Part shown: positions 1-64,000 of the stretch, piece after piece | Layout: each line of letters opens with the position of its first letter | How positions within the stretch are numbered: position 1 is the first letter of the stretch | From: an uncultured Opitutia bacterium | GTDB taxonomy: Bacteria; Verrucomicrobiota; Verrucomicrobiia; Opitutales; Opitutaceae | Length of the DNA: 64,000 nt | NCBI GenBank assembly: GCA_903877135.1 | Contig: CAIRCN010000044.1 | Location: 1 to 64,000, forward strand | Direction of reading: 5' to 3' | Translations under genes and position numbers: made by a program | Notes under the pieces: model-generated | Databases searched by the model: none | Told to the model about the DNA's origin: nothing | The model's input: the letters and a program-made list of their open reading frames with translations, nothing else

Positions 1-163
1 AGCCGCCGATCTGAAAACCACGGGGAAGCGGTCTCCCTCGCTCACGCCGGCGGCCGTCAAAGTCACCGGCGTTTTTGCGAAATGGTGCCGTGGTTTTCAA
101 ACCGCCCGTTCTTGGTGATGTTCACGCCGCCGCTCGCAGCACCCGCTCTCTCCGCCGGTCGTC

Positions 164-682
164 ATGCCGCTCACCGCGGTCGACCGGCTAATCGGCTTCC
201 GGCCCGCGGCCCTGCCGCTCTACTTGTCGCTGTGGTTTTATGTGTCGCTGGCGCCCGCACTGCTGATCGTGCGCCGCGAACTCGTGTCCTACAGTCTGGC
301 CGCCATCGGACTCAGCGCCATCGGGCTGGGGATATTTCTCCTCTGGCCGACGGCCGTGCCGCGGCCCGATGTCGACTGGTCGCAGCATCCGACCGTGGCA
401 ATGCTCAAGTCGGCTGATGCCACCGGCAACGCCTGTCCTTCGCTGCACGTGGCGTTTGCCGTGTTCACCGCCATCTGGTTCGCGCGCCTGCTCCGGCAGA
501 TGGAGGCGGGCCGTTTCGTGCGCGCGCTCAACTGGCTGTGGTGCGTGGGAATCCTCTATTCCACGATCGCCATCCGCCAGCACGTCTCGCTCGACGTGCT
601 GGCCGGAGCCGTGCTCGGTGCAGCGGTCGCCGTGGTGCACCTGCGCTGGCTCCGCGCCGTTCCGGCACCGACCCAAGTTTGA
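164..682 (+). CDS. PAP2-superfamily membrane phosphatase, possibly 5'-damaged
   Basis: This 172-residue, mostly hydrophobic protein has the PAP2 acid phosphatase signatures. A PSLH motif lies at residues 92-95 and an R-Q-H-x-S-x-D-V-L-A-G motif near residues 138-148, in the usual spacing, with predicted membrane helices around them. The family removes phosphate from lipid phosphates or inositol-linked lipids at the membrane; the substrate here is unknown. The first ATG in frame is at 164. The bases just upstream, read in the same frame back to a stop at 116-118, still look like protein, and the expected first membrane helix is missing. The gene may therefore be truncated or frameshifted near position 140. 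It is convergent with the deacetylase, 8 bases away. Confidence 0.75.
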   Translation: MPLTAVDRLIGFRPAALPLYLSLWFYVSLAPALLIVRRELVSYSLAAIGLSAIGLGIFLLWPTAVPRPDVDWSQHPTVAMLKSADATGNACPSLHVAFAVFTAIWFARLLRQMEAGRFVRALNWLWCVGILYSTIAIRQHVSLDVLAGAVLGAAVAVVHLRWLRAVPAPTQV

Positions 683-690
683 CAGGGTTT

Positions 691-1503
691 CTAGCCGACC
701 AACTTCTCCGACCGGGGCACGACGCATTGGTAACCCTGTTCGCGCAGCCGATCAAGGACCACGCGGATGGCTTCAACGCGAATCGCCGCCGGCACGCGGG
801 GGCCTTCGTGCAGCAGCAGAATCGCCCCGGGCGCGAGTCCGCGAAGCGCACGATCGGCCACCTGCGCCGCAGCGCTGCACCAGCGTTCCAGTCCGCGCGC
901 ACTCCAGCCCACGCAGGTGAGCCCGCGGGCGCGAAGGGCCCGCGCCAGCCAGAGATTCTTGATTCCCGCGGGTGGCCGGAAGCGCGTCGGTCTCACGCCG
1001 GCCGCGCGCAGCACCCCGAGCCCCGCGTCGAGTTCCCATCCCACCCGGGCGGGCGAAGCGCACCAAAACGATGCGAGCGGATGGGTGTGGGTGTGATGGG
1101 CGACCTCGTGTCCTGCGGCGGCGATCGCGCGGATGAGGTCCGGATGGCGCGCGGCCATCTCGCCGATCACAAAAAACGTCGCGCGGGCGCCGTGAACCGC
1201 CAGCAGGTCGAGAAGACGCGGGGTGTCGTCCGGATCAGGGCCATCGTCGATCGTTAGCCACACTTCCCGCCGCCCGGTCGCGAAGCGCCGGGGCATGCGC
1301 ACCAACCCCTGCGCCGCCGGGGCGAACAAGTGATACGCCAGCAACGCGTCCGGCCCAAACCACAGCGCCAGAGCCGCGGCGGGCGCCGTCCATCCCACAA
1401 GGAGGGCGGCCACTTTACCGGCCAGATTGACGGTGATCAGGAACCACACGAGCTGACTATGCCCGCCCGCTTCCACCTGCCAAGCCCGCGCTGGAAGTGC
1501 CAA
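691..1503 (-). CDS. Membrane-anchored polysaccharide deacetylase (NodB domain)
   Basis: The protein (up to 270 residues) has a hydrophobic N-terminal region (about residues 17-60) followed by a NodB homology domain of carbohydrate esterase family 4. Visible motifs are TIDDGPDP (84-91, metal and base aspartates), an H-H-T-H-T-H metal-binding stretch (136-141), RFRPP and a C-terminal LLLHEG. Such enzymes remove N- or O-acetyl groups from cell-surface polysaccharides. The longest frame starts at a TTG at 1503; a GTG at about 1476 is also possible, so the start is uncertain. It lies between the PAP2 gene and the pigment cluster, and a link to either is only suggested by position. Confidence 0.85.
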   Translation of the reverse strand: MALPARAWQVEAGGHSQLVWFLITVNLAGKVAALLVGWTAPAAALALWFGPDALLAYHLFAPAAQGLVRMPRRFATGRREVWLTIDDGPDPDDTPRLLDLLAVHGARATFFVIGEMAARHPDLIRAIAAAGHEVAHHTHTHPLASFWCASPARVGWELDAGLGVLRAAGVRPTRFRPPAGIKNLWLARALRARGLTCVGWSARGLERWCSAAAQVADRALRGLAPGAILLLHEGPRVPAAIRVEAIRVVLDRLREQGYQCVVPRSEKLVG

Positions 1504-1570
1504 TGGGGTCTTCCACTACCATTCGATTGGTTGCGCCCGTCGGTCTTAGGGTCCATGGGTAGTCTCGTTT

Positions 1571-2494
1571 ATGCCCACCGCCACCGCTGCACGTCCGCCC
1601 TTGAGAATCGCCTTAGGCGCGAACGAGACCGGAGTGTTTGACGCCGGGCTGCCCGTGCTCGCAGGCGAAACGGAGGAAAATCTCTTCGGGACTGTCCGAC
1701 CCGTCGGCCGGGCGGGCGCCCTCGAGCTCTATCAAACCGAGGGCTGGCTGCTGGGTGCCGCTACGGTTCCTCTGCCCGCCGGTTTGGAGGAGACGGCGCG
1801 CACGCTTTACGGGGATATTTTCCAGGCGGCCCGGGGCTGGCATCTCGCGCGGATCTGGAATTATGTCCCGGCCATCAACGCGCCCGGGCCTTCCGGTATG
1901 GAAAATTACCGCCACTTCTGCCGCGGCCGCTCGCTGGCTTTCGAACAGCACTACGGTCGCGGGTTCAACGCCCAATTGCCGTCCGCCTCCGCTGTCGGCA
2001 CCCGCTCCGCGACGCTGACCATCGCCTTCGCCGCGTGCCCAACCCACCCGCGTCACGTGGAGAATCCGCTGCAGGTGTCGGCCTATAACTATCCCGCCGA
2101 ATACGGACCTCGCCCGCCCAGCTTCGCGCGGGCCACCGTGGTGCCCGGACTGGACCACGCCGCGGTTTTCATTTCCGGCACCGCGGCAATTCGCGGCCAT
2201 CATACCGTCGCCGCCGACAACACCCGGGAGCAGCTTGCCTGCACGCTGGAAAATCTCCGCGGAATCTCCCTCGCCTGCGGGCTCGGCCCCGCGCTCGATC
2301 CGGGCGGCGGCTCGCGACGTCACTTTAAGGTCTACCTCCGCCATGCAGCTGATCAACCCGCTGTCGCCGCTGCCCTGGACGAGAGACTCTTCACGGGCGC
2401 CGACCGCGTTTCCTATCTGCAGGCCGACCTGTGCCGCGCCCGGCTCCTCGTTGAGATTGAGGCATCACTCTTCGGCGTCGCCGGTCTCCGCTGA
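1571..2494 (+). CDS. Chorismatase-type enzyme (FkbO/Hyg5/XanB2 family)
   Basis: The 307-residue protein resembles the chorismatase family, which converts chorismate to hydroxybenzoate or a dihydroxycyclohexadiene acid plus pyruvate. Supporting segments are a RIWNYVPAIN stretch followed by E-x-Y-x-x-F-C-x-G-R in the middle, a Y-G-P-R-P-P-S-F-A-R-A segment, and a conserved core I-S-G-T-A-x-I-x-G-H-x-T. In xanthomonadin clusters an enzyme of this family supplies 3- or 4-hydroxybenzoate as the aryl starter. Here it faces the aryl ligase and overlaps it by 30 bases at the 3' end, which supports the same role. Which hydroxybenzoate it makes cannot be read from the sequence. The ATG at 1571 is the first start in frame. 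Confidence 0.8.
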   Translation: MPTATAARPPLRIALGANETGVFDAGLPVLAGETEENLFGTVRPVGRAGALELYQTEGWLLGAATVPLPAGLEETARTLYGDIFQAARGWHLARIWNYVPAINAPGPSGMENYRHFCRGRSLAFEQHYGRGFNAQLPSASAVGTRSATLTIAFAACPTHPRHVENPLQVSAYNYPAEYGPRPPSFARATVVPGLDHAAVFISGTAAIRGHHTVAADNTREQLACTLENLRGISLACGLGPALDPGGGSRRHFKVYLRHAADQPAVAAALDERLFTGADRVSYLQADLCRARLLVEIEASLFGVAGLR

Positions 2495-3829
2495 CGGGAA
2501 AGTCAGCGCCTGCAACGCCCGCGTATCGGGCTTGCCCCGGGCCGTCACCGGCAACGCCGCGACGACGCGCCACATTTTCGGGATCTTCCAAGAAGCGGTG
2601 TCGGCAAAGAGCGCCGCGCGCAACTCAGCCGCGGTCCGCTCGGTCGCCACCACGGCACCAAGCACGGGCTCTGCGCCCGCGCTGACGCTAACCCACGCGT
2701 CCCGCACGCCGCCCAGACCACGCAACCGGGCCACTACCTCCTCTAGATTCACGCGCCGCCCGGCAATCTTCACCATCGTGCCGAGCCGGCCCAACAGGGT
2801 CAGGCATCCGCGGGTGTCGACCGCCACGAGATCGGGCATGATCCACGCGCCGCGCCGGCCCACGCACCGGCGGTGGCCATACGTCAGCACTGCGGCACTG
2901 CTGACCTTCAAGCGTCGCCCCGGCAGCGCCGTCAGTCGCACGCCGCGCAACGCCCGCCCCACGCCGCCGTCGAGCGTCGCGGCCCCGGTCGCGTCATACG
3001 CGATGCCACCCGTTTCACTCGAGCCATAGAAACTGTGCAGCCGCCGGCCAAATTTTTTTGCGAAATCGCGCGCCACGTCCACCGGCAACGGCGCCCCCGC
3101 CGAGATGCCGAGCCGGAGACTTTTCAGCGCTACCGCGGACGCCGCAAGCGCGCGCCACACCGCGGGCACTCCGGGAAACACGGTGGGGCGCCAGCGCGCA
3201 AAATCCGCCGCAATCGCGTGCGGTAGCGGTGCTGTCGCGCAGACCTGCGGCACCCCCTGCGCCATCAACGGCAGCGTCAGGTTGCCGAGGCCGTAGGAAT
3301 GGCCGAGCGGAATCATCGCGTAGTTTAGGTCGCGCGGACCGATGCCCATCGTGGCCGTGACCTGATGCGAGTCGGCGAGCAACTGCCCCGCGGTGAACAC
3401 GAGCGGTCGCGGATGGCCCGTGGTGCCGGAGGTTATTTTGATCAGACAAACCTCCGGGTCGCGCCACCGCTTCTCCCCTGCAAGTGGCATGAGCCTCGTC
3501 CCACTCCACCAGAATCCCGCGCGCAGCGACGCGGCCAAGCCGCGCTGCGCCTCGGCCGGCTCCGCGGCGTCGAGCGGCACTGCGAGCGCACCGGCGCGCA
3601 TCAGGCCGAGAAACACCTCCCACCAGCCGATGCCATTGGGTGCGGCGAAAACCACCGCGCGCCCCGCGAGAGCGCCCGCCGCCGGCACCTGCGCCGCCAG
3701 CCACGCCGTCGCACGCGCATCCAATTCCCCGAACGTCACGGCCTGTCCGTCGGCCGCCTGCACCACGGCGCGCCGGTCGCCGCCACGGTGCAATGTTTTC
3801 TCCCAAGCGGCGATGAGGGCGTGGCTCAT
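2465..3829 (-). CDS. AMP-dependent ligase for aryl starter activation
   Basis: This 454-residue protein belongs to the acyl-adenylate-forming ligases. It shows the phosphate-binding loop ITSGTTGHPRP, the YGSSETGG motif, and a C-terminal A-R-G-K-P-D lysine motif, so the catalytic elements are intact. In aryl-polyene clusters such a ligase adenylates the aryl carboxylic acid and loads it onto an acyl carrier protein in the cytoplasm. Here the partner acid would come from the convergent chorismatase. The start chosen is the ATG at 3829, because it overlaps the exporter stop by the four bases ATGA, typical of translational coupling; the frame stays open upstream but the protein-like sequence does not continue. 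It is the last gene of the minus-strand operon. Confidence 0.85.
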   Translation of the reverse strand: MSHALIAAWEKTLHRGGDRRAVVQAADGQAVTFGELDARATAWLAAQVPAAGALAGRAVVFAAPNGIGWWEVFLGLMRAGALAVPLDAAEPAEAQRGLAASLRAGFWWSGTRLMPLAGEKRWRDPEVCLIKITSGTTGHPRPLVFTAGQLLADSHQVTATMGIGPRDLNYAMIPLGHSYGLGNLTLPLMAQGVPQVCATAPLPHAIAADFARWRPTVFPGVPAVWRALAASAVALKSLRLGISAGAPLPVDVARDFAKKFGRRLHSFYGSSETGGIAYDATGAATLDGGVGRALRGVRLTALPGRRLKVSSAAVLTYGHRRCVGRRGAWIMPDLVAVDTRGCLTLLGRLGTMVKIAGRRVNLEEVVARLRGLGGVRDAWVSVSAGAEPVLGAVVATERTAAELRAALFADTASWKIPKMWRVVAALPVTARGKPDTRALQALTFPSAETGDAEE

Positions 3830-6171
3830 GCCTTGTTCCCGAGACCGGCCAGATGCTCGAACTCGATCACGAGCAGCGCGGCGATGACCATGAGTGCGAC
3901 CGTCGAGCCGAGCGCGCGCACCACCGGAATGCCACTCAACGCCAGCACGCCAAACGAGGCCGCCGTGGTCAGCGCCGACAGCCGCACCGATACCGGCGGC
4001 GGCTCGCGCCGGTAGGCCGACGTCGCGGAAAAGATCGAGTAGTTGTGCGTCAGGCAGACGCCGAGAAACGCGCCCAGCAGGTGAAACAGGTTCAGCGGCT
4101 GTCCAATCCACCCGAAAAGGCCAAAGATGCCCAGGCAGGCGCCGCACGGAATGGCGAAGATGCGCACACCGTCGCGAAACCCGTAGGACAGCAACACGCC
4201 GGCGCCGACGATCGCGAGTCCGGTGAGGCTGAGCCACATCGCCGACTGGCGGTAACGGCTGAACAGCCGGTTGAGCGTCTGCAGCTGGCTCGCGCTCACT
4301 GTGTGGGTGTCGGCCGGCGGCGGCAGCGCGGGGGCCTCCGTGGCGATTGTGACGAACCAGCTCAGCGGCTGCCCGCTGTGCAGCAGCAGCCCGAGCGGCC
4401 CCGTGAGTTTTGCCTGCAAGGTCGTGACGGCAGCGGCGAGATCGCCCGTCTTCGCCTGGCCGGTGTACCGCGCATAGGCGGCGAAGAACGCGCCGAATTC
4501 GGCCGGATCAAAACCCTCCTTCTCCAGCGCTGCGCGCAGTTGTGCGGCAAAATCGGGCTGTTCGTGCACGAAGCGCAGGGCACGCGCGTGCTCCTCCGCG
4601 GTTGGCACCAGCACGCCGAGGCCGATGGTCCGGGTTCGTCCGTTGCCGGCGGCGTGCAGCCAGCCTTCGAGTCGGCCGAGCGAGGCGCGCGCCTCGGTGA
4701 GACTGGCGCCGTAGGTTAGGTAGACGGTGCCATCGCTGCGATCACCGAACAGCGCCCGAATGCGCGCATCCTCGCGCTGCAGGGCCGGCGACGGAATTTC
4801 CAGCTCCCGGATGTCGTCGCGCCAGTGGAGCAGCGCTAGTCCCGGCAGCGCGATGATCCAGACGGCCACCAGCAGCCGGCGCAGTCCGGAGCGCCAGCCG
4901 GCGGACAGCGCCTGCCCGCCGCGCCAGGTCCGCGTGGGCAAAAACGCATTTCGCACCGTGGAAAAATAGACAACGGCCGCCGCCAGGGCGGACACCAACC
5001 CGGCACCGACGAACACGCCGAGCTGGCGGATCAGCGGCAGCTCGGAAAAAAGCAGCAGTGCAAATCCCGCCACGGTCGTGAAGCAACTGGCAAGGAGCGG
5101 CTTTGCCAGCCGGCGCACCTTCTCCCAGTAATCCTCGTCCGCCCGCGCCGGCGGTTGCAGGTAGAGATAGAAGCCGTAGTCGATGGCGACGCCGGTCAGC
5201 ATCGAACCAACGACGAAGACCAGGATGTGCAGCCGGTCGAACGCGAGGGTGGCACACACCCAGGCACCGAGCATGGAAAGCAGGACCACTGGAATCAGGT
5301 GCAGGCCGCGGTGGACTGCCGGGATGAACGTAAACGCCACCGCGAGCACCGCGGCCAGCGACAACGCGTTGAGCCAGGTGACCTCGTGCTCGATCCGCGC
5401 GCGACTGGCCGCCGCGAATCGGTTCACGCCCGTGCTCGCCACGTGCAGCCCGGGAAAGTCCGCGCGCAACTCCGCCGTCACGCGCTCTATGGCCGTGAAG
5501 GCGGGTGTCTGACCCGCCTCGCTCAGAGGTGAAGCGGCCAGTTGCGCCCACACCAGCGCGGACGTCATCCCGCTCGCAGCGGCGGGCCCGCCGGATAAGC
5601 TGTCCTTGAGCCGGTCGACGGCGGTCGGCAGCAGCAGCAGCGGATCGGCGGGCACGAGATCCTGAAATGCGAGGGCTTCGGGCGTGGGGAGAAACCGGCT
5701 GAGCGCCGCCGCGGTGTCTTTCGCCAGCCAATCGGAAAAACCGGCCGGCGCGCCGCCCGCCGCCGCATGGGATGCCTCGCGTTCGCGGAGCCATGCGGGA
5801 AACAGCAGCGTCAAGCGTTGCTCGAACAACGCGCGCCCCAGCGCATCCCGCGGCGCCGGATCGCTCAGGGATAGCGCCTGGGTAAACGCCGGGTCCTTCG
5901 CCAGTCGCGCGGCAAATTGCTCCGCGGCCGCGGCGGGAGCAGGAGCGCCCTCGGCGCCCGTGAGCACAAAGAACATCGTCCGCGCCTCGGCCTGGCTCGC
6001 CAGCTGGCGGACCAGCGACAGCTCGGGCGAGCGCTCGTCGACAGGAATGAGGTCAAGCACGTCGCTCGAGAGCTTCCTCGCGTAGTCAAGGCTCGCCAGC
6101 CAAGTCCCGCCGGCCAGCGCTGCGGCGCCCAGCAAGCTCCAGCCCAGCAGTTGGCGGCGGCGAAAACTCAT
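3826..6171 (-). CDS. RND/MMPL-family exporter of the pigment cluster
   Basis: The 781-residue inner-membrane protein has the RND-superfamily layout: one N-terminal helix (MSFRRRQLLG then a hydrophobic stretch), a large periplasmic loop rich in polar residues, a block of helices around residues 250-420, a second periplasmic loop, and a second helix block at the C terminus. Aryl-polyene and xanthomonadin clusters carry one such exporter, thought to move the polyene or its lipid conjugate towards the outer membrane. The start at 6171 lies 4 bases after the stop of the GT2-LolA gene, and the 3' end overlaps the ligase by ATGA. The substrate is inferred from context only. Confidence 0.85.
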   Translation of the reverse strand: MSFRRRQLLGWSLLGAAALAGGTWLASLDYARKLSSDVLDLIPVDERSPELSLVRQLASQAEARTMFFVLTGAEGAPAPAAAAEQFAARLAKDPAFTQALSLSDPAPRDALGRALFEQRLTLLFPAWLREREASHAAAGGAPAGFSDWLAKDTAAALSRFLPTPEALAFQDLVPADPLLLLPTAVDRLKDSLSGGPAAASGMTSALVWAQLAASPLSEAGQTPAFTAIERVTAELRADFPGLHVASTGVNRFAAASRARIEHEVTWLNALSLAAVLAVAFTFIPAVHRGLHLIPVVLLSMLGAWVCATLAFDRLHILVFVVGSMLTGVAIDYGFYLYLQPPARADEDYWEKVRRLAKPLLASCFTTVAGFALLLFSELPLIRQLGVFVGAGLVSALAAAVVYFSTVRNAFLPTRTWRGGQALSAGWRSGLRRLLVAVWIIALPGLALLHWRDDIRELEIPSPALQREDARIRALFGDRSDGTVYLTYGASLTEARASLGRLEGWLHAAGNGRTRTIGLGVLVPTAEEHARALRFVHEQPDFAAQLRAALEKEGFDPAEFGAFFAAYARYTGQAKTGDLAAAVTTLQAKLTGPLGLLLHSGQPLSWFVTIATEAPALPPPADTHTVSASQLQTLNRLFSRYRQSAMWLSLTGLAIVGAGVLLSYGFRDGVRIFAIPCGACLGIFGLFGWIGQPLNLFHLLGAFLGVCLTHNYSIFSATSAYRREPPPVSVRLSALTTAASFGVLALSGIPVVRALGSTVALMVIAALLVIEFEHLAGLGNKA

Positions 6172-6175
6172 GCGG

Positions 6176-7579
6176 TCAGCGAAAGTAGCGCCGCACCTCG
6201 TCGGCCGTGAACGCCACCGGCGGGCGCGGCGGCTCGTTGAGAATTTCGATGTATTGCCGGGCCGAGTGCCGGAGCTCGATCCGGCGCACGACGGTGTCCT
6301 CGCCGGCCACGGTGATGATCCCGATGCCCCGGCGCAGGGTCTCGGCGCGCGCCATGAGCACGAGCGTCCAGGCTGGACCGGCGCGCTGACCGTAGATTTC
6401 AAACTCCGGCTCCAGCGCGGCGAAATCAAAGCGCAGGATATGGCGCAGCGCCTCATTGGCGGCACGGGCACGCAGATCAGCCGGCAGAGCCTTTTCGCCC
6501 GCTGCGCCACGGATCAGCATGCCTTGGGCGTCGAGGATGACTGTGCGCTCTTCCGGCGCAGTGTAGTGCAGGCTCAGCCCGTGAGCGGCGGAGACCCGCA
6601 CCTCACCCTTGAGTTCGATCGGTTGCTTCTTGAACGGGAAAAAACGGCGCTCGACGAAGTCGGCGCTGGTGTCGCCCTGATGGGCAAACGCCGTGATGAG
6701 ATCGGTCCAGCCAGGCGCGCCGGGCGCGAGGCGGTGGGCCGGACTCACGAGCGGGGCCGGCTCCGCTGCGGGGGCGAGCGCTGTCGCTAGGAGCAGCAGG
6801 GCCAGGACCGACCCGGCGAGACTCCACTGGCGGCGCTGGAGGCGGACGGCGGGCCACCGCCACAACAGCAGTTCCGCGATGAGCCGCGTGTGCATCCAGA
6901 CGAGCGCGACGTTGTCGCGCACATAGTGGAAATGCGACACGCCGCCCTCGGCGCGCGAGAAATATTTCACCGGGGCCGCGATGTTCAGCGGCGGCACGCC
7001 AGCCCAGCAGAGACGCACGGCAACCTCAGTGTCGAAATCATAGCGCCGGCCGCCGCGGCGCGGTCCGAGCACAGCCAGAAGCGGCGCGAGCGGATAGACG
7101 CGAAAGCCAAACAGCGGGTCGGCGATCCCCGCACCGAACACTTCGAGTCGCACGAGGCCGACGCTCAGTTTGCGACCATGCAGCCGCGCGGCCGGAATAT
7201 TCGGCGGAAAGATCGGCCGGCCCAAGATCAGCGCGGTCGGTTGGCACTGCGAGGCCGCCATGAATTCCGCGATACTGGCGGTCGGATGCTGCCCATCCGC
7301 GTCCATCACCAGCGCGTGCGTGAAGCCGCGCTCAAGCGCCGCGCGGGCAGCGGCGAGTGCGGCCGCGCCCTTGCCCACGTTCCGGGGCAGCACCAGCACG
7401 TTCAGCTGCGGCTCGCTCTTCGCTAGGGCCAGCACAGGGTGTTCGCTGCCATCGGTGCTGCCGTCGACGACGACCATCACCGGTTGCCATTGGCGCAGGA
7501 CCTCGGCGACGACTTCGCGCAGCCGCGGACCGGTGTTGTAGGTCGGCAGGATGACGAGGTGGGAGGCGGAGACGGTCAT
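6176..7579 (-). CDS. Glycosyltransferase family 2 fused to a LolA-like domain
   Basis: This 467-residue protein joins two parts normally made by separate genes in aryl-polyene clusters. Residues 1-230 are a GT2 glycosyltransferase: ILPTYNTG, VVVDGSTDG, and a D-A-D metal-binding motif at 93-95. Residues 253-270 form a hydrophobic segment ending in A-P-A-A, like a signal peptide. Residues 280-467 resemble LolA, the periplasmic lipoprotein carrier, including an ERTVILDAQG strand. No ATG, GTG or TTG is in frame around the hydrophobic segment, so the fusion looks real. The predicted topology is GT2 in the cytoplasm, one membrane span, and LolA in the periplasm. The ATG at 7579 overlaps the upstream acyltransferase stop by four bases. 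Confidence 0.85.
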   Translation of the reverse strand: MTVSASHLVILPTYNTGPRLREVVAEVLRQWQPVMVVVDGSTDGSEHPVLALAKSEPQLNVLVLPRNVGKGAAALAAARAALERGFTHALVMDADGQHPTASIAEFMAASQCQPTALILGRPIFPPNIPAARLHGRKLSVGLVRLEVFGAGIADPLFGFRVYPLAPLLAVLGPRRGGRRYDFDTEVAVRLCWAGVPPLNIAAPVKYFSRAEGGVSHFHYVRDNVALVWMHTRLIAELLLWRWPAVRLQRRQWSLAGSVLALLLLATALAPAAEPAPLVSPAHRLAPGAPGWTDLITAFAHQGDTSADFVERRFFPFKKQPIELKGEVRVSAAHGLSLHYTAPEERTVILDAQGMLIRGAAGEKALPADLRARAANEALRHILRFDFAALEPEFEIYGQRAGPAWTLVLMARAETLRRGIGIITVAGEDTVVRRIELRHSARQYIEILNEPPRPPVAFTADEVRRYFR

Positions 7580-8346
7580 GGCGGGTTGAGGGAGCAGGTC
7601 GTGGCACCAGACACTTCGGGCGCGGGCGCGCGAAACCACGCCTCGATCTCGGCCGTCAGTTCGGTCGGGTTGACCGCCGTGTTGGTGGGAATCAACGGTC
7701 CGACCGCAACCTCGATATGGGCCGGAAGCCGCGGCAGCCGCCACCAAGCGCGGCCCTTGGTGAGGACGTTGGAATCGGTGGTGATCCGCACCAGTTGGAT
7801 GGGCACCTGAGCTCGCCGGGCGATGAGGACGAAGCCGCGCTTGAACGGGAGCAGCGTCGTGCCGGGCGGCGTGCGTGTGCCCTCGGGAAAGATGACCATG
7901 GTGTGGCCGTCGGCGACTTTTTCCGCCGCGTGCCGGACCAGCTCAAGTCCTCCGTCATTGCCGAGGTAACCGGCGCGCCGGGCGGCGGCGCCCAGCACGG
8001 GGTTGCGGCGGATGGCGGGTTTGAAGATGCAGACCGCCTCGGGCATCCGCGCCAGCAAACAGGTGATGTCGATCAGGGCTGGGTGGTTGGCCACCAGCAC
8101 CAACCCGCCGCGCGGCCACCGCTCGAAACCGCGATAGCGCACGTGAATCAGCCCGGCAAAACCAGCCCACCGGTGGAACAGCGCCAGGTGCCGGTGGATC
8201 AGCCGCTGGAAAAAACGCTCCGTCCGTTCCGTCGCCGGCAGCCAGCCGGTCAGCAGGCTGAGCAGGCTCACTTCCAGCCCGCACACACCAAAGACCAGCA
8301 GCGTGAAGTAGTAGGTCAAGAGTTGATAGACAGGGCGGATGAACAT
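7576..8346 (-). CDS. PlsC-like 1-acylglycerol-3-phosphate acyltransferase family protein
   Basis: The 256-residue protein has the lysophospholipid acyltransferase motifs: N-H-P-A-L-I-D (the H-x4-D catalytic pair) and FPEGTRT, with an N-terminal membrane helix. In aryl-polyene clusters acyltransferases of this type probably attach the polyene to a glycerol or sugar lipid anchor. The ATG at 8346 is preferred because the recognisable family N terminus begins there, although the frame continues to 8571. It sits 22 bases after the LpxL-like gene and overlaps the GT2-LolA start by four bases. A housekeeping PlsC role cannot be excluded, but the operon position favours pigment assembly. Confidence 0.85.
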   Translation of the reverse strand: MFIRPVYQLLTYYFTLLVFGVCGLEVSLLSLLTGWLPATERTERFFQRLIHRHLALFHRWAGFAGLIHVRYRGFERWPRGGLVLVANHPALIDITCLLARMPEAVCIFKPAIRRNPVLGAAARRAGYLGNDGGLELVRHAAEKVADGHTMVIFPEGTRTPPGTTLLPFKRGFVLIARRAQVPIQLVRITTDSNVLTKGRAWWRLPRLPAHIEVAVGPLIPTNTAVNPTELTAEIEAWFRAPAPEVSGATTCSLNPP

Positions 8347-8368
8347 GCGATGCAAGGGGGCGCGCGGC

Positions 8369-9280
8369 CTATCGGGCGAGGGCCGGCGTCTCGGGGTTGA
8401 GCGGAAGAAAGTTAAACCAAAGAAACGGATGCTGGCGCACCAAGGTTTCCAGTTGTGTGAGCACGGCCTGGAAATGCGCCCGCGCCACCTGCGTGTTGGC
8501 CTCGCGTTCGGCCGCCGGGCCCGGGGTGAAGACGGGCGACGCATAGATGCGTAGTTCATCCTTCGCGGCATCCGCTACAGCGGTGCAAAATACGACCGGC
8601 CGGTCGAACAGCAGGGCGAGGTGGTAGATGGTGAAGGGAAACAGGCGGCGCGCGCCGAGGAAGAAAAACGGCTCGGACTTCGCGCTGAACTCCAACCGAT
8701 CGCACTTCAGCGCGAGGGAGTCGCCAGCCTCGATGGCCGCTTTCAGATCGAACAGCAGATGGGCGGGATCGTTGACCCAGAGAAACGAGACCTGTGCGCC
8801 ATATCGCGCGCCGAGCAGGCGGGTGTCGGTGGAATTGCCCACGCGCTGCCGGATGATGGAAACACGCCGGCCCCGCTTCCCCAGCAGGTAGCCGAGCAGA
8901 TCGGAGCCGCCAAAGTGAAACGTGCCGAAGAGCGCGGGCCGGTCTGACCGCACCAGCGCCTCGAACGCCGTCTCGTTCTCCGGCTCCAGCATGCAGCGCA
9001 CCGGCACACCGCGTCCCGCCCGAAGCTCGAACATCAGGAACTCCGCAAAGGCGAAAAAGTGCCGCCACACTTCGCCGAGTCGGGCGGGTCGGCCGAGCAC
9101 CACCGCAAGATAAGCACGCGAATGCGCGCGCTGTGGGGGCATGAACGCGAGCCCGACCCATGTGCCGGCCATCAGCATCGGACGGAAAAACCAACCCGGC
9201 CACCAGCGCTCCGCCCACAAAAGGAAGCCGTAGCCCCAGCTTGGGCCGGGATTCCGCGTGAGATTGAACGGCGTGTTCAT
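8369..9280 (-). CDS. LpxL/HtrB-like lipid A-type acyltransferase of the pigment cluster
   Basis: The 303-residue protein resembles the lipid A late acyltransferases. It has an N-terminal membrane-associated segment rich in tryptophan (about 12-40), an H-F-G-G-S-D motif matching H-x4-D, and a C-terminal P-x-x-W-F-N-F-x-P-L segment typical of the family. These enzymes move acyl chains from ACP to a lipid at the inner face of the cytoplasmic membrane. An ACP lies three genes upstream in the same operon, so the enzyme may transfer the aryl polyene itself. A GTG at 9298 could also start it, but the ATG at 9280 overlaps the preceding stop by ATGA and is preferred. Confidence 0.8.
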   Translation of the reverse strand: MNTPFNLTRNPGPSWGYGFLLWAERWWPGWFFRPMLMAGTWVGLAFMPPQRAHSRAYLAVVLGRPARLGEVWRHFFAFAEFLMFELRAGRGVPVRCMLEPENETAFEALVRSDRPALFGTFHFGGSDLLGYLLGKRGRRVSIIRQRVGNSTDTRLLGARYGAQVSFLWVNDPAHLLFDLKAAIEAGDSLALKCDRLEFSAKSEPFFFLGARRLFPFTIYHLALLFDRPVVFCTAVADAAKDELRIYASPVFTPGPAAEREANTQVARAHFQAVLTQLETLVRQHPFLWFNFLPLNPETPALAR

Positions 9281-9933
9281 GACCAATCGAGCGTCCACGC
9301 ACCGCCGGAACCGTGCCAGTGCAACGGCTGGCGCCCGGCCAGCGCCAGCGTGAAATCCTCCAGGGTGGGAATCACTTCATCGGATTGCGGGCCCGGGGTG
9401 AAGGCGACGCGTCCGGTCGCACCCACGGGATTGCGCGTCAAGATCACCGCAAAAGCGAACGACCGTGCCGAGGCCATCTGGTGTTCCAGCAGCCAGCCGC
9501 CGCGTTCCTCGCCGCCGACTAGCGCCACGCGCGGGGACGTTTCGATCAGCGCGGTCAGCAAGGCTTGCTCCACCAGCCGCGTGCGTCCGGCGAGGGGCCA
9601 GAGCCGGGCGATGGGCTGTTGCCGGCCGATCAACACCTGCTGCACGCCGCCTGGATGGATCGACGTCTGGAAAAACAACGGGCTCGCCGCCGGAAAGCTC
9701 AGCAGGAAATCCTCCAGCGCACGCGTCTCGGCAAACGTCGAGGCATAGACCAGTGCGTCCTCCGGCCCGAGCGCGGCACCGTCGAGACACGAGCCGACGA
9801 GCAGGCCGAGGTGAGTCATCCGTCGCACGGCGGTGCGCGGGAATATCGCCGCCAGCCGCAGGCGCGCCTCCGCCGCCGTCTCGTTTTCGGCGGGCACCTC
9901 GACGCGCAGGTGATGGAGGAAGCGCTCAGTCAT
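9277..9933 (-). CDS. Ketosynthase-like chain-length factor (short KS N-terminal domain)
   Basis: The 218-residue protein looks like the short ketoacyl-synthase-like proteins (Pfam Ketoacyl-synt_2 type) found beside the ketosynthase in aryl-polyene clusters. Where a ketosynthase would have its active-site cysteine, the segment reads T-S-I-H-P-G-G-V-Q-Q, so it has no nucleophile. It probably forms a heterodimer with the neighbouring ketosynthase and sets polyene length. The ATG at 9933 overlaps the ketosynthase stop by 8 bases, and the two are surely co-translated. Its own stop overlaps the LpxL-like start. Confidence 0.75.
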   Translation of the reverse strand: MTERFLHHLRVEVPAENETAAEARLRLAAIFPRTAVRRMTHLGLLVGSCLDGAALGPEDALVYASTFAETRALEDFLLSFPAASPLFFQTSIHPGGVQQVLIGRQQPIARLWPLAGRTRLVEQALLTALIETSPRVALVGGEERGGWLLEHQMASARSFAFAVILTRNPVGATGRVAFTPGPQSDEVIPTLEDFTLALAGRQPLHWHGSGGAWTLDWS

Positions 9934-11041
9934 GGGTGAGCAGCATCGCGGCATGGGCGCCGCCAAAAGCATTGCTGGTGAGAACGGCGCCATCGAAGCA
10001 CGCGCTGGCGAATCGCTCGAGCGCCACGGTGTCGGTGAAACTCGGCGCCGCGCCGCCGACCGTGCCGGGAATTTTTCCTTCCGATCCGCGCAGCGCAGCG
10101 AGCGCGATAGCAAGTTCGACGAGCCCGCAACTGCCGAGGGTGTGGCCGAGGCTTCCTTTCCAGGAAACCAGCGGTGCGCCGGGGAACTGTCGCGCCGAGA
10201 CCTCAGCCTCGATTCGTCCCGCCTCAAGCGTGCCGGTGCCGTGGCCTTTGATCCAAACCCGTCGGCCGCCTGCGGCGGCGGCGATCGCGGCAGCGCAAGC
10301 GGCGAACCCTGCGCCGTCCGGCTGGTTGCCCGTGAAGTGAAACATCTCGTTCTGCAGGGCATGCGCCGCAAGCCGGAAGGGCGCGACGTCGCGCGTCAGC
10401 ACGGCAAACGCGGCGCCGTCACCGAGACCGATCGAGCCGGTTTCACGCACCGCGTAGGGGGCGGGCATGGCGCCGTTGAGGATCTTCAGGCTGTGAAACC
10501 CACCGGCGACAAATGGGCTCACGAAATCGAACGAAAAGACCAGCACGCGGTCCACCAACCCGGCGTGCAGCAACCGGGCCGCGTATGCCAGCCCGAGGTG
10601 CGCGGTGACACAGGCGTGCGAGAAGACATGCACATGCTCGCCCCAGGCGAACTCGCGCCGCAGCAATTCCACGCTGGCGAACGGCGGGCCGTGCGCGAGG
10701 TGGCGCGCATCATGTTCGCGCGTGAAGGCATAGAGACTGCCGACCCCGAAGTTGCTGCTCGTGACGATGACCGGGGCGCGCACTGAACCCCACGCCGCCA
10801 GTGGAATGCCCGCGGCCATCCGGCGTAGCTTAGGCAGCCAGCGCGGTGGCAGTGTTTCGTCCATGGATCCGGTCAAGGCGAGCGGGACAAGGTCTCCGCC
10901 ATCACGGCCGAGCACAGGGGTGAGTTCGAGCGCGCGTCGACCCGCGAGGAGCGCGGATGCCGTGGCCGTGGCGTTGCCGAACGGCGTGAGACAGTCGCAG
11001 GCCACGATGCCCGCAGGTAGTTGATCGGCCGGCACGTTCAT
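9926..11041 (-). CDS. Beta-ketoacyl-ACP synthase of the pigment cluster
   Basis: The 371-residue protein is a condensing enzyme of the FabF/KS-alpha class. The catalytic triad is complete: Cys144 in SHACVTAHLG, a histidine in KGHGTGT, and a histidine in GSLGHTLGSCG. It would extend the aryl-primed chain with malonyl-ACP units on the ACP encoded just upstream. The ATG at 11041 was chosen because it follows the ACP stop by 13 bases and begins the family N terminus; an upstream start would run into the ACP gene. The chain-length-factor-like partner overlaps its 3' end. Confidence 0.85.
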   Translation of the reverse strand: MNVPADQLPAGIVACDCLTPFGNATATASALLAGRRALELTPVLGRDGGDLVPLALTGSMDETLPPRWLPKLRRMAAGIPLAAWGSVRAPVIVTSSNFGVGSLYAFTREHDARHLAHGPPFASVELLRREFAWGEHVHVFSHACVTAHLGLAYAARLLHAGLVDRVLVFSFDFVSPFVAGGFHSLKILNGAMPAPYAVRETGSIGLGDGAAFAVLTRDVAPFRLAAHALQNEMFHFTGNQPDGAGFAACAAAIAAAAGGRRVWIKGHGTGTLEAGRIEAEVSARQFPGAPLVSWKGSLGHTLGSCGLVELAIALAALRGSEGKIPGTVGGAAPSFTDTVALERFASACFDGAVLTSNAFGGAHAAMLLTHD

Positions 11042-11054
11042 TTCAGCAGGACAC

Positions 11055-11321
11055 TCAGACGCTAGGCGAATGGGCGCGAAGATAGGCCGCGAGGGTGTTG
11101 ACACTGCCGAGCGCCTGGCGCGACTCCTCGCTGCTGCCGATTTTCACCCCGAACTCCTTCTCTAGCGCCAGCACGAGTTCAAGAGCATCGATCGAGTCGA
11201 GGCCGAGGCGCGGCGAACCGATGAGCGGCTCATCGTCAGGAATATCACCGGGCTGGATGCCCTCGAGCTGGAGCGTGGCGATGATCAGGGTTTTGAGCCG
11301 AAGTTTTAGGGGGTCGGACAT
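11055..11321 (-). CDS. Acyl carrier protein
   Basis: The 88-residue acidic protein is an acyl carrier protein. Ser43 in the L-D-S-I-D-A-L-E-L motif is the expected phosphopantetheine attachment site. It would carry the growing polyene for the adjacent ketosynthase pair, the ligase and the acyltransferase. Related clusters usually encode two carrier proteins; only this one is seen. A 234-base gap separates it from the methyltransferase upstream. That gap has a small hairpin (11458-11474, six-base stem) without a T tract and no convincing gene, so transcription may read through or start again here. Confidence 0.9.
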   Translation of the reverse strand: MSDPLKLRLKTLIIATLQLEGIQPGDIPDDEPLIGSPRLGLDSIDALELVLALEKEFGVKIGSSEESRQALGSVNTLAAYLRAHSPSV

Positions 11322-11555
11322 GGGAAAATCAGGCGGAACAGGTGGCAGAATTTACTGCCGCCGAAACTGCTGGGTGGTTGCTCACGAGGCGTGGGCGCAT
11401 CATCAACCGAAATTCGCGGCAGGTCCAGCCTCGGCGGGCACGTGTTTGCTTCGGGTTTCCCGCCGCTTGCGGGACGACCTGGGCCGTGGAGCGTCGAAGC
11501 GAGGATCCCATCGGATATGCGGGCGGGCGGCAGGGAGAAAAAGGCAGGATTACGC

Positions 11556-12299
11556 TCAGGTAGTAGCCGACCGAGCCTTCATTGCCGTGTATTCGCTGAA
11601 TAGGCCGAGGGCGGTGTCGCGTTTCACCGCAGTGAGACCTGCGGCCATCAGCGCGCTGAGCACGGATGCGGGCGGCACGCAGGCGTCCATGGTCTCCCAG
11701 TAATAACGCATCATGTCGCGCGCATCTGTGCTGCGGGTGAACAGCTGCGTAAGAAATGGATAGATGCGGCCGAAATAGAGCCGGAAGAAAAACCCCGCAA
11801 CGCGGCCGCCCGGTTTCGTGATTTCAAGGATCAACAGCCTCCCCTCGGGCTTCAGCACCCGGCAGTATTCGCGGAACGTCGTCTCCAGGTCAGTGACATG
11901 GCGTAGCGCATAACCCATCGTCAGAAAATCGAAGAAATTGTCCGGGAACGGCAGCGCCTCGGCGCGGCCCTGAACGAAGTGCGCCCCGAGTTTGGTCCGC
12001 GCCACGGCGAGCATCCCTTCACTGGGATCCAAGCAGGTGATGTTCTCCGCGGTGCCGAGGATTTTTTCCGCCTCGACTGCCACCAGTCCGGTGCCGCAGG
12101 CCACATCAAGCAAATGATCCGGCGGACGCAGGCCGTGCTGCCTCAGCGTCCGACGGCGGTAGGAGGCACCGCTGCGCAGGAAGCCCCAGTCCACCACGGA
12201 ATCATAATGCTTCGCTCCCTGGTCGAACAGCCGGTTGACGAATTCCGGCTTGGCCTCGGGGGTGGCGTAATGGGCAACCAGTGTGGGATGGGGACGCAT
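11556..12299 (-). CDS. UbiE-like SAM-dependent methyltransferase
   Basis: The 247-residue protein is a class I SAM methyltransferase of the UbiE/MenG type. It has the SAM-binding loop LLDVACGTG, an acidic residue ending the second strand in CLDPSEGML, and a post-strand region FPDNFFDFLTMGYALRH typical of the family. In aryl-polyene clusters a methyltransferase decorates the aryl head group; a role in quinone biosynthesis is the alternative. The ATG at 12299 lies four bases after the stop of a small upstream reading frame, supporting it over a GTG at 12329. It appears to be an early gene of the pigment operon. Confidence 0.8.
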   Translation of the reverse strand: MRPHPTLVAHYATPEAKPEFVNRLFDQGAKHYDSVVDWGFLRSGASYRRRTLRQHGLRPPDHLLDVACGTGLVAVEAEKILGTAENITCLDPSEGMLAVARTKLGAHFVQGRAEALPFPDNFFDFLTMGYALRHVTDLETTFREYCRVLKPEGRLLILEITKPGGRVAGFFFRLYFGRIYPFLTQLFTRSTDARDMMRYYWETMDACVPPASVLSALMAAGLTAVKRDTALGLFSEYTAMKARSATT

Positions 12300-12303
12300 G
12301 CCG

Positions 12304-12489
12304 TCAAAGAGGCTCAACGCTAAGACCACGTGCGGGCGACACTGGAGAGTCGGAACCGAGGCAGCGGCGCTTCAGCACTTCGTCTTGGGTATTCTGGTTC
12401 GCCAAGCTTTCGCCACACCGGTTCTTGTCGGCAATCAGTTGCCCCAGCCGCACAAGCAGGTCTTCAAAGTCCAAGTTCTCGTTGCTCAT
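12304..12489 (-). CDS. Small hypothetical protein upstream of the methyltransferase
   Basis: A possible 61-residue gene begins with ATG at 12489 and stops four bases before the methyltransferase ATG. The N-terminal 40 residues look like protein, with an amphipathic helix (E-D-L-L-V-R-L-G-Q-L-I-A-D) and charged residues. The C-terminal 20 residues are low in information. No ribosome binding site is obvious, and the family is not recognised. It may be a leader peptide, a small structural partner, or a chance open frame; the close spacing is the main reason to list it. Confidence 0.35.
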   Translation of the reverse strand: MSNENLDFEDLLVRLGQLIADKNRCGESLANQNTQDEVLKRRCLGSDSPVSPARGLSVEPL

Positions 12490-12549
12490 GGGCTCAGCCT
12501 ACCAACAAATGCGGCTCAATCGCATGGGGTAAAACCCCACCATCCGGCC

Positions 12550-12578
12550 AGCAGGCTAACTGGCGCGGCAAGTGTCAA
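12550..12578 (-). promoter_or_regulatory. Possible promoter of the pigment operon
   Basis: A perfect TTGACA box lies on the minus strand at 12578-12573, upstream of the small gene and methyltransferase. The -10 box is poor: CCTGCT at 12555-12550 with a 17-base spacer is the best at normal spacing. A short GGGG/CCCC hairpin follows in the presumed leader near 12525-12540. This is a weak call based on one good hexamer. Confidence 0.25.
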
Positions 12579-12669
12579 ACGCGAGCCCATGGCATCGACC
12601 CAGCCGCCTCGACACCCGGGACCAAATTATGATTGTCGTCGCCGGGCCCGGAACGCTAGCTGCAACCCG

Positions 12670-13473
12670 ATGGCCATGCGGTTTTGCATTCTCGGCAGCG
12701 GCAGTTCGGGCAACGCGGCGTTGCTCATCACCGAGGGAGCGCGCGTGCTGGTCGACGCCGGGTTTTCCGCCCGCAAGCTCGGGACGCTGCTGGCCGCGGT
12801 CGGCGAATCGCTAGAGCGGATCGACGCAGTCTTCCTCACTCACGAACATGGCGATCATGCCGCAGGCGTCGAAGGTATGAAGCGTTTCCCGCACATCCGC
12901 GTCTTCGCCAACGCCGCCACGGCCCGCGCCGTGCAGGCGGGCCTCGGGCACCGGCCCGACTGGCAGATGTTCGAGACGGGCGCGCGCTTCCGGTTTCGCG
13001 ATCTCGAGATCGAGAGCTTCACGGTGCCGCACGACGCGCAGGAGCCGGTGGGTTTCCGCTTTTCAACAGGTCGCGACGGCGATCTGTTCGCCCCGCGCCG
13101 CTCGCTGGCGTTTCTCACCGACCTCGGCCACGCACCACAGCATGTGCGCGAGCACATCCGCGCCTGCGAGGTCGTCGTAGTCGAGGCCAACCACTGTTCG
13201 GAACTCCTCAAAGCCGACACGAAGCGCCCGTGGTCAACCAAACAGCGCATCAGTGGCCGGCACGGGCACCTCTCCAACGAGACCGCGCGCGAATTGCTCG
13301 CCGGCGTGGCGAGCCCCCACTGGCGGCGCGTTTACCTAACGCACCTCTCACGCGACTGCAACACGCCGGCCGCCGTCGAGCTCGCGTTCGCCAGCGTGCG
13401 CGCGGCGCTGGCGGCGTGCGAGTTTGCCGTGGTCGCGCCGGGCGAGAGCACGCCGTTCTACGAGCTGGCGTGA
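12670..13473 (+). CDS. MBL-fold metal-dependent hydrolase (YycJ/WalJ-like)
   Basis: The 267-residue protein is a metallo-beta-lactamase-fold hydrolase. It starts with the typical RFCILGSGSSGN segment, has the metal motif THEHGDH, a later VVEANHC segment and a conserved SGRHGHLSN-like stretch found in the YycJ group. Members act as exonucleases or phosphodiesterases in the cytoplasm; the exact substrate is unknown. The start could be the ATG at 12670 or the one six bases later. It is transcribed divergently from the pigment operon across a 180-base gap with no other feature than the weak promoter noted, and is convergent with an MFS gene 24 bases on. Confidence 0.85.
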   Translation: MAMRFCILGSGSSGNAALLITEGARVLVDAGFSARKLGTLLAAVGESLERIDAVFLTHEHGDHAAGVEGMKRFPHIRVFANAATARAVQAGLGHRPDWQMFETGARFRFRDLEIESFTVPHDAQEPVGFRFSTGRDGDLFAPRRSLAFLTDLGHAPQHVREHIRACEVVVVEANHCSELLKADTKRPWSTKQRISGRHGHLSNETARELLAGVASPHWRRVYLTHLSRDCNTPAAVELAFASVRAALAACEFAVVAPGESTPFYELA

Positions 13474-13497
13474 GGCGAAAGCCGGCCTGCGAACCGC

Positions 13498-14847
13498 TCA
13501 GTGCGTGTCGCCCTTTTTCAGGCTCTTCCGGTGCGCGATCGAATACATCAGGACGGCCCCGAGCAGCCCGAACGGCACTTGGTAATAAAAATAGTAATCC
13601 CACCCGTAGCGATCGAGCACCCAGCCAAGTCCCTTGATGGCCAGTGCCGCGCCGAAATACTGAAAAGCATCGATCACGCCGGAGGCGAAGGCAGCCATCT
13701 TGCGCCCGCCGATGTCCATCGCCGCGGCCGGGCCGAGTAGCGAATGCGTCGAGTTCACCGTAAGCGCGATGAGCACGACAAGCACGAGCGCCCAGTTGAC
13801 CGACGTGACCTGCGCGGCGACGAAGGTGACGACAATCTGGAGCCCGTAGATGATCGCGGCGACCGGCGCGCGCCGCGAGTGGAAGAACCGGTCCGAAATC
13901 CAGCCCGAGAGCAGCGAGCCGGCCGAGGCGGCGATGGGAATCGCCAAGCCGAGCAACTGAAACTTCAGTCCTCGCTGGTCCAGATGGTGCACGTCCTGAA
14001 AGAAGCGGGGAAACCACTGGTCGATGCTCTGCCGCACCGCGCCTGTGCAGGCGTAGGCAAACGCGATGATCCACACGACCCGGTTGGTGACAATTTGCTT
14101 AAAGACCACGCCCAACGCCGTGCGCACTTCGGTGTCAGCATGGTCGGCCTCGCCTGCGAACAGGTTCTTGAAGCCGCACTCCTCGGGCGTGTCCTTGACG
14201 AAGACGGCGAGCAGCACCGCGACCGCCGCGGCGATCAGCGCCGGAATCCAGAACAGCCAGCGCCAGTGCTGCGGCGGCACATGCCACATGCCGATGAACA
14301 CAAAGCCCGCCAGCAGTGCGGGCAGCAACCAGTTCGCCACCCCGCGCCCGAGGTTGATCATACACCCGAAGATGCCGGCGAAGGTGCCGCGCTCCTTCTC
14401 GCTGAACCACGCGCTATTGATCTTAATGAAGCCGGGCGCACCAAACGACTGCGCGTAGCCGTTGATGCCCCAGAGCAGTGCGAAGAGCCATAGCATGCCC
14501 CAGAACGACGCCGCGCCGAACAGCAGGCTCATCGTCACCGTGCCCGCGGCGCCGATCAGCATCGCGCGTTTGCCGCCGATGCGGTCGGTGAGCAGGCCGT
14601 TGATGATCTGCCCGCAGCCGTAGGCCACGAACTGGCACGAGAGGATCGTGCTGATGTCCGACTTCGAGAAGAAAAACTCGTCGCTGATCGCCTTGTTCGC
14701 GTAGGAAAAATTGTAGCGGCAGAGGTAGAAGCTCGTATAGGTCAGGCCGATGACCGCCCAGTTCAGCCCGCGGCGCGGCCGGAAGCCATGGGGGAGGCTG
14801 GGGCGCGCCTCATAATGAACCGGCGGGGTAGCGGAAGCGTCACTCAT
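13498..14847 (-). CDS. MFS transporter, organophosphate:phosphate antiporter (GlpT/UhpT) type
   Basis: The 449-residue protein has about 12 membrane helices and resembles the GlpT/UhpT/UhpC branch of the major facilitator superfamily. The N-terminal segment with Y-L-C-R-Y-N-F-S is the family's conserved R-Y-N region in helix 1, and D-R-I-G-G-K-R matches the loop 2-3 MFS signature. Such proteins exchange sugar phosphates or glycerol 3-phosphate for phosphate. The next upstream gene is a second member, on the same strand and 78 bases away, so the two are probably co-transcribed. The substrate is not known. Confidence 0.85.
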   Translation of the reverse strand: MSDASATPPVHYEARPSLPHGFRPRRGLNWAVIGLTYTSFYLCRYNFSYANKAISDEFFFSKSDISTILSCQFVAYGCGQIINGLLTDRIGGKRAMLIGAAGTVTMSLLFGAASFWGMLWLFALLWGINGYAQSFGAPGFIKINSAWFSEKERGTFAGIFGCMINLGRGVANWLLPALLAGFVFIGMWHVPPQHWRWLFWIPALIAAAVAVLLAVFVKDTPEECGFKNLFAGEADHADTEVRTALGVVFKQIVTNRVVWIIAFAYACTGAVRQSIDQWFPRFFQDVHHLDQRGLKFQLLGLAIPIAASAGSLLSGWISDRFFHSRRAPVAAIIYGLQIVVTFVAAQVTSVNWALVLVVLIALTVNSTHSLLGPAAAMDIGGRKMAAFASGVIDAFQYFGAALAIKGLGWVLDRYGWDYYFYYQVPFGLLGAVLMYSIAHRKSLKKGDTH

Positions 14848-14925
14848 GGGCTGGGGTTGTAACGCAATCGTAACCTAGCGCACGGAAAATCCGTGCCCGC
14901 CCCGCACCACGCTACCGCCGCCCGC

Positions 14926-16401
14926 TCAACTGATGGCCGGCGCCGGCTTCTGCTCGTGCTCGGCGATGTATTTGCGCGTCGCAGCAGGCAGCTCGTGCCA
15001 GAGGCGCCAGGCAATGATGCCGCCCGCCAGGGCAAAGGGCATCAGGAAGATCGGCCACCACTGCCAGTTGATTCCGGACAAAATGCCCACGCACACCGAC
15101 TGCACGCTGCTCCCAAGGTAGACGCAGCCGTCGACGATGCCCGAGCACGTCGCGGTGGCCTTGCGCCCGCCGAAGTCCGCCGCCGCCGAGCCCGACATCA
15201 GCGAGTGCACGCCTGTCACCGCCGCCACGATCAACAGGGCCGCAAGCCCCACCACGATCGGCTGCGTCTTCAACGCCATCGCCATTACCGCCGCCATCAT
15301 CAGCATGAATGCGCAAAACAGCGCCGCTGGCGGCCCGCGCCGCGACTGGAAAAACTTGTCCGAGATCAGCCCGCCGGCAAATCCACCTACGATCCCGAAG
15401 AGGCACAGCAGGAGCCCCCAGTTGCCCACGATCTCCTCCGCTCCCGGCTGCGGCACCTGTTTCGCGAAAATGATATACCACTGCATGATCCCATTGCGTA
15501 GCACGCCCGCTGTCATCTCTACACCCGCCAGCATCAGCATCAGTGGGCTGCAGAAGACTTTCTTCAGCAGTTCCATCGTCGTGTAGGTCTCGTGCATGTG
15601 TCCCGACGACGCGTCATGCGTTTCGAGATAGGGAAAGCCGGCTTCCTCCGAAGTTTCCTTGATCAACCACCCATCAAGCGCTGCCCAGACGAGGAGAATG
15701 GCGGCCGGAATGAAAAACACCGCCCAAGTGGCGTCGACCGCTGAGCCGGAAATCGCGAACACGCGCTGCACCAGCCCGTGCAACCAGCTCAACTCGCCGG
15801 TCGGATTCGCCTTCGACATCTTCAGAATCTCCAGGCCCCAGTCGAAGGCGAAATACACGCCAAACGAAATCAGCGTCCCGAAGATCGCACCAAAGACGCC
15901 GCGCTCCCGCACATGGAACCAGTTCGCGTTCACCTTGATGATCGAGACTGCGCCATAGCTCTGGAAATACATGTTGAGTGCATAAAGGGCCACGAACGGC
16001 CAGAACAGCGGGATCTGCGTGCGGCCTGTCAGCACCAGCCACGTGATCACCCCAAGCGCGATATTCGCAAACGAGGCCCCCAGCGCCGCAATGATGATGC
16101 CCTTTTTCCCGCCAATCCGGTCCACCAGCGGCCCGTTCACTAGGAACGACAGCGCATACACGCCCGTCCCCGCCGCGAAGATCCACCCGAAGTCCTCGTT
16201 AGACATCAGCGTCCCGAATGCGTTCTTCGCCACCGCGAGGTTGTAGCGCCCCATATAGAGGAACGCATAGGTCATCCCGAGCGGAAACCAGTTGATCAAG
16301 CGCCGGTTCATGAACCACGAGCCGTGCTTCAGCGGGTTGTTGTAGAAGTAAATGGCAAGGACAGCCGTGAGACAGATCGCGACGATGCTGAGCGATGACA
16401 T
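14926..16401 (-). CDS. MFS transporter, organophosphate:phosphate antiporter type (second copy)
   Basis: The 491-residue protein has an extra N-terminal helix (about 1-22) and then an MFS core with Y-M-G-R-Y-N-L and D-R-I-G-G-K-K motifs, matching the paralogue downstream at 13498-14847. The sequences have diverged clearly, so this is not a recent duplication. One of the two may act as a sensor-like or specialised transporter, as UhpC does beside UhpT; no two-component genes are adjacent, so that stays speculative. The ATG at 16401 begins a plausible membrane segment. Confidence 0.85.
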   Translation of the reverse strand: MSSLSIVAICLTAVLAIYFYNNPLKHGSWFMNRRLINWFPLGMTYAFLYMGRYNLAVAKNAFGTLMSNEDFGWIFAAGTGVYALSFLVNGPLVDRIGGKKGIIIAALGASFANIALGVITWLVLTGRTQIPLFWPFVALYALNMYFQSYGAVSIIKVNANWFHVRERGVFGAIFGTLISFGVYFAFDWGLEILKMSKANPTGELSWLHGLVQRVFAISGSAVDATWAVFFIPAAILLVWAALDGWLIKETSEEAGFPYLETHDASSGHMHETYTTMELLKKVFCSPLMLMLAGVEMTAGVLRNGIMQWYIIFAKQVPQPGAEEIVGNWGLLLCLFGIVGGFAGGLISDKFFQSRRGPPAALFCAFMLMMAAVMAMALKTQPIVVGLAALLIVAAVTGVHSLMSGSAAADFGGRKATATCSGIVDGCVYLGSSVQSVCVGILSGINWQWWPIFLMPFALAGGIIAWRLWHELPAATRKYIAEHEQKPAPAIS

Positions 16402-16521
16402 GGGGTGCGTTGGGCTTTGGGCGGGGCACGGCCCGGCCGCGGAGGCGGACGGGAGGCCATGCTCACCGTGCCGTCTTTAGCGGAACGCCCGCCCGGTGCA
16501 CGGAAAAAAGCGCCGCCCGAT

Positions 16522-16539
16522 TGTGACAAACGTGTGACA
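16522..16539 (+). repeat. Direct repeat TGTGACA upstream of pyruvate kinase
   Basis: Two copies of TGTGACA lie at 16522-16528 and 16533-16539, exactly 11 bases apart, 50-67 bases before the pyruvate kinase start. The one-turn spacing would put both on the same face of the helix, which suggests a binding site for a regulator, but no known site is matched. Confidence 0.3.
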
Positions 16540-16588
16540 GCCGCCGCGCTTGCGCCTCTAGTCCGTTTTCTGCATCAATGATTCCTCC

Positions 16589-18010
16589 ATGAGCGCCTTC
16601 CGCCGCACAAAAATCATCTTCACCCTCGGTCCCGCCACCGAAAGTGAGGCCATGCTCGAAAAGCTCATTTTGGCCGGCGCCGACATCATCCGCCTCAACA
16701 TGGCGCACGCCAAGCACGACTGGACGCGCACCGTCATCCGCCGCATCCGCGCCGTCTCCCAGCGCGCCGGCCGCGAGGTCGCGATCATGATGGACATCAA
16801 GGGCCCAGAAATCCGCACCGGCGACCTCGACGTGCCCATCGAGCTGAAAGCCGGCGAAATTTTCGACTTCACCGTCAAACCCGGCAGCGGCAGCAGCAGC
16901 GAGGAAGTGCGCTCGGTGGACGTGAACTACAAGGACCTCGTTAGCGACATCCAAGTCGGCGACACCGTGCTCGTGGACAACGGCCTCCTGCGCCTCGAAG
17001 TCCTCGCCAAGAACGAGGCGCGCATCCGCTGCCGCGTCCTCATCCCCGGCCCTCTCTCCTCGCGCCGCCACATCAACCTGCCCGGCGTCAAGGTCAACCT
17101 GCCCTCGTTCACCGAGAAGGACCGCCGCGACGCCATGGTCGGCCTCGAGGAGGGCATCGATTTCCTCGCCCTCTCGTTTGTGCGCATGGCACGCGACGTC
17201 GAGGGGCTCCGCGAGTTTCTTAACCTCCACAAATCGAAAGTTCGCATCATCGCCAAGATTGAGGATCAGTCCGCCATCACCAACCTCGACGAAATCGTCA
17301 GCGCCTGCGACGGACTCATGGTCGCTCGCGGCGACCTCGGCATCGAGTGTCCGTTCGAGGAACTGCCCGTCATCCAGCGTCGCGCCGTGCGCGCCTGCCT
17401 CGCGCAGGGCCGGCCCGTCATCGTCGCCACCCACATGCTCGAGTCCATGATCGGCCAACCGGTGCCCACGCGCGCCGAGATCACAGACGTAGCCAACGCC
17501 GTCTACGAGCTCGCTGACTGCGTCATGCTCTCCGGCGAGACCACCATCGGCAAATACCCCCTCGAATGCGTGCAGATGCTCGACAAGATTTCGCGCCGCA
17601 TCGAGGCCGAGGACGGCGACGGCGAGCGCGAAGTTGCAGTGTTCACAGGCGACCGCATGAAAATGCTTCACTCCGCCGTCGTGCTGGCCAACGAGATTCC
17701 GCACTCGAAAATCCTCACCTTTACGCGACACGGTTTCATGGCCAACGGCTTGGCGGCGCTGCGCCCCGTGCATTCGCCCGTCTTCGCCTTCACACCCTTC
17801 CTTGAACTCGCCCGCCAGCTCCGCCTGCTACGCGCCATCGAGCCGTTCGTAATGCCTTTCGCGAGCGACCCCGACGCCTCCATCGAGAATGCCATAACCA
17901 TTCTCAAACAGGCCGGCCGGGTCGCCGCTGGCGACAAACTGATCGTCGCCACTGACATCGTCTCCCAAGACCGGCTCGTGGACAGCGTGCAGCTGCGCAC
18001 GGTTCGCTGA
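16589..18010 (+). CDS. pyk: Pyruvate kinase
   Basis: The 473-residue protein is pyruvate kinase, which makes pyruvate and ATP from phosphoenolpyruvate and ADP in the last step of glycolysis. Visible motifs are MMDIKGPEIRTG with the substrate arginine, the catalytic lysine in IAKIEDQ, the metal and phosphate region MVARGDLGIE, ATHMLESM, and SGETTIGKYP. Length is normal for a bacterial enzyme with A, B and C domains. It stands alone, divergent from the MFS pair, with a TGTGACA direct repeat upstream. Confidence 0.95.
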   Translation: MSAFRRTKIIFTLGPATESEAMLEKLILAGADIIRLNMAHAKHDWTRTVIRRIRAVSQRAGREVAIMMDIKGPEIRTGDLDVPIELKAGEIFDFTVKPGSGSSSEEVRSVDVNYKDLVSDIQVGDTVLVDNGLLRLEVLAKNEARIRCRVLIPGPLSSRRHINLPGVKVNLPSFTEKDRRDAMVGLEEGIDFLALSFVRMARDVEGLREFLNLHKSKVRIIAKIEDQSAITNLDEIVSACDGLMVARGDLGIECPFEELPVIQRRAVRACLAQGRPVIVATHMLESMIGQPVPTRAEITDVANAVYELADCVMLSGETTIGKYPLECVQMLDKISRRIEAEDGDGEREVAVFTGDRMKMLHSAVVLANEIPHSKILTFTRHGFMANGLAALRPVHSPVFAFTPFLELARQLRLLRAIEPFVMPFASDPDASIENAITILKQAGRVAAGDKLIVATDIVSQDRLVDSVQLRTVR

Positions 18011-18121
18011 AAGGGTGAGCCGGAGGTCGGTAGCGGGCATATAAGCACAGCAAATATCTCCGCAAGTCGGTTACATCTGCATGGAATAAGGGCATCATTG
18101 TGGAGCTTACCAACTCCGCCC

Positions 18122-21100
18122 ATGTTTGTCCGAACTTACGGCCTCCTGCTTCTAGCTCTTTTATGCGGGGCATGGTTGCGCGCCGAGGCCCCGCGCCTTG
18201 TAAATCTCTCCACCCGCGGTCAAGCTGGATCTGGCAACAACGTTCTGATCACCGGTTTCGTCATCGGCCCCGGCGCACCCAAGACCGTGCTCATCCGCGC
18301 CGTCGGACCCGGCCTCAGTGCCTTCCTGCCCAACACGCTCGCCGACCCGGCCCTCACCCTTTACCACGGCGCCACCGTCGTCGCGACCAACGACAACTGG
18401 AATCCCGCCGACGCCGCCACCATGCAGGCTGTCGGCGCCTCCCCCCTCGCCGCCGGCAGCCTCGATTCCGCATTGGTCCGCCTGCTCGATCCCGGCACCT
18501 ACACCGCCATCGTCACCGGCACGGCGGGCGCGAACAATCTCGCGCTCGTCGAAGTTTACGAGGTTTCCGGTGGAACTTCGCGCCTGCTGAATCTCTCCAC
18601 CCGCGCGCTGGTCGGGACCGGGAACAATGTGCTGATCGCCGGGCTGGTCGTGGGCAGCGGCGGTGGCACGCGGCACCTGCTGGTGCGCGCCGCTGGCCCG
18701 GGGCTGGCGGCCGTCGCGCCCCAGCTCACCGGCGTGCTGGCCGATCCCATCTTGTCGGTGCGCGACGTCACCAATGCTGTGATCGCCGGCAACGACAACT
18801 GGGGCAGCGCCGGCGACGCCGCTGTGCTCTCCGCCGCCTTCACCCAGGCTGGGGCCTTTCCCTTCGCCCCCGGCAGCCTCGACTCCGCCCTGCTCCTCGA
18901 CCTGGCCCCCGGGGCCTACACCATCCTGATCTCCGGCGCGGGCAACAGCACTGGCGTCGCCCTCGCCGAAATTTACGACGTGACGCCTGACACGGCGAAC
19001 TCCGTGAGCATCGCCGCCACCAAGCCCGCCGCCGACGAGTCGGGGGCCAACTCCGGAGAGTTCACCCTCACGCGTAGCGGCAACACCCTGCTCCCGCTCA
19101 CTGTCGCCTACTCGGTCGGCGGCACCGCAACTAACGGCGCCGATTACGATTTCCTCAGCGGCACCGCTGTGATCCCGGCGGGCGCTGCCTCCGTGACCAT
19201 CCCCGTCACCCCGGTGTCGGACTTCGTCATCGAGCCTACGTCCACCGTCGTCGTCACGCTCCAGCCGGGACCCGACTACACTGTCTCGTCCGCTAGTTCG
19301 GCCACCGTTACTATCACTGACATCCCGCCGACACTCTATGTCGCCACGCTGCAAGCCTCCTCTGTCTCGGGCGGCTCAACCGCCGCAGGCACAGCCACGC
19401 TTCTGCTCAACCCTGCGGGCACGGCGGTCAGCGTCAGTTTGAATTTCTCCAACCTCAGCTCCGCCGAAACCGTCACTTACGTCCGGCTCGGCAATCCCGG
19501 CGAGATCGGCACCGAGCTGTTCCGACTCCCTGATGGCCCGGTTGACTCCCTGTATTGGCCCGTGTCTCCCAGCGGCGCCTACAGCGCCGCCGACATCCTG
19601 AACGCCCTACGCACCGGCCGGATATTCGTCAGCATCGAAACTACCAACTACCCCGGCGGTGAACTCCGCGGCCAGTTTGTTCAGAGCAACGGATCGCAGG
19701 CCTTCTCGGCACCGCCAGCCCCGCCCGTCATCGACCTTAGCGTGCTGAGCGACACCGACGCCGCGCGCTTCCTCACCCAAGCCACCTTCGGCCCCACCGC
19801 CGCGGACATTGCCGCTCTGAAACAGACCGGCTATTCCACTTGGCTGGCTACACAGCTCGCCCAGCCGCCCACGCTCCATCGCGACGCCACGATGGCGGAT
19901 TTCTCCGCCAACAACGCCGGCGGCCAGGGCGCCGTCAACGGCGTCAACACCCGCCCCGGCCAGGCGCACCGCGATGCCGCCTGGTGGAAAATCGTCCTGG
20001 CCGGCAACGACCAACTCCGGCAGCGCGTCGCCTTCGCCCTGAGCGAACACTTTGTGATCTCCGACGCCAACGGCACCGTCTACAACGCCCAGGAGGGCGC
20101 GGCCAACTACTACGATCTGCTAGCGCGGGATGCCTTCGGCAATTTCCGCACCTTACTCGAGGATGTGACCCTCAGCCCCATGATGGGCGTTTACCTCAGC
20201 CAGCTCCGCAACGCCAAGGCTGACCCCACCACCGGCGCGCAGCCCAACGAAAACTACGCCCGCGAAGTCATGCAGCTGTTCACGATAGGCCTGAACCAGC
20301 TCCAGCCTGACGGCACACTCATGCTCGACGCCACTGGCCGCCCGATCCCGACCTACGATCAGGCCACCGTCACCGAGATGGCGCGGGTTTTCACCGGCTG
20401 GGCCTATGCCAACGCCAACGCGACCAACGCCAATTTCCGCACCTCGGCTCAGGATTACATCAATCCTATGACCCTCTATGCCGGGTATCACGACACCGGA
20501 GCGAAGACCATCGTCGGCGGTGTCAAGCTCCCCGCCGGGCAGACCGGCACACAGGATCTGAAGGCCGCCCTCGATGCGCTGTTCAACCACCCCAGCACCG
20601 CGCCGTTCATCAGCCGCCAGCTTATCCAGCGCCTCGTCACCAGCAATCCGAGCCCGGCCTACGTCTATCGCGTCGCCCAGGTCTTCGCCAACAACGGTGC
20701 CGGCGTGCGCGGCGACCTCGCCGCCGTCATCCGCGCCATTCTTCTCGACTACGAGGCGCGCTCGCCCGCCGTCGCCGCAAGCCTCAGCCACGGCAAGCTG
20801 AAGGAGCCGCTCCTGCGGGTCAGCGCCCTGCTGCGCGCGGCCGGTGTCACCTCGGCCACCGGCCGGTTCGCCTTCGGCAACACCACCGGTTCTCTGGCCG
20901 AATCACCGCTCAGCGCCCCCACGGTCTTCAATTTCTTCGCACCCGGCTACGTGGAACCCGGCGCCCTCGCCGCCGCCGGCCTCGTCGCCCCCGAGTATCA
21001 GATCCTCACGGCCACCACCGGCATCAGCACACCCAATTTCCTTTACAACTTTATCGCCAACACAACCTACCTCGGCGCGACCCTCAACTACACCGACCTG

Positions 21101-21298
21101 CTCCCGCTCGCCGCCCAGCCGGGGCCGCTCACCGACCAGTTGAACCTACTCCTTGCGGCCAATTCCCTACCGGCCGCTGCCCGCGATCGAATCGTCGCCA
21201 CCCTCACCGCGCTGCCCGCCAGCACCGGCACCACAGACCGGATACACACCGCGGCCTACCTCGTCGTCACCTCATCCTGGGGTGCCGTGCAAAAATAG
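18122..21298 (+). CDS. Secreted DUF1800 protein with Calx-beta and CHRD domains
   Basis: The 1058-residue protein begins with a signal peptide (about 1-22, ending A-R-A-E-A). Two homologous repeats follow at about 26-150 and 152-285, each starting L-x-N-L-S-T-R and containing N-N-V-L-I-x-G and G-P-G-L. Next come a Calx-beta-like domain (about 294-400), a CHRD domain (about 403-520, ending G-G-E-L-R-G-Q-F) and a DUF1800 domain (about 543-1058, with R-Q-L-I-Q-R-L-V-T-S-N-P). The protein is probably exported and works with the DUF1501 protein encoded 7 bases on. DUF1800/DUF1501 pairs are frequent in Verrucomicrobia and Planctomycetes, with no firmly known function. A GTG at 18098 is an alternative start. 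Confidence 0.85.
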   Translation: MFVRTYGLLLLALLCGAWLRAEAPRLVNLSTRGQAGSGNNVLITGFVIGPGAPKTVLIRAVGPGLSAFLPNTLADPALTLYHGATVVATNDNWNPADAATMQAVGASPLAAGSLDSALVRLLDPGTYTAIVTGTAGANNLALVEVYEVSGGTSRLLNLSTRALVGTGNNVLIAGLVVGSGGGTRHLLVRAAGPGLAAVAPQLTGVLADPILSVRDVTNAVIAGNDNWGSAGDAAVLSAAFTQAGAFPFAPGSLDSALLLDLAPGAYTILISGAGNSTGVALAEIYDVTPDTANSVSIAATKPAADESGANSGEFTLTRSGNTLLPLTVAYSVGGTATNGADYDFLSGTAVIPAGAASVTIPVTPVSDFVIEPTSTVVVTLQPGPDYTVSSASSATVTITDIPPTLYVATLQASSVSGGSTAAGTATLLLNPAGTAVSVSLNFSNLSSAETVTYVRLGNPGEIGTELFRLPDGPVDSLYWPVSPSGAYSAADILNALRTGRIFVSIETTNYPGGELRGQFVQSNGSQAFSAPPAPPVIDLSVLSDTDAARFLTQATFGPTAADIAALKQTGYSTWLATQLAQPPTLHRDATMADFSANNAGGQGAVNGVNTRPGQAHRDAAWWKIVLAGNDQLRQRVAFALSEHFVISDANGTVYNAQEGAANYYDLLARDAFGNFRTLLEDVTLSPMMGVYLSQLRNAKADPTTGAQPNENYAREVMQLFTIGLNQLQPDGTLMLDATGRPIPTYDQATVTEMARVFTGWAYANANATNANFRTSAQDYINPMTLYAGYHDTGAKTIVGGVKLPAGQTGTQDLKAALDALFNHPSTAPFISRQLIQRLVTSNPSPAYVYRVAQVFANNGAGVRGDLAAVIRAILLDYEARSPAVAASLSHGKLKEPLLRVSALLRAAGVTSATGRFAFGNTTGSLAESPLSAPTVFNFFAPGYVEPGALAAAGLVAPEYQILTATTGISTPNFLYNFIANTTYLGATLNYTDLLPLAAQPGPLTDQLNLLLAANSLPAAARDRIVATLTALPASTGTTDRIHTAAYLVVTSSWGAVQK

Positions 21299-21305
21299 GC
21301 ACCTC

Positions 21306-22715
21306 ATGAAACCGTCTCCGCTCTCCGATCTTTCGCGCCGGAAATTTCTCGGCACCTGCTGCGCCGCCGTCGGCACCACGGGACTGCTGTCCGCGCTCGC
21401 GCAGCTCCGGCTCATCGGCGCGCTCGCCAGTCCCGCCACCTCCTCATTAACCGGCGCTGCCGTCGCTCCCGACTACAAAGCCCTCGTATGTCTCTTCCTA
21501 CAAGGTGGCAACGACGCCAACAACCTCCTCATCCCCAACGACAGCGCCGGCTACGCCGCCTACGTGGCCGGCCGTGGCGCACTCGCCCTGCCGCAGACCG
21601 GCCTCTTGCCGATCACGCCCCGCACTAGTGACGGCCGCGCCTTCGCCCTGCACCCATCGATGTCCGAGTTTCAGGCTCTGTTCGGTGCTGGTCACGCCGC
21701 CCTACTCGCCAACGTTGGCACCCTTGTCGTGCCCACCAGCAAGGCCCAATACTCCGCCAACTCCGTCCCGCTGCCCAATCAGCTCTTCTCGCACAGCGAC
21801 CAGCAGGTCGAGTGGCAGAGCAGCGTGCCCGACAAGCCCTTCACGAGCGGCTGGGGCGGCCGGCTCGCCGACCTCACCAACGCCCTCAACCAGAACAATG
21901 CCATTTCGATGTCGATCAGTCTGGCGGGGCAGAACTCTTTTCAGGTCGGCCAGACCGTGGCTCAATACGCCGTCGGCCCCACCGGCGCCGTAGCGCTCAG
22001 CGGCTCGTCCACCAGCGCGACCACGCTGGCCGGCCTTCGCACTCGTGCCCAGAGCGACCTGCTCGCGGCCCAGAATAGCAACCTCCTCGAAACCGCGTTC
22101 TCCGGCCTCACCAGCGGCGCGATCAGCGACAGCGCCCTCATCGCCCAATACGTCGGCACCGGCGCCGCCGTCCCTTTCACCACCGTGTTCCCCACCAGCA
22201 GCCTCGGCCAGCAGCTCAAGATGATCGCCCGGCTGATCAACGCCGCCCCCGCCATGGGCCTGAAGCGGCAGGTCTTTTTCGCCGCCCTCGGCGGCTGGGA
22301 TCTGCACACCAACCAACTCGGCGCCCACGCCACTCTGCTCGCCGACGTCTCCGCCTCGCTCAAGGCGTTCTACGATGCCACCGCCGAACTCGGCGTCGCC
22401 TCGCAAGTCACCACGTTCACCGCCTCCGACTTCGGCCGCACCTACAACACGAACGGCAACGGCTCCGATCACGGCTGGGGCAGCAATCACCTTATTGTCG
22501 GCGGAGCCGTCAAAGGCACCGACATCTACGGCCGCGTCCCAGTGCTCACCATCGGCGGTCCTGACGATACCGGCCGCGGCCGCTGGATTCCGACCACGAG
22601 TGTTGACGAATACTCCGCCACCCTCGCTGCGTGGTTTGGCGTCAGCCCCACGAACCTGCCACTCGTGCTTCCCAACCTCAGCCGCTTCGCCAACCCGAAT
22701 CTCGGCTTCCTCTGA
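21306..22715 (+). CDS. DUF1501 protein with Tat signal
   Basis: The 469-residue protein has a twin-arginine signal (SRRKFLG, arginines 11 and 12, followed by a hydrophobic stretch), so it is probably exported folded. The mature part matches DUF1501, related to the sulfatase/alkaline phosphatase fold, with the typical L-x-x-G-G-N-D-x-x-N-x-L-I-P near the start and S-D-F-G-R-T near the C terminus. It follows the DUF1800 gene by 7 bases and its stop overlaps the next gene as TGATG, so the three form one operon. Substrate and reaction are unknown. Confidence 0.9.
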   Translation: MKPSPLSDLSRRKFLGTCCAAVGTTGLLSALAQLRLIGALASPATSSLTGAAVAPDYKALVCLFLQGGNDANNLLIPNDSAGYAAYVAGRGALALPQTGLLPITPRTSDGRAFALHPSMSEFQALFGAGHAALLANVGTLVVPTSKAQYSANSVPLPNQLFSHSDQQVEWQSSVPDKPFTSGWGGRLADLTNALNQNNAISMSISLAGQNSFQVGQTVAQYAVGPTGAVALSGSSTSATTLAGLRTRAQSDLLAAQNSNLLETAFSGLTSGAISDSALIAQYVGTGAAVPFTTVFPTSSLGQQLKMIARLINAAPAMGLKRQVFFAALGGWDLHTNQLGAHATLLADVSASLKAFYDATAELGVASQVTTFTASDFGRTYNTNGNGSDHGWGSNHLIVGGAVKGTDIYGRVPVLTIGGPDDTGRGRWIPTTSVDEYSATLAAWFGVSPTNLPLVLPNLSRFANPNLGFL

Positions 22716-23203
22716 TGTCCCGCCGCCTCTGGCTCGTCCTGCTCGCCGCCGCCCTCGGCCTCGTCTGGCTCCTCTGGCCTGTCCGCGATAACAACAGGAT
22801 CGCGACGAACGTTTCCCGCCGCCCGCCGCCAGCCGCGCAAACGAAAATCGAGAATCCAAAAACGAAAATCGAAAACCTCGCCTCCGCGCTCAACTCTCCT
22901 GCCACCGAAATCGTTGCCGACCTCCGCCTCCTCGACGACCTCTTTGCGACGTTTCGCACTAACCTCCGCGAAAATCCCGTCGGCACCAACGCTGAGATCA
23001 CTGCCGCCCTCACCGGCGCCAACCCGCTCCACCTTGCGCTCCTCCCGAGCGACCACCCCGCGATCAACACCCGCGGCGAACTCTGTGACCGCTGGGGCAC
23101 GCCATTTTTCTTTCATCAGCTCAGCGGCACGCAGATGGAAATCCGCTCCGCCGGCCCCGACAAAAAACTCTGGACCGACGACGACACCGTTTTCACGCCG
23201 TGA
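22715..23203 (+). CDS. Small pseudopilin-like (GspG C-terminal type) protein with an inserted repeat
   Basis: The 162-residue protein has an N-terminal membrane anchor (about 5-22) and a C-terminal segment D-R-W-G-T-P-F ... S-A-G-P-D-x-K-L-W-T-D-D-D, which matches the calcium-binding end of type II secretion pseudopilin GspG. The usual prepilin cleavage site is not evident, so it is not a standard pseudopilin. Residues about 43-54 read K-I-E-N-P-K-T-K-I-E-N, encoded by an A-rich direct repeat that looks unlike the GC-rich surroundings. It starts within the DUF1501 stop codon (TGATG), hence is translationally coupled to it. A link with secretion of the DUF1800/DUF1501 pair is inference. Confidence 0.75.
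   Translation: MSRRLWLVLLAAALGLVWLLWPVRDNNRIATNVSRRPPPAAQTKIENPKTKIENLASALNSPATEIVADLRLLDDLFATFRTNLRENPVGTNAEITAALTGANPLHLALLPSDHPAINTRGELCDRWGTPFFFHQLSGTQMEIRSAGPDKKLWTDDDTVFTP
22840..22875 (+). repeat. A-rich 21-base direct repeat inside a coding region
   Basis: The unit AACGAAAATCGARAA occurs at 22840-22854 and 22861-22875, a period of 21 bases (7 codons). The stretch is about 60 per cent A+T within a GC-rich gene. Similar AAAATCGAAAATCCA strings are dispersed in many Verrucomicrobia and Planctomycetes genomes, from general memory. Here the repeat keeps the reading frame open. Confidence 0.6.
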
Positions 23204-23245
23204 CGCCGCCGGCGCCACCTGCCCCGCGCTGGCGGCCTTCCGCCT

Positions 23246-23971
23246 TCAGTCGCGGCGCGACAGCAGATAGAGCAGATAGAGCAGCGAGCTGACAAACGCT
23301 GCCACGTAGGTTAGCGCCGCGGCATCAAGCGTCTCGTTGACGCCGGACATTTCGTCGCGGTCCAAAATGCCCAGCTCGACGAGCTGCGCCTTCGCGCGCC
23401 GGCTCGCGTCAAACTCGACGGGGAGCGTCACGAGCTGAAAAACGGTCAGCACCGCGTAGCAGATGATGGCAATGTCGAGCAGCATGCCGCTCAGGCCGCG
23501 GGCGAGGAAAAAGCCCGCGAGCATCACGATCGGCAGCGTCCGCGAAACGAAGTTTGTCGCCGGCACCAGCGCCATGCGGAAGCGCAGCATCGAATAGCCG
23601 ATCTTGTGCTGAATCGCATGCCCGGCCTCGTGTGCCGCCACGCCTAACGCCGCCAAACTCGTGCCCCGGGAATTCTCCTCCGACAGCACCAACTGGCGGT
23701 TGCCCGGGTCGTAATGGTCAGTGAGGTGCCCTTCGGTCTCGATGATTTCCACGTCAGTGATGCCGGCGCGGGCCATGACGGCGGCGGCGGCCTCGCGGCC
23801 GGTGATGCCGCCACGCGAGGCGATCTCGGCGTTGCGATTGTAGGTGCTCGACACACGGAACTGCGCGTAGAGAGACACCGGGATCATGATGATGACGAGC
23901 AGCAGTAGGACGCCCGGTGAGAGAAAGCCTCCGCTTAACAGCGTGGCGGCAAAGATGGTGGATGAGATCAT
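23246..23971 (-). CDS. YugP-type membrane zinc metallopeptidase
   Basis: The 241-residue protein has an N-terminal membrane helix, the zinc-protease motif HEAGH at about 113-117 preceded by L-G-V-A-A, and two to three more helices after it. It matches the YugP family (Pfam Zn_peptidase_2), integral membrane proteases of unknown target. The motif is complete, so activity is expected. It is convergent with the pseudopilin-like gene and lies downstream of a strong terminator that closes the neighbouring dehydrogenase gene, so it is probably transcribed on its own. Confidence 0.85.
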   Translation of the reverse strand: MISSTIFAATLLSGGFLSPGVLLLLVIIMIPVSLYAQFRVSSTYNRNAEIASRGGITGREAAAAVMARAGITDVEIIETEGHLTDHYDPGNRQLVLSEENSRGTSLAALGVAAHEAGHAIQHKIGYSMLRFRMALVPATNFVSRTLPIVMLAGFFLARGLSGMLLDIAIICYAVLTVFQLVTLPVEFDASRRAKAQLVELGILDRDEMSGVNETLDAAALTYVAAFVSSLLYLLYLLSRRD

Positions 23972-24040
23972 GGTGATTGGTGGTTGGAGAGAGAAAGGTT
24001 GTTTTTCGAGCTGCCCGCCGGATCGGCAGGCAAGTACACG

Positions 24041-24081
24041 GTAAACAAAACGCGCGATTTGCCAGTGCAAATCGCGCGTTT
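24041..24081 (-). terminator. Rho-independent terminator after the Gfo/Idh/MocA gene
   Basis: A perfect 14-base inverted repeat (24048-24061 and 24068-24081, AAACGCGCGATTTG and its complement) with a six-base loop lies 32 bases past the dehydrogenase stop. On the minus strand it is followed by TTTTGTTTAC. This is the clearest intrinsic terminator in the window. Confidence 0.85.
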
Positions 24082-24113
24082 GGAAACGAGGCAATAGTTT
24101 TCTACCGGCGGCT

Positions 24114-25262
24114 TCAGCCGATCTTCGGCACATCGACCCAGCGGCGCTCGGCCCACGACTTGAGCCCGAGCTCGGCGAGCTGCACGCCCTTGGCCCCCTG
24201 CAACAAAGTCCAGGGGAACGGATCGCCCTTCACCACATGCTTCAGGAAAAGCTCCCACTGCACCTTGAATGCGTTGTCGAAAGTGTCGTTGGTCGGCTGC
24301 GTAACCCAACCGTCGAAGAACTTGACCGGGCTGTCGATGTCCGGATTCCAGACGCAGCGGGGCGTCGTCGAGCCGTGCTGCACCACGCAGTTGCGCAGGC
24401 CGGCGACCGCCGAGCCTTCGGTGCCGTCAACCTGCAGCGTGAGCAGATCGTCGCGGCGCACGCGCACCGTCCAGGAGGAATTGAAGTGGCAGACGACGCC
24501 GTTGGTCAGCTCGAACGTCGCGTAGGCGGCGTCGTCGGCGGTGCACTTGTAGGGTTTGCCCGCCTCGTCCCAACGCTGTGGGACGTGGGTGGCGCCGAGG
24601 CAGCTGAGCGACTTCACGTCGCCAAAGAGATTCTGGATCACATACTGCCAGTGGCAGAGCATGTCCACGATGATGCCACCGTCGTCCTCCTTGCGGTAGT
24701 TCCATGAGGGGCGCTGCAGTTTCTCGTGTTCGCCGGTGAAGACCCAGTAGCCGAACTCGCCACGCACCGACAAAATTTTCCCGAAAAACCCGGTGTCGAT
24801 GAGATATTTCAGTTTGAGCAAGCCGGGCAGCCAGAGTTTGTCCTGCACCACGCCGTTCTTGAGCCCGGCCGCCGCCGCTTCCTCATACAGCGCCACCGCC
24901 TCGGCCGAGGTCGTGGCGGTGGGTTTCTCGCAGTAAATATGTTTCTTCGCAGCAATCGCCTTCCGCACGCCCACCGGCCTTTGCCCTGTCAGCGTGGCGT
25001 CGAAGTAAACTTGGTTCGCCGGATCGGCGAGCGCCGCGTCGAGGTTGGTGGTATAGCGCTTCACGCCGGCGCGGGCGGCGAGGGCGGCGAGCTTGGGCTC
25101 GCTCCGGCCGACGAGGATCGGGTCGGGCATGATCACCTCGGCGTCGCCGAGTTTGATGCCGCCCTGGTCGATGATGGCCTTGATCGAGCGCAGCAGGTGC
25201 TGGTTGGTGCCCATGCGGCCCGTGACGCCGTTCATGATGATGCCGACTTTATGCGTAGTCAT
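24114..25262 (-). CDS. Gfo/Idh/MocA-family oxidoreductase
   Basis: The 382-residue protein has an N-terminal Rossmann fold (V-G-I-I-M-N-G-V-T-G-R-M-G) and the family E-K-P-T motif in HIYCEKPTATT, followed by the alpha/beta C-terminal domain with D-M-L-C-H-W. These NAD(P)-dependent enzymes oxidise or reduce sugars and cyclitols; the substrate is not evident. It is divergent from an AraC regulator that may control it, with 94 bases between the start codons, and is closed by a strong terminator. The start is the ATG at 25262. Confidence 0.9.
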   Translation of the reverse strand: MTTHKVGIIMNGVTGRMGTNQHLLRSIKAIIDQGGIKLGDAEVIMPDPILVGRSEPKLAALAARAGVKRYTTNLDAALADPANQVYFDATLTGQRPVGVRKAIAAKKHIYCEKPTATTSAEAVALYEEAAAAGLKNGVVQDKLWLPGLLKLKYLIDTGFFGKILSVRGEFGYWVFTGEHEKLQRPSWNYRKEDDGGIIVDMLCHWQYVIQNLFGDVKSLSCLGATHVPQRWDEAGKPYKCTADDAAYATFELTNGVVCHFNSSWTVRVRRDDLLTLQVDGTEGSAVAGLRNCVVQHGSTTPRCVWNPDIDSPVKFFDGWVTQPTNDTFDNAFKVQWELFLKHVVKGDPFPWTLLQGAKGVQLAELGLKSWAERRWVDVPKIG

Positions 25263-25314
25263 GTGGAGGAGGAGGGGATTGAAATACCGAGTTTACGCCT
25301 AATCCGTGGCTTGC

Positions 25315-25356
25315 GTTAGCACGAATCCGACTTTTGCTAGCACCAACCCGACTTCC
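25315..25356 (+). repeat. Tandem 21-base direct repeat, possible AraC operator
   Basis: Two adjacent 21-base copies (25315-25335 and 25336-25356, core TAGCAC-AA-CCGACTT) agree at about 16 positions. They lie between the divergent dehydrogenase and AraC-type genes, directly before the ATG at 25357. Direct repeats two turns apart are typical of AraC-family operators. If the AraC gene instead starts at the GTG at 25306, the repeat codes for two copies of S-T-N-P-T. Confidence 0.45.
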
Positions 25357-26136
25357 ATGCCCGCCTGGAGCCCATTGCTTGTCCAGAAAATCGAAATCCA
25401 CGCGCTCGGCTTCGTGCTGCGCAAGCTTCAGCTCAACCGCCACCGCGATGCCGAGGTGGCGCCGCACGGACACGACTTCGCGCAGCTCATCCTCTACCTC
25501 TCCGGCGAAGGCGTGCAGACCGTCGCCACCCGCCGCCACCGGGCGCGCACCGGCGATCTCTTCATCATCCCTCCTCAAACGCCCCATGGCTTTTCCGTCG
25601 CCGGTCACAGCCGTCCGCTCTGCCTCGTGCTCGACTACGAACTCGAAGCCGCCGGTCGCGTCCGCGCGACGCACCGCACGCTTTCGCCCGGCACGTTGAA
25701 CGAACTCCACGCCCTGCTGGCGCGGGTCCCGCACAAGGGCCGGCTCACGCTGGGCGACTACCCCGCCATTTTGGCTGTCGTCGCGCGGCTGCTCGCGCAT
25801 GCGCCCGCCGAACCTGCGCCGGTCCCTACTTTGTTCGAGAAACTGCGCGCCCACGTCGGCACGCCCGCCCGGCTCGGGAAAATCGCCCGGGACCTCGGTT
25901 ATCATCCCGACCACCTCAACCGGAAGCTGAAACGCGAATCTGGCCTCGGCCTGCGGGCGCTGCGCGACCGTTTCCGGCTCGAAGCCGCCCAAGCCGCGCT
26001 TCTCCGCGAACCCACCGTCGCCGAGGCCGCGACCCGTGCCGGATTCGATGACCCCAATTATTTCGCCCGCTGGTTCCGCCGCCAGACGGGCCTGACACCG
26101 GGCGCGTGGCGCCGGGGCGAAACCGGTTCCGCCTGA
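25357..26136 (+). CDS. AraC-family transcriptional regulator
   Basis: The 259-residue protein has an N-terminal cupin-like sensing domain (H-G-H-D-F-A-Q-L-I-L-Y-L-S-G-E-G near residues 35-50) and a C-terminal AraC DNA-binding domain with two helix-turn-helix units. The second ends in F-D-D-P-N-Y-F-A-R-W-F-R-R-Q-T-G, the family signature. It probably senses a sugar and controls the divergent Gfo/Idh/MocA gene, and perhaps the convergent cupin gene. A GTG at 25306 would add 17 residues made of a repeated S-T-N-P-T, so the ATG at 25357 is preferred, although no ribosome binding site is visible before either. Confidence 0.85.
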   Translation: MPAWSPLLVQKIEIHALGFVLRKLQLNRHRDAEVAPHGHDFAQLILYLSGEGVQTVATRRHRARTGDLFIIPPQTPHGFSVAGHSRPLCLVLDYELEAAGRVRATHRTLSPGTLNELHALLARVPHKGRLTLGDYPAILAVVARLLAHAPAEPAPVPTLFEKLRAHVGTPARLGKIARDLGYHPDHLNRKLKRESGLGLRALRDRFRLEAAQAALLREPTVAEAATRAGFDDPNYFARWFRRQTGLTPGAWRRGETGSA

Positions 26137-26141
26137 ACCGC

Positions 26142-26594
26142 CTACTCCGGCATCTTCGTGCACTGCGGTTGCGCGCCCGCCGGCAGCGGGGGAATCGTGC
26201 CCTCGCCCGCCTTGGGCAACGTGCCGTTCAGTTCCTGCCGCCAGTGCGCGACGTCGCCGCCCGGGCAGTAAACATAAATCATGTGCATCGGCTCGTCACC
26301 GGTGTTGGTGAGCTGGTGGAAAAGCGTCGGAGGCATGAAGACCGCCTGCCCCGCCTTGATCGGGCTACGCTCGTTGCCAACGCAGATTTCGCCTTCGCCC
26401 TGCACGATGAAGTAAACCTCCTCCTGCTCCTGATTGTGCCACGGCACCTGGCCGCCGTGCGGCGCTAGGATGGAATACCCCATCGAAAACCCCTTCGCGG
26501 GAATCGGCTGGCCTAACTGGCCGACGAGACCTCGACCCCAACGGCGCGCGGGAAAGGTGCCCCCGGAAATCCTGGCGAGGTCGGCGATAATCAT
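26142..26594 (-). CDS. Cupin-domain protein
   Basis: The 150-residue protein is a single cupin barrel. Motif 1 has W-H-N-Q-E-Q-E-E-V-Y-F-I-V-Q-G-E-G and motif 2 has M-P-P-T-L-F-H-Q-L-T-N-T, giving the usual histidine and glutamate metal ligands. The role may be an isomerase, a dioxygenase or sugar binding; nothing in the sequence decides. It converges with the AraC regulator (5 bases apart), so a shared sugar pathway is possible. Confidence 0.8.
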   Translation of the reverse strand: MIIADLARISGGTFPARRWGRGLVGQLGQPIPAKGFSMGYSILAPHGGQVPWHNQEQEEVYFIVQGEGEICVGNERSPIKAGQAVFMPPTLFHQLTNTGDEPMHMIYVYCPGGDVAHWRQELNGTLPKAGEGTIPPLPAGAQPQCTKMPE

Positions 26595-26715
26595 GGTGCC
26601 GCCTTTGTTGGCAATGGCACCGCGCAGTGCGAACCTATTTTGCGCTGGTTTTCAATTTGCCGGTTGCTCCCGCCGGACGAACCGGCGCGCCGCGAACCGC
26701 GCCGCCTCACGCCAG

Positions 26716-27132
26716 TCAGGCGTAGAGTTCGTCGGCCTTGAAGAACCGCTTCAGCTCGATCTGTGCGTTCTCGTCGCTGTCGGACGCGTGCACGACGTTC
26801 GTCTGCATGTCGGTGCCGAAGTCGCCGCGGATCGTGCCCTTCGCCGCCTTGCGCGAATCAGTCGGCCCGAGCAGATCGCGCACCCGCTGCACGATGTTGT
26901 TGCCTTGGAGCGCCAGCGCGATCACCGGCCGTGAGCTCATGAACGCCTCGATGGAGGGATAAAACGGCTTGTCGGCCACATGGGCGTAGTGCTCGCGGAG
27001 CAGCGCGGGCGTGAGCCGCATCATTTTGCAGCCGATCACCGCGAAACCGGCGGCTTCGAAGCGGCTGAGGACCGTGCCCACGATGTGCTTTTCCATGCAA
27101 TCGGGCTTAAAGATGACGAAGGTTTTCTGCAT
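26716..27132 (-). CDS. ndk: Nucleoside diphosphate kinase
   Basis: The 138-residue protein moves the terminal phosphate between nucleoside triphosphates and diphosphates in the cytoplasm. The N terminus K-T-F-V-I-F-K-P-D and the active-site stretch NVVHASDS, with the phosphorylated histidine, are intact. Length is normal. It is not clearly in an operon: 41 bases separate it from the upstream epimerase gene on the same strand. Confidence 0.95.
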   Translation of the reverse strand: MQKTFVIFKPDCMEKHIVGTVLSRFEAAGFAVIGCKMMRLTPALLREHYAHVADKPFYPSIEAFMSSRPVIALALQGNNIVQRVRDLLGPTDSRKAAKGTIRGDFGTDMQTNVVHASDSDENAQIELKRFFKADELYA

Positions 27133-27173
27133 ATGAACCGGTGACCGTAGGACTCGCCCGGTCTTTGGAAAGC

Positions 27174-28559
27174 CTAGAGTTTGCCCGCGCCAAGGACATG
27201 CCGCAACGCCGCCTCGACCGTCGCGTGACGAAAACCATAGCCCGTCGCAAGCAATCGCCGCGGCTCCGCACGCGTGCTCGCCAGCAAAGTTTCCTCGGCC
27301 ATCTGCCCAAACAGCGCCCGCACCGCCAGGGCCGGCACCGGTAGACTCGCCGGCCGGCGCAGCACGCGTCCCAGCGTCGTCGCAAAATCAGCATTCGTCA
27401 CTGATGACGGCGCCACCATGTTGATCGCTCCGGCGCAACGCGCCTCAACCAACGCGTGATAGATTGCGCCCACCGCGTCGTCGATGCTCACCCAACTCAT
27501 CCATTGCCGCCCGTCCCCGACGCGCCCGCCCAGTCCGACGCGAAACAGCGGCAGCAGCTTCGCCAGCGCTCCACCCGACGGAGTGAGCACCACGCCGAAC
27601 CGCAGCAGCGCCGTTCGCAGGCCCAGCCGCGCCGCGCCCTCCGCGTGGGTTTCCCACGCGAGGCATACCTCGGGTAGGAAACCCTGCCCGATCGGCGCGT
27701 CTTCGGTCACCACCTCGTCGCCGCGCTCGCCGTAAAAACCCACAGCCGAGGCGCTGACGAAAACCTCGGGCTTGCGCCGGAGTTTCTGCACCGCGAGCAC
27801 GAGCGTCCTGGTGGCCTCCACCCGGCTGCGTAGGATCGCACCACGCCGCACCGCCGTCCAGCGGCCCGCGCCCACATTCTCCCCCGAGAGATTAACGATA
27901 GCATCGACGCCTTCGAGCGCCGTCGCGTCGAGAGCCCCCGTCGCAGGGTTCCAGCAAATCTCCTTCGCGGTCCCGGGACTCTGCCGCACCAGGCGCAGCA
28001 CCGTGTGCCCCTGCGTCTGCAAGAAAGGAACCAGCGCGCGGCCGACGAGCCCGGACGCACCCGCAATCAGAATCCGCCTTGGGCGCACTGGCTCATACCG
28101 CCGCTGTAGTTCAACGTCCGCCTTCGTCGTCGCATGTCGCCACGCAAACAGCTGCGAGAGTTTTCTCCGCATGAAGGCACCACCCAACGCCCGTCCCAGC
28201 GCCCCGCCCGGCAGGCGGTAAGTGATCTCGTCGGTCAGGAGGCTGGCGTCGGGTCCATCAGGTTCCACGCGGTGCAGATGCTCCCACTTCGCGAACGGCC
28301 CGCTGAGTAGCACGTCGCGAAACTGGATTCCGGCAAGGTAATCCCGGTGCTCGACGCACCACTGCGTCCAAAACGGCCCCACCTTGTTGCGCACCGTCAC
28401 GCACGCTCCATCGCGCACGCCCCCGGTCGCCGCGACCACCTCCACACTCTCCCACGGCGGGCAGAGCCGCTCCAGCGCGCCCGGTCGCTCGTGCCACGCA
28501 AACACCTCCGCCGCCGGCCGCGCGATTCGCGTCGAGACGGAAAAAACTTCGTCGTTCAT
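27174..28559 (-). CDS. SRPBCC domain fused to TIGR01777-type NAD-dependent epimerase
   Basis: The 461-residue protein joins an N-terminal SRPBCC (START-like ligand-binding) domain (about 1-150) to a C-terminal short-chain epimerase of the TIGR01777/YfcH type (about 165-461). The nucleotide-binding motif I-A-G-A-S-G-L-V-G-R-A-L begins near residue 169, and the typical N-L-S-G-E-N-V and W-M-S-W-V-S-I-D-D segments follow. The fusion is a known architecture, but its reaction is not established. It overlaps the photolyase stop by ATGA (28556-28559), so the two are translationally coupled, as is seen in light-stress loci of other bacteria. Confidence 0.85.
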   Translation of the reverse strand: MNDEVFSVSTRIARPAAEVFAWHERPGALERLCPPWESVEVVAATGGVRDGACVTVRNKVGPFWTQWCVEHRDYLAGIQFRDVLLSGPFAKWEHLHRVEPDGPDASLLTDEITYRLPGGALGRALGGAFMRRKLSQLFAWRHATTKADVELQRRYEPVRPRRILIAGASGLVGRALVPFLQTQGHTVLRLVRQSPGTAKEICWNPATGALDATALEGVDAIVNLSGENVGAGRWTAVRRGAILRSRVEATRTLVLAVQKLRRKPEVFVSASAVGFYGERGDEVVTEDAPIGQGFLPEVCLAWETHAEGAARLGLRTALLRFGVVLTPSGGALAKLLPLFRVGLGGRVGDGRQWMSWVSIDDAVGAIYHALVEARCAGAINMVAPSSVTNADFATTLGRVLRRPASLPVPALAVRALFGQMAEETLLASTRAEPRRLLATGYGFRHATVEAALRHVLGAGKL

Positions 28560-30022
28560 GCGGTCAGTCCCTTCCCGCGCAGTTGCTTGAACGCCGCCAG
28601 CGCCTCGGCCCGCGCCCGCGCATGATCGACGATCGGCCGCGGATAGTTGTCACCGAGCCTCACGCCCGCATCGGCCAGGACCTGTGCCGGCGCATCCCAT
28701 GGTGCGTGAATGTGCCCGGCCGGCAGGCGCGCCAGCTCCGGCACCCAACGCCGCACGTAGTCGCCCGCCGCGTCAAATTTCCTGCCCTGCAGGACCGGCG
28801 CAAACACCCGAAAATACGGCGCCGCATCCGCGCCGCAGCCGGCACTCCATTGCCAGCCGAGCGTGTTGCTCGCGAGATCGGCGTCGACGAGCGTGTCCCA
28901 AAACCACTCGGCGCCGTGGGTCCAGGACAGCCGCAGATGTTTCACGAGGAACGACGCCGCGACCATACGCACTCGGTTGTGCATCCAGCCGGTGCGCCAG
29001 AGCTGCCGCATGCCGGCGTCGATGATCGGATACCCCGTCCGGCCGCGCTGCCACGCGCGCAGCTTTGCCCCGCCGCTGTCCTCCGCCCATGGGAAACGGG
29101 AAAACTCCGCACGCAGCGGCTGCTCGGGCGTGTGCGGAAAATGGAATAGCAGGTGATGCGCAAACTCGCGCCAGCCGATCTCGCTCAGAAACACCCGCGC
29201 GCCGTTGCTCGGCGGAAAGACGCCGGTGTCCCAGGCGGTTGCGCGGACCGCCGCCCAGATTTGTCGCGGGGAGATTTCGCCGAAATGCAGCCACGGCGAC
29301 AACATCGACGTTCCGTCGTGGTCCGGGCGGTCGCGTTCCTCGGCGTAATCCGCCATGGCCCGCGCGACGAATTGCAGGAGCCGCTTCGCCGCGCCGGCCT
29401 CGCCTGGTTGCCACTCCTCGCTGAAACCGCGGTCCCACGGGATCGCCGGTAGCAGCCCGAGTTCGTCCAGCGCCAGCGAAGCCGGCCAGCGCGCGGGACC
29501 CGGCAGGGTTGACCGTGTGCGTTTCAGCGGCGCCGCCACGGACAGCTCCAGACAGTGCCGCCAGTAGGGCGTGAACACTTGGAACGGCCGGCCCTGCTTG
29601 TTTGCGATGGACTCCGGTTCGTTCAGGAGCGCGCTGTTGAAAGTTCTAACCTCGAGACCGACTGCGCTGAGTCCGGTCTTGATCGCGGCATCGCGCGCTA
29701 CTGCGGAGGGTTCATAGCGCCGGTTCCAATAGACCGCACCCGCGCCGGTTGCGCGGATGATCGCACGCAAATTCCCGACCGATGATCCCTGCGCCAGAAT
29801 CAGCCTCAAGCCCCGCCCGCGGAGCGACTGGTCGAGCGACGCCAGTGAATGGTGCAGCCACCAACGTGATGCGCCTCCGGGTGCCCAGCGTCCCTCGCCG
29901 GCCGGATCGAAGATGAACACTGGCACAATCGGTCCGCCGCGGGCCAGCGCCGCGTCGAGCGCGGGATTATCCTTCAGGCGGAGATCCTGGCGAAACCAGA
30001 GGAGCGTCGGTGTCACAGCCAC
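28556..30022 (-). CDS. phr: Deoxyribodipyrimidine photolyase
   Basis: The 488-residue flavoprotein repairs UV-made cyclobutane pyrimidine dimers using light. The N-terminal antenna-binding domain starts L-L-W-F-R-Q-D-L-R-L-K-D-N. The C-terminal FAD domain has T-G-Y-P-I-I-D-A-G-M-R-Q-L, W-M-H-N-R-V-R-M-V, and D-x-D-L-A-S-N-T-L-G-W-Q-W, the class I photolyase signatures. The start is a GTG at 30022. The gene is coupled to the epimerase fusion downstream and lies 43 bases after glycogen synthase on the same strand. Confidence 0.93.
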   Translation of the reverse strand: MAVTPTLLWFRQDLRLKDNPALDAALARGGPIVPVFIFDPAGEGRWAPGGASRWWLHHSLASLDQSLRGRGLRLILAQGSSVGNLRAIIRATGAGAVYWNRRYEPSAVARDAAIKTGLSAVGLEVRTFNSALLNEPESIANKQGRPFQVFTPYWRHCLELSVAAPLKRTRSTLPGPARWPASLALDELGLLPAIPWDRGFSEEWQPGEAGAAKRLLQFVARAMADYAEERDRPDHDGTSMLSPWLHFGEISPRQIWAAVRATAWDTGVFPPSNGARVFLSEIGWREFAHHLLFHFPHTPEQPLRAEFSRFPWAEDSGGAKLRAWQRGRTGYPIIDAGMRQLWRTGWMHNRVRMVAASFLVKHLRLSWTHGAEWFWDTLVDADLASNTLGWQWSAGCGADAAPYFRVFAPVLQGRKFDAAGDYVRRWVPELARLPAGHIHAPWDAPAQVLADAGVRLGDNYPRPIVDHARARAEALAAFKQLRGKGLTA

Positions 30023-30065
30023 CCGTCCTTGCAGGACACGTTCAGCAATTTCTCAACCAGCCGGC

Positions 30066-31508
30066 TCACAGAGAATCGCGGTAGAGATTTTCGTAGCCCG
30101 ACGCCGCGACGTTCCAACTGAAGTCGCGCCCCATACCGCGTTGCTGCACGGCGGCCATCCGTGGTTTGTCGGCAAAAAGCCGCAGCGCCCCCTCTAGCGC
30201 CTCGCGCAGCGACTCGGCCGTCGGCTCGCACATCAGCCCCGTCCCGTGGTCGGGTTGCTCATCGGCGTCGGTCACTGTGTCCACCAGTCCGCCCACGCGG
30301 CTCACGACCGGCACTGTGCCATAGAGCTGGGAATACATCTGGTTGAGACCGCAGGGCTCGAAGAGCGACGGCATCACGAAGAAGTCACTGCCGGCCTCGA
30401 TGAGATGGCTCATAGCCTCGTCATGCCGGGCGCACAGCGAGATCTTCGCTGGTGCCTGTGCCGCCAGGGTGGCCAGTTCCGTCTCGTAGCGCTTGTCCCC
30501 CGCGCCGAGCACCACGAGCCGGCACTCCTGTTCGAGGAAAAAGGCCTTGTTGGCCAGCAGCAACTCCAGTCCCTTCTGCGCGGTGAAACGGCACACTATG
30601 CCAAAAACTGGCCCGTTAAATTTTTGCGAAAACCGCGCGCGCTTCAGCAATTCCGCGCGACAAATCTGCTTGCCGCTCAAATCCGCCGCCGTGTAGCGCG
30701 CCGGCAGCAGGGCGTCGATTCCAGGACTCCAGACCGCCGTGTCCACGCCGTTGAGCAGGCCGACGATGTCCTCGGCGCGCGTCTGCACGACACCGTCGAG
30801 CCCGCAGCCGAACTCAGGCGTCTGAATCTCCTTCGCGTAGCGCGGGCTCACCGTCGTCACGCGGTCGGCGAACAGGATCCCGCCCTTCAGGAAATTCGTC
30901 TGCTCGTAATACTCGAGCCCGTCCATGTTGTTCAGCTCTTCCGGCAGGTTGGTGCGCGCGAACACGCTGCGGGGGAACAGCCCCTGATAGGCGATGTTGT
31001 GAATGGTGAAGAGCGTCTTCAGCGCCAGCGTCACGCCGTGCCGGCGCTCCGCCTCGCGCAACAGCAGGGGCAGCAGCGCCGCCTGCCAGTCGTGGCCGTG
31101 CACCACGTCGGCCTGCAAATCCGCCAGCCGCAACGTCTCGACCACGCCCTTGCAGAAAAACAAAAACCGGTCGGCGTTGTCCTCGAAATCGCGCTCGCCG
31201 TTCCCATACGGCGCCCGTCGGTCGAAGAACTCCTCCCGGCAAATGAGATAGACCGTGAGATTCTTCCGCGGCGAAAACACCCGCACGTCGCCAGAGAGAA
31301 ACTGGTCGCCCATCTCGATTTTCAGACGGAGCCGGCGCTCGGCGCCCGCGGCATCCTTGTGCTCCAACGCCGTCCGATAACCCGGCAGGAAAACCGACAC
31401 TTCATGCCCGCGGTCGGCCAGCGTGCCGGCCAGCGAACTGACCGCATCGGCGAGACCACCGGTCTTCAGATACGGAAAAAATTCACTGGCCGCATGGACG
31501 ATTTTCAT
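30066..31508 (-). CDS. glgA: Glycogen synthase (ADP-glucose type)
   Basis: The 480-residue GT5 enzyme extends alpha-1,4-glucan chains from ADP-glucose. The N terminus has the nucleotide-sugar motif K-T-G-G-L-A-D-A (usually K-x-G-G-L-A-D-V), and the C-terminal half has P-S-L-F-E-P-C-G-L-N-Q-M-Y-S, holding the catalytic glutamate. Length is normal. It points to glycogen storage, though no glgC or glgB is nearby. It is divergent from RNase R across a 77-base gap. Confidence 0.95.
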   Translation of the reverse strand: MKIVHAASEFFPYLKTGGLADAVSSLAGTLADRGHEVSVFLPGYRTALEHKDAAGAERRLRLKIEMGDQFLSGDVRVFSPRKNLTVYLICREEFFDRRAPYGNGERDFEDNADRFLFFCKGVVETLRLADLQADVVHGHDWQAALLPLLLREAERRHGVTLALKTLFTIHNIAYQGLFPRSVFARTNLPEELNNMDGLEYYEQTNFLKGGILFADRVTTVSPRYAKEIQTPEFGCGLDGVVQTRAEDIVGLLNGVDTAVWSPGIDALLPARYTAADLSGKQICRAELLKRARFSQKFNGPVFGIVCRFTAQKGLELLLANKAFFLEQECRLVVLGAGDKRYETELATLAAQAPAKISLCARHDEAMSHLIEAGSDFFVMPSLFEPCGLNQMYSQLYGTVPVVSRVGGLVDTVTDADEQPDHGTGLMCEPTAESLREALEGALRLFADKPRMAAVQQRGMGRDFSWNVAASGYENLYRDSL

Positions 31509-31585
31509 CGCGCCACCCTACGGGGTGGTGTTCGCTGACGCCAATCCGAAAGCACGGCCCGCGCGTCGTGGCCCGCAATTATCAC

Positions 31586-33973
31586 ATGACCCTTCGCGAA
31601 CGCCTTCTCGCCCATTTCCAAGCGCCCGGCTATTCCCCCGCCCCAGAATCCGAGCTCTCCCGCCGTCTCGGCCTCAAAAAATCGCAGCGATCCGCCCTCT
31701 CGCACGAGGTGAAGCGGCTGCTGGCCGACAAAAAGCTTATCCGAATCCAGGGAGGCCAGCTGAAACCGGCGGCAGAGCGAGCCGCCAAGACCGAAGGGCG
31801 GAAGATTTTCAGCCCCACCTTCCGCCGCGGTCCCGCCGCGCCGCCAGCGGCTTCGACAGCGCCCTTGCCGGCCCCGGCCTTGCGCACCAGCGCCTCCGCC
31901 GCACCGAAACACCGCGCCAAACCCGGCGAGCTGACAGGCCGCATCCAGTTTCGCGCCGGCGGCTCGGCGTTCGTGGTGCTGGAAGGCCCCGACGGCAGGG
32001 CGGGCGACAGCAGCCAGCCGTCCGTACAGATTTTTCCCGAGGATACCGGCGTGGCGCTGCCCGGTGACCGCGTCACCATCCGCATCCAGGCCGGCCGCCG
32101 CGGTCGCCGCGCGGGCGAGCGCATCGGCAGCGTGGTCAGCGTGGTCGAGCGCCGCCGCGACAACATTGTCGGCAATCTCATTCGCAGCGGCCGCCATTTC
32201 TCCGTCGCGCCGGACGATCCGCGTTTCGTCTATGAAATTCAGGTCGGCGATCCGGCTAAATCCGGCCTCGAGCCCGCCCCACAGGCCGGCGACAAGGTTG
32301 TCATCGCCCTCAACGAGTGGACGCGCCGCAACGACGCCCTCACCGGCACGATCATCAAGCGCCTTGGCCGCACGCACGAGCCACGCACCGAACTGCTCGG
32401 CATTTTCGAGAAATACGGCCTCGCCACGGAGTTTCCCGCCGAGGTCGAGCGCGAGGTCGCGAGCCTTCCCGACCAGGTGCCGCCGCGCGAGGCGGCCCAT
32501 CGGCTCGACTACCGCAAGCAGGTCGTCTTCACAATCGATCCCGACGACGCGAAGGATTTCGACGACGCCCTTTCCTACGAAGTGCTCCCCGACGGCGACG
32601 TGCGCGTGGGCATCCACATCGCCGACGTTTCCACCTATGTGAAGTCCGGCACGGCCCTCGACCGCGAGGCCCAGCGGCGCGGCAACTCCACCTATCTCGT
32701 CGGTGTGGTGATTCCGATGCTGCCGGAGAAACTCTCCAACGGCCTCTGCTCGCTCGTCGAGGCGCAGGACCGGCTCTGCAAGGCCGTCCTCCTCACCTTC
32801 GGCCGCAACGGCCGCGTCAAGGACACCGCCTACGCCAACACCATCATCCGCAGCCGCAAGCGCCTCACCTACAAACAGGCCTACGCCTTCCTCTTCGAAA
32901 ACGACCTCGCCCGCCTCCGCGCGCTGCCGCTGCCGCCCAAACACCAGACCGGCTCGACCGGCCGGGCCTTGCGCGAACTGAGCGACGCCGAACTGGCCGA
33001 CTTGCAGACGTGGGTGCGCGCCCTCTGGCAGATCGCCAGCCGTCTCCGCAAGGACCGCATGGCCCACGGCAGCCTCGACCTCGACATGCCCGAGACGAAA
33101 ATCTTCGTCGATGAAGCCGGCTACGCCGACCGCCTCGAGCGGATCGAGCAGGATGAGAGCCACCAGCTCATCGAGGAGTTCATGCTCGCCGCCAACGAGG
33201 CGGTCGCCCGCCTCACGCGTTCGCACTCGCTCCCCTCGCTCTACCGCGTGCACGACGAACCTGACGCCGAAAAACTCGCCGAGTATCGCCAGCTCCTCGG
33301 CACCTTCGGCATCCACACCGGCGACCTCACCCGTCGCGAGGAGGTCGTGAAATTGCTCAAGACGCTCCGCGACCACCCGCAAGGCTACACCCTGCGCACG
33401 CAGTTGCTCCGCAGCCTCAAGAAAGCCTGCTACCGCGCCACGCCCGACGGCCACTTCGGCCTCCACAAGAAAGACTACACGCACTTCACCTCGCCCATCC
33501 GCCGCTATTCCGACCTCGTCGTGCACCGCGTGCTCGAGCATTACTTGGAAAAGCACGGCGGCGGGCCGGCCCCCGCCGAGCCGGCCTCCAGCTACAATCT
33601 CGCCCGCGTCGCCGCCCTAGGCGAACACCTCAGCCTCACCGAGATCAACAGCACCGAGGCCGAGCGCGACAGCGTGAAGGTGAAGCTGCTCGAGTTCTTC
33701 GAGCGCGAACTCGGCAAGAAGGAGCGCACGCCGTTCGCCGCTATCATCACCGACGTGCGCCCGCACGGCTGCTTCATCGAGCTGGTCGAGTCGATGACCT
33801 TCGGCTTCGTTCCGGCGAACACGCTGCCCAACGACAACTACGTGCTCAACGCCGCAGGCACCGCGCTCGTCGGCCGCCGCCACAAGGCCCAGTTCGCGCT
33901 CAACGCCCGGCTCGACGTCGTGGTCGAGCGCGTGGACCGGTTCAAGCGCATCATCGACTTCCGCCCGGTTTGA
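31586..33973 (+). CDS. rnr: Ribonuclease R
   Basis: The 795-residue 3'-5' exoribonuclease degrades structured RNA. It has an N-terminal winged-helix region (about 1-70), cold-shock domains, the RNB catalytic domain with I-D-P-D-D-A-K-D-F-D-D-A (metal-binding aspartates) and H-F-T-S-P-I-R-R-Y-S-D-L, and a C-terminal S1 domain. The family's usual lysine-rich tail is absent or very short. A GTG at 31568 would add six residues; the ATG at 31586 is preferred. A long open frame exists on the opposite strand but is a composition artefact. Confidence 0.95.
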   Translation: MTLRERLLAHFQAPGYSPAPESELSRRLGLKKSQRSALSHEVKRLLADKKLIRIQGGQLKPAAERAAKTEGRKIFSPTFRRGPAAPPAASTAPLPAPALRTSASAAPKHRAKPGELTGRIQFRAGGSAFVVLEGPDGRAGDSSQPSVQIFPEDTGVALPGDRVTIRIQAGRRGRRAGERIGSVVSVVERRRDNIVGNLIRSGRHFSVAPDDPRFVYEIQVGDPAKSGLEPAPQAGDKVVIALNEWTRRNDALTGTIIKRLGRTHEPRTELLGIFEKYGLATEFPAEVEREVASLPDQVPPREAAHRLDYRKQVVFTIDPDDAKDFDDALSYEVLPDGDVRVGIHIADVSTYVKSGTALDREAQRRGNSTYLVGVVIPMLPEKLSNGLCSLVEAQDRLCKAVLLTFGRNGRVKDTAYANTIIRSRKRLTYKQAYAFLFENDLARLRALPLPPKHQTGSTGRALRELSDAELADLQTWVRALWQIASRLRKDRMAHGSLDLDMPETKIFVDEAGYADRLERIEQDESHQLIEEFMLAANEAVARLTRSHSLPSLYRVHDEPDAEKLAEYRQLLGTFGIHTGDLTRREEVVKLLKTLRDHPQGYTLRTQLLRSLKKACYRATPDGHFGLHKKDYTHFTSPIRRYSDLVVHRVLEHYLEKHGGGPAPAEPASSYNLARVAALGEHLSLTEINSTEAERDSVKVKLLEFFERELGKKERTPFAAIITDVRPHGCFIELVESMTFGFVPANTLPNDNYVLNAAGTALVGRRHKAQFALNARLDVVVERVDRFKRIIDFRPV

Positions 33974-34005
33974 GCATCCCCGCAACCGCGCCATCCTTTG
34001 TAGCC

Positions 34006-34536
34006 ATGAAGCACTACGATTTCCCGCAACAATTCCACGCGCGCTACGACCAGGCGGTCGCGCTCTACGCCATGGGCCAGCGCGGCGCCGACACGTTTTT
34101 CGACGCCAGCCAGCACGCCTACCTCGCGGCCAACGGGCTCAGTGCCCAGAACCTCTACGATTACGCCGAGGACCAGAGCAATTACGGCGAACCTGGCTAC
34201 GATCAGGCCCTCGCCATCGAGCTCGTCCGCCGCGACTATTTTCTGAACGCGCAGGGCGGGCGCGCCTCCGCGACCGTGCTCGACGAGGCACGCATGCCGG
34301 CCAAGACCGACGCCGTGCGCGGCATCGAGTGGCTGCCCCGCCTCATCCCGAAGGCCAAGGCCAAGCTGCGCGGCGAACTGCCCGCCTCGCTGATGTTCTG
34401 CTGCGGCGGCGATCGTCGCTTCCTCAAGGCGCACGACATCCTGCCGGCTGAATTCCTCTCGCTCGTCTGGCGCCACGAAACGAACGACGACGCGATCATC
34501 GATTGGGTCGCCCGCCGCAGCGCCGCCGGCAAATAG
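34006..34536 (+). CDS. DUF5069-like conserved protein
   Basis: This 176-residue soluble protein has a C-terminal half resembling DUF5069: W-L-P-R-L-I-P-K-A-K-A-K-L-R-G-E-L, then D-R-R-F-L and a final acidic region with D-D-A-I-I-D-W-V. The N-terminal half is not recognised. The function of the family is unknown. It follows RNase R by 32 bases on the same strand and is likely co-transcribed. The ATG at 34006 is the first start after the RNase R stop in its frame that gives a protein-like N terminus. Confidence 0.7.
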   Translation: MKHYDFPQQFHARYDQAVALYAMGQRGADTFFDASQHAYLAANGLSAQNLYDYAEDQSNYGEPGYDQALAIELVRRDYFLNAQGGRASATVLDEARMPAKTDAVRGIEWLPRLIPKAKAKLRGELPASLMFCCGGDRRFLKAHDILPAEFLSLVWRHETNDDAIIDWVARRSAAGK

Positions 34537-34558
34537 CGCACGCCGCCATCGAGCGCCG

Positions 34559-36766
34559 TCACGCGTTGCCGAATAGTTCCGCCTGGGGGTTGGACAGCGG
34601 CTTCGCGCCGAGGAAGCTCCCGTAGCGTTCGACCCAGTCGTCGAGTTTCTCCGCGTAATAGTCGGGGTCGTAGGGCGCGGTCGCCGCGTCGTAGAGCGCA
34701 AGCGCCCGGGCGCGCTGCCAGTCGCTCGTGCGGCCCTTGGCCTTCGCGGTGATGTAGTAGCTCATGCGCTCGCCCATCCGCGGGCGCGGCGTCAGTTGCA
34801 GTGCCACCTCGGCCGATGCGCGCCGCGGCTTGCCGCCCTCGGCGATCAGGCGCTCGTAGGCGTCGGGGTTCTGGTTGAGCGTCTCGCTCTTCGCCAGTTC
34901 CTCCACGGGCACAGTGCGCTGCGCGAGCCGCTGCCGGTAATCGGCGACGAGGGTCAGCGGCGAGTCGCCGCCGGCGCCGACGAGGTAGTGGATGAGCCGG
35001 TCGCTGAGTTTGCGGAGAAACGGCTCCGTGCCACGCGAGCGGAGCGCGCTGCCGCGGAGCGTGATCCGGGCGCCGTCGTAGAGGGCGTAGTTCTTGGCCT
35101 TGTAACAGAACATCGCGGCGTATTGGCCGTCGTATTCGAGCTCGATGCCCGGCGGGAGGATGATGGCCACGAGCGCGAGCAGCGCGTCGGGGTTGGCGAA
35201 AAACTTTTCGGACGAGAGGTAGATGCCGTCGGTGTCGGCCTCGAGGATCGTGCAGCCGTGCCGGGCGAACTCGTCGATCAGCGCCTGGAGCAGCTCGCGG
35301 CCCAGGCGGGTGACCTCCGCCGCGAGTTCGCCGTCGCCGAAGCGCGCGCCGGAGAAGCCGAGGTAGCCGTAGAACGAGTTGATGAGGATTTTGAAATTCA
35401 CCTGGCGGGCCTGCGCCTCGGCGCGCTCCTCCTCGGTGGGCGCGGTGCGGGCGAGCAGTTTGTATTTCAGGCGGTAGTCGCGCAGCTGGCGCAGGAGTGG
35501 GATGAAGACGCCGAGCGTGTCGTTCTTCGGGTTGCGCCCGATGTGCAGCAGCAGGCTGGGGTAGAGCGAGGCGACGTCGAAGTGCAGCACGTGGCGGAAC
35601 ACGCCTTCCTGAAAACTGCGCGTATAGCCGCCCTCGAACGGCTGCACCTCGGGCGGCACCGGGCAGCACTGCTTGGCGTGGTAGTATTCCTCGAGGAAGA
35701 GCAGGTCGATCTTCGAGGTGGCACCGCGCAGCGTCGCCTCCTGCAGCAGCGTCGGGAAGGTGCGGACCTGCTCGAAATAGGTCGGCAGCAACTGCGCCGC
35801 CAGCCCCTGCGTCTCGCGTAGATCGTCCTCAAGATAGGCGCAGAAACGCGCCCGGTCGCTGGTGAAGACGTCGCGGATTTGACTGCCGACGATGTAAGTG
35901 CGCGTCGCGCTGTCCTCGTCGGTGAGGCCGAAGTGGAGCGCCACGTCCTTGAGTCCGTAGGAGGTGAGCTCGCGGGTGGTGATGTCGTAGAGCTGGACGA
36001 GCAGGTAGGTGTCGATGACAGCGCGCCCGGGCAGATCGCAGCGGGGAAAATCGATCCAGCGCTCGGCGACCTTGAGGCGGCTGTTGCGGAAGACGGCCTT
36101 CTCGCCGTAGCGGCCCCACGCACAGGGGACCTTGTGCAGGCGGCAGCGCTGCCGCAGGTAGTCGAGGTCGAACTTGAAGAGGTTGTGACCCTCGATCACG
36201 TCGGGGTCCTCGTGCTTGAGCGCGTGGCTGAGCGACTCGAGGAGCTTTTTCTCGGCGGCGTCGGTCGGCTCCTCGAGCACGAGCAGGCGGTTGCGGGGGC
36301 CGAAGCGGAGTCCGATCGCGAGCACGCGGTCGCCCGCCTGCGCGGCATCGCTGAAGCCGCCCGCGGCGGAGCCGGTCTCGATGTCGAGTTGGCAGCGGCG
36401 CAACTGCGCAAACGTCAAGTCGCGATAGAGGCGCTGGCGGTGTTGTAGGAGGAACTGGCTTTCGAGCGGGCGGATGGCATCGACCGCGACCGACACCTTG
36501 GCCTGGCGGATGAAGGCCTCGTAAACCTCGAGGTCCTCGGCCTGCACGAGACGGTCGAAGGGACCGACGCCGCCGAGGCGCTCGATCGTGACCGCATGCA
36601 GGTTGGCGTCGGCGGGGGTGTCGTTGAGCCAGGCGAAGGGTCGGAACGCCGTCACCTGCTCCTCGCGCCCGCCGTCCGGCGTGGCGACGGTGGTGTGCAC
36701 CTTGCCGCTGGGACCGACCCAGATGCCGCAGAGCGATCCCCGGTGTGTGGTGTGGTCCCCGAGCAT
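34559..36766 (-). CDS. Family B DNA polymerase with 3'-5' exonuclease domain
   Basis: The 735-residue protein is a B-family DNA polymerase related to bacterial Pol II. Exonuclease motifs are D-I-E-T-G (Exo I), E-G-H-N-L-F-K-F-D-L-D-Y-L (Exo II) and Y-L-E-D-D (Exo III). Polymerase motifs are D-V-A-S-L-Y-P-S (A), K-I-L-I-N-S-F-Y-G (B) and D-T-D-G-I-Y-L (C, more often D-T-D-S). All catalytic acids are present, so both activities are expected, probably in repair or lesion bypass. It stands alone, convergent with the DUF5069-like gene (22 bases). Confidence 0.93.
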   Translation of the reverse strand: MLGDHTTHRGSLCGIWVGPSGKVHTTVATPDGGREEQVTAFRPFAWLNDTPADANLHAVTIERLGGVGPFDRLVQAEDLEVYEAFIRQAKVSVAVDAIRPLESQFLLQHRQRLYRDLTFAQLRRCQLDIETGSAAGGFSDAAQAGDRVLAIGLRFGPRNRLLVLEEPTDAAEKKLLESLSHALKHEDPDVIEGHNLFKFDLDYLRQRCRLHKVPCAWGRYGEKAVFRNSRLKVAERWIDFPRCDLPGRAVIDTYLLVQLYDITTRELTSYGLKDVALHFGLTDEDSATRTYIVGSQIRDVFTSDRARFCAYLEDDLRETQGLAAQLLPTYFEQVRTFPTLLQEATLRGATSKIDLLFLEEYYHAKQCCPVPPEVQPFEGGYTRSFQEGVFRHVLHFDVASLYPSLLLHIGRNPKNDTLGVFIPLLRQLRDYRLKYKLLARTAPTEEERAEAQARQVNFKILINSFYGYLGFSGARFGDGELAAEVTRLGRELLQALIDEFARHGCTILEADTDGIYLSSEKFFANPDALLALVAIILPPGIELEYDGQYAAMFCYKAKNYALYDGARITLRGSALRSRGTEPFLRKLSDRLIHYLVGAGGDSPLTLVADYRQRLAQRTVPVEELAKSETLNQNPDAYERLIAEGGKPRRASAEVALQLTPRPRMGERMSYYITAKAKGRTSDWQRARALALYDAATAPYDPDYYAEKLDDWVERYGSFLGAKPLSNPQAELFGNA

Positions 36767-36805
36767 AAGTTAACCCCGGCGCCAAGCGCGACGCCGGCCC
36801 GGGTT

Positions 36806-37168
36806 TTAGTGAATCAACCGCGGATCGAACAAGTAAACGAGCGAAACCGCCGCGATCAGCAGTACCAGGGTGACGACCATGAGGGTGTTGGCGGATTCGC
36901 GTTTCCGAAAGGCCAAGCCGCTCATCGCCGTGAGCCCGAGCCAGCAGCCCAGCTTGCCGAAGATCCACCCCATCGCGGTAAAACCGAATACTCCCTGCCA
37001 CATGCGGATACCCGAGAGCAGCACGAGCAGGCTGGCGATGCCCGTGATCGCCAGCACGCGCCGGCGCGTGTCCGCCGGACCGGCGAAGGCGAAAAAGGTG
37101 TAACCGGTCAGCACCAACAGGGCGACCAGGTGGAAAATGTGGAGGAAGGCGAATTCTTTGGGATTCAT
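36806..37168 (-). CDS. Small membrane protein of unknown function
   Basis: The 120-residue protein is predicted to cross the membrane four times (about 8-28, 39-57, 64-84, 95-113). It has a histidine pair in the first helix (H-I-F-H). The layout is loosely like SirB/CopD-type heme or copper proteins, but no family is recognised. The ATG at 37168 is preferred; a GTG at 37186 would add six residues. It lies 39 bases upstream of the DNA polymerase gene on the same strand, with no evident joint role. Confidence 0.65.
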   Translation of the reverse strand: MNPKEFAFLHIFHLVALLVLTGYTFFAFAGPADTRRRVLAITGIASLLVLLSGIRMWQGVFGFTAMGWIFGKLGCWLGLTAMSGLAFRKRESANTLMVVTLVLLIAAVSLVYLFDPRLIH

Positions 37169-37433
37169 GAAAGGGAAAGTTGACACTCCGCCTGTGCCGT
37201 ATGCCCAAAGGCTCAGGACCTTTTTAGGTTAAGGTGGGCGCCTCCTCCGCAGCGTCTGCTTTCCGGTTTACGGCCTAGCATCTTCCGCGACGGTTTTGGC
37301 TCCCGTAAGAAATCTAAGGCAAAGAGCAGTTATTGAAAGCACCTCGAACACCGCAGAGTGTCGTTGGCACCGTAGGTCTCCCCTCACGCCCGTCAAACGC
37401 GAACAGCACAATACGGAAGGATTCTCATCCCCC
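37169..37433. other. Longest intergenic stretch, no gene seen
   Basis: These 265 bases are less GC-rich than the rest. They hold a weak AAAGG/CCTTTTT hairpin near 37204-37222 but no tRNA, sRNA or coding frame that can be supported. Promoters for the small membrane protein presumably lie here. Confidence 0.5.
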
Positions 37434-37895
37434 TCACGACCCGATGATGCTCGAATCGAGATGCTGGATGATCAGCTCCTGGATCGTGGCCAAAAACAGG
37501 TAGCACATGAAGCCCTTCCGCTCCGGCTCGTCGAGCCGGTCGATCTCAACCTTCCCGCCCTCCAACTGCTCGTCCACGACCGAGGCGAGGGGTCCGAACC
37601 GAAGCCTGAGCCGCAGGGCGGAGCAGGCGCGCACAATCGGCTCGGCATTTTCTTCGTCGAAGGCGATCACGCCATCGGCAAAGAACTCGTCATTGAAAAG
37701 CCCGAGGAGAAGCCGCACCTCGGCATTCTGCGCGGCGATGAGTTCCTCCGTCCACGCCGTCTGAAATTCATGGTCGGATTCCGCGGGAATCCCCGGTGCA
37801 GCGAGGCTCTTTTCCAAATCGACCGCCAGGCCCTTGATCACATCAAGGAGCGGCGCCACGACCGGCAGGCTCAGTTTGACCTCAATGCGCTTCAT
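37434..37895 (-). CDS. DUF2017-like protein downstream of clpS
   Basis: The 153-residue protein is not recognised with certainty. The central part resembles DUF2017: E-F-x-x-x-W-T-E-E-L then a conserved A-E-P-I-V-R-A-C-S-A-L-R-L-R-L-R. DUF2017 genes follow clpS in Actinobacteria, and this gene also follows clpS, overlapping it by 14 bases. The shared context strengthens the match and suggests a role in ClpS-dependent proteolysis, which is not proven. The ATG at 37895 is preferred over a TTG at 37904. Confidence 0.65.
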   Translation of the reverse strand: MKRIEVKLSLPVVAPLLDVIKGLAVDLEKSLAAPGIPAESDHEFQTAWTEELIAAQNAEVRLLLGLFNDEFFADGVIAFDEENAEPIVRACSALRLRLRFGPLASVVDEQLEGGKVEIDRLDEPERKGFMCYLFLATIQELIIQHLDSSIIGS

Positions 37896-38181
37896 CGGCT
37901 TCAAGGACGGCGCTCAGGTGCCATTGCTGCAGCGTGAAAACGTAGGCCTCGGCTTTTTCGCGCAGCCCGGTCCACACGACCGAACGTCCGCGTTCATGCA
38001 CCTCGAGCATGTGTTTCCGCGCAGTCGGCTCGTTGAAGCCAAACACCTTTTTGAACACCATCACGACATAGGACATCAGGTTGACCGGGTCATTGAGCAC
38101 AACCACGCGCCAGCCGCCCTCCAGCGCCAACTCGGTGGCGGAATGGGATGCCGGCGATGTGTAGGTTTTGCTCTCGCCCAT
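37882..38181 (-). CDS. clpS: ATP-dependent Clp protease adaptor ClpS
   Basis: The 99-residue adaptor delivers N-degron substrates to the ClpAP protease. The core W-R-V-V-V-L-N-D-P-V-N-L-M-S-Y-V is the substrate-binding segment, and H-E-R-G-R-S-V-V-W follows at the expected place. The ATG at 38181 lies 2 bases past the proS stop, so it is in an operon with proS and the DUF2017-like gene. Confidence 0.93.
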   Translation of the reverse strand: MGESKTYTSPASHSATELALEGGWRVVVLNDPVNLMSYVVMVFKKVFGFNEPTARKHMLEVHERGRSVVWTGLREKAEAYVFTLQQWHLSAVLEADEAH

Positions 38182-38183
38182 GG

Positions 38184-39950
38184 TCACGCCTTCGCCCGGC
38201 CCTCCGCCACAGCGGCGGCCAGCCGGGCCGCAGCTTCCGCCAGCGGGAGCTTGGCGACCTCTTTTTGGGTGCGCCACTTCAACTCAACAATGCCTTCCTT
38301 CAGGCCCTTGCCGCCGATCGTCGCGCGCAACGGCACGCCGATCAGGTCCGCATCCTTGAACTTGACGCCCGGCCGCTCGGCCCGGTCGTCGATCAGCACC
38401 TCGGCACCGGCCTGCTCGGCGGCCACGGCGAGGCTCTTCGCAAGCTCCATTGCCTCGGGCAACTGCGGATCCAGCACGCAAACCAGCAGGTGAAACGGCG
38501 CCGCGTTCCACGGCCAGACGATCCCATCCGCGTCGTGGCTCTGCTCAATGATTGCCTGCATTGTTCGGCCAATTCCAATTCCATAGCAGCCCATCACCAT
38601 TGGGTGACTCTGCTTCTGATCGTCGGTATAAACGGCGTTGAACTTTTCAGAATACTTCGTGCCAAGCTTGAAGATGTGGCCGACCTCGATGCCGCGCCGC
38701 ACCTGCAGCGGCTTGCCCGACAGCGGGCACGGCTCGCCCGGCCGCACGCGGCGGAAGTCGCCGAACTTCGTGACGGCGAGATCGCGCACGACGTTGACGT
38801 TGCGCAGGTGAAAACCGTCTTTGTTCGCCCCCGTCGTGCCGTTGCCCACAAGCCGGATCGCATGGTCGGCGAAAATCCCCGCCAGCGCCCCCGGATTCTT
38901 GATCGTGCCATTGACGGTGCCAAGGCTGCCTGGCCTCGCGCCCATCACCGGCTCAATTTCGTCCGGCGTGGCCGGACGCGTCAGCATGAAACCCAACGCT
39001 CCGAGTTTGGCTTCCTCCAGTTCGTCGCAACCGCGCAGCACGACAAGGAACGGCTTCCCATCGCCGATGTAGACCAGCGTCTTGAACTGCTTGTCGGCCG
39101 CCACCGAATAGGGCGCCGCCTCCAGCGCCGCTATCGTCACGATGCCCGGCGTCGCAAACTCCTCCAGCGCGCCCGCCGGCTCCGCGTCCACGAGATCCTT
39201 CGGCACGAGGGCGCTCGTCGCCTTCTCGCGGTTGGCGGCATAGCCGCTCTCCTCGCAGTAGATGACATCGTCGTCGCCAATCTCCGCCGGCACCATGAAT
39301 TCGTGCGAAAAACTGCCGCCCATCACGCCGGTGTCCGCCTCGACCGCGATGGCGCGCGCGCCCACCCGGCGGAAGAACGCCTCGTAGGCCGCCTTCATCG
39401 CGTGGTAGCTCTTGATTGACGCCGGATCGTCCACATCGAACGAATAGGCGTCCATCATCACGAATTCTCGCGCCCGCATCAGGCCATAGCGCGGCCGGAT
39501 CTCGTTGCGAAACTTCGTCGAGATCTGGAAAAAATTCTTCGGCAGGTCGCGGTAGCTGGTGATTTCTGATTTCACGAGCGGAGTGATGACCTCCTCGTGC
39601 GTCGGCCCGAGCACATATTCCGGCTCGCGCGACCCGCGCTTGCCGTCGCCGGAGCTGTCGGCGCGGAACATGATTTCGCGCGCAGCCGTCCAGCGCGGAC
39701 CTTGCTGCCAGTTTTCCGCCGGATGCATGTGTGGCATCCAGAGTTCGATCGCGCCCGCCCGCTCCATCTCCTCGCGGCAAATCTGCGTCAGCTTCTGCAT
39801 CACCCGCAGGCCCAGCGGCAGGTAGGTGTAGAGTCCGCCCCCGAGCTTGCGCACAAGCCCGGCGCGCACGAGCAACCTGTGCGAGGCGATTTCGGCGTCC
39901 GCCGGGCTCTCTTTCAGCGTGGGGATAAAATACTGCGACCAGAGTTTCAT
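38184..39950 (-). CDS. proS: Prolyl-tRNA synthetase
   Basis: The 588-residue class II synthetase charges tRNA(Pro). Motif 2 (F-R-N-E-I-R-P-R-Y-G-L-M-R-A-R-E-F) and motif 3 (G-C-Y-G-I-G-I-G-R) are present, with an inserted editing domain between them, and a C-terminal anticodon-binding domain. This is the long bacterial form with the YbaK-like editing insertion. The ATG at 39950 starts the standard N terminus (M-K-L-W-S-Q-Y-F); the frame remains open upstream without homology. clpS follows directly. Confidence 0.95.
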   Translation of the reverse strand: MKLWSQYFIPTLKESPADAEIASHRLLVRAGLVRKLGGGLYTYLPLGLRVMQKLTQICREEMERAGAIELWMPHMHPAENWQQGPRWTAAREIMFRADSSGDGKRGSREPEYVLGPTHEEVITPLVKSEITSYRDLPKNFFQISTKFRNEIRPRYGLMRAREFVMMDAYSFDVDDPASIKSYHAMKAAYEAFFRRVGARAIAVEADTGVMGGSFSHEFMVPAEIGDDDVIYCEESGYAANREKATSALVPKDLVDAEPAGALEEFATPGIVTIAALEAAPYSVAADKQFKTLVYIGDGKPFLVVLRGCDELEEAKLGALGFMLTRPATPDEIEPVMGARPGSLGTVNGTIKNPGALAGIFADHAIRLVGNGTTGANKDGFHLRNVNVVRDLAVTKFGDFRRVRPGEPCPLSGKPLQVRRGIEVGHIFKLGTKYSEKFNAVYTDDQKQSHPMVMGCYGIGIGRTMQAIIEQSHDADGIVWPWNAAPFHLLVCVLDPQLPEAMELAKSLAVAAEQAGAEVLIDDRAERPGVKFKDADLIGVPLRATIGGKGLKEGIVELKWRTQKEVAKLPLAEAAARLAAAVAEGRAKA

Positions 39951-40019
39951 GAAGTCTGGCAACGAAACAGCCCGCGCCCGCCGGAGCAATTTTATTTGCG
40001 ACCCGGCGCTCTCGCGGCG

Positions 40020-40652
40020 ATGAATCCCTCCCGCCGCATGCCCGCCGCCCGCAAAGCACCCCGCCCCTGGCCGCTGAAGTGGATCGCCCTCGTGATCCTG
40101 CTCGTGCTCGTGCCCTACACGATACTGACGTTGCGCTACCGCAAACCCGGCAAGGCATTCGAGCCCTATCAGGACATCCGCGACCGCGCCAACGTCATAC
40201 GCCTGCTCTCCGCCGGCTACCAGCGTGTCGCGCTCGAGGCCGAGGTCCCTGCCGATCCCGTGCGCACCAGTGGCAACGCTGCGGTCACAAGCGCTTCGGG
40301 CGGATTGCCGCCGGGACTCCGCGACACACTCGTCGAGCGTCCGCTCCTGCCCACGGAAATCGTCAGCGTCTACGCCCCGCCCAGCAGCAACTCGCTCTTC
40401 TCCTACCCAATCGCATTCACCTGTGTGATGCCCGACAGCAGGCACCAGCTCGGCGGTGCCGAGCTTTACGTGCGGGGCAACGAGATCGTGGTCACACCCG
40501 ACTTCGAGGCACTCACCGGCGGCCTGCTGGCGCGCTCCCGCGAGAAAATAGTGTTGCTGACAGTGCCGCCCGGCGCACTGAAGCCGGGGAAGTTCCGCGT
40601 CACGCTCATCGGCGAGCGCGTTTCCCGCGTGTGGACGCTGCAAGTGAAGTAG
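40020..40652 (+). CDS. Hypothetical membrane-anchored protein
   Basis: The 210-residue protein has a basic N terminus, one membrane helix (about 20-38) and a mostly beta-predicted extracytoplasmic part. No family is recognised. The stop codon TAG (40650-40652) lies inside a palindromic repeat element, so the 3' end may have been set by insertion of that element. It is divergent from proS. Confidence 0.65.
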   Translation: MNPSRRMPAARKAPRPWPLKWIALVILLVLVPYTILTLRYRKPGKAFEPYQDIRDRANVIRLLSAGYQRVALEAEVPADPVRTSGNAAVTSASGGLPPGLRDTLVERPLLPTEIVSVYAPPSSNSLFSYPIAFTCVMPDSRHQLGGAELYVRGNEIVVTPDFEALTGGLLARSREKIVLLTVPPGALKPGKFRVTLIGERVSRVWTLQVK

Positions 40653-40700
40653 CGCCGGCTTCTTGCCGGCATAAAATAAACCGACGGATGCCTGCGCTAC
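40649..40700. repeat. REP-like palindromic element
   Basis: Outer arms GTAGCGCCGGC (40649-40659) and GCCTGCGCTAC (40690-40700) are inverted and match at 10 of 11 positions. Inside is a second hairpin, GCCGGC-TTCTT-GCCGGC (40654-40670). The element supplies the stop codon of the preceding gene. Hairpins of this type are common dispersed repeats in GC-rich genomes; only this copy is seen here. Confidence 0.6.
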
Positions 40701-40746
40701 TATTGACGTGCCGCGCGCCATCGCCGAGAACGGGCGCACACCTTCC

Positions 40747-42090
40747 ATGAGCAACGGCAACGGCCCCACGTCTGCGCCTCCGGCGCCGACCGCCACCACT
40801 ACCACGATCAAACCCACGGATTTGCGCGGCATCCTGAAATACGTGCCGCGTTTCCAAGGCCAGATCTTTGTCATCGCGATTGACGGCTCGATCGTGGCGG
40901 ATGAAAATTTCAGCAACCTCCTCGTTGACATCGCTGTCCTCCGCTCCCTCGGCATCAAGGTCGTGCTCGTCCACGGCATCAGCCAGCAGTTGCAGGAACT
41001 CTCGGTGCTGCGAAACACTCCGATCACGAACGCCGATGGCACCGGCGTGACCGACGCCGCCACGCTCGACCTCGCCACCCGCGCCGCCTCGCGCGTTTCT
41101 CATCTCCTTGTCGAAGGCCTCACTCAAAACGCTCTCAAATGCGCCACGACCAACGCCGTCCGCGCACTTCCCATCGGCATCATCAAGGGCGTCGACCAGC
41201 AGTTCACCGCCAAGGTCGAGCGCATCGACAAAGATTTCCTTGGCGAACTCATCGACCGGCAGGTTGTGCCGGTTATCTCGCCCATCGCATTTGGCCCCGA
41301 CGGCAAAGCTCTCCGCGTCAACTCCGACCTGCTCGCCGCCGAAGTCGCCGAGGCGCTCCACGCCACCAAGATCATCTACCTCTCGCCGCAGGAAGGCCTC
41401 GAAATCGACGGCAAGGTGCGCCGCGAAATCTCCGTCGACGCCCTGCGCAAAATTCTTGAGAGCGAGTCCGCCCGCATGGCCGAGGCCGGCCACAGCAAGG
41501 CCACCCATGCCATCAAGGCCATCGAGACTGGCACGCCGCGCGTCCACATCCTCGACGGCCGCATCTTCGACGGCCTGCTCAATGAAATCTTCTCCAACGA
41601 GGGCGTCGGCTCGCTCGTCTACGGCAACGACTACCAGCAGATCCGCACGGCGCGCAAAAGCGACGTGCGCCTCATCTACAGCCTCACGCGCAATGCCGTC
41701 CGCCGTGAGGAACTGCTCCACCGCACGCAGCAGGCCATCGAGAAAAACATCGACCAGTTCTTCGTCTTCGAGGTCGACGAAAACATCATCGCCGTCGTCA
41801 CGCTCTACTTTTATCCCGGCAAGCCGCTCATCGCCGAGCTCGGTTCGCTCTACGTCATGCCGTTTTACCACAACCGCGGCATCGGCAAGAAAATGGTCGA
41901 GTATGCCTGCTTGCAGGCGAAGGAACGCGGCGCTGCGAGCGTCATCGCGCTCTCGACACAAAGTTTCGGCTTCTTCACCAACGTCGCCGGCTTCGAGGAA
42001 GCGACGAAGGATATCCTCCCTGAATCCCGCCTGAAGACCTACGACGACAGCGGTCGCAACGCCAAGGTGCTGGTGAAGCAGCTCGGGTGA
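40747..42090 (+). CDS. argA: Amino-acid N-acetyltransferase (N-acetylglutamate synthase)
   Basis: The 447-residue protein has an amino-acid kinase fold (about 50-290; F-V-I-A-I-D-G-S and V-L-V-H-G-I) fused to a GNAT domain (about 310-447; L-Y-V-M-P-F-Y-H-N-R-G-I-G-K-K-M). This is the classic ArgA layout, catalysing the first step of arginine synthesis, acetyl-CoA plus glutamate. The kinase-like domain normally binds arginine for feedback inhibition. A GTG at 40708 is an alternative start. No other arg genes are nearby. Confidence 0.88.
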   Translation: MSNGNGPTSAPPAPTATTTTIKPTDLRGILKYVPRFQGQIFVIAIDGSIVADENFSNLLVDIAVLRSLGIKVVLVHGISQQLQELSVLRNTPITNADGTGVTDAATLDLATRAASRVSHLLVEGLTQNALKCATTNAVRALPIGIIKGVDQQFTAKVERIDKDFLGELIDRQVVPVISPIAFGPDGKALRVNSDLLAAEVAEALHATKIIYLSPQEGLEIDGKVRREISVDALRKILESESARMAEAGHSKATHAIKAIETGTPRVHILDGRIFDGLLNEIFSNEGVGSLVYGNDYQQIRTARKSDVRLIYSLTRNAVRREELLHRTQQAIEKNIDQFFVFEVDENIIAVVTLYFYPGKPLIAELGSLYVMPFYHNRGIGKKMVEYACLQAKERGAASVIALSTQSFGFFTNVAGFEEATKDILPESRLKTYDDSGRNAKVLVKQLG

Positions 42091-42103
42091 CGCGCCGCCG
42101 CGG

Positions 42104-43078
42104 CTACTTCAGGTATTTTCCCAACGGCGGGTGCAACAGCTCGGCCATGGCCGGCTCCGCCATGTTCTCCTTCGTCACCAGTTCGCAACCGGTGTCGATA
42201 CTCAGCTCCACTTTCTTTCCGCTGAGCGCGGCCACCATGGTTTTCACGCCGAGGTAACCCATCTTGAAGGGATTCTGCACGACGAGCCCCTGAAGGTCTC
42301 CGGCCTTGAGCGCCGCCACCGTCAGGGTGCCCGTGTCAAAGCCGACGAGCTTCACTTTGCCACCCGCCATCCCGCTGTCGCGCAGCGCCAGCAACATACC
42401 GGTCGCGGAAGATTCATTGGGCGCGAAAATGCCCGTCACCTCGTGGCCGAACCGGTTGAGCAGATTCTCGCTGACGGCTTTCGCGGTGTCGCGCGTAGCC
42501 CCCGCGTGCTGGTCGCTGGAGATGATCGCGATGCCCGGAAATTCCTTCGCGATCGTGTCAAAGAAACCCGCCTCGCGCTGTTCCGTGCTCGTCGAACCGG
42601 CGAGCACGCGCAGGAGGATGACCCGGCCTTTGCCGCCGAGCAGCGCGGCCAGCCGCCGCGCACCGAGCACTCCACCCTTGTAATTGTCAGTCGAAACCGT
42701 GGCCGCAGGCAGCTTCGAATCGAGCCCCGAGTCGATGATCACGACGGGGATGCACGCGCGCACCGCCGTCTCGACGGGCGCGACGAGCGCCTTGGCGTCG
42801 AGTGGCGCGAGCACGATTCCGCTCACGCCGCGGCCGACGAAATTCTCGACCACCTGCACCTGTTGCTCGCGGTCGTCCTCACGCAGCGGCCCCTTCCAGA
42901 TCACGTCCACCCTGACGCCCTCGGCCTTCAGTTCTCCGGCGGCGGCAAGCGCCCCGGCGTGGATCGATTTCCAGAACTCGTGCGTCGTCCCCTTCGGGAT
43001 GACCGCCACTTGATAGGTCTGCGCAAGCGCCGAGGCGGACAGAACGCTGGACAGCAGGAGGGGGCGGAGAATCTTCAT
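42104..43078 (-). CDS. Periplasmic sugar-binding protein (ribose-binding type)
   Basis: The 324-residue protein has a cleavable signal peptide (about 1-19, ending S-A-L-A-Q) and a periplasmic-binding-protein type I fold, as in RbsB: V-A-V-I-P-K-G-T-T-H-E-F-W, S-T-D-N-Y-K-G-G, and G-F-D-T-G. It should bind a sugar or small ligand in the periplasm. No matching permease or ATPase is nearby, so it is either an orphan or serves a sensor. It is 6 bases from the RidA gene on the same strand, probably an operon. Confidence 0.88.
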   Translation of the reverse strand: MKILRPLLLSSVLSASALAQTYQVAVIPKGTTHEFWKSIHAGALAAAGELKAEGVRVDVIWKGPLREDDREQQVQVVENFVGRGVSGIVLAPLDAKALVAPVETAVRACIPVVIIDSGLDSKLPAATVSTDNYKGGVLGARRLAALLGGKGRVILLRVLAGSTSTEQREAGFFDTIAKEFPGIAIISSDQHAGATRDTAKAVSENLLNRFGHEVTGIFAPNESSATGMLLALRDSGMAGGKVKLVGFDTGTLTVAALKAGDLQGLVVQNPFKMGYLGVKTMVAALSGKKVELSIDTGCELVTKENMAEPAMAELLHPPLGKYLK

Positions 43079-43084
43079 GTCCGG

Positions 43085-43546
43085 TCAGGGTTTGAGTTCC
43101 ACGACGACCTGCACTTCAGCGGTCGAGCCTTTGGGCAGACCGTTGACCGCCACGGCGGCGCGGGCGTGCTTTCCGGCCTCGCCGAAGATTTTGACTAGGA
43201 GGTCGCTCGCGCCGTTGATGACAGCGGGGCTGTCGGCGAAGCCGTCCACGGCGTTGACGAAGCCGCTCACAAAGACGATGCGCGCCACCCGATCGAGCGA
43301 ACCGACGGCAGCCTTGATGTTGGCGAGTGTGTTGAGCGCACAAATTTCCGCAGCCTTGTAGCCGGTCTGCACCGTCTGTTCTTTGCCCACCTGCCCGACA
43401 TGGGTCATCTGACCGGCGACCATGCACACAGTGCCGGAGCAGTAGAGCAGATTGCCCGTGCGCACGGTGGTCACATAGCTGCCGGCGGCGGCGGGCGGAT
43501 TGGGGAGCGTGAGGCCGAGTTCGGCTAGTTTGGATTCGGGATTCAT
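43085..43546 (-). CDS. RidA/YjgF-family enamine deaminase
   Basis: The 153-residue protein matches the YjgF/YER057c/UK114 family, with Y-C-S-G-T near residue 35 and a C-terminal V-x-G-L-P-K-G-S-T-A-E-V segment. RidA hydrolyses reactive enamines made by PLP enzymes. The usual catalytic arginine in the C-terminal R-x-x-V-x-V segment is not obvious here (H-A-R-A-A-V-A-V). It precedes the sugar-binding protein gene by 6 bases. Confidence 0.85.
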   Translation of the reverse strand: MNPESKLAELGLTLPNPPAAAGSYVTTVRTGNLLYCSGTVCMVAGQMTHVGQVGKEQTVQTGYKAAEICALNTLANIKAAVGSLDRVARIVFVSGFVNAVDGFADSPAVINGASDLLVKIFGEAGKHARAAVAVNGLPKGSTAEVQVVVELKP

Positions 43547-43685
43547 GACGCAAACGTGGCTCGCCGGCCGTGCGAAGCAAAGCGGATTTTAGCGTCCATA
43601 GTTCTGCCGATTTCCCCTGATCACCGCTGCACCAGTCCTGATCGTGCAGGGTTGCCTCCACACCTAGCAGCGGCACATTGTAACT

Positions 43686-44930
43686 ATGACAATTCGAGAT
43701 TGGCAGTCGCTGGACCCTCGTGCCGCCGCGAGAGAGGTGCATCGTCGAGTCAAACTGCTCTCACCCGGCCAGCAACGCGCCGTGATTGCGTCGCTGCGAA
43801 ACGAGGTCGCTCTAGAGCAAGATCTAGCCGCAGTTCAACCCAACGCACCCCTCTCGGGTGTGCCCTATCTGCTGAAAGATCTCTTTGATCTTGCCGGACA
43901 ACCGACTTGCGCCGGCTCCACTTTTCTCCCCGAAGTGCGCCCCACCCCATCGGCCGACTCCGCCATCGTGCGGGCGCTGGGTGAAGCCGGTGCCATTTGC
44001 ACGGGCAAGACACACCTGCACGAATTCGCCTACGGCATCACCGGCGAGAATCAGCACTACGGCGACTGCGAGCATCCGCGTTTTCCCGGCCGTACCACTG
44101 GCGGTTCCAGCAGCGGCTCGGCGGCGGCGGTGGCGGCGGGGATCGTGCCGCTGGCGATCGGCACGGACACGGGCGGCTCGGTGCGGCTGCCCGCCGCGTT
44201 CTGCGGGCTGTTTGGCTTTAGGCTCACACCGCGCGACCGTTTCATCGCCGACGCGTTTCCACTAGCAGTGAGTTTCGACACGACCGGCTGGTTCACTACC
44301 AACGCGGACGACATGAACCTAGTAACGCAAACCCTGTGTGGCTCCGATTCCCTCTCACACGAACCGCGCGGCTGCTACCTCGAAAGGCCGGGCATGGATG
44401 CGGATGCTGCCGCCGCGTGTCTATGCGCCAGCAGGCGTCTTGGTCCAGCTGCGGATGCCGCTACGCAACGCGAATTGACCGAGGCCTTTTCCGCCGCTGT
44501 GGAAATCTACAGCACCCTCGTCGCCGCCGAGGCGTGGCAGGTGCACAAAAACTGGTTCGAGCCCTTCCGAAATCGCTACGATCCCTTCGTCTGGCAGAGG
44601 CTGAACCGCGCTCGCACCATCGAGACAGGCGAAGTCGAACGTGCGCGCGGCCAGCTCGCCCAAGTCCGAAAAACCTGGGCGGCGTTTTTCAGCGATCACG
44701 ATTTTCTCGTCCTACCCGCCGCGCCCTTCGGCGCGCTGACCAAGGCCGAGTGCACCATCGAAAACCGCAACCGCATCCTTACTTTGACTGCGCCCGCCAG
44801 TCTCGGTGGCCGGCCGGTGCTGACCGTGCCCGTCACCCTGCCCTCGGGCCTGACCACAGGTCTTCAGATCGTGGTCCGCGATGTGCACAGTCCGGTGGTG
44901 TGTTGGGCGCTCGCCAAGTTCAACGACTGA
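43686..44930 (+). CDS. Amidase signature family enzyme
   Basis: The 414-residue hydrolase has the Ser-cisSer-Lys triad: Lys near 63 in Y-L-L-K-D-L-F-D, the cis-Ser near 140 in G-G-S-S-S-G-S-A, and the nucleophile near 164 in D-T-G-G-S-V-R. Family members cleave amides including allophanate, glutamyl-tRNA and aryl amides; the sequence does not fix the substrate. Its length is shorter than GatA, so a tRNA role is unlikely. It stands alone on the plus strand, divergent from the RidA gene and convergent with the stress protein. Confidence 0.88.
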   Translation: MTIRDWQSLDPRAAAREVHRRVKLLSPGQQRAVIASLRNEVALEQDLAAVQPNAPLSGVPYLLKDLFDLAGQPTCAGSTFLPEVRPTPSADSAIVRALGEAGAICTGKTHLHEFAYGITGENQHYGDCEHPRFPGRTTGGSSSGSAAAVAAGIVPLAIGTDTGGSVRLPAAFCGLFGFRLTPRDRFIADAFPLAVSFDTTGWFTTNADDMNLVTQTLCGSDSLSHEPRGCYLERPGMDADAAAACLCASRRLGPAADAATQRELTEAFSAAVEIYSTLVAAEAWQVHKNWFEPFRNRYDPFVWQRLNRARTIETGEVERARGQLAQVRKTWAAFFSDHDFLVLPAAPFGALTKAECTIENRNRILTLTAPASLGGRPVLTVPVTLPSGLTTGLQIVVRDVHSPVVCWALAKFND

Positions 44931-44953
44931 ACTCCCGCCCGCCAGCGGCGCGG

Positions 44954-45379
44954 TTAAGTTGCGCCCTTGGCCTTGATGAGAAGGAGCGGCACCAGAATGT
45001 TGTGCCGCACGTGGCGGACGGTGCTGCCCAGAAACAGGTCGCCCACGATCAGGTGTCCGTGCGTGCTCATCGCCACGAGATCGCAGCCCTTCGCTTTGAC
45101 CCATTTGACGATCTCCTCGCCGGGTTCGCCAAAAGCCAGCTCGGCCGTCGCCGCGACGCCGGCTATCTGCAACTCCGCCTTGATTTTTTCCAAGTAGGTC
45201 ACGTCTTCCGCCACCTCCGGGCTGACCGCCTCGGAGCCAAAAGTGCGCGCCGCCCAGCCATCGGCGACGTGCAACAGCACCACTTGGCTGTGCATGAGGA
45301 GCGCGAGTTCTTTAATATGCTCGATGATCGTCCGGTCAGTGGGGGTCGCTTCCAGGGTAACGAGAATTTTTTTATACAT
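44954..45379 (-). CDS. Universal stress protein (UspA family)
   Basis: The 141-residue protein starts K-K-I-L-V-T-L-E-A-T and has the nucleotide-binding motif G-x2-G-x9-G-S/T-V near the C terminus (H-G-H-L-I-V-G-D-L-F-L-G-S-T). It should bind ATP. It lies 18 bases downstream of the Nramp transporter on the same strand, so the two probably form an operon. Confidence 0.9.
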   Translation of the reverse strand: MYKKILVTLEATPTDRTIIEHIKELALLMHSQVVLLHVADGWAARTFGSEAVSPEVAEDVTYLEKIKAELQIAGVAATAELAFGEPGEEIVKWVKAKGCDLVAMSTHGHLIVGDLFLGSTVRHVRHNILVPLLLIKAKGAT

Positions 45380-45397
45380 AGCGCAGCTTTTCGCGAC

Positions 45398-46843
45398 TCA
45401 GTGTCCAACAATCACCGCCCAAGCTTCCCGGAGTGCATCGGGCAGAGTGTAAAGATCCATGGCGGTGATGAGGATGGCACTACCCCATCCGGTAATCAAC
45501 AGGAACCAGCCGTTGCGCCATTCGCCCATGCGCTTGCGCGAACTGGTGAAATGCAGCAGCGGAAACATCGCAAAGGGCAGAATCAGGCACAGCACCACCT
45601 GGCTGAGATTAACCAGCTCCGTCACGCTGCCGTTGCCGCGCACGCTGATGATCCAGATCGCCGGCACCACGGCCAGCGTCCGCGTGATCAGCCGCCGGAC
45701 CCACGGGCGGATGCGCCAGTGCATGAATCCCTCCATCACCACCTGTCCCGCGAGCGTGCCGGTGATGGTGCTGCTTTGTCCGCTCGCCAGCAGCGCCACC
45801 GCGAACAACGTGCTCGCCAGCGTCGTCCCCAGCAGCGGCGCAAGCGTTAGGTGCGCCACGCGGATCCAATCGCTGTCGGGACTGAACGCGATCGTCTGGC
45901 CGCCCGCCACGGTCACACTGGTTTTCCCATAAAACACCATCGCCGCCAGCACCAGAATCGCCGCGTTGATGAAGAACGCGATGGTCAGAGCGATGGTCGT
46001 GTCGATCGTGTTAAACCGGACGGCGCGGCGAATGGACGGCGCGTCCTGCTGCAACCGGCGCGTCTGCACCAAGGCCGAGTGCAGGTAGAGATTGTGCGGC
46101 ATCACCGTCGCCCCGATCATGCCGATCGCCACGATGAGCATGCCGGCCTCGGCAAAGTTGGGGCGCACCAGTGCCTGCCCCATTTCCAGAAAACTCGGCT
46201 GGGTCTGCGCCAGTCCGAAAATCTCGATGCCGTAGCAGACTGTGATGGTCAGCACGAAGACCGCGACCACCGCCTCTATCAGCCGCATCCCGATCCCTTG
46301 CAGGCTTAGGAGGAGCAGCACATCGACGGCCGTGATGATGATCGCCAGCTGCATCGGGATATGAAAAAGGAGATTGAGCGCGACGGCGCTGCCGAGGGAT
46401 TCAGCGAGGTCGGTCATGCCAATGGCAATTTCCATCGACACCCAGTTGGGCCAGCGCGTCCAACGCGGATACCAGTCGCGGCAGCACTGGGCGAGGTCTT
46501 TGCCGGTGGCCACGCCGAGTCGGGCCGCGATCACTTGTAGGAAGATGGCCATCAAACTGGCGAGGCCGACCACCCACAGCAGTCCGTATTTGAACTGCGC
46601 GCCGCCTTGCAGGTCGGTGCCCCAGTTGCCCGGGTCCATATAACCCACACTGATCAGAATCGCCGGCCCGACGAAGGCCCGCCACTGCTTCCAGAAGCCG
46701 GCTTTCTGGTCAGGCACTTCCACCGATCCGTGCATTCCTTCCAATGAGACGTGACTTGGGTGCAACTCGCTCGCATTCGCTGCCGCGCGCAACTCCCCCG
46801 GGGCGGACCTGTTGTCTTCCGGGGGCTGGTTCATTGGCGGCAT
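45398..46843 (-). CDS. Nramp-family divalent metal transporter (MntH-like)
   Basis: The 481-residue protein has about 11 membrane helices and the two Nramp metal-site motifs: D-P-G-N-W-G-T-D in helix 1 and M-P-H-N-L-Y-L-H-S in helix 6. It imports Mn2+ or Fe2+ with protons. The N terminus (M-P-P-M-N-Q-P-P) is a polar extension before the first helix; the ATG at 46843 or 46834 may be used. Upstream the frame stays open across the ABC permease region on the other strand, which is artefact. A stress protein follows in the same direction. Confidence 0.9.
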   Translation of the reverse strand: MPPMNQPPEDNRSAPGELRAAANASELHPSHVSLEGMHGSVEVPDQKAGFWKQWRAFVGPAILISVGYMDPGNWGTDLQGGAQFKYGLLWVVGLASLMAIFLQVIAARLGVATGKDLAQCCRDWYPRWTRWPNWVSMEIAIGMTDLAESLGSAVALNLLFHIPMQLAIIITAVDVLLLLSLQGIGMRLIEAVVAVFVLTITVCYGIEIFGLAQTQPSFLEMGQALVRPNFAEAGMLIVAIGMIGATVMPHNLYLHSALVQTRRLQQDAPSIRRAVRFNTIDTTIALTIAFFINAAILVLAAMVFYGKTSVTVAGGQTIAFSPDSDWIRVAHLTLAPLLGTTLASTLFAVALLASGQSSTITGTLAGQVVMEGFMHWRIRPWVRRLITRTLAVVPAIWIISVRGNGSVTELVNLSQVVLCLILPFAMFPLLHFTSSRKRMGEWRNGWFLLITGWGSAILITAMDLYTLPDALREAWAVIVGH

Positions 46844-47068
46844 TTCGACGACTGGTTCCTGCCGATGAGCGGCTGGGGCGCGGCGCGCGCCGGAACGACA
46901 CGCCCAAAGCCACCAGCATCGGGCGTTGGCGGGCAGGCGGAAGTGCAATTCATGCAGGACGGAATCGATGGCATCACGCCCATTCTGGCAAGCCCAAGTC
47001 AGCGCCACCTGCGGCCGCGTCACTTCGGCCTTGCCGCGCCGAGAGCCGGGCGAACACACTCCGCCGCG

Positions 47069-48763
47069 ATGTCGAAATCGCTTGCGCGCACCGTCTTCGT
47101 CCTCACCGCCGTGTTCTTCGCGGCGTTCTTCCTCTGGCCCATCCTCCAGATTCTCCAGGGTGGGTTCATCGACGCCGACGGTCACCTCACCTTCGCCTAC
47201 TTCACCACGCTGCTCTCCGACCCGACCTATCTCGGCGGCCTGCGCAACTCCCTCCTCCTCGCCTGCGCCACCACCGTCATCGCCCTCGCCCTCGCCCTTC
47301 CGCTCGCGTTCGTCAGCGACCGTTTTCATTTTCCCGGCAAAACCCTCCTCGGCTCCGTCGTGCTGATACCGATGATCCTGCCGCCCTTCGTGGGCGCCAT
47401 CGGCATCAAACAAATCTTCGGCCAATACGGCGCGCTCAACGCCCTGCTCCACCACGCCGGCCTGCTCGCGCCCGCCACGACGATCGACTGGTTCGCCGCG
47501 AACCAGTTCTGGGGCGTCGCCCTCGTGCAGGCGCTCGCGCTCTACCCCATCATCTACCTCAACACCGTCGCCGCCCTCGCCAACATCGACCCCGCGATGG
47601 AGGAGGCCGCGCAAAACCTCGGCTGCACCGGCCTGCGGCGTTTCTGGCGCATCACGCTCCCGCTCATCCATCCCGGCCTCTTCGCCGGCGGCACCATCGT
47701 CTTCATCTGGGCGTTCACCGAACTCGGCACGCCGCTCATCTTCGACTACGCGCAGGTGACAAGTGTCCAGATTTACTACGGCCTGAAAGACATCGGCGGC
47801 AACCCGTTCCCCTACGCGCTCACCGCCGTGATGCTCGCCTGCTCGGTCGCGCTCTACGCCATCGGCAAAGGCCTTTTTGGCCGCGCCAGCTACGCGATGA
47901 TGGCCAAGGCCACCAGCACCGGCGGCGCCCGCCCGCTCCCCGCCGCCCACGCCTGGCTGTGCACCGCGCTCTTCTTCGGCGTCATCTTCGTCGCCCTCCT
48001 GCCACACCTCGGCGTCGTCCTCGTCGCCTTCTCGCGCGAGTGGTATGCGACGGTCGTCCCGCACGCCTACACACTCGACAATTTCCGCCTCGCCCTCGGC
48101 CACGACCTCACCGTCCCCTCCATCGCCAACAGCCTGAAATTCGCCAGCATCTCCACCGTCATCGACCTCGTCCTCGGCGTCGCCATCGCCTACGTCATCG
48201 TGCGCTCGAAACTCGCCGGCCGCTCGGTCCTCGACTTCCTCGCGATGCTCCCGCTCGCCGTGCCCGGCATCGTGCTCGCCTTCGGTTATCTCGCCATGTC
48301 GCAGGACGGACGCTTCTGGTCGTTCATCAACCCGGTCCGCGACCCCACGATCCTCCTCACCATCGCCTACTCCGTCCGCCGTCTGCCCTACGTCGTGCGC
48401 TCCGCCGCCGCCGGCTTTCAGCAAACGAGCGAAACCCTCGAGGAAGCCGCGCTAAACCTCGGCTGCCCGCCGCTCAAGTCCGTCATCAAGGTCACGCTCC
48501 CGCTCATCGCCGCCAACCTCATCGCCGGCGTCCTGCTCGCCTTCGCCTTCGCGATGCTGGAAGTCAGCGACTCCCTCATCCTCGCCCAGAAACAGGCGTT
48601 TTACCCGATCACGAAGGCGATCCTGGAACTCTTCCAACTCCTCGGCGACGGCAAGTTCCTCGCGAGCGCCCTCGGCGTCTGGGCGATGGTTTTCCTCGGC
48701 GTTACCATCGCCGGTATGAGCCTCCTCCTCGGCAAGAAACTCGGGGCTATTTTCCGAGTGTAG
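47069..48763 (+). CDS. Fused two-domain ABC permease (iron(III)/thiamine type)
   Basis: The 564-residue membrane protein holds two permease halves with binding-protein-dependent transport signatures: E-E-A-A-Q-N-L-G-C-T-G in the first and E-E-A-A-L-N-L-G-C-P-P in the second, each the E-A-A loop that contacts the ATPase. This FbpB/ThiP-like layout goes with a periplasmic binding protein and a single ATPase. Neither is adjacent; candidates are at 59212-60831 and 60924-61994, about 10.5 kb away. The ATG at 47069 starts the first helix region; the frame is open farther upstream but the 225-base gap to the Nramp gene looks non-coding. Confidence 0.88.
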   Translation: MSKSLARTVFVLTAVFFAAFFLWPILQILQGGFIDADGHLTFAYFTTLLSDPTYLGGLRNSLLLACATTVIALALALPLAFVSDRFHFPGKTLLGSVVLIPMILPPFVGAIGIKQIFGQYGALNALLHHAGLLAPATTIDWFAANQFWGVALVQALALYPIIYLNTVAALANIDPAMEEAAQNLGCTGLRRFWRITLPLIHPGLFAGGTIVFIWAFTELGTPLIFDYAQVTSVQIYYGLKDIGGNPFPYALTAVMLACSVALYAIGKGLFGRASYAMMAKATSTGGARPLPAAHAWLCTALFFGVIFVALLPHLGVVLVAFSREWYATVVPHAYTLDNFRLALGHDLTVPSIANSLKFASISTVIDLVLGVAIAYVIVRSKLAGRSVLDFLAMLPLAVPGIVLAFGYLAMSQDGRFWSFINPVRDPTILLTIAYSVRRLPYVVRSAAAGFQQTSETLEEAALNLGCPPLKSVIKVTLPLIAANLIAGVLLAFAFAMLEVSDSLILAQKQAFYPITKAILELFQLLGDGKFLASALGVWAMVFLGVTIAGMSLLLGKKLGAIFRV

Positions 48764-48784
48764 CAAGAAACCAAACGACCTCCC

Positions 48785-49636
48785 ATGCCCCTCCTCCTCC
48801 TCGTCTCCCTTATCTGGGCCTTTTCCTTCGGGCTCATCAAGCAACTCGGACTCGACGGCACCTTCGTCTCCGCCGCACGGCTCGGGCTGGCGCTGCTCGT
48901 CTTTATCCCGTTCCTGCGGCTGCGCGGTGTCGCCCAGCGCACCTGCCTCGCACTCGCCGGCATCGGCGCCGTGCAGTTCGGGCTCATGTATCTCGCCTAC
49001 AACGAGAGCTTCCGCTTCCTCAAGGCCCACGAGATCGCGCTCTTCACGCTGACCACACCCGTCCTCGTCACACTGCTCGCCGACGCCTTTGACCACACGC
49101 TCCGCGCCCGCGCCATGCTCGCCGCGCTGCTCGCCGTCCTCGGCGGTGCCGCGATCTATGCCCGGGCCGCGCCGTCCGCCGCCACGCTCACGGGCGTCGC
49201 GCTCGTGCAGCTCTCTAACCTCGCCTTCGCCCTCGGCCAAGTGCTCTACCGACGGCTCCGCCTGCGGCAGCCCGCCCTGCGCGACCGCAACGTCTTCGGC
49301 CTGCTCTACGCCGGCGGCTTCGCCATCGCGCTCGCCGCGATGTTCTCCCGCGACATCAACGCCATCCTCAACACCAAGGAGCTCTTGATTCTGCTCTATC
49401 TCGGCGTCGTGGCCTCAGGCCTCGGCTTTTTCCTCTGGAACCTGGGCGCCACGCGCGTCTCCACCGGCACGCTCGCAGCGATGAATAACGCGAAAATCCC
49501 CCTCGCCGTAGCCGTCTCTCTGCTGGTCTTCGGAGAAACCGCCGACTGGCCTCGTCTGCTTTTGAGCGGCGCCTTCATGTTCGCCGCCATCGCCGTGGCC
49601 GAGGGCTGGTTCCGCGCCAAGGCGTCCGAAAGCTGA
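48785..49636 (+). CDS. DMT/EamA-family transporter
   Basis: The 283-residue protein has ten predicted membrane helices in two EamA repeats and no soluble domains. It is similar to bacterial drug/metabolite exporters such as YdcZ/EamA, which move amino acids or small metabolites. The start at 48785 follows the ABC permease by 21 bases on the same strand, so they are probably co-transcribed, but a joint role is not evident. Confidence 0.85.
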   Translation: MPLLLLVSLIWAFSFGLIKQLGLDGTFVSAARLGLALLVFIPFLRLRGVAQRTCLALAGIGAVQFGLMYLAYNESFRFLKAHEIALFTLTTPVLVTLLADAFDHTLRARAMLAALLAVLGGAAIYARAAPSAATLTGVALVQLSNLAFALGQVLYRRLRLRQPALRDRNVFGLLYAGGFAIALAAMFSRDINAILNTKELLILLYLGVVASGLGFFLWNLGATRVSTGTLAAMNNAKIPLAVAVSLLVFGETADWPRLLLSGAFMFAAIAVAEGWFRAKASES

Positions 49637-49685
49637 TTTCGTCGGCCGCGACAATCGACAGGTGTCGGTAAGATGCTGGCGCTGC

Positions 49686-51089
49686 CTATGATGACGGGTG
49701 CGCTGCGTAATAGGCGTTGACCTTGTCAGCGACGTCGCTGAATCCGATGTCCTCGGTGTAAACTAGCTTGAATTCTGCGATCGCCAGGTCCAGGTGGCCC
49801 ATCAGCTCATGGCACGCACCAAGCTCGTAGATGATTTCCTTTTTCTGCTCGGTCATGCCCCCGAGTTCGGCCTTCGCGGTGCCGAGTTGCGCCACCGCTA
49901 GGTCGTAGAGCCTCTTAGCCTTGAAGGCGCGGCCGAGCCCCGTCAGCGCGGCGATGCGCACCTGCGGATTTTTCTGTGCATGCTGAAACTGCGCGATCGC
50001 CTGGTCGAACTGGCCGGCTGCGAGACAGCGCGCGCCCAGCACCTGCCGGGCCGCAAAATCGTTGGGGTAACGCTCCACCGTGCGCTGCGCGTCGCTGAGC
50101 CGGAACGCCGCCAGCTCGGCGCGCACCCCGTCGCGCCGCGCAACTGTATCCGCATTTCCCGGCGCCGCGGCGACGGCGATTTCGCACTCCTGCAGCCGGC
50201 GCTCGATCAGCGCGGCCATGAGATCCGATTCTTGTTTTTCGAGGGAACTGTCCACCGCGCCCGCTGGCTGCTGCCGGGCCTGGCGCACCCACGCAAGCGC
50301 CTCATCGGGCCGACCGAGCTGTCGACACCCCCGGCACGAGCGCCCGGTAATGGTTCAAATTCGCCGGCTCCTCCGCGACCCGGACGCGCGCCTCGTCCAG
50401 GAGCCGGTGCGTCATGTCCTCCGCCGCGACCACTTTCGCGGACTGCTCGAGCGAGAAGGCCTGCGCCTCGTCGTTAAGTTTTTCGCGAAACGAACCGGTC
50501 GATTCCCAATTGCCCTGCGTGAGCGTCTGTGCCACCGACGCCTTGCGCATCAGGTTTTGCGCGCCGCCATCCACTGGATGTACGCGCAGCACCGCATCGG
50601 CCAGTCGGAGCGCCTCGGCGGGTTTGCCGGCAGCGAGCAACCCTTCGCCGAGCGCGAGCAAATTGGCGTGGTCGTCGGGCGCGAGTTCGCGGATAGCCTC
50701 GTAGGCAAACGCCGCCGTCTCGGGCCAACCGAGCGCCAGTGCGGACTCGGCGAGCAGCTTGAGGGCCGGCGCGCTGGTCGGGTTGCCTGCCAGGGCCTTT
50801 TCAGCGGCCTCGAGCAACTTGGCCGGTCCTTTTTCGCAGCGCCCATGAAGAACGGCGCGGTGGAAAGGCTGCCCAGCGCCTTGGCCATGAAACGGTTTCT
50901 CGTCTGAAACTGCCGCAACTGCGCGGCGCGCTGGAGCCGGCGCGCGGCCAGGCAGCCGGGCGCGGTTTTCAAAATCTGCGCACAGGCGTCGAGCGCGTAG
51001 TCGAGGTTGCCGCGCTCCAGCCCGACCCGCGCATTCTCGGCCAGCTTTTGCTGACGGGCGTCAAGCGAAGAAACAGAAACTTCAGACAT
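49686..51089 (-). pseudogene. TPR-repeat protein disrupted by two frameshifts
   Basis: Three minus-strand frames join into one protein of about 465 residues with helical repeats of the TPR type. The first part starts with ATG at 51089 (M-S-E-V-S-V-S-S) and runs to about 50833, where one base seems missing in GACCGGCC (GACCCGGCC would keep the frame and give A-K-K-D-P-A-K-L-L-E). The second part runs to about 50325, where the frame shifts again; the third continues R-Q-L-G-R-P-D-E-A-L-A-W to the stop at 49686. Similarity is continuous across both breaks, so the damage is recent or the sequence has errors. The function of the intact protein is unknown. Confidence 0.75.
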
Positions 51090-51138
51090 GGGCCGCAAGC
51101 AACGCCGCGCAGCTAGGAGGGTCAACGCTAGAGTCGTT

Positions 51139-52467
51139 TCACTCCAGCACATCCAGCCCGGCCCGCGCCGCCACGTCGAGCCGCCGCAGCGCTGCCCGCA
51201 CCATGGCGTCGCCCGGTCCCTCGACTAGCAACCGCAGCTTCGCCTCGGTGCCCGAGTAGCGCACCAGCACGCGGCCCTGGGTGCCAAGCTCGGCCTCCAG
51301 CGCACGGATGACCGCGTTGAGCGCGGAGAGGGATTCGAGCGGACGTTTCTCCCGCACACGGAGCGCCGCGGTGAGCTGCGAAAATTTCCGCAAGCGCCGG
51401 CGCAGCTCCGAGAGCGGCCGGCCGGTGGCGAGCATCACCGCGATTACTTTCAACGCCGCAACCAAGCCGTCGCCCGTCGGCGAAATCTCCGCGCAGATGA
51501 TGTGCCCGCTGCTCTCGCCGCCCAAGGTCGCGCCCTCGGCGCGCATCCGCTCGATGACATAACGGTCGCCGATGGCGGTGCGCACGGTCCGGCCGCCGGC
51601 CGCCGCGACGGCGGCATCGACGCCGAGATTGCTCTGCATCGTGATGACCAGGGTGTTTTTCGGGAGCGCACCGGCCGCCAGCGCGTGCGTCGCGAGGATC
51701 GTGAGGATTTCGTCGCCGTCGAGCACGCCGCCCAGCTCGTCGCACAGCACGCAACGGTCGCCGTCACCGTCGTGCGCGATGCCCAGCCGCGCACCCTTGG
51801 CGACCACGCGTTCGGCCAGCGCCTTTGGATTTTCACTGCCAACACCGATGTTGATATTGTGCCCATCGGGAGCCTCGCCGAGGCCGATCACCTCCGCGCC
51901 CAGACCGAGCAGCGCCACCGGACTCGTCGCGCAGGTCGCGCCGTTGGCGGTGTCGAGCACGACACGCCAGCCGGCGAGCGAGCCGCCCGGCAACAGCGCC
52001 TGCGCCTCCCACGCATAGGCCGACGCAGCCTCCTCGTGCGCCATGCTGGTGTTGACGGGCGCAACCAGTTTCTCTGGCAGGGCGCGCTCGATGGCGAGTT
52101 CCTCGGCGTCGGTCATCTTCACGCCGCCGGGACCGAAAAACTTGATGCCATTGTCGCCCGGCGGATTGTGCGAAGCCGTGATGACCACGCCCAGCGCCTC
52201 ACGGCCGATCCGCACGGCGCGGGCCACCGCCGGCGTGGGCAGCACGCCGAGCGCCACCGGTTCGCAGCCGCCGGCCCGCAGGCCGCGCGCCACCGCGTCC
52301 GCCAGCGACGCCCCGGAAGCGCGCGTGTCGCGACCGATAACCGCGCGGCCCTTTTGCTTCAGCCAGCTCGCGGCGGCGAAGGCCAGCCGCTCGGCAAACG
52401 CCTCGTTGACCAGCGGGCCGCCGTAGGGTCCGCGCACGCCGTCGGTGCCGAAGTACTCCCGGTTCAT
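51139..52467 (-). CDS. glmM: Phosphoglucosamine mutase
   Basis: The 442-residue enzyme converts glucosamine 6-phosphate to glucosamine 1-phosphate for peptidoglycan and LPS. It shows the N-terminal Y-F-G-T-D-G-V-R-G, the phosphoserine loop T-A-S-H-N-P, the metal loop D-G-D-G-D-R and the sugar loop G-G-E-S-S-G-H. The ATG at 52467 overlaps the trpD stop by four bases (52464-52467), so translation is coupled to an otherwise unrelated gene. Confidence 0.94.
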   Translation of the reverse strand: MNREYFGTDGVRGPYGGPLVNEAFAERLAFAAASWLKQKGRAVIGRDTRASGASLADAVARGLRAGGCEPVALGVLPTPAVARAVRIGREALGVVITASHNPPGDNGIKFFGPGGVKMTDAEELAIERALPEKLVAPVNTSMAHEEAASAYAWEAQALLPGGSLAGWRVVLDTANGATCATSPVALLGLGAEVIGLGEAPDGHNINIGVGSENPKALAERVVAKGARLGIAHDGDGDRCVLCDELGGVLDGDEILTILATHALAAGALPKNTLVITMQSNLGVDAAVAAAGGRTVRTAIGDRYVIERMRAEGATLGGESSGHIICAEISPTGDGLVAALKVIAVMLATGRPLSELRRRLRKFSQLTAALRVREKRPLESLSALNAVIRALEAELGTQGRVLVRYSGTEAKLRLLVEGPGDAMVRAALRRLDVAARAGLDVLE

Positions 52468-53510
52468 GCGCGGTAAAAATCGCGGGTTTGCTCGACCTTC
52501 CGCTGCACCGCGCCGCTGAGCAACTGCTCGCGCGCCAGGCCCACACCGGTGACGACATCGGGCACCTTGCCGACGATCCACAGCGCCACGGCCGCATTGA
52601 GGGCAATGGTGTCGGTCAGTCCGGCCGGCGCCGTCCCGGCCAGCACGCTCTCCGTGATGGCGAGGTTTGCGGCGAGGTCGCCGCCCTGCAGCTCGGCGAA
52701 CGGTGCGGCCGGCAGCCCGAAGTCCGCCGCGCGCCACTCGGCGTTCAGACCCCGCAATCGGCCGGCGCCGTGCACGACGTTTGCCGTCGCGGTGGTCAGT
52801 TCATCGATACCGCGGTCCGGTCCGAGCACGCCGTGAACCGCGAGACCCGACCCGATACCAAGCGCATCCAGCGCGCCGGCGAGTTTCGCCACCCACGGCC
52901 TGGCAAACACGCCGAGCAGGAGATGCTCGGGCCGGCCGGGATTGATCAGCGGGCCGAGAATGTTGAAAATCGTGCGCTGGCCGCGCGCCGCGAGCGCCTT
53001 GCGCACCTGCGCGATGTGCTTGAACGCCGGATGAAAGGCCGGCGCGAAAAAGAACACGTAGCCCAGCTCGTCGAGTGCGCGGCGGTGCTGCTCCGGCGAC
53101 GCCTCGAGATTCACGCCCAGCGCCGCCAGCAGGTCCGCGCTGCCGCACTTCGACGTGATGCCGCGGTTGCCGTGTTTCATCACTTTCACTCCGGCACTGG
53201 CGAGAACGAGGACGACGAGACTGGAGATGTTGAATCCACCGGCGTGGTCGCCGCCCGTGCCGACAATATCGATCGCCTGCGGCGCCCACGCTTCGACGCC
53301 AGGATTCCGCGCCCGCGCCCAAAATGCCCGCGCAAACGCCGCCACCTCCGCCGCCGTCTCGCCCTTGGCCGCCAACGCGGTGAGAAACGCGCCCTTGGTG
53401 TCGTCAGGCACCTCGATAGCTGCGAGTTCAGCCGCGGCGATTTCCACCTGGTCCACCGTCAGGTCGCGCTGGGCGGCAAGCTGGGCGGTGAGGTCGGGAA
53501 GCGAGGGCAT
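52464..53510 (-). CDS. trpD: Anthranilate phosphoribosyltransferase
   Basis: The 348-residue enzyme joins anthranilate and PRPP in tryptophan synthesis. The PRPP-binding G-T-G-G-D motif, K-H-G-N-R-G-I-T-S-K-C-G-S-A-D and I-L-G-P-L-I-N-P are present. No other trp genes are nearby. It leads the unit with glmM, 52 bases after uppP on the same strand. Confidence 0.94.
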   Translation of the reverse strand: MPSLPDLTAQLAAQRDLTVDQVEIAAAELAAIEVPDDTKGAFLTALAAKGETAAEVAAFARAFWARARNPGVEAWAPQAIDIVGTGGDHAGGFNISSLVVLVLASAGVKVMKHGNRGITSKCGSADLLAALGVNLEASPEQHRRALDELGYVFFFAPAFHPAFKHIAQVRKALAARGQRTIFNILGPLINPGRPEHLLLGVFARPWVAKLAGALDALGIGSGLAVHGVLGPDRGIDELTTATANVVHGAGRLRGLNAEWRAADFGLPAAPFAELQGGDLAANLAITESVLAGTAPAGLTDTIALNAAVALWIVGKVPDVVTGVGLAREQLLSGAVQRKVEQTRDFYRA

Positions 53511-53562
53511 TCCGGCGAGTCAGGAGAGAGGGCGTCGCGCCGCAAATGAAATTCGCGGCCGG

Positions 53563-54426
53563 TCAGAATCCGTTCAGCGCGAGTCCGAAGATCACCGCCG
53601 CCGCGGCGAGACAGTAGTAGCCGAAGCGTTTCCAGTGGCCGCCTTCGAGCCAACGGGACAGCCAGCGCAGCGCCAGCAGACCCGCCAGAAAACTCGCCAC
53701 CATACCGAACAGACCCGGCGTGAGCAGGTGCAGGAGATGGGCCGAACTGGCGGCCTCCGCGTGCGATTTGAACAGCCGGTAGAACTCACGCGCAATCGCC
53801 AGCGGCGTGATGACGACCGCCAGTGCGAAGCTGAATTCCTCCGCACGTCGCCGGCCCACGCCGGCCAGCATCCCCGCGGAGATCGTGCTGCCGGAGCGCG
53901 AGAGCCCGCGGAAAGGCACGCAAACACCCTGCACGCAACCGATCCAGAAAGAGTCGCGCAGGGTGATGTCGTTGCGCCCGGTGTCGCGAGGCGCCCGCGC
54001 CGCGGCGATGAGGATCAGGATGCCGGCGGCACACAACGCACCGGCGATGAGCCTGAGCGACGAGAATAGTTGCTCGATTTCCGCCCGGTCGCCCCCGCCG
54101 AGCGCGAATTTTTCGATCAGTAATTTCATGGCGCCACCGACGAGCAGTGTGAAAAACGTGGCCACAGCCACCTGCTTCACGGTGTCGATCAGACGGATGC
54201 GGTTCGCAAAGAAACTCTCGCGCCAAGCCCGCCAGAAATACGCAATCACGGCGAACATCGTTCCGGTGTGCAGCATCACCAGCAGAAAGGCCATCTCGGG
54301 ACTCGCCGGATCGAGGCGCATGAGCTTCTCCGCCACGATGACGTGGGCAGAACTGGAAACCGGCAGCAATTCGGCCGCCCCTTGGATCAGGCCGAGCAAG
54401 AGGATTTGGAGGAAAGTAGGTTCCAT
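53563..54426 (-). CDS. uppP: Undecaprenyl-diphosphatase
   Basis: The 287-residue membrane enzyme recycles undecaprenyl diphosphate for cell-wall synthesis. The BacA/UppP signatures are E-L-L-P-V-S-S-S-A-H-V-I-V near the N terminus (usually S-S-G-H) and F-R-G-L-S-R-S-G-S-T-I-S-A in the middle, with about eight helices. The catalytic residues are there. It is divergent from rpmF across a 196-base gap. Confidence 0.93.
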   Translation of the reverse strand: MEPTFLQILLLGLIQGAAELLPVSSSAHVIVAEKLMRLDPASPEMAFLLVMLHTGTMFAVIAYFWRAWRESFFANRIRLIDTVKQVAVATFFTLLVGGAMKLLIEKFALGGGDRAEIEQLFSSLRLIAGALCAAGILILIAAARAPRDTGRNDITLRDSFWIGCVQGVCVPFRGLSRSGSTISAGMLAGVGRRRAEEFSFALAVVITPLAIAREFYRLFKSHAEAASSAHLLHLLTPGLFGMVASFLAGLLALRWLSRWLEGGHWKRFGYYCLAAAAVIFGLALNGF

Positions 54427-54530
54427 AGAGCGGAGAATTGATGAAAACGCACAGATTGTCTGGAGTTGCCTTGGGGCGTCGAGCCTGGTTGTGAGAAAAA
54501 ATCTGCGAGGGAAAACGTCAGTTATCGCGC

Positions 54531-54558
54531 TTGACGCGCCCTTCCGCCGCCCTTTACT
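54531..54558 (+). promoter_or_regulatory. Likely promoter of the rpmF-plsX-fabH operon
   Basis: TTGACG at 54531-54536 and TTTACT at 54553-54558 are separated by 16 bases, a good fit for a housekeeping sigma factor. They lie 65 bases before the rpmF start. The transcription start would be near 54565. Confidence 0.5.
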
Positions 54559-54622
54559 CCGACCCCTTCACACGTTCCACCCGGCGTTTTTAAGGAAGCG
54601 CCACGCAACAAACTTCACTTCC

Positions 54623-54802
54623 ATGGCCAATCCGAAACGCAAGCAGTCCAAACGCCGCAGCGCCAACCGCCGCGCCGGCAACGCCTTTATCGCCCCTGAG
54701 TTCGCGAAGGATCCGACCGATGGCAGCGCTTTCCGCCCGCACCGCGTGAACCCGAAAAACGGCATGTATCGCGGTCGTCAGGTGTTAAACATCGAGGTCT
54801 GA
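54623..54802 (+). CDS. rpmF: 50S ribosomal protein bL32
   Basis: The 59-residue basic protein starts M-A-N-P-K-R-K-Q-S-K-R-R and ends with H-R-V-N-P-K-N-G-M-Y-R-G-R-Q-V, matching bL32. The zinc-binding cysteines of the C+ form are absent, so this is the zinc-free type. It is the first gene of the classic rpmF-plsX-fabH arrangement; plsX follows after 38 bases. Confidence 0.95.
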   Translation: MANPKRKQSKRRSANRRAGNAFIAPEFAKDPTDGSAFRPHRVNPKNGMYRGRQVLNIEV

Positions 54803-54840
54803 GGCGCACGCCGCCCCCACCGCCACGCGGCCTCCTAGCG

Positions 54841-55896
54841 ATGGGCACATCTACCGGCGACACCGGACACATAGCGATCGATGCCATGGGTGGGGACATG
54901 GGTCCCGCCGAGGTGGTCGAGGCCGTCAAACTGGCTTTCCGCAGTCACGCGGACCTGAATCCCGTCATTTTGGTGGGAAACGAGGCGGTGCTGCGTCCCC
55001 TGCTGCATACCAGCGGGTTGCATCATAACAAACGCGTGAGTATTTTTCATGCCTCAGAAGTCGTCACGATGGATGACAAGCCGATGCAGGCGTTGAAACG
55101 GAAGAAGGACTCCTCAATGGTCCGGGCCATCGAGCTCGTCAAAGACGGCCGCGCCAGCGTCGTGGTCAGCTGCGGCAACACCGGCGCGCTGATGGCCGGC
55201 GGCACTCTCCGGTTGCGCACGATGGAAGGCATCGCCCGGCCAGCCCTGGCCGCAGTGGTGCCGCGGGAAAACGGCCACTTCATTTTGATCGATGCCGGTG
55301 CCAACCCCGTGGCCAAGCCCGAACATCTCGTGCACAACGCCATTCTTGGCAGCCACTATTGCCGCGTGGTGCTCGGCAAGGCCCGGCCCCGTGTCGGCCT
55401 GATGACCATCGGCACCGAGGAGGGCAAGGGCAACGCCCTCATCTCCGAGACCAACGAACTCCTGAAGCGCACCGGCGACATCATCAACTACGTCGGCCCG
55501 ATCGAGGGATTTCAGGTGTTCGCCGAGCACGTTGACGTCGTGGTCTGCGACGGATTTGTCGGCAACATCATGATCAAGAGCTGGGAGTCGCTTGTGAATT
55601 TTTTCTCCGGCATTTTGAAGGAAGAGTTGCGCGCCAATCCCATGCGGGCCACCGGGGCGCTGTTCTCCAAGGGCGCCTTTGCCGCGCTGAAGGAGCGGCT
55701 CAACCCCGAACGCTACGGCGGCGCGCCTCTGCTGGGGCTCCGCGGCAACATTCTCAAGGCCCACGGCTCGTCCAACAGGTATGCGATCCGCAGTGCGATC
55801 ATGGCGGCCAGCCAGATTATCAAGGCCGACATGAACCACCGGATCGAGGCCGATATCGCCCGCGCCAACTCTTTGATCGCCCGGATCGAAGGGTGA
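54841..55896 (+). CDS. plsX: Phosphate acyltransferase PlsX
   Basis: The 351-residue enzyme makes acyl phosphate from acyl-ACP for phospholipid synthesis. The N terminus I-A-I-D-A-M-G-G-D-M-G-P is the family signature, and S-C-G-N-T-G-A-L-M-A-G follows at about 105. It is between rpmF and fabH as in many bacteria, 31 bases before fabH. Confidence 0.95.
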   Translation: MGTSTGDTGHIAIDAMGGDMGPAEVVEAVKLAFRSHADLNPVILVGNEAVLRPLLHTSGLHHNKRVSIFHASEVVTMDDKPMQALKRKKDSSMVRAIELVKDGRASVVVSCGNTGALMAGGTLRLRTMEGIARPALAAVVPRENGHFILIDAGANPVAKPEHLVHNAILGSHYCRVVLGKARPRVGLMTIGTEEGKGNALISETNELLKRTGDIINYVGPIEGFQVFAEHVDVVVCDGFVGNIMIKSWESLVNFFSGILKEELRANPMRATGALFSKGAFAALKERLNPERYGGAPLLGLRGNILKAHGSSNRYAIRSAIMAASQIIKADMNHRIEADIARANSLIARIEG

Positions 55897-55927
55897 TGTT
55901 TTCCGCCACCGCCGCCCGCGCCTGCTC

Positions 55928-56914
55928 ATGCCCTCCACTGTCATTCTTGGCACCGGTTCCTATGCCCCGGACCGCGTGCTCACCAACGCTGAGCTCTCCA
56001 CCAAGGTCGATACCTCCGACGAGTGGATTCGCAGCCGCAGCGGCATCCGCGAGCGCCGTATCGCCGCCCCCGGCGAAGCCACCTCGGACATGGCGGTCAA
56101 AGCCGCCCAAGCGGCCCTAGTCGATGCCGGCATCACCGCGACCGACATCGACCTGTTGATCGTCGCCACAATCACGCCCGACCTGCCCTTGCCGGCGGCC
56201 TCGTGCATCATCCAGCACAAGCTGGGCATGCGCACCAATACAGCCTGCTTCGATCTCAACGCCGCCTGCTCGGGCTTTGTTTACGCCTTGGACACCGCCT
56301 CTGCGATGCTAGCCTCCGGGCGCTACCGCCGCGGCCTCGTCATCGGCGCGGAAAAATTGTCCTCGATCGTGGACTGGCAGGACCGGACCACCTGCGTGCT
56401 CTTCGGCGACGGAGCGGGCGCCGCCGTGCTCGGCCAGAGCGAGCAACCGGGGATCGGACTGCTCGGCACCAAACTCGGCGCCTACGGCGACTGCGTCGAT
56501 CTGCTCTGCATTACTCACGGCGGAAGTTCCAACCCCACCACGCCGGAGTCGATTGCGGCGCGCAACCACTGCATTCGGATGAAGGGCAAGGAAGTCTTCA
56601 AGCTGGCGGTGCGCGCGATGGACGAGGCGGCCCGGGATATATTGGAACAACATCAGTTGCACGCTGATCAGATTGGGCTCGTGATTCCCCATCAGGCCAA
56701 CCTCCGCATCATCGAAGCTATCTCGCAATACTTGGAACTCCCCATGGAGCGCTTCTTCGTGAACGTCGAGCGCTACGGCAACACTTCCGCCGCCTCGATT
56801 CCCCTCGCGCTCGACGAGGCGCGTCGCACCGGGCTGATCAAACCCGGTGACCTCACTCTGCTTGTCGCGTTTGGGGCGGGCTTGACCTATGGGAGCGCCC
56901 TGATTCGCTGGTAA
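55928..56914 (+). CDS. fabH: 3-oxoacyl-ACP synthase III
   Basis: The 328-residue enzyme starts fatty acid chains by joining acetyl-CoA (or a branched primer) and malonyl-ACP. The triad is intact: Cys in L-N-A-A-C-S-G-F, His in I-P-H-Q-A-N-L-R-I, and Asn in R-Y-G-N-T-S-A-A-S. It belongs to the rpmF-plsX-fabH operon and is followed after 11 bases by a BamD-like gene. It is a housekeeping enzyme and not an obvious member of the pigment cluster. Confidence 0.95.
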   Translation: MPSTVILGTGSYAPDRVLTNAELSTKVDTSDEWIRSRSGIRERRIAAPGEATSDMAVKAAQAALVDAGITATDIDLLIVATITPDLPLPAASCIIQHKLGMRTNTACFDLNAACSGFVYALDTASAMLASGRYRRGLVIGAEKLSSIVDWQDRTTCVLFGDGAGAAVLGQSEQPGIGLLGTKLGAYGDCVDLLCITHGGSSNPTTPESIAARNHCIRMKGKEVFKLAVRAMDEAARDILEQHQLHADQIGLVIPHQANLRIIEAISQYLELPMERFFVNVERYGNTSAASIPLALDEARRTGLIKPGDLTLLVAFGAGLTYGSALIRW

Positions 56915-56925
56915 CTCCTTTTTGC

Positions 56926-57981
56926 ATGTCCACTTTGTTTGCCCGTCCTCTCGCCGCCTTCGCTCTCGTGCTCATCGCGCTTTGCCTGTCTGCAGGCGCC
57001 GCCCGGGCTGAACTCGTCTGGAATCCCCAGAACGGCTGGCGCCTTGAAGGCGGTGCACTTTCAGGTGTCTCGGGCCCCGAAGCCCGCAACGCCTTGGATC
57101 TGATGAACAAGGCCCGCACGGCCGAAGAGCATGGCAGCAAGTCGTCCGCCCTGCGCTCCTACGCCAAAGTCACCAAGAAATACCCCAGTTCCATCTATGC
57201 CGCCGAGGCCTACTACCGCTCGGCCAAACTCTATCTGACCCGCAGACAGTATTATCAGGCGTTCGATTCCTTTGAGCAAATCTTGGTCCGATATCCCAAC
57301 ACGAAGCGCTTCAACGAAATCATTGGCGAACAATACCGCATCGCCAGCGCCATGCTCGATGGCGCGCGTCCCCGCGTTTTCTGGGGCCTCATCCCCGGCC
57401 TGCCGAACCGCTCGAAGGCGATCGAGTATTTTGAGTCGATTCTCGTTTTCGCCCCCTATAGCGACTACGCCCCGCTCGCGCTCATGAACGTCGCCCGCGG
57501 CCACCTCAAACAGCGCAACAGCGAGGAAGCCATCAACGCGCTCGACCGGATGATCAATAGCTACCCGCAGAGCCTGCTGGCCCCCGACGCCTATCTGAAA
57601 CTAGGCCAGACCCACGCCAGCCTCGTCGACGGCCCCTACTACGACCAAGGCTCCACCAAGGAAGCGCTCACCTACTTCGAGGACTTCATGATCCTCTACC
57701 CGAACGACTCGAACGTCCCCACCGCTGCGAAGGGTCTCGACAGCATGAAGCAGATGCTTTCGGAGAGCAAAATGAAGATCGGCGACTTCTATTTCTACAA
57801 ACGCTCGAACTACACCGCCGCCCGCGTCTTCTACAACGAGGCCATCACCGCCTATCCCGATTCCCCGGTCGCCAAACGCGCCAAGCAAAAGCTCGCAGAA
57901 GTCGAGGCCAAGTCCGCCGGCAAGCCCGCGCCGGTCGACACGACTGCGCCCGCCAAGAAAAAGCGCTTCTGGCTCTTCTAG
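56926..57981 (+). CDS. BamD-like outer-membrane assembly protein
   Basis: The 351-residue protein has a signal peptide (about 1-28) and five or so TPR-like repeats, for example A-E-A-Y-Y-R-S-A-K-L-Y and Y-Q-A-F-D-S-F-E-Q-I-L-V-R-Y-P. These match BamD (YfiO), the scaffold lipoprotein of the BAM complex. The lipobox cysteine is not seen, so it may be a soluble periplasmic form or only a relative. It is longer than typical BamD (about 245 residues) with a lysine-rich end. The next gene is LptE-like, again an outer-membrane function. Confidence 0.8.
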   Translation: MSTLFARPLAAFALVLIALCLSAGAARAELVWNPQNGWRLEGGALSGVSGPEARNALDLMNKARTAEEHGSKSSALRSYAKVTKKYPSSIYAAEAYYRSAKLYLTRRQYYQAFDSFEQILVRYPNTKRFNEIIGEQYRIASAMLDGARPRVFWGLIPGLPNRSKAIEYFESILVFAPYSDYAPLALMNVARGHLKQRNSEEAINALDRMINSYPQSLLAPDAYLKLGQTHASLVDGPYYDQGSTKEALTYFEDFMILYPNDSNVPTAAKGLDSMKQMLSESKMKIGDFYFYKRSNYTAARVFYNEAITAYPDSPVAKRAKQKLAEVEAKSAGKPAPVDTTAPAKKKRFWLF

Positions 57982-57990
57982 GCCTGCGCC

Positions 57991-58530
57991 GTGAACTCCG
58001 CGGTCAAGTCCCCACGGCTCGGTTTGTTCGGCACCCGCTGCCTGTCCCTCGTCGCCCTGCTGCTCGGCGCCGGCTGCGCCCAATACCAGCTCGGCACCGC
58101 CGGCAAACTCACCTTCTCGACCCTCTACGTCGCCCCGGTTGAGAACAAGGTCCTCCTGCCCCAGGCCCAAGCGATCGTCTCGACCCAGTTACGCGAAACC
58201 CTGGCGCGCGGCGGCCGCGTCAGCCTTGTCAACGCCCCCGAGGCCGCCGACGCCACTCTCCGCGTCGTCATCAAGGACTACCGCCGCGACGTCGAGGCCT
58301 CGCGCGCCGACGACACCGGACTAGCGCGCAAATTTTCGCTCCTCCTCGGCGTCACCTGCACCCTGCGTGACAACCGCAGCGGCAAAATCCTCTTTACCGA
58401 CCGCGCGATCAACGTCCGCCGCGACGCCTTCACCGACAGCGGCCAGCTGCAGGCCGAGTATCAAGCCCTACCGCTCCTCGCCGAGTCGCTGGCCGACAAA
58501 GTCGCCCACACCGTCCTCGACGTGTGGTGA
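57991..58530 (+). CDS. LptE-like LPS-assembly lipoprotein
   Basis: The 179-residue protein starts with a GTG at 57991 and has a signal peptide with lipobox L-L-G-A-G-C (Cys at about 29), so it is a lipoprotein. The mature part resembles LptE, with Y-x-L-G-x-x-G-K-L-x-F-x-T-L-Y-V-A-P-V-E-N-K near the start and alternating strands after it. LptE plugs the LptD barrel that inserts LPS. It follows the BamD-like gene by 9 bases and precedes rpe by 3, so it is in one operon. Confidence 0.8.
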   Translation: MNSAVKSPRLGLFGTRCLSLVALLLGAGCAQYQLGTAGKLTFSTLYVAPVENKVLLPQAQAIVSTQLRETLARGGRVSLVNAPEAADATLRVVIKDYRRDVEASRADDTGLARKFSLLLGVTCTLRDNRSGKILFTDRAINVRRDAFTDSGQLQAEYQALPLLAESLADKVAHTVLDVW

Positions 58531-58533
58531 GCC

Positions 58534-59190
58534 ATGCACGCTCCGCTCCTCGCCCCTTCCCTCCTCGCCGGCGATCACGCCAACCTCGCCGCCAGCGCGC
58601 GCCTCGTCGAGGACCTGCGCCTCTCCTGGCTGCACTGCGACATTATGGACGGCCACTTCGTCCCCAATCTCTCGTTCAGTCCCGAGACACTCGCGGCCTT
58701 GCGCCGCGCCGGCTCCGCGCTTTTCTTCGACACACACCTGATGCTCGACGAGCCGCACCGCTACATCGAGGCGTTCGCGAAAGCTGGCGCCAACCTGATC
58801 AGCGTCCACATCGAGCCCACCTACGAGCACGTGGCCACGCTGGCGCGCATCCGGGCGCTCGGCTGTCAGAACGGCATCGTGCTCAACCCCGCCACTCCCG
58901 CAGCGGCCATCGAGTCGCTCCTCCCGCTCGTCGATCTCGTGCTCGTGATGACTGTGCAACCCGGCTTCGGCGGCCAATCCTTCCGCCGCGACATGCTGCC
59001 CAAGCTCCGGCAAATCGATCAGTGGCGCCGCGAGCGCAACTTGCCGTTCCGCCTCGAGGTTGACGGCGGCATTGATCTCGCCACCGCCGCCGAGTGTCGC
59101 GCCGAGGGCGCCGACACCTTTGTCGCCGGCACCTCCTTTTTCAAAGCCGCCGACCGCGCCCAGTTTGCAGCGAACTTCACGAAGCTGTAG
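58534..59190 (+). CDS. rpe: Ribulose-phosphate 3-epimerase
   Basis: The 218-residue TIM-barrel enzyme interconverts ribulose 5-phosphate and xylulose 5-phosphate. Motifs are A-P-S-L-L-A-G-D near the start, H-C-D-I-M-D-G-H-F-V-P-N with metal ligands, V-M-T-V-Q-P-G-F-G-G-Q and V-D-G-G-I at the phosphate site. It ends the run that begins with rpmF and is convergent with an ABC binding-protein gene 21 bases away. Confidence 0.94.
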   Translation: MHAPLLAPSLLAGDHANLAASARLVEDLRLSWLHCDIMDGHFVPNLSFSPETLAALRRAGSALFFDTHLMLDEPHRYIEAFAKAGANLISVHIEPTYEHVATLARIRALGCQNGIVLNPATPAAAIESLLPLVDLVLVMTVQPGFGGQSFRRDMLPKLRQIDQWRRERNLPFRLEVDGGIDLATAAECRAEGADTFVAGTSFFKAADRAQFAANFTKL

Positions 59191-59211
59191 GTCGCGGATC
59201 AAACGCGATCC

Positions 59212-60831
59212 CTACTTCCTCCGCGCGATTGCCTCCGCCTCCGCGTAAATCTGCCGGAAGTGCGCCGCGAGCCGGTTGGCCAGCCGCAGTTCCTCCGTCT
59301 TGTCCTTGGCCGCGAGCGTCTGCCGGAACGTCATGCTCACCTCGTCGTAGCTGAGCGCGTCGAGTTCCCCGAGTTTGTCGAGCGCCGCCGGCGGCATCCC
59401 TGCGGCGATGATCGCCCGCCACGCGCGCACCAGCTCGGGATGCGTGTCGAGACACATCACGCGGATCGCGAGCGCCGACTCGCGGAACAAGTGCGCCGTC
59501 CAGGCCGGCTGGTAAACCAACTGCTCGTCGTTCGCGAATGGCTCCGCGTCGGGATCGCTGCGCAGCGGCTTCCACTCAGCGTGGCGGTAGAAATCCGCGC
59601 GCACCGGGAGCCGGCGCAGGGCGAAGTGCTCGGGTCCTTCCGGCACGCCAGGCCGGAAATTCCACAACTTCTGCCCCTCCATCGAGAGCGTGAACTCGAG
59701 AAAGGCTTCAGCCGCCTCGCGATGCGGCGCACCGCGGAAGATCGCGATGGGGTCGACCGAATTCACCGTGCCACCGCGTGGCGTCACGAACGCCAGCCGC
59801 GCGGCGCCGCCGCTGCGCTGCGTCGCCACTTCGGCCTGCGCCCGCCCGTAGAAATCGATGCAGATGCCCGCCGCACAGTCGCCCTGCGCCACGTCGATCG
59901 GCGGTTTCTGCGAGGAGTCGGTGAAGTAGCGCGCGTTCGCCCCAAGCCGTTGGATGATTTTCAGCCCCGCCATCCAGCCTTCGCGCACGGCCCGCGCCTC
60001 CAGCGTCCTCGCGTCGCTCGCCGCCGCCTGCGGATCGGCCACGCGCAGCGCCGCCAGGCGCCGCTGCATCTGCTGCTGGATGAGGTTCTCGAACGCCTTC
60101 GCGATCGAGCTGCTCTTCGTCGGGTCCGCCAGAGCGAGTTCGCCCGCATAGCGCGGATCGGCGAGGTCCGCCCATGCGCGCGGCTGGCCAAGGCCCAGTC
60201 GCGCGAGCGAGTCGCGGTTGCAGAGGATGCCATAGCTGCTGATCACGTTGCCGAACCAGCGTCCCTGCGGATCCCAATACTCCTCGCCGGAAAACTTTTT
60301 GGGAATCAACGCGGCGGTGAACCACTCCGGGTGACGCTCCATCACTCGCGAGGGCACCACGCGGCCGGCGTCGGCCTGCAGGACAAGATCGTAGCTGCCG
60401 CCGCCGAAAAACACATCGAGCCCGCACGAAACCTCCGACGCGAGGAACGCCACGCGCGCCGCCCGCACCGCCCCTGGCGCGTCCGCCGCCAGCCGGCCAT
60501 TCGCAAAGCCCGCCTGCACCTCGGCGCTCCACGCCCGGCCCAGTTTCCCGGTCCAGAAGTTCCGGAACCCCGCGACATACTCCGACTCGACGAACCGGTT
60601 GATCTCGCTCGTGCCGCCGATCACGCGCCAGTCGAGCGCCACGGTTTTCCCGGTGCGCGTGCGATACCATTTGCGGAAACCCGCGCCGAATTCCTGCCGG
60701 ATCGCCTCGTTGTGCGGTGTGATGATCGCGAGCGTGACGTCGGCCCTCTCCGCCGCAGGCCGCTTCGGCCGCAGGACAAACGGCAGCACCACCGTGAGCA
60801 CCAAGGCGAGGATTATGAGCGCCCGTTTCAT
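59212..60831 (-). CDS. ABC transporter periplasmic binding protein (iron/thiamine type)
   Basis: The 539-residue protein has an N-terminal hydrophobic segment (about 4-22) without a clear cleavage site and then a type II solute-binding fold: T-L-A-I-I-T-P-H-N-E-A-I-R near the start and repeated P-x-G-G-T-V-N-S-V-D-P-I-A-I near the middle. This is the FbpA/ThiB-like group. The ATPase gene lies 92 bases upstream on the same strand, interrupted by a palindromic element. The only matching permease in the window is at 47069-48763. Its length exceeds typical FbpA (about 340), because of an extended C-terminal half. Confidence 0.85.
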   Translation of the reverse strand: MKRALIILALVLTVVLPFVLRPKRPAAERADVTLAIITPHNEAIRQEFGAGFRKWYRTRTGKTVALDWRVIGGTSEINRFVESEYVAGFRNFWTGKLGRAWSAEVQAGFANGRLAADAPGAVRAARVAFLASEVSCGLDVFFGGGSYDLVLQADAGRVVPSRVMERHPEWFTAALIPKKFSGEEYWDPQGRWFGNVISSYGILCNRDSLARLGLGQPRAWADLADPRYAGELALADPTKSSSIAKAFENLIQQQMQRRLAALRVADPQAAASDARTLEARAVREGWMAGLKIIQRLGANARYFTDSSQKPPIDVAQGDCAAGICIDFYGRAQAEVATQRSGGAARLAFVTPRGGTVNSVDPIAIFRGAPHREAAEAFLEFTLSMEGQKLWNFRPGVPEGPEHFALRRLPVRADFYRHAEWKPLRSDPDAEPFANDEQLVYQPAWTAHLFRESALAIRVMCLDTHPELVRAWRAIIAAGMPPAALDKLGELDALSYDEVSMTFRQTLAAKDKTEELRLANRLAAHFRQIYAEAEAIARRK

Positions 60832-60839
60832 GCTAGCCA

Positions 60840-60913
60840 GTCATCGCGAGCCCGGCGCCGCCGGGCGCGGCGATCCAGCTGGATTGCTTCGTCGCTGCGC
60901 TCCTCGCAATGAC
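60840..60913. repeat. Palindromic dispersed-repeat element between two ABC genes
   Basis: The 74-base element is bounded by GTCATCGCGAG (60840-60850) and CTCGCAATGAC (60903-60913), which pair at 10 of 11 positions. Internal palindromes include CCCGG/CCGGG (60851-60865) and ATCCAGCTGGAT (60873-60884). The string GGATTGCTTCGTCGCTGCGC matches a repeat widely seen in unrelated bacterial genomes, from general memory. It may form a hairpin in the mRNA and lower expression of the downstream binding protein. Confidence 0.75.
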
Positions 60914-60923
60914 AGCCATGGCA

Positions 60924-61994
60924 TCAATTCGCCAGCACCACGGCATCGTCCGGGTCGGCGCTGGCGAACACATCGCTCTGGGCCGGCTGCTCGAGAAAAC
61001 GCGGATTCAGCTCGTAAACCTTCAGCGTCACCCCGCCCGCGACAAAGTCATACTGGGCCGCTTCGCCGAGGTAAACCGACGCACCGATGCGCCCCTTCAC
61101 GGCGTTGCCCGCCGGCCGCTCGCGACTCAGCCGCCAGCACTCCGGCCGGATCGACACCTTCACCGCTTCGCCCGCGCGGAGCAGCGCCGCCGGATTGCCC
61201 GGCACGCCCTCGAAACGCCCCAGCGCCGTCTCGACGACCGCCCTGCCCTCTCCAACGCCGACCACCGTGCCCGCGATGAAATCCGTTTCGCCGATGAAGT
61301 TCGCCACCATCCGGTTCACGGGCCGGCGATAAATCTCCCGCGGCGCTCCGACCTGCAGGATGCGTCCGCCGTCCAGGATCGCCATGCGGTCGGAAATCGA
61401 CAGCGCCTCCTTCTGGTCGTGCGTCACATAGACCGTCGTGAGCTTGAACTCCTTGCAGACGCGCCGGATTTCCGCGCGCATTTCGAGCCGCAGCTTCGCG
61501 TCGAGGTTAGACAGCGGCTCGTCGAGCAGCAGGCAGCGGGGCCGGATGACGAGCGCCCGCGCCAGCGCCACCCGTTGCTGCTGGCCGCCGGAGAGCTCGT
61601 TCGGCCGGCGCGCACCGAACCCGCCCATGTGCACCGACTCGAGCGCCTCGCCCACGCGGCGCGTGATCTCCGCCCGCGGCACCTTCCGCTCCTCGAGGCC
61701 GAACGCCACGTTTTCCGCCACGGTCAAGTGCGGCCAGAGCGCGTAGCTTTGAAACATCATCCCCGTGTTCCGCTTGTGCGGCTCAAGGTGCGTGACGTCG
61801 TCGTCGCCGAAGAAAATCCGCCCCTCGTCGGGAATGTAGAAGCCGGCGAGACTGCGCAGCAGGGTGGTCTTGCCGCAACCGCTCGGCCCCAGCAGAAAAA
61901 ACAGCTCACCGGGCTCGATTGTCAGGTCCAGGTTTTGCAGCGCCGTTACCGCTCCAAATCGTTTCGTCAGTTGCTCGATGCGGATGGAAATCAT
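60924..61994 (-). CDS. ABC transporter ATPase (FbpC/PotA type)
   Basis: The 356-residue ATPase has Walker A G-P-S-G-C-G-K-T-T-L-L, the signature L-S-G-G-Q-Q-Q-R-V-A-L-A-R-A-L, Walker B C-L-L-L-D-E-P-L-S-N-L-D-A, and the switch histidine in V-T-H-D-Q. A C-terminal TOBE-like domain follows. This is the single-ATPase form that pairs with fused permeases. The ATG at 61994 is preferred; an ATG at 62012 adds six basic residues. It is divergent from hpt. Confidence 0.9.
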   Translation of the reverse strand: MISIRIEQLTKRFGAVTALQNLDLTIEPGELFFLLGPSGCGKTTLLRSLAGFYIPDEGRIFFGDDDVTHLEPHKRNTGMMFQSYALWPHLTVAENVAFGLEERKVPRAEITRRVGEALESVHMGGFGARRPNELSGGQQQRVALARALVIRPRCLLLDEPLSNLDAKLRLEMRAEIRRVCKEFKLTTVYVTHDQKEALSISDRMAILDGGRILQVGAPREIYRRPVNRMVANFIGETDFIAGTVVGVGEGRAVVETALGRFEGVPGNPAALLRAGEAVKVSIRPECWRLSRERPAGNAVKGRIGASVYLGEAAQYDFVAGGVTLKVYELNPRFLEQPAQSDVFASADPDDAVVLAN

Positions 61995-62114
61995 GCGGCG
62001 GACGCGGAGCACCGAGGCAAGAATCCGACCAGGGCGAAGTCAAAGGAATAAACCCCCCGCGCCCCAAAGGAACGTTTGCCACGCCCGCGCAACCTTGTAT
62101 CGCTCACTCCACGC

Positions 62115-62699
62115 ATGACAGCCGCGAAAAGTAACGTCCTCCGCCGGGCCGGTATCCACCCCGATCTGGCCTCAGTCCTTTTTACCGACGCCCAGATCAA
62201 GCGCCGCGTCCATAGCCTGGCCGCAGAAATCAAGGCCGTCTACGGCGCCCGCGAGTTCACCATCGTCTCGCTGATCAACGGCGCCGTCATGTTCACCGCC
62301 GACCTAATGCGGCAGATTGACAACCCCGTGCGGCTCGACTGCATCCGCGTCTCCAGCTACGGCGCGCTCACCAAGTCAGTCGGCGTCCCCCAAGTGATCG
62401 CTAGCATCACCATCGACATCACCAACCGCGACGTGCTGCTAGTCGACGACATTCTCGACACCGGCAAGACGCTGACCCTCGTGGCTGAGCTCATCCGCAA
62501 GCAGAAACCGTCGAGCCTGCGCAGCTGTGTGCTCCTCGACAAAAAATCCCGGCGCGAGGTGCCCTTCCAGGCCGACTTCGTCGGCTTCGACATTCCCGAC
62601 AAATTCGTGGTGGGCTACGGCCTCGATTTCGCCGAACGCTACCGGAACCTGCCCTGCATCGGCGTGCTCAAGCCCGCCGCCCAGGCCGCACCCAAATAA
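62115..62699 (+). CDS. hpt: Hypoxanthine phosphoribosyltransferase
   Basis: The 194-residue purine-salvage enzyme joins hypoxanthine or guanine to PRPP. The PRPP loop is V-L-L-V-D-D-I-L-D-T-G-K-T-L and the N-terminal loop I-N-G-A-V-M-F is in place. Length is normal. A start at 62076 is possible but adds an unrelated basic segment. It is convergent with uvrB, 20 bases away. Confidence 0.92.
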   Translation: MTAAKSNVLRRAGIHPDLASVLFTDAQIKRRVHSLAAEIKAVYGAREFTIVSLINGAVMFTADLMRQIDNPVRLDCIRVSSYGALTKSVGVPQVIASITIDITNRDVLLVDDILDTGKTLTLVAELIRKQKPSSLRSCVLLDKKSRREVPFQADFVGFDIPDKFVVGYGLDFAERYRNLPCIGVLKPAAQAAPK

Positions 62700-62719
62700 C
62701 ACCGGCGAAGTGGGCCTGG

Positions 62720-64000
62720 CTAAAACTGGGATTTTCCTTTCGGCCCGCCTTTGCCCCGGTTTGACGGTGGATAAGGTTTCGCCGCGGCCTGCTTGCGGTA
62801 GTCGCCGCTTATCAGCGCGTTCACTTGGTCGCGCAGCAGCGCCGCCCGCTCGAACTCGAGCCGGCCTGCCGCCTCCTGCATCTCATTCTGCAACTCGGCG
62901 ATCACCGCCGCGACGTCGTCCGCACTCTCGGCCACCGCCGGCTCGGTGTCGCGCTCGCCCGAGCCGTCATAGGTGTGGAGGCTTGCCTGGGCCGAGCGCG
63001 TGACACTGCGCGGGGTGATGCCGTGGGCGATGTTGTAGGCGAGCTGTTTTTCGCGCCGGTATTTCACCGTCGCCATCGTGCGCTTGATCGACTCCGTGAG
63101 GTTGTCGGCGTAGAAAATCACGCGGCCCTTCTCGTGCCGGGCGGCGCGGCCAGCTGTCTGGATCAGGCTCGTTTCACTGCGGAGAAAACCCTCCTTGTCC
63201 GCGTCGAGGATCGCAACCAGCGCGACCTCCGGCAGATCGAGTCCCTCGCGCAGCAGGTTGATGCCCACGAGCACGTCGAAGTTGCCCAGCCGGAGATTCC
63301 GCAGGATTTCGACGCGCTCGATCGCGTCGATGTCGGAGTGCAGGTATTCCACCCGGATCTTCGACTCGCGCAGGTAGGTCGTGAGGTCTTCGGAGAGGCG
63401 CTTCGTGAGCGTGGTGACGAGCACTCGCTCGCCGGCCGAGGCGGCGGCCTTGATTTCCCCGATGAGATGCTCGACTTGGTTCTTGGTCGGCCGCACCACA
63501 ATTTCCGGATCGAGCAGGCCGGTCGGCCGGATGAGCTGCTCCGCGACCACCGCCGACTGCTTCAGCTCAAACTCCGACGGCGTGGCCGAGACGTAGAGCG
63601 TCTGCCCGGTCACCTGCTGGAACTCCTCAAAACTCTGCGGGCGGTTGTCGAGCGCGGACGGCAGCCGGAAACCGAAATTCACCAGCGTCGTCTTGCGCGC
63701 CTTGTCGCCGTTGAACATCCCGCCGATCTGCGGCACCGTCGCGTGGCTCTCGTCGATCATCAGGAGAAAATCCTTCGGGAAAAAGTCGATCAGGCAGAAC
63801 GGCCGGTCACCGGCTTTCCGGCCCGTGAGGTGGCGGGAGTAGTTCTCGATGCCGCTGCAAAACCCCATCTCCTGCAGCATCTCCAGATCGTAGTTCGTCC
63901 GCATCCGCACGCGCTGCGCCTCGAGATACTGTTCATGCTGCTCGAAGAACGCCACGCGTTCGTCGAGTTCGGCCTTGATGGCGGCGATGGCGGGCTCGAG
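62720..64000 (-). CDS. uvrB: Excinuclease ABC subunit B, C-terminal part
   Basis: The gene enters from the right edge; 426 codons are present and the start lies outside. The visible part covers helicase motifs ([37 protein letters not shown]) and the C-terminal UVR motif ([15 protein letters not shown]) that binds UvrC. UvrB loads at damaged DNA in nucleotide excision repair. The tail after the UVR motif is glycine- and lysine-rich. Confidence 0.95.

Follow-up and report, generated by a model that had tools for sequence, protein, structure and literature searches.

The window, by which we mean the whole 64,000-nucleotide stretch of DNA that was analysed, contains near its left end a block of genes that we interpret, with a probability of about 0.7, as a divergent, chorismatase-primed aryl-polyene (APE) lipid cluster of Opitutales whose reduction and dehydration steps would be borrowed from elsewhere in the cell. 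Aryl polyenes are yellow pigments that reside in the membranes of many bacteria. The sequence-only reading had assigned this block to the aryl-polyene/xanthomonadin kind, and the assignment held. Eight genes of the window, comprising nine domains, match an annotated Cedecea APE cluster one to one in profile comparisons (hhalign), the ketosynthase (KS) falls in the ApeO clade, the predicted fold of the chain-length factor (CLF) is nearest that of ApeC, and the chorismatase has most of the residues of the benzoate-forming type. A verrucomicrobial source of the DNA, also proposed from the sequence, was borne out by the KS relatives: 78 of 80 carry Verrucomicrobiota names (77 fitting Opitutales and one titled Pedosphaera) and the other two are named only 'bacterium'.

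Gene content and order of the block

The chorismatase gene (1571-2494, plus strand; PF21168, 1.9e-22) is convergent with the gene for an AMP-dependent, ApeH-like aryl ligase (2465-3829, minus strand; PF00501, 4.5e-40; hhalign to ApeH, 99.7%). Further along the minus strand lie genes for an ApeM-like RND/MMPL exporter (3826-6171; PF03176, 2.6e-10; hhalign to ApeM, 99.8%), a GT2-LolA fusion (6176-7579; PF00535 and PF19574; hhalign to the ApeJ N-terminus, 100%, and to ApeL, 96.4%), an ApeD-like acyltransferase of the PlsC type (7576-8346; PF01553, 5.7e-16; hhalign to ApeD, 99.9%) and a second acyltransferase without a Pfam family that resembles the C-terminus of ApeJ (8369-9280; hhalign to ApeJ residues 259-549, 96%). 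These are followed by the ApeC-like CLF (9277-9933, minus strand), the ApeO-like KS (9926-11041, minus strand; hhalign to ApeO, 98.7%) and an acyl carrier protein (ACP) resembling the starter ACP ApeE (11055-11321, minus strand; PF00550, 1.3e-8; hhalign to ApeE, 99.2%). From the ACP to the ligase, neighbouring genes overlap or are at most about 25 bases apart, and 234 bases separate the ACP gene from that of a UbiE/COQ5-family methyltransferase (11556-12299, minus strand; PF01209, 5.9e-33).

All of these genes are open reading frames in the window, and each component named in the sequence-only reading (chorismatase, ligase, ACP, KS, CLF, methyltransferase, two acyltransferases, GT2, LolA and RND) was found in this one block. 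The GT2 and LolA domains are both present as listed; they are not separate proteins, however, but parts of one protein of 467 residues with a single hydrophobic segment near residue 254 (hydropathy). The two domains are fused in 19 of 61 loci. The gene run recurs in many relatives (tblastn), with KS identity from 48% upwards, and is thus more than a chance arrangement.

Two conserved neighbours lie beyond the span first described, namely a NodB-like polysaccharide deacetylase (691-1503, minus strand; PF01522, 5.3e-26) and a PAP2-family phosphatase (164-682, plus strand; Pfam PAP2, 1.3e-15). The PAP2 gene, whose membership in the pathway is uncertain, adjoins the deacetylase and chorismatase genes in several relatives. 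The first base of the window is also the first of its contig (C44), and genes further left could thus be missing from view.

The methyltransferase scored below the NCBIfam cut-offs for UbiE (140.6 versus 216 bits for the UbiE/MenG equivalog). Its position was seen in 25 relatives. In 15 of these loci, all in clusters with KS identity of at least 71%, it directly precedes ACP2 and KS2, whereas an MBL gene like that of the window is near it in only four (L138, L155, L158 and L164). We therefore rejected the view that it is a mere housekeeping neighbour and consider it probably a member of the cluster; it could also have a menaquinone MenG role.

Ketosynthase, chain-length factor and starter enzyme

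Among PDB sequences, the KS was nearest to ApeO-type entries (best match 7f28_B, 2.3e-19; ApeO 6qsp_A, 5.9e-15). In the KS tree, which includes a KS from a Variovorax plasmid region (L217), it was placed in a clade with ApeO (support 95/89), apart from FabF and ApeR. That plasmid region and one of Vibrio (L216) were discarded as reference clusters, as neither resembled a plain APE cluster. The catalytic triad had been described as intact, and Cys144, His267, Lys295 and His300 were indeed invariant in 11 aligned sequences including that of the window. The stem of the KS clade is very long, at 3.03 changes per column, and thus the substrate of the enzyme may have changed. A structural model of the KS (pLDDT 68.9), for which FabF was the first structural match, was not used for separating ApeO from FabF.

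The CLF consists of 218 residues. It had been read as lacking the cysteine; no conserved cysteine was found in an alignment of 13 CLFs, but the window protein does possess one, which is not conserved. The protein has no Pfam family, its sequence matched ApeC weakly (hhalign, 50%) and it had no match among PDB sequences. Its predicted structure (pLDDT 82.6) gave ApeC of Xenorhabdus as the first Foldseek match (6qsp_B, 1.0e-9), consistent with an ApeC-type chain-length factor adjoining the KS. The PF13723 profile had no match in genome G000.

For the chorismatase, Hyg5 (5ag3, 5.6e-41) outscored FkbO (2.9e-33). Of the benzoate-forming classes, the Hyg5 type (CH-II) gives 3-hydroxybenzoate and the XanB2 type (CH-III) both 3- and 4-hydroxybenzoate. 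Residues that mark benzoate-forming chorismatases are named in PMC7170507. Gly203, Cys288 and Glu295 of the window protein agree with Hyg5 at positions 240, 327 and 334, at the first two of which FkbO has Ala, and the same Gly/Cys/Glu set was present in all 64 distinct chorismatases covering these sites (from 115 loci with a match). At the third named class residue, Gly164 of Nat-hyg5 (Gly173 of Hyg5 by a constant offset), the window has Ala141; the 64 sequences have Ala in 57, Gly in six and Cys in one, and three plasmid reference chorismatases and FkbO have Gly. This alanine lowered our confidence in the main reading from 0.70 to 0.68. Most class residues thus support a 3-hydroxybenzoate-forming type, with the provisos that the protein scored below the NCBIfam TIGR04444 (FkbO/Hyg5) cut-off (190.9 versus 325 bits) and that alignment alone is insufficient to predict the reaction of a chorismatase (PMC3949708). 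In E. coli, 4-hydroxybenzoate is said to come from UbiC (PMC8253772).

In a chorismatase tree, the sequences of Opitutales grouped together (96/99), separate from five plasmid references. Because this tree joins long branches and lacks XanB2, we set it aside as saying nothing on the origin of the enzyme. As far as the comparisons extended, the chorismatase tree being without XanB2, the KS, CLF and chorismatase were not closest to fatty-acid or unrelated genes.

The chorismatase and the cluster occur together. A chorismatase is encoded within or close to 50 of the 57 clusters, and among 200 genomes of the family 63 have the chorismatase, 64 the KS and 58 both. Further, the divergence of the two proteins was matched across 49 loci (Mantel r 0.886, 0 of 999 permutations).

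Reduction and dehydration

The sequence-only reading did not mention that ketoreductase and dehydratase genes are absent from the block. A ketoreductase (ApeQ) was detected neither in the block, with the contig edge to its left, nor inside any of the 57 clusters (tblastn). Likewise, the block contained no dehydratase (ApeI or ApeP); matches to these lay inside 14 of the 57 clusters and in none of the 39 closest to the window. The statement that the gene families of known clusters are present therefore stands for the starter, extension and export set and fails for ApeQ, ApeI, ApeP, ApeK, ApeN, ApeG, ApeF and ApeR, for which no counterpart was found in the block. Counterparts of ApeF and ApeR were detected in relatives (profiles). 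In E. coli, an apeF mutant keeps part of its pigment and extracts of an apeR mutant keep the APE lipid (PMC8253772), and thus the absence of ApeF and ApeR need not kill the pathway.

A window copy that had lost ApeR, ApeF, dehydratase and ketoreductase might be decaying and make nothing, as could be argued from its lack of KS2, a gene that 29 of the 39 closest clusters possess (among the remaining ten, some are truncated ahead of that place). Against this, all remaining frames are open, the catalytic residues of the KS and chorismatase are kept, and 39 clusters, whose KS identity is 57-100%, maintain the set without ketoreductase and dehydratase. Further, four other loci (L138, L139, L140 and L142) share the methyltransferase-ACP arrangement without KS2. 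We regard decay as highly improbable.

The missing genes might instead be dedicated ones located elsewhere in the genome, completing an APE pathway split as in Azoarcus, in which the arcuflavin genes are distributed over two loci (PMC3949708). A locus on contig C4, which encodes an ACP-FabZ fusion, an ApeR-like KS, an SDR and an MGDG-synthase-like GT, would suit this role. The ACP-FabZ fusion of this type of locus was, however, present in 181 of the 200 family genomes whatever their cluster content, and we rejected C4 as a dedicated second locus, retaining it as a possible source in trans only. Eight genomes, five with and three without the cluster, each possessed three FabA-type dehydratases, with no extra one in the cluster-bearing genomes, and in all eight the best ApeQ match was a FabG-like reductase (42-46%), cluster or not. 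On these FabA-family and ApeQ searches, dedicated genes at a second site appear very unlikely. The FabG-like reductases of these eight genomes retain the FabG-type Phe (APGFI) at the position of Leu185 of Cedecea ApeQ, which counts against the main reading. A further locus, on contig C85, encodes an ACP and an ApeR-like KS together with a hydrolase, an aminotransferase and others; its reading as a relocated KS2 is not supported, since in genome G025 a C85-like KS occurs alongside an in-cluster KS2.

When the Pfam models of ApeI and ApeP were run on seven genomes, only matches below the cut-off were obtained, and in G000, G021, G070 and G064, the four for which this was examined, the ApeI-model matches fell on FabA-family loci. 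An ApeP-like model gave only weak matches in five Opitutaceae genomes and full matches in G315 and G505. Together with the absence of a ketoreductase from all 57 clusters and of a dehydratase from the 39 closest, the unchanged number of FabA-type dehydratases and the long KS stem, these results lend some weight to a product other than a polyene, in which the poly-beta-keto chain made by the KS-CLF from an aryl primer would stay short or be cyclised, and the rest of the cluster would export the aryl lipid. In A. baumannii, moreover, FabG in place of ApeQ yielded almost no APE (PMC8041823). Nevertheless, ApeI/ApeP-like dehydratases accompany these genes in sister clusters of the same KS clade, the proteins of the block matched no cyclase or aromatase family (Pfam), and the transport and anchoring genes match those of APE clusters. 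Since the sister-cluster dehydratases need 3-hydroxyacyl substrates, a reductase would act in trans even there. On this evidence we consider a non-polyene aryl lipid unlikely, and favour a polyene with borrowed reduction and dehydration.

A wider proposal, which we hold at even odds, is that Opitutales have an APE-type pathway without a dedicated ketoreductase and, in Opitutaceae, also without a dedicated dehydratase, ApeI/ApeP having been lost from an ancestor, and that the highly diverged KS-CLF either uses the FabG/FabZ of general fatty-acid synthesis or makes a new aryl-lipid product. The retention of starter, extension and export genes without those for reduction offers a test of whether the rules of APE synthesis, such as the inability of FabG to replace ApeQ, are general.

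Proposed pathway and comparison with known systems

From the gene set we infer a product, an order of steps, trans-acting enzymes and a location. The chorismatase would convert chorismate to 3-hydroxybenzoate, and perhaps to some 4-hydroxybenzoate, which the ApeH-like ligase would load on the ApeE-like ACP. The ApeO/ApeC-like KS-CLF would extend this starter with malonyl units, each round being reduced and dehydrated by enzymes encoded outside the cluster, for which fatty-acid synthesis and the C4 locus with its ACP-FabZ, KS and SDR are the likeliest sources. The methyltransferase may methylate the ring hydroxyl, and GT2 and the two acyltransferases would join the acid to a lipid anchor, giving the lipid-linked polyene primed by hydroxybenzoate that had been suggested from the sequence. 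Transfer to the outer membrane would then fall to the RND exporter together with the LolA domain, itself tethered to the membrane, and the product would quench oxidants there.

The window shares with the arc genes of Azoarcus BH72 and the xanthomonadin genes of Xanthomonas a chorismatase, an aryl ligase, an ACP, a KS, a second KS-like protein, acyltransferases, a GT, LolA, an exporter, a methyltransferase and a polysaccharide deacetylase, which is arcN in Azoarcus (PMC3949708, Table 1). The reductase arcH, the dehydratases arcI and arcS and the halogenase arcA of Azoarcus were not found in the window. Compared with the enterobacterial APE clusters (ape of E. coli CFT073, Xenorhabdus and the Cedecea neteri plasmid, L215), counterparts of ApeC, D, E, H, J, L, M and O are present and those of ApeF, G, I, K, N, P, Q and R were not found; the window differs also in having a chorismatase and a divided ApeJ, the GT2 half of which is fused to LolA. 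According to PMC3949708, the flexirubin clusters of Bacteroidetes also share genes for GT, LolA, acyltransferase and exporter; the block yielded no dialkylresorcinol gene.

A literature search yielded no paper that pairs a chorismatase with an aryl polyene and, mostly at the level of listed records, no gene-level description of the Opitutales cluster. PMC10927696 reports an antiSMASH 'arylpolyene' region of low similarity (region 4) in Opitutales bacterium ASA1 (Congregicoccus parvus), and the genes of the ASA1 region appear in a supplementary figure (S6 Fig of PMC12193912). In genome G013, which we take to be ASA1, the published region encloses an orthologous chorismatase and KS; clusters of this type thus appear to be in print already at the level of an antiSMASH rule.

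Colour alone would prove little about the product, because Lacunisphaera limnophila, which appears to be cluster-free, is cream and pale yellowish in liquid culture. In its first 20 kb, the window gave no halogenase match. Halogenase-like matches lay near 24 of the relatives' 57 clusters, and the Pfam Trp_halogenase family was confirmed for the three that were tested; these genes suggest that halogenated relatives may exist, marine genera included.

The gene block and its aryl-polyene counterparts

Gene frames, Pfam matches and partners in profile comparisons confirmed that the cluster proposed by the sequence-only reading at 1571-12489 is real, and that its kind, an aryl-polyene (APE)/xanthomonadin-type pigment cluster with a chorismatase starter, was rightly named. 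The window covers bases 1 to 64,000 of a 105,773-bp contig from a 4.23-Mb genome (87 contigs, 97.3% complete). From 12299 down to 2465, the reverse strand encodes in turn a methyltransferase, an ACP, a ketosynthase (KS) and a chain-length factor (CLF), followed by a pair of acyltransferases, a GT2 domain fused to LolA, an RND exporter and an AMP ligase; the chorismatase gene (1571-2494, forward strand) is convergent with the ligase gene and overlaps it by 30 bases. Pfam matches supported the chorismatase and ligase, the exporter (MMPL), the GT2 and LolA domains, the PlsC-type acyltransferase, the ACP and the C-terminal domain of KS. The methyltransferase was UbiE-type, and no family was assigned to the second acyltransferase or CLF in this search.

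Profiles of Opitutales relatives were aligned to 17 proteins encoded by an annotated APE cluster on a Cedecea neteri plasmid; we gave these proteins their Ape names from gene order and product. The highest-scoring partners were ApeO for KS (98.7%, compared with a lower 96.0% for ApeR), ApeE for ACP (99.2%), ApeH for the ligase (99.7%), ApeD for the PlsC-type acyltransferase (99.9%), the N- and C-terminal parts of ApeJ for GT2 (100%) and the second acyltransferase (96.0%), ApeL for LolA (96.4%), ApeM for the exporter (99.8%) and ApeC for CLF (50.1%). The second KS (KS2) and second ACP of relatives matched ApeR (100%) and ApeF (90.5%), and the methyltransferase had no partner among the 17 proteins. 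The predicted CLF structure (pLDDT 82.6) had ApeC as its top Foldseek match (6qsp_B, E 1.0e-9), with VIA-align Z of 13.6 against 7f28_A, 12.1 against 6qsp_B and approximately 11 against other CLFs and KSs.

The KS structure model was poor and did not separate ApeO from FabF by fold. In a 28-row tree, 13 Opitutales KSs formed a single group (100/100) within the ApeO-containing clade (95/89), apart from FabF and ApeR-like KSs, but the stem leading to this group was 3.03 changes per column long. The GT2-LolA protein, fused in 19 of the 61 loci in which both domains could be placed, has a single hydrophobic segment near residue 254, which would make the GT2 part cytoplasmic and the LolA part periplasmic.

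Four relatives (L138, L139, L140 and L142) share the window's arrangement, in which the methyltransferase gene directly precedes that of ACP and KS2 is missing. In E. coli, pigment is reported to be lost in most core mutants, partially retained in an apeF mutant, and APE lipid retained in apeR-mutant extracts (PMC8253772); the absence of ApeF and ApeR from the window is therefore easier to accept. We concluded that the cluster is an APE variant and not a separate kind, and that its value lies in the absent reductive steps and the deep KS divergence.

The chorismatase and the distribution of the cluster

The nearest PDB entries to the chorismatase were Hyg5 (5.6e-41) and FkbO (2.9e-33). Its Gly203, Cys288 and Glu295 correspond to Hyg5 Gly240, Cys327 and Glu334; in FkbO, the Gly and Cys positions are both occupied by Ala. 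The same three residues occurred in all 64 distinct sequences covering the sites, including three references from plasmids (matches came from 115 loci, of which partial sequences and copies were left out). Gly164, Gly231 and Cys318 of Nat-hyg5 are described as characteristic of the class that forms 3-HBA, and a catalytic role is given to Hyg5 Glu334 (PMC7170507). By constant offset, Nat-hyg5 Gly164 is Hyg5 Gly173, where FkbO has Gly and 57 of the 64 chorismatases have Ala, as does the window's (Ala141). Thus, judged by aligned residues, the enzyme keeps two of the three class marks and the catalytic Glu, a set that cannot separate XanB2-type enzymes from the 3-HBA-forming class.

A KS profile scan of GTDB genomes yielded 83 relatives, of which 80 were kept; 78 were titled Verrucomicrobiota (among them Opitutus, Lacunisphaera, Oleiharenicola, Rariglobus, Ereboglobus, Didemnitutus, Pelagicoccus, Cerasicoccus and one Pedosphaera) and two only 'bacterium'. 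Within the phylum, 37 of 387 genomes had a KS match at E 1e-20: 21 with at least 50% identity, all from the window's order, and 16 with 30-38%, 15 of them from other orders. Among 200 family genomes, 63 had the chorismatase (leaving out three weaker matches, in G005, G053 and G126), 64 the KS and 58 both, a co-occurrence whose Fisher value takes no account of kinship. KS and chorismatase distances were correlated (r 0.886, 49 loci), as expected if both genes were inherited together.

In genome G013, which we took to be strain ASA1 (Congregicoccus parvus), both genes lie inside a published antiSMASH arylpolyene region, so that an ortholog of this cluster has probably already been flagged in print. 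The strain's authors assigned it to Alterococcaceae; we counted it within the window's family. Another Verrucomicrobiota locus (L205, genome G480) had ACP, KS, acyltransferase, FabG and FabZ matches and is perhaps a complete canonical APE cluster within the phylum.

Reduction and dehydration

Of the window and L115-L203, 90 sequences in all, we left out two copies and 31 that lacked ACP, KS, GT2, RND or ligase, and searched the remaining 57 with tblastn (E 1e-4). A ketoreductase was found inside none of the 57 clusters, a dehydratase (DH) inside 14, and a chorismatase in or near 50. Of the 39 clusters with at least 57% KS identity, none had a DH, 36 a chorismatase, 29 an ApeR-like KS2 and 11 a halogenase-like match; of the remaining 18, the numbers were 14, 14, 4 and 13, respectively; the 57% line was our choice, and some loci end short of the KS2 or chorismatase place.

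Small DH-type open frames lay in the acyltransferase/GT2 gap, the RND/ligase gap or both in Pelagicoccus, Cerasicoccus and G315, carriers of sister clusters. When five were compared with Pfam, one exceeded the ApeP-like cut-off, two fell just under the ApeI- or ApeP-like cut-off and two were unmatched. Further, an ApeP-like match lay within the exporter reading frame of G354. Pfam-model searches of Opitutaceae found no ApeI-like DH, and no ApeP-like DH was found there beyond weak model matches in five genomes. Each of eight genomes examined (five with the cluster, three without) had three FabA-family dehydratases, and the top ApeQ match in each was a FabG-like reductase (42-46% identity).

In A. 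baumannii, ApeQ is reported to give APE and FabG in its place almost none, a failure partly accounted for by Phe183 of FabG at the position of ApeQ Leu185 (PMC8041823). This Leu is that of the APGLI motif in Cedecea ApeQ, and all eight Opitutaceae FabG-like reductases had Phe there. Thus, by analogy with the known APE system, plain borrowing of FabG would not be predicted.

Neighboring and other loci

One or two flavin halogenase-like genes adjoin the cluster in many sister genomes, as at L154 (3628-4971, reverse; 5759-7312, forward), L196 (12512-15416, reverse) and L200 (11928-13190, reverse). The three checked against Pfam, both of L154 and that of L200, were all Trp_halogenase. These genes suggest that relatives of the cluster product may be halogenated; no halogenase was found within the window's first 20 kb. 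A B12-binding radical SAM protein, possibly an alternative tailoring enzyme, is encoded at or near the ligase gene in some Opitutaceae clusters (L042, 12293-13954, reverse, from which the Pfam assignment was taken; also L044, L049 and L051).

Three other loci were observed on contigs of the window's genome. A conserved locus on C4 (L071, 8104-12691) encodes an ACP-FabZ fusion, found in 181 of the 200 family genomes, with an ApeR-like KS, an SDR and an MGDG-synthase-like glycosyltransferase. On C85 (L070, 8355-15121), ACP and ApeR-like KS genes accompany others that, by eye, resemble genes for hydrolases, HAD phosphatases, aminotransferases and transporters; a similar run occurs in G025 (L077), and the locus looks like a further small lipid or polyketide cluster. 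On C57 (L073, 4785-12569), KS, FAD enzyme, FabZ-, FabI- and FabH-like and hydrolase genes lie in a row (by eye; FabZ by Pfam). In the window itself, genes for PlsX and FabH, which belong to primary fatty-acid synthesis, lie at 54841-56914, approximately 42 kb from the cluster, and a family B DNA polymerase gene is present in this bacterial genome at 34559-36766 (reverse strand).
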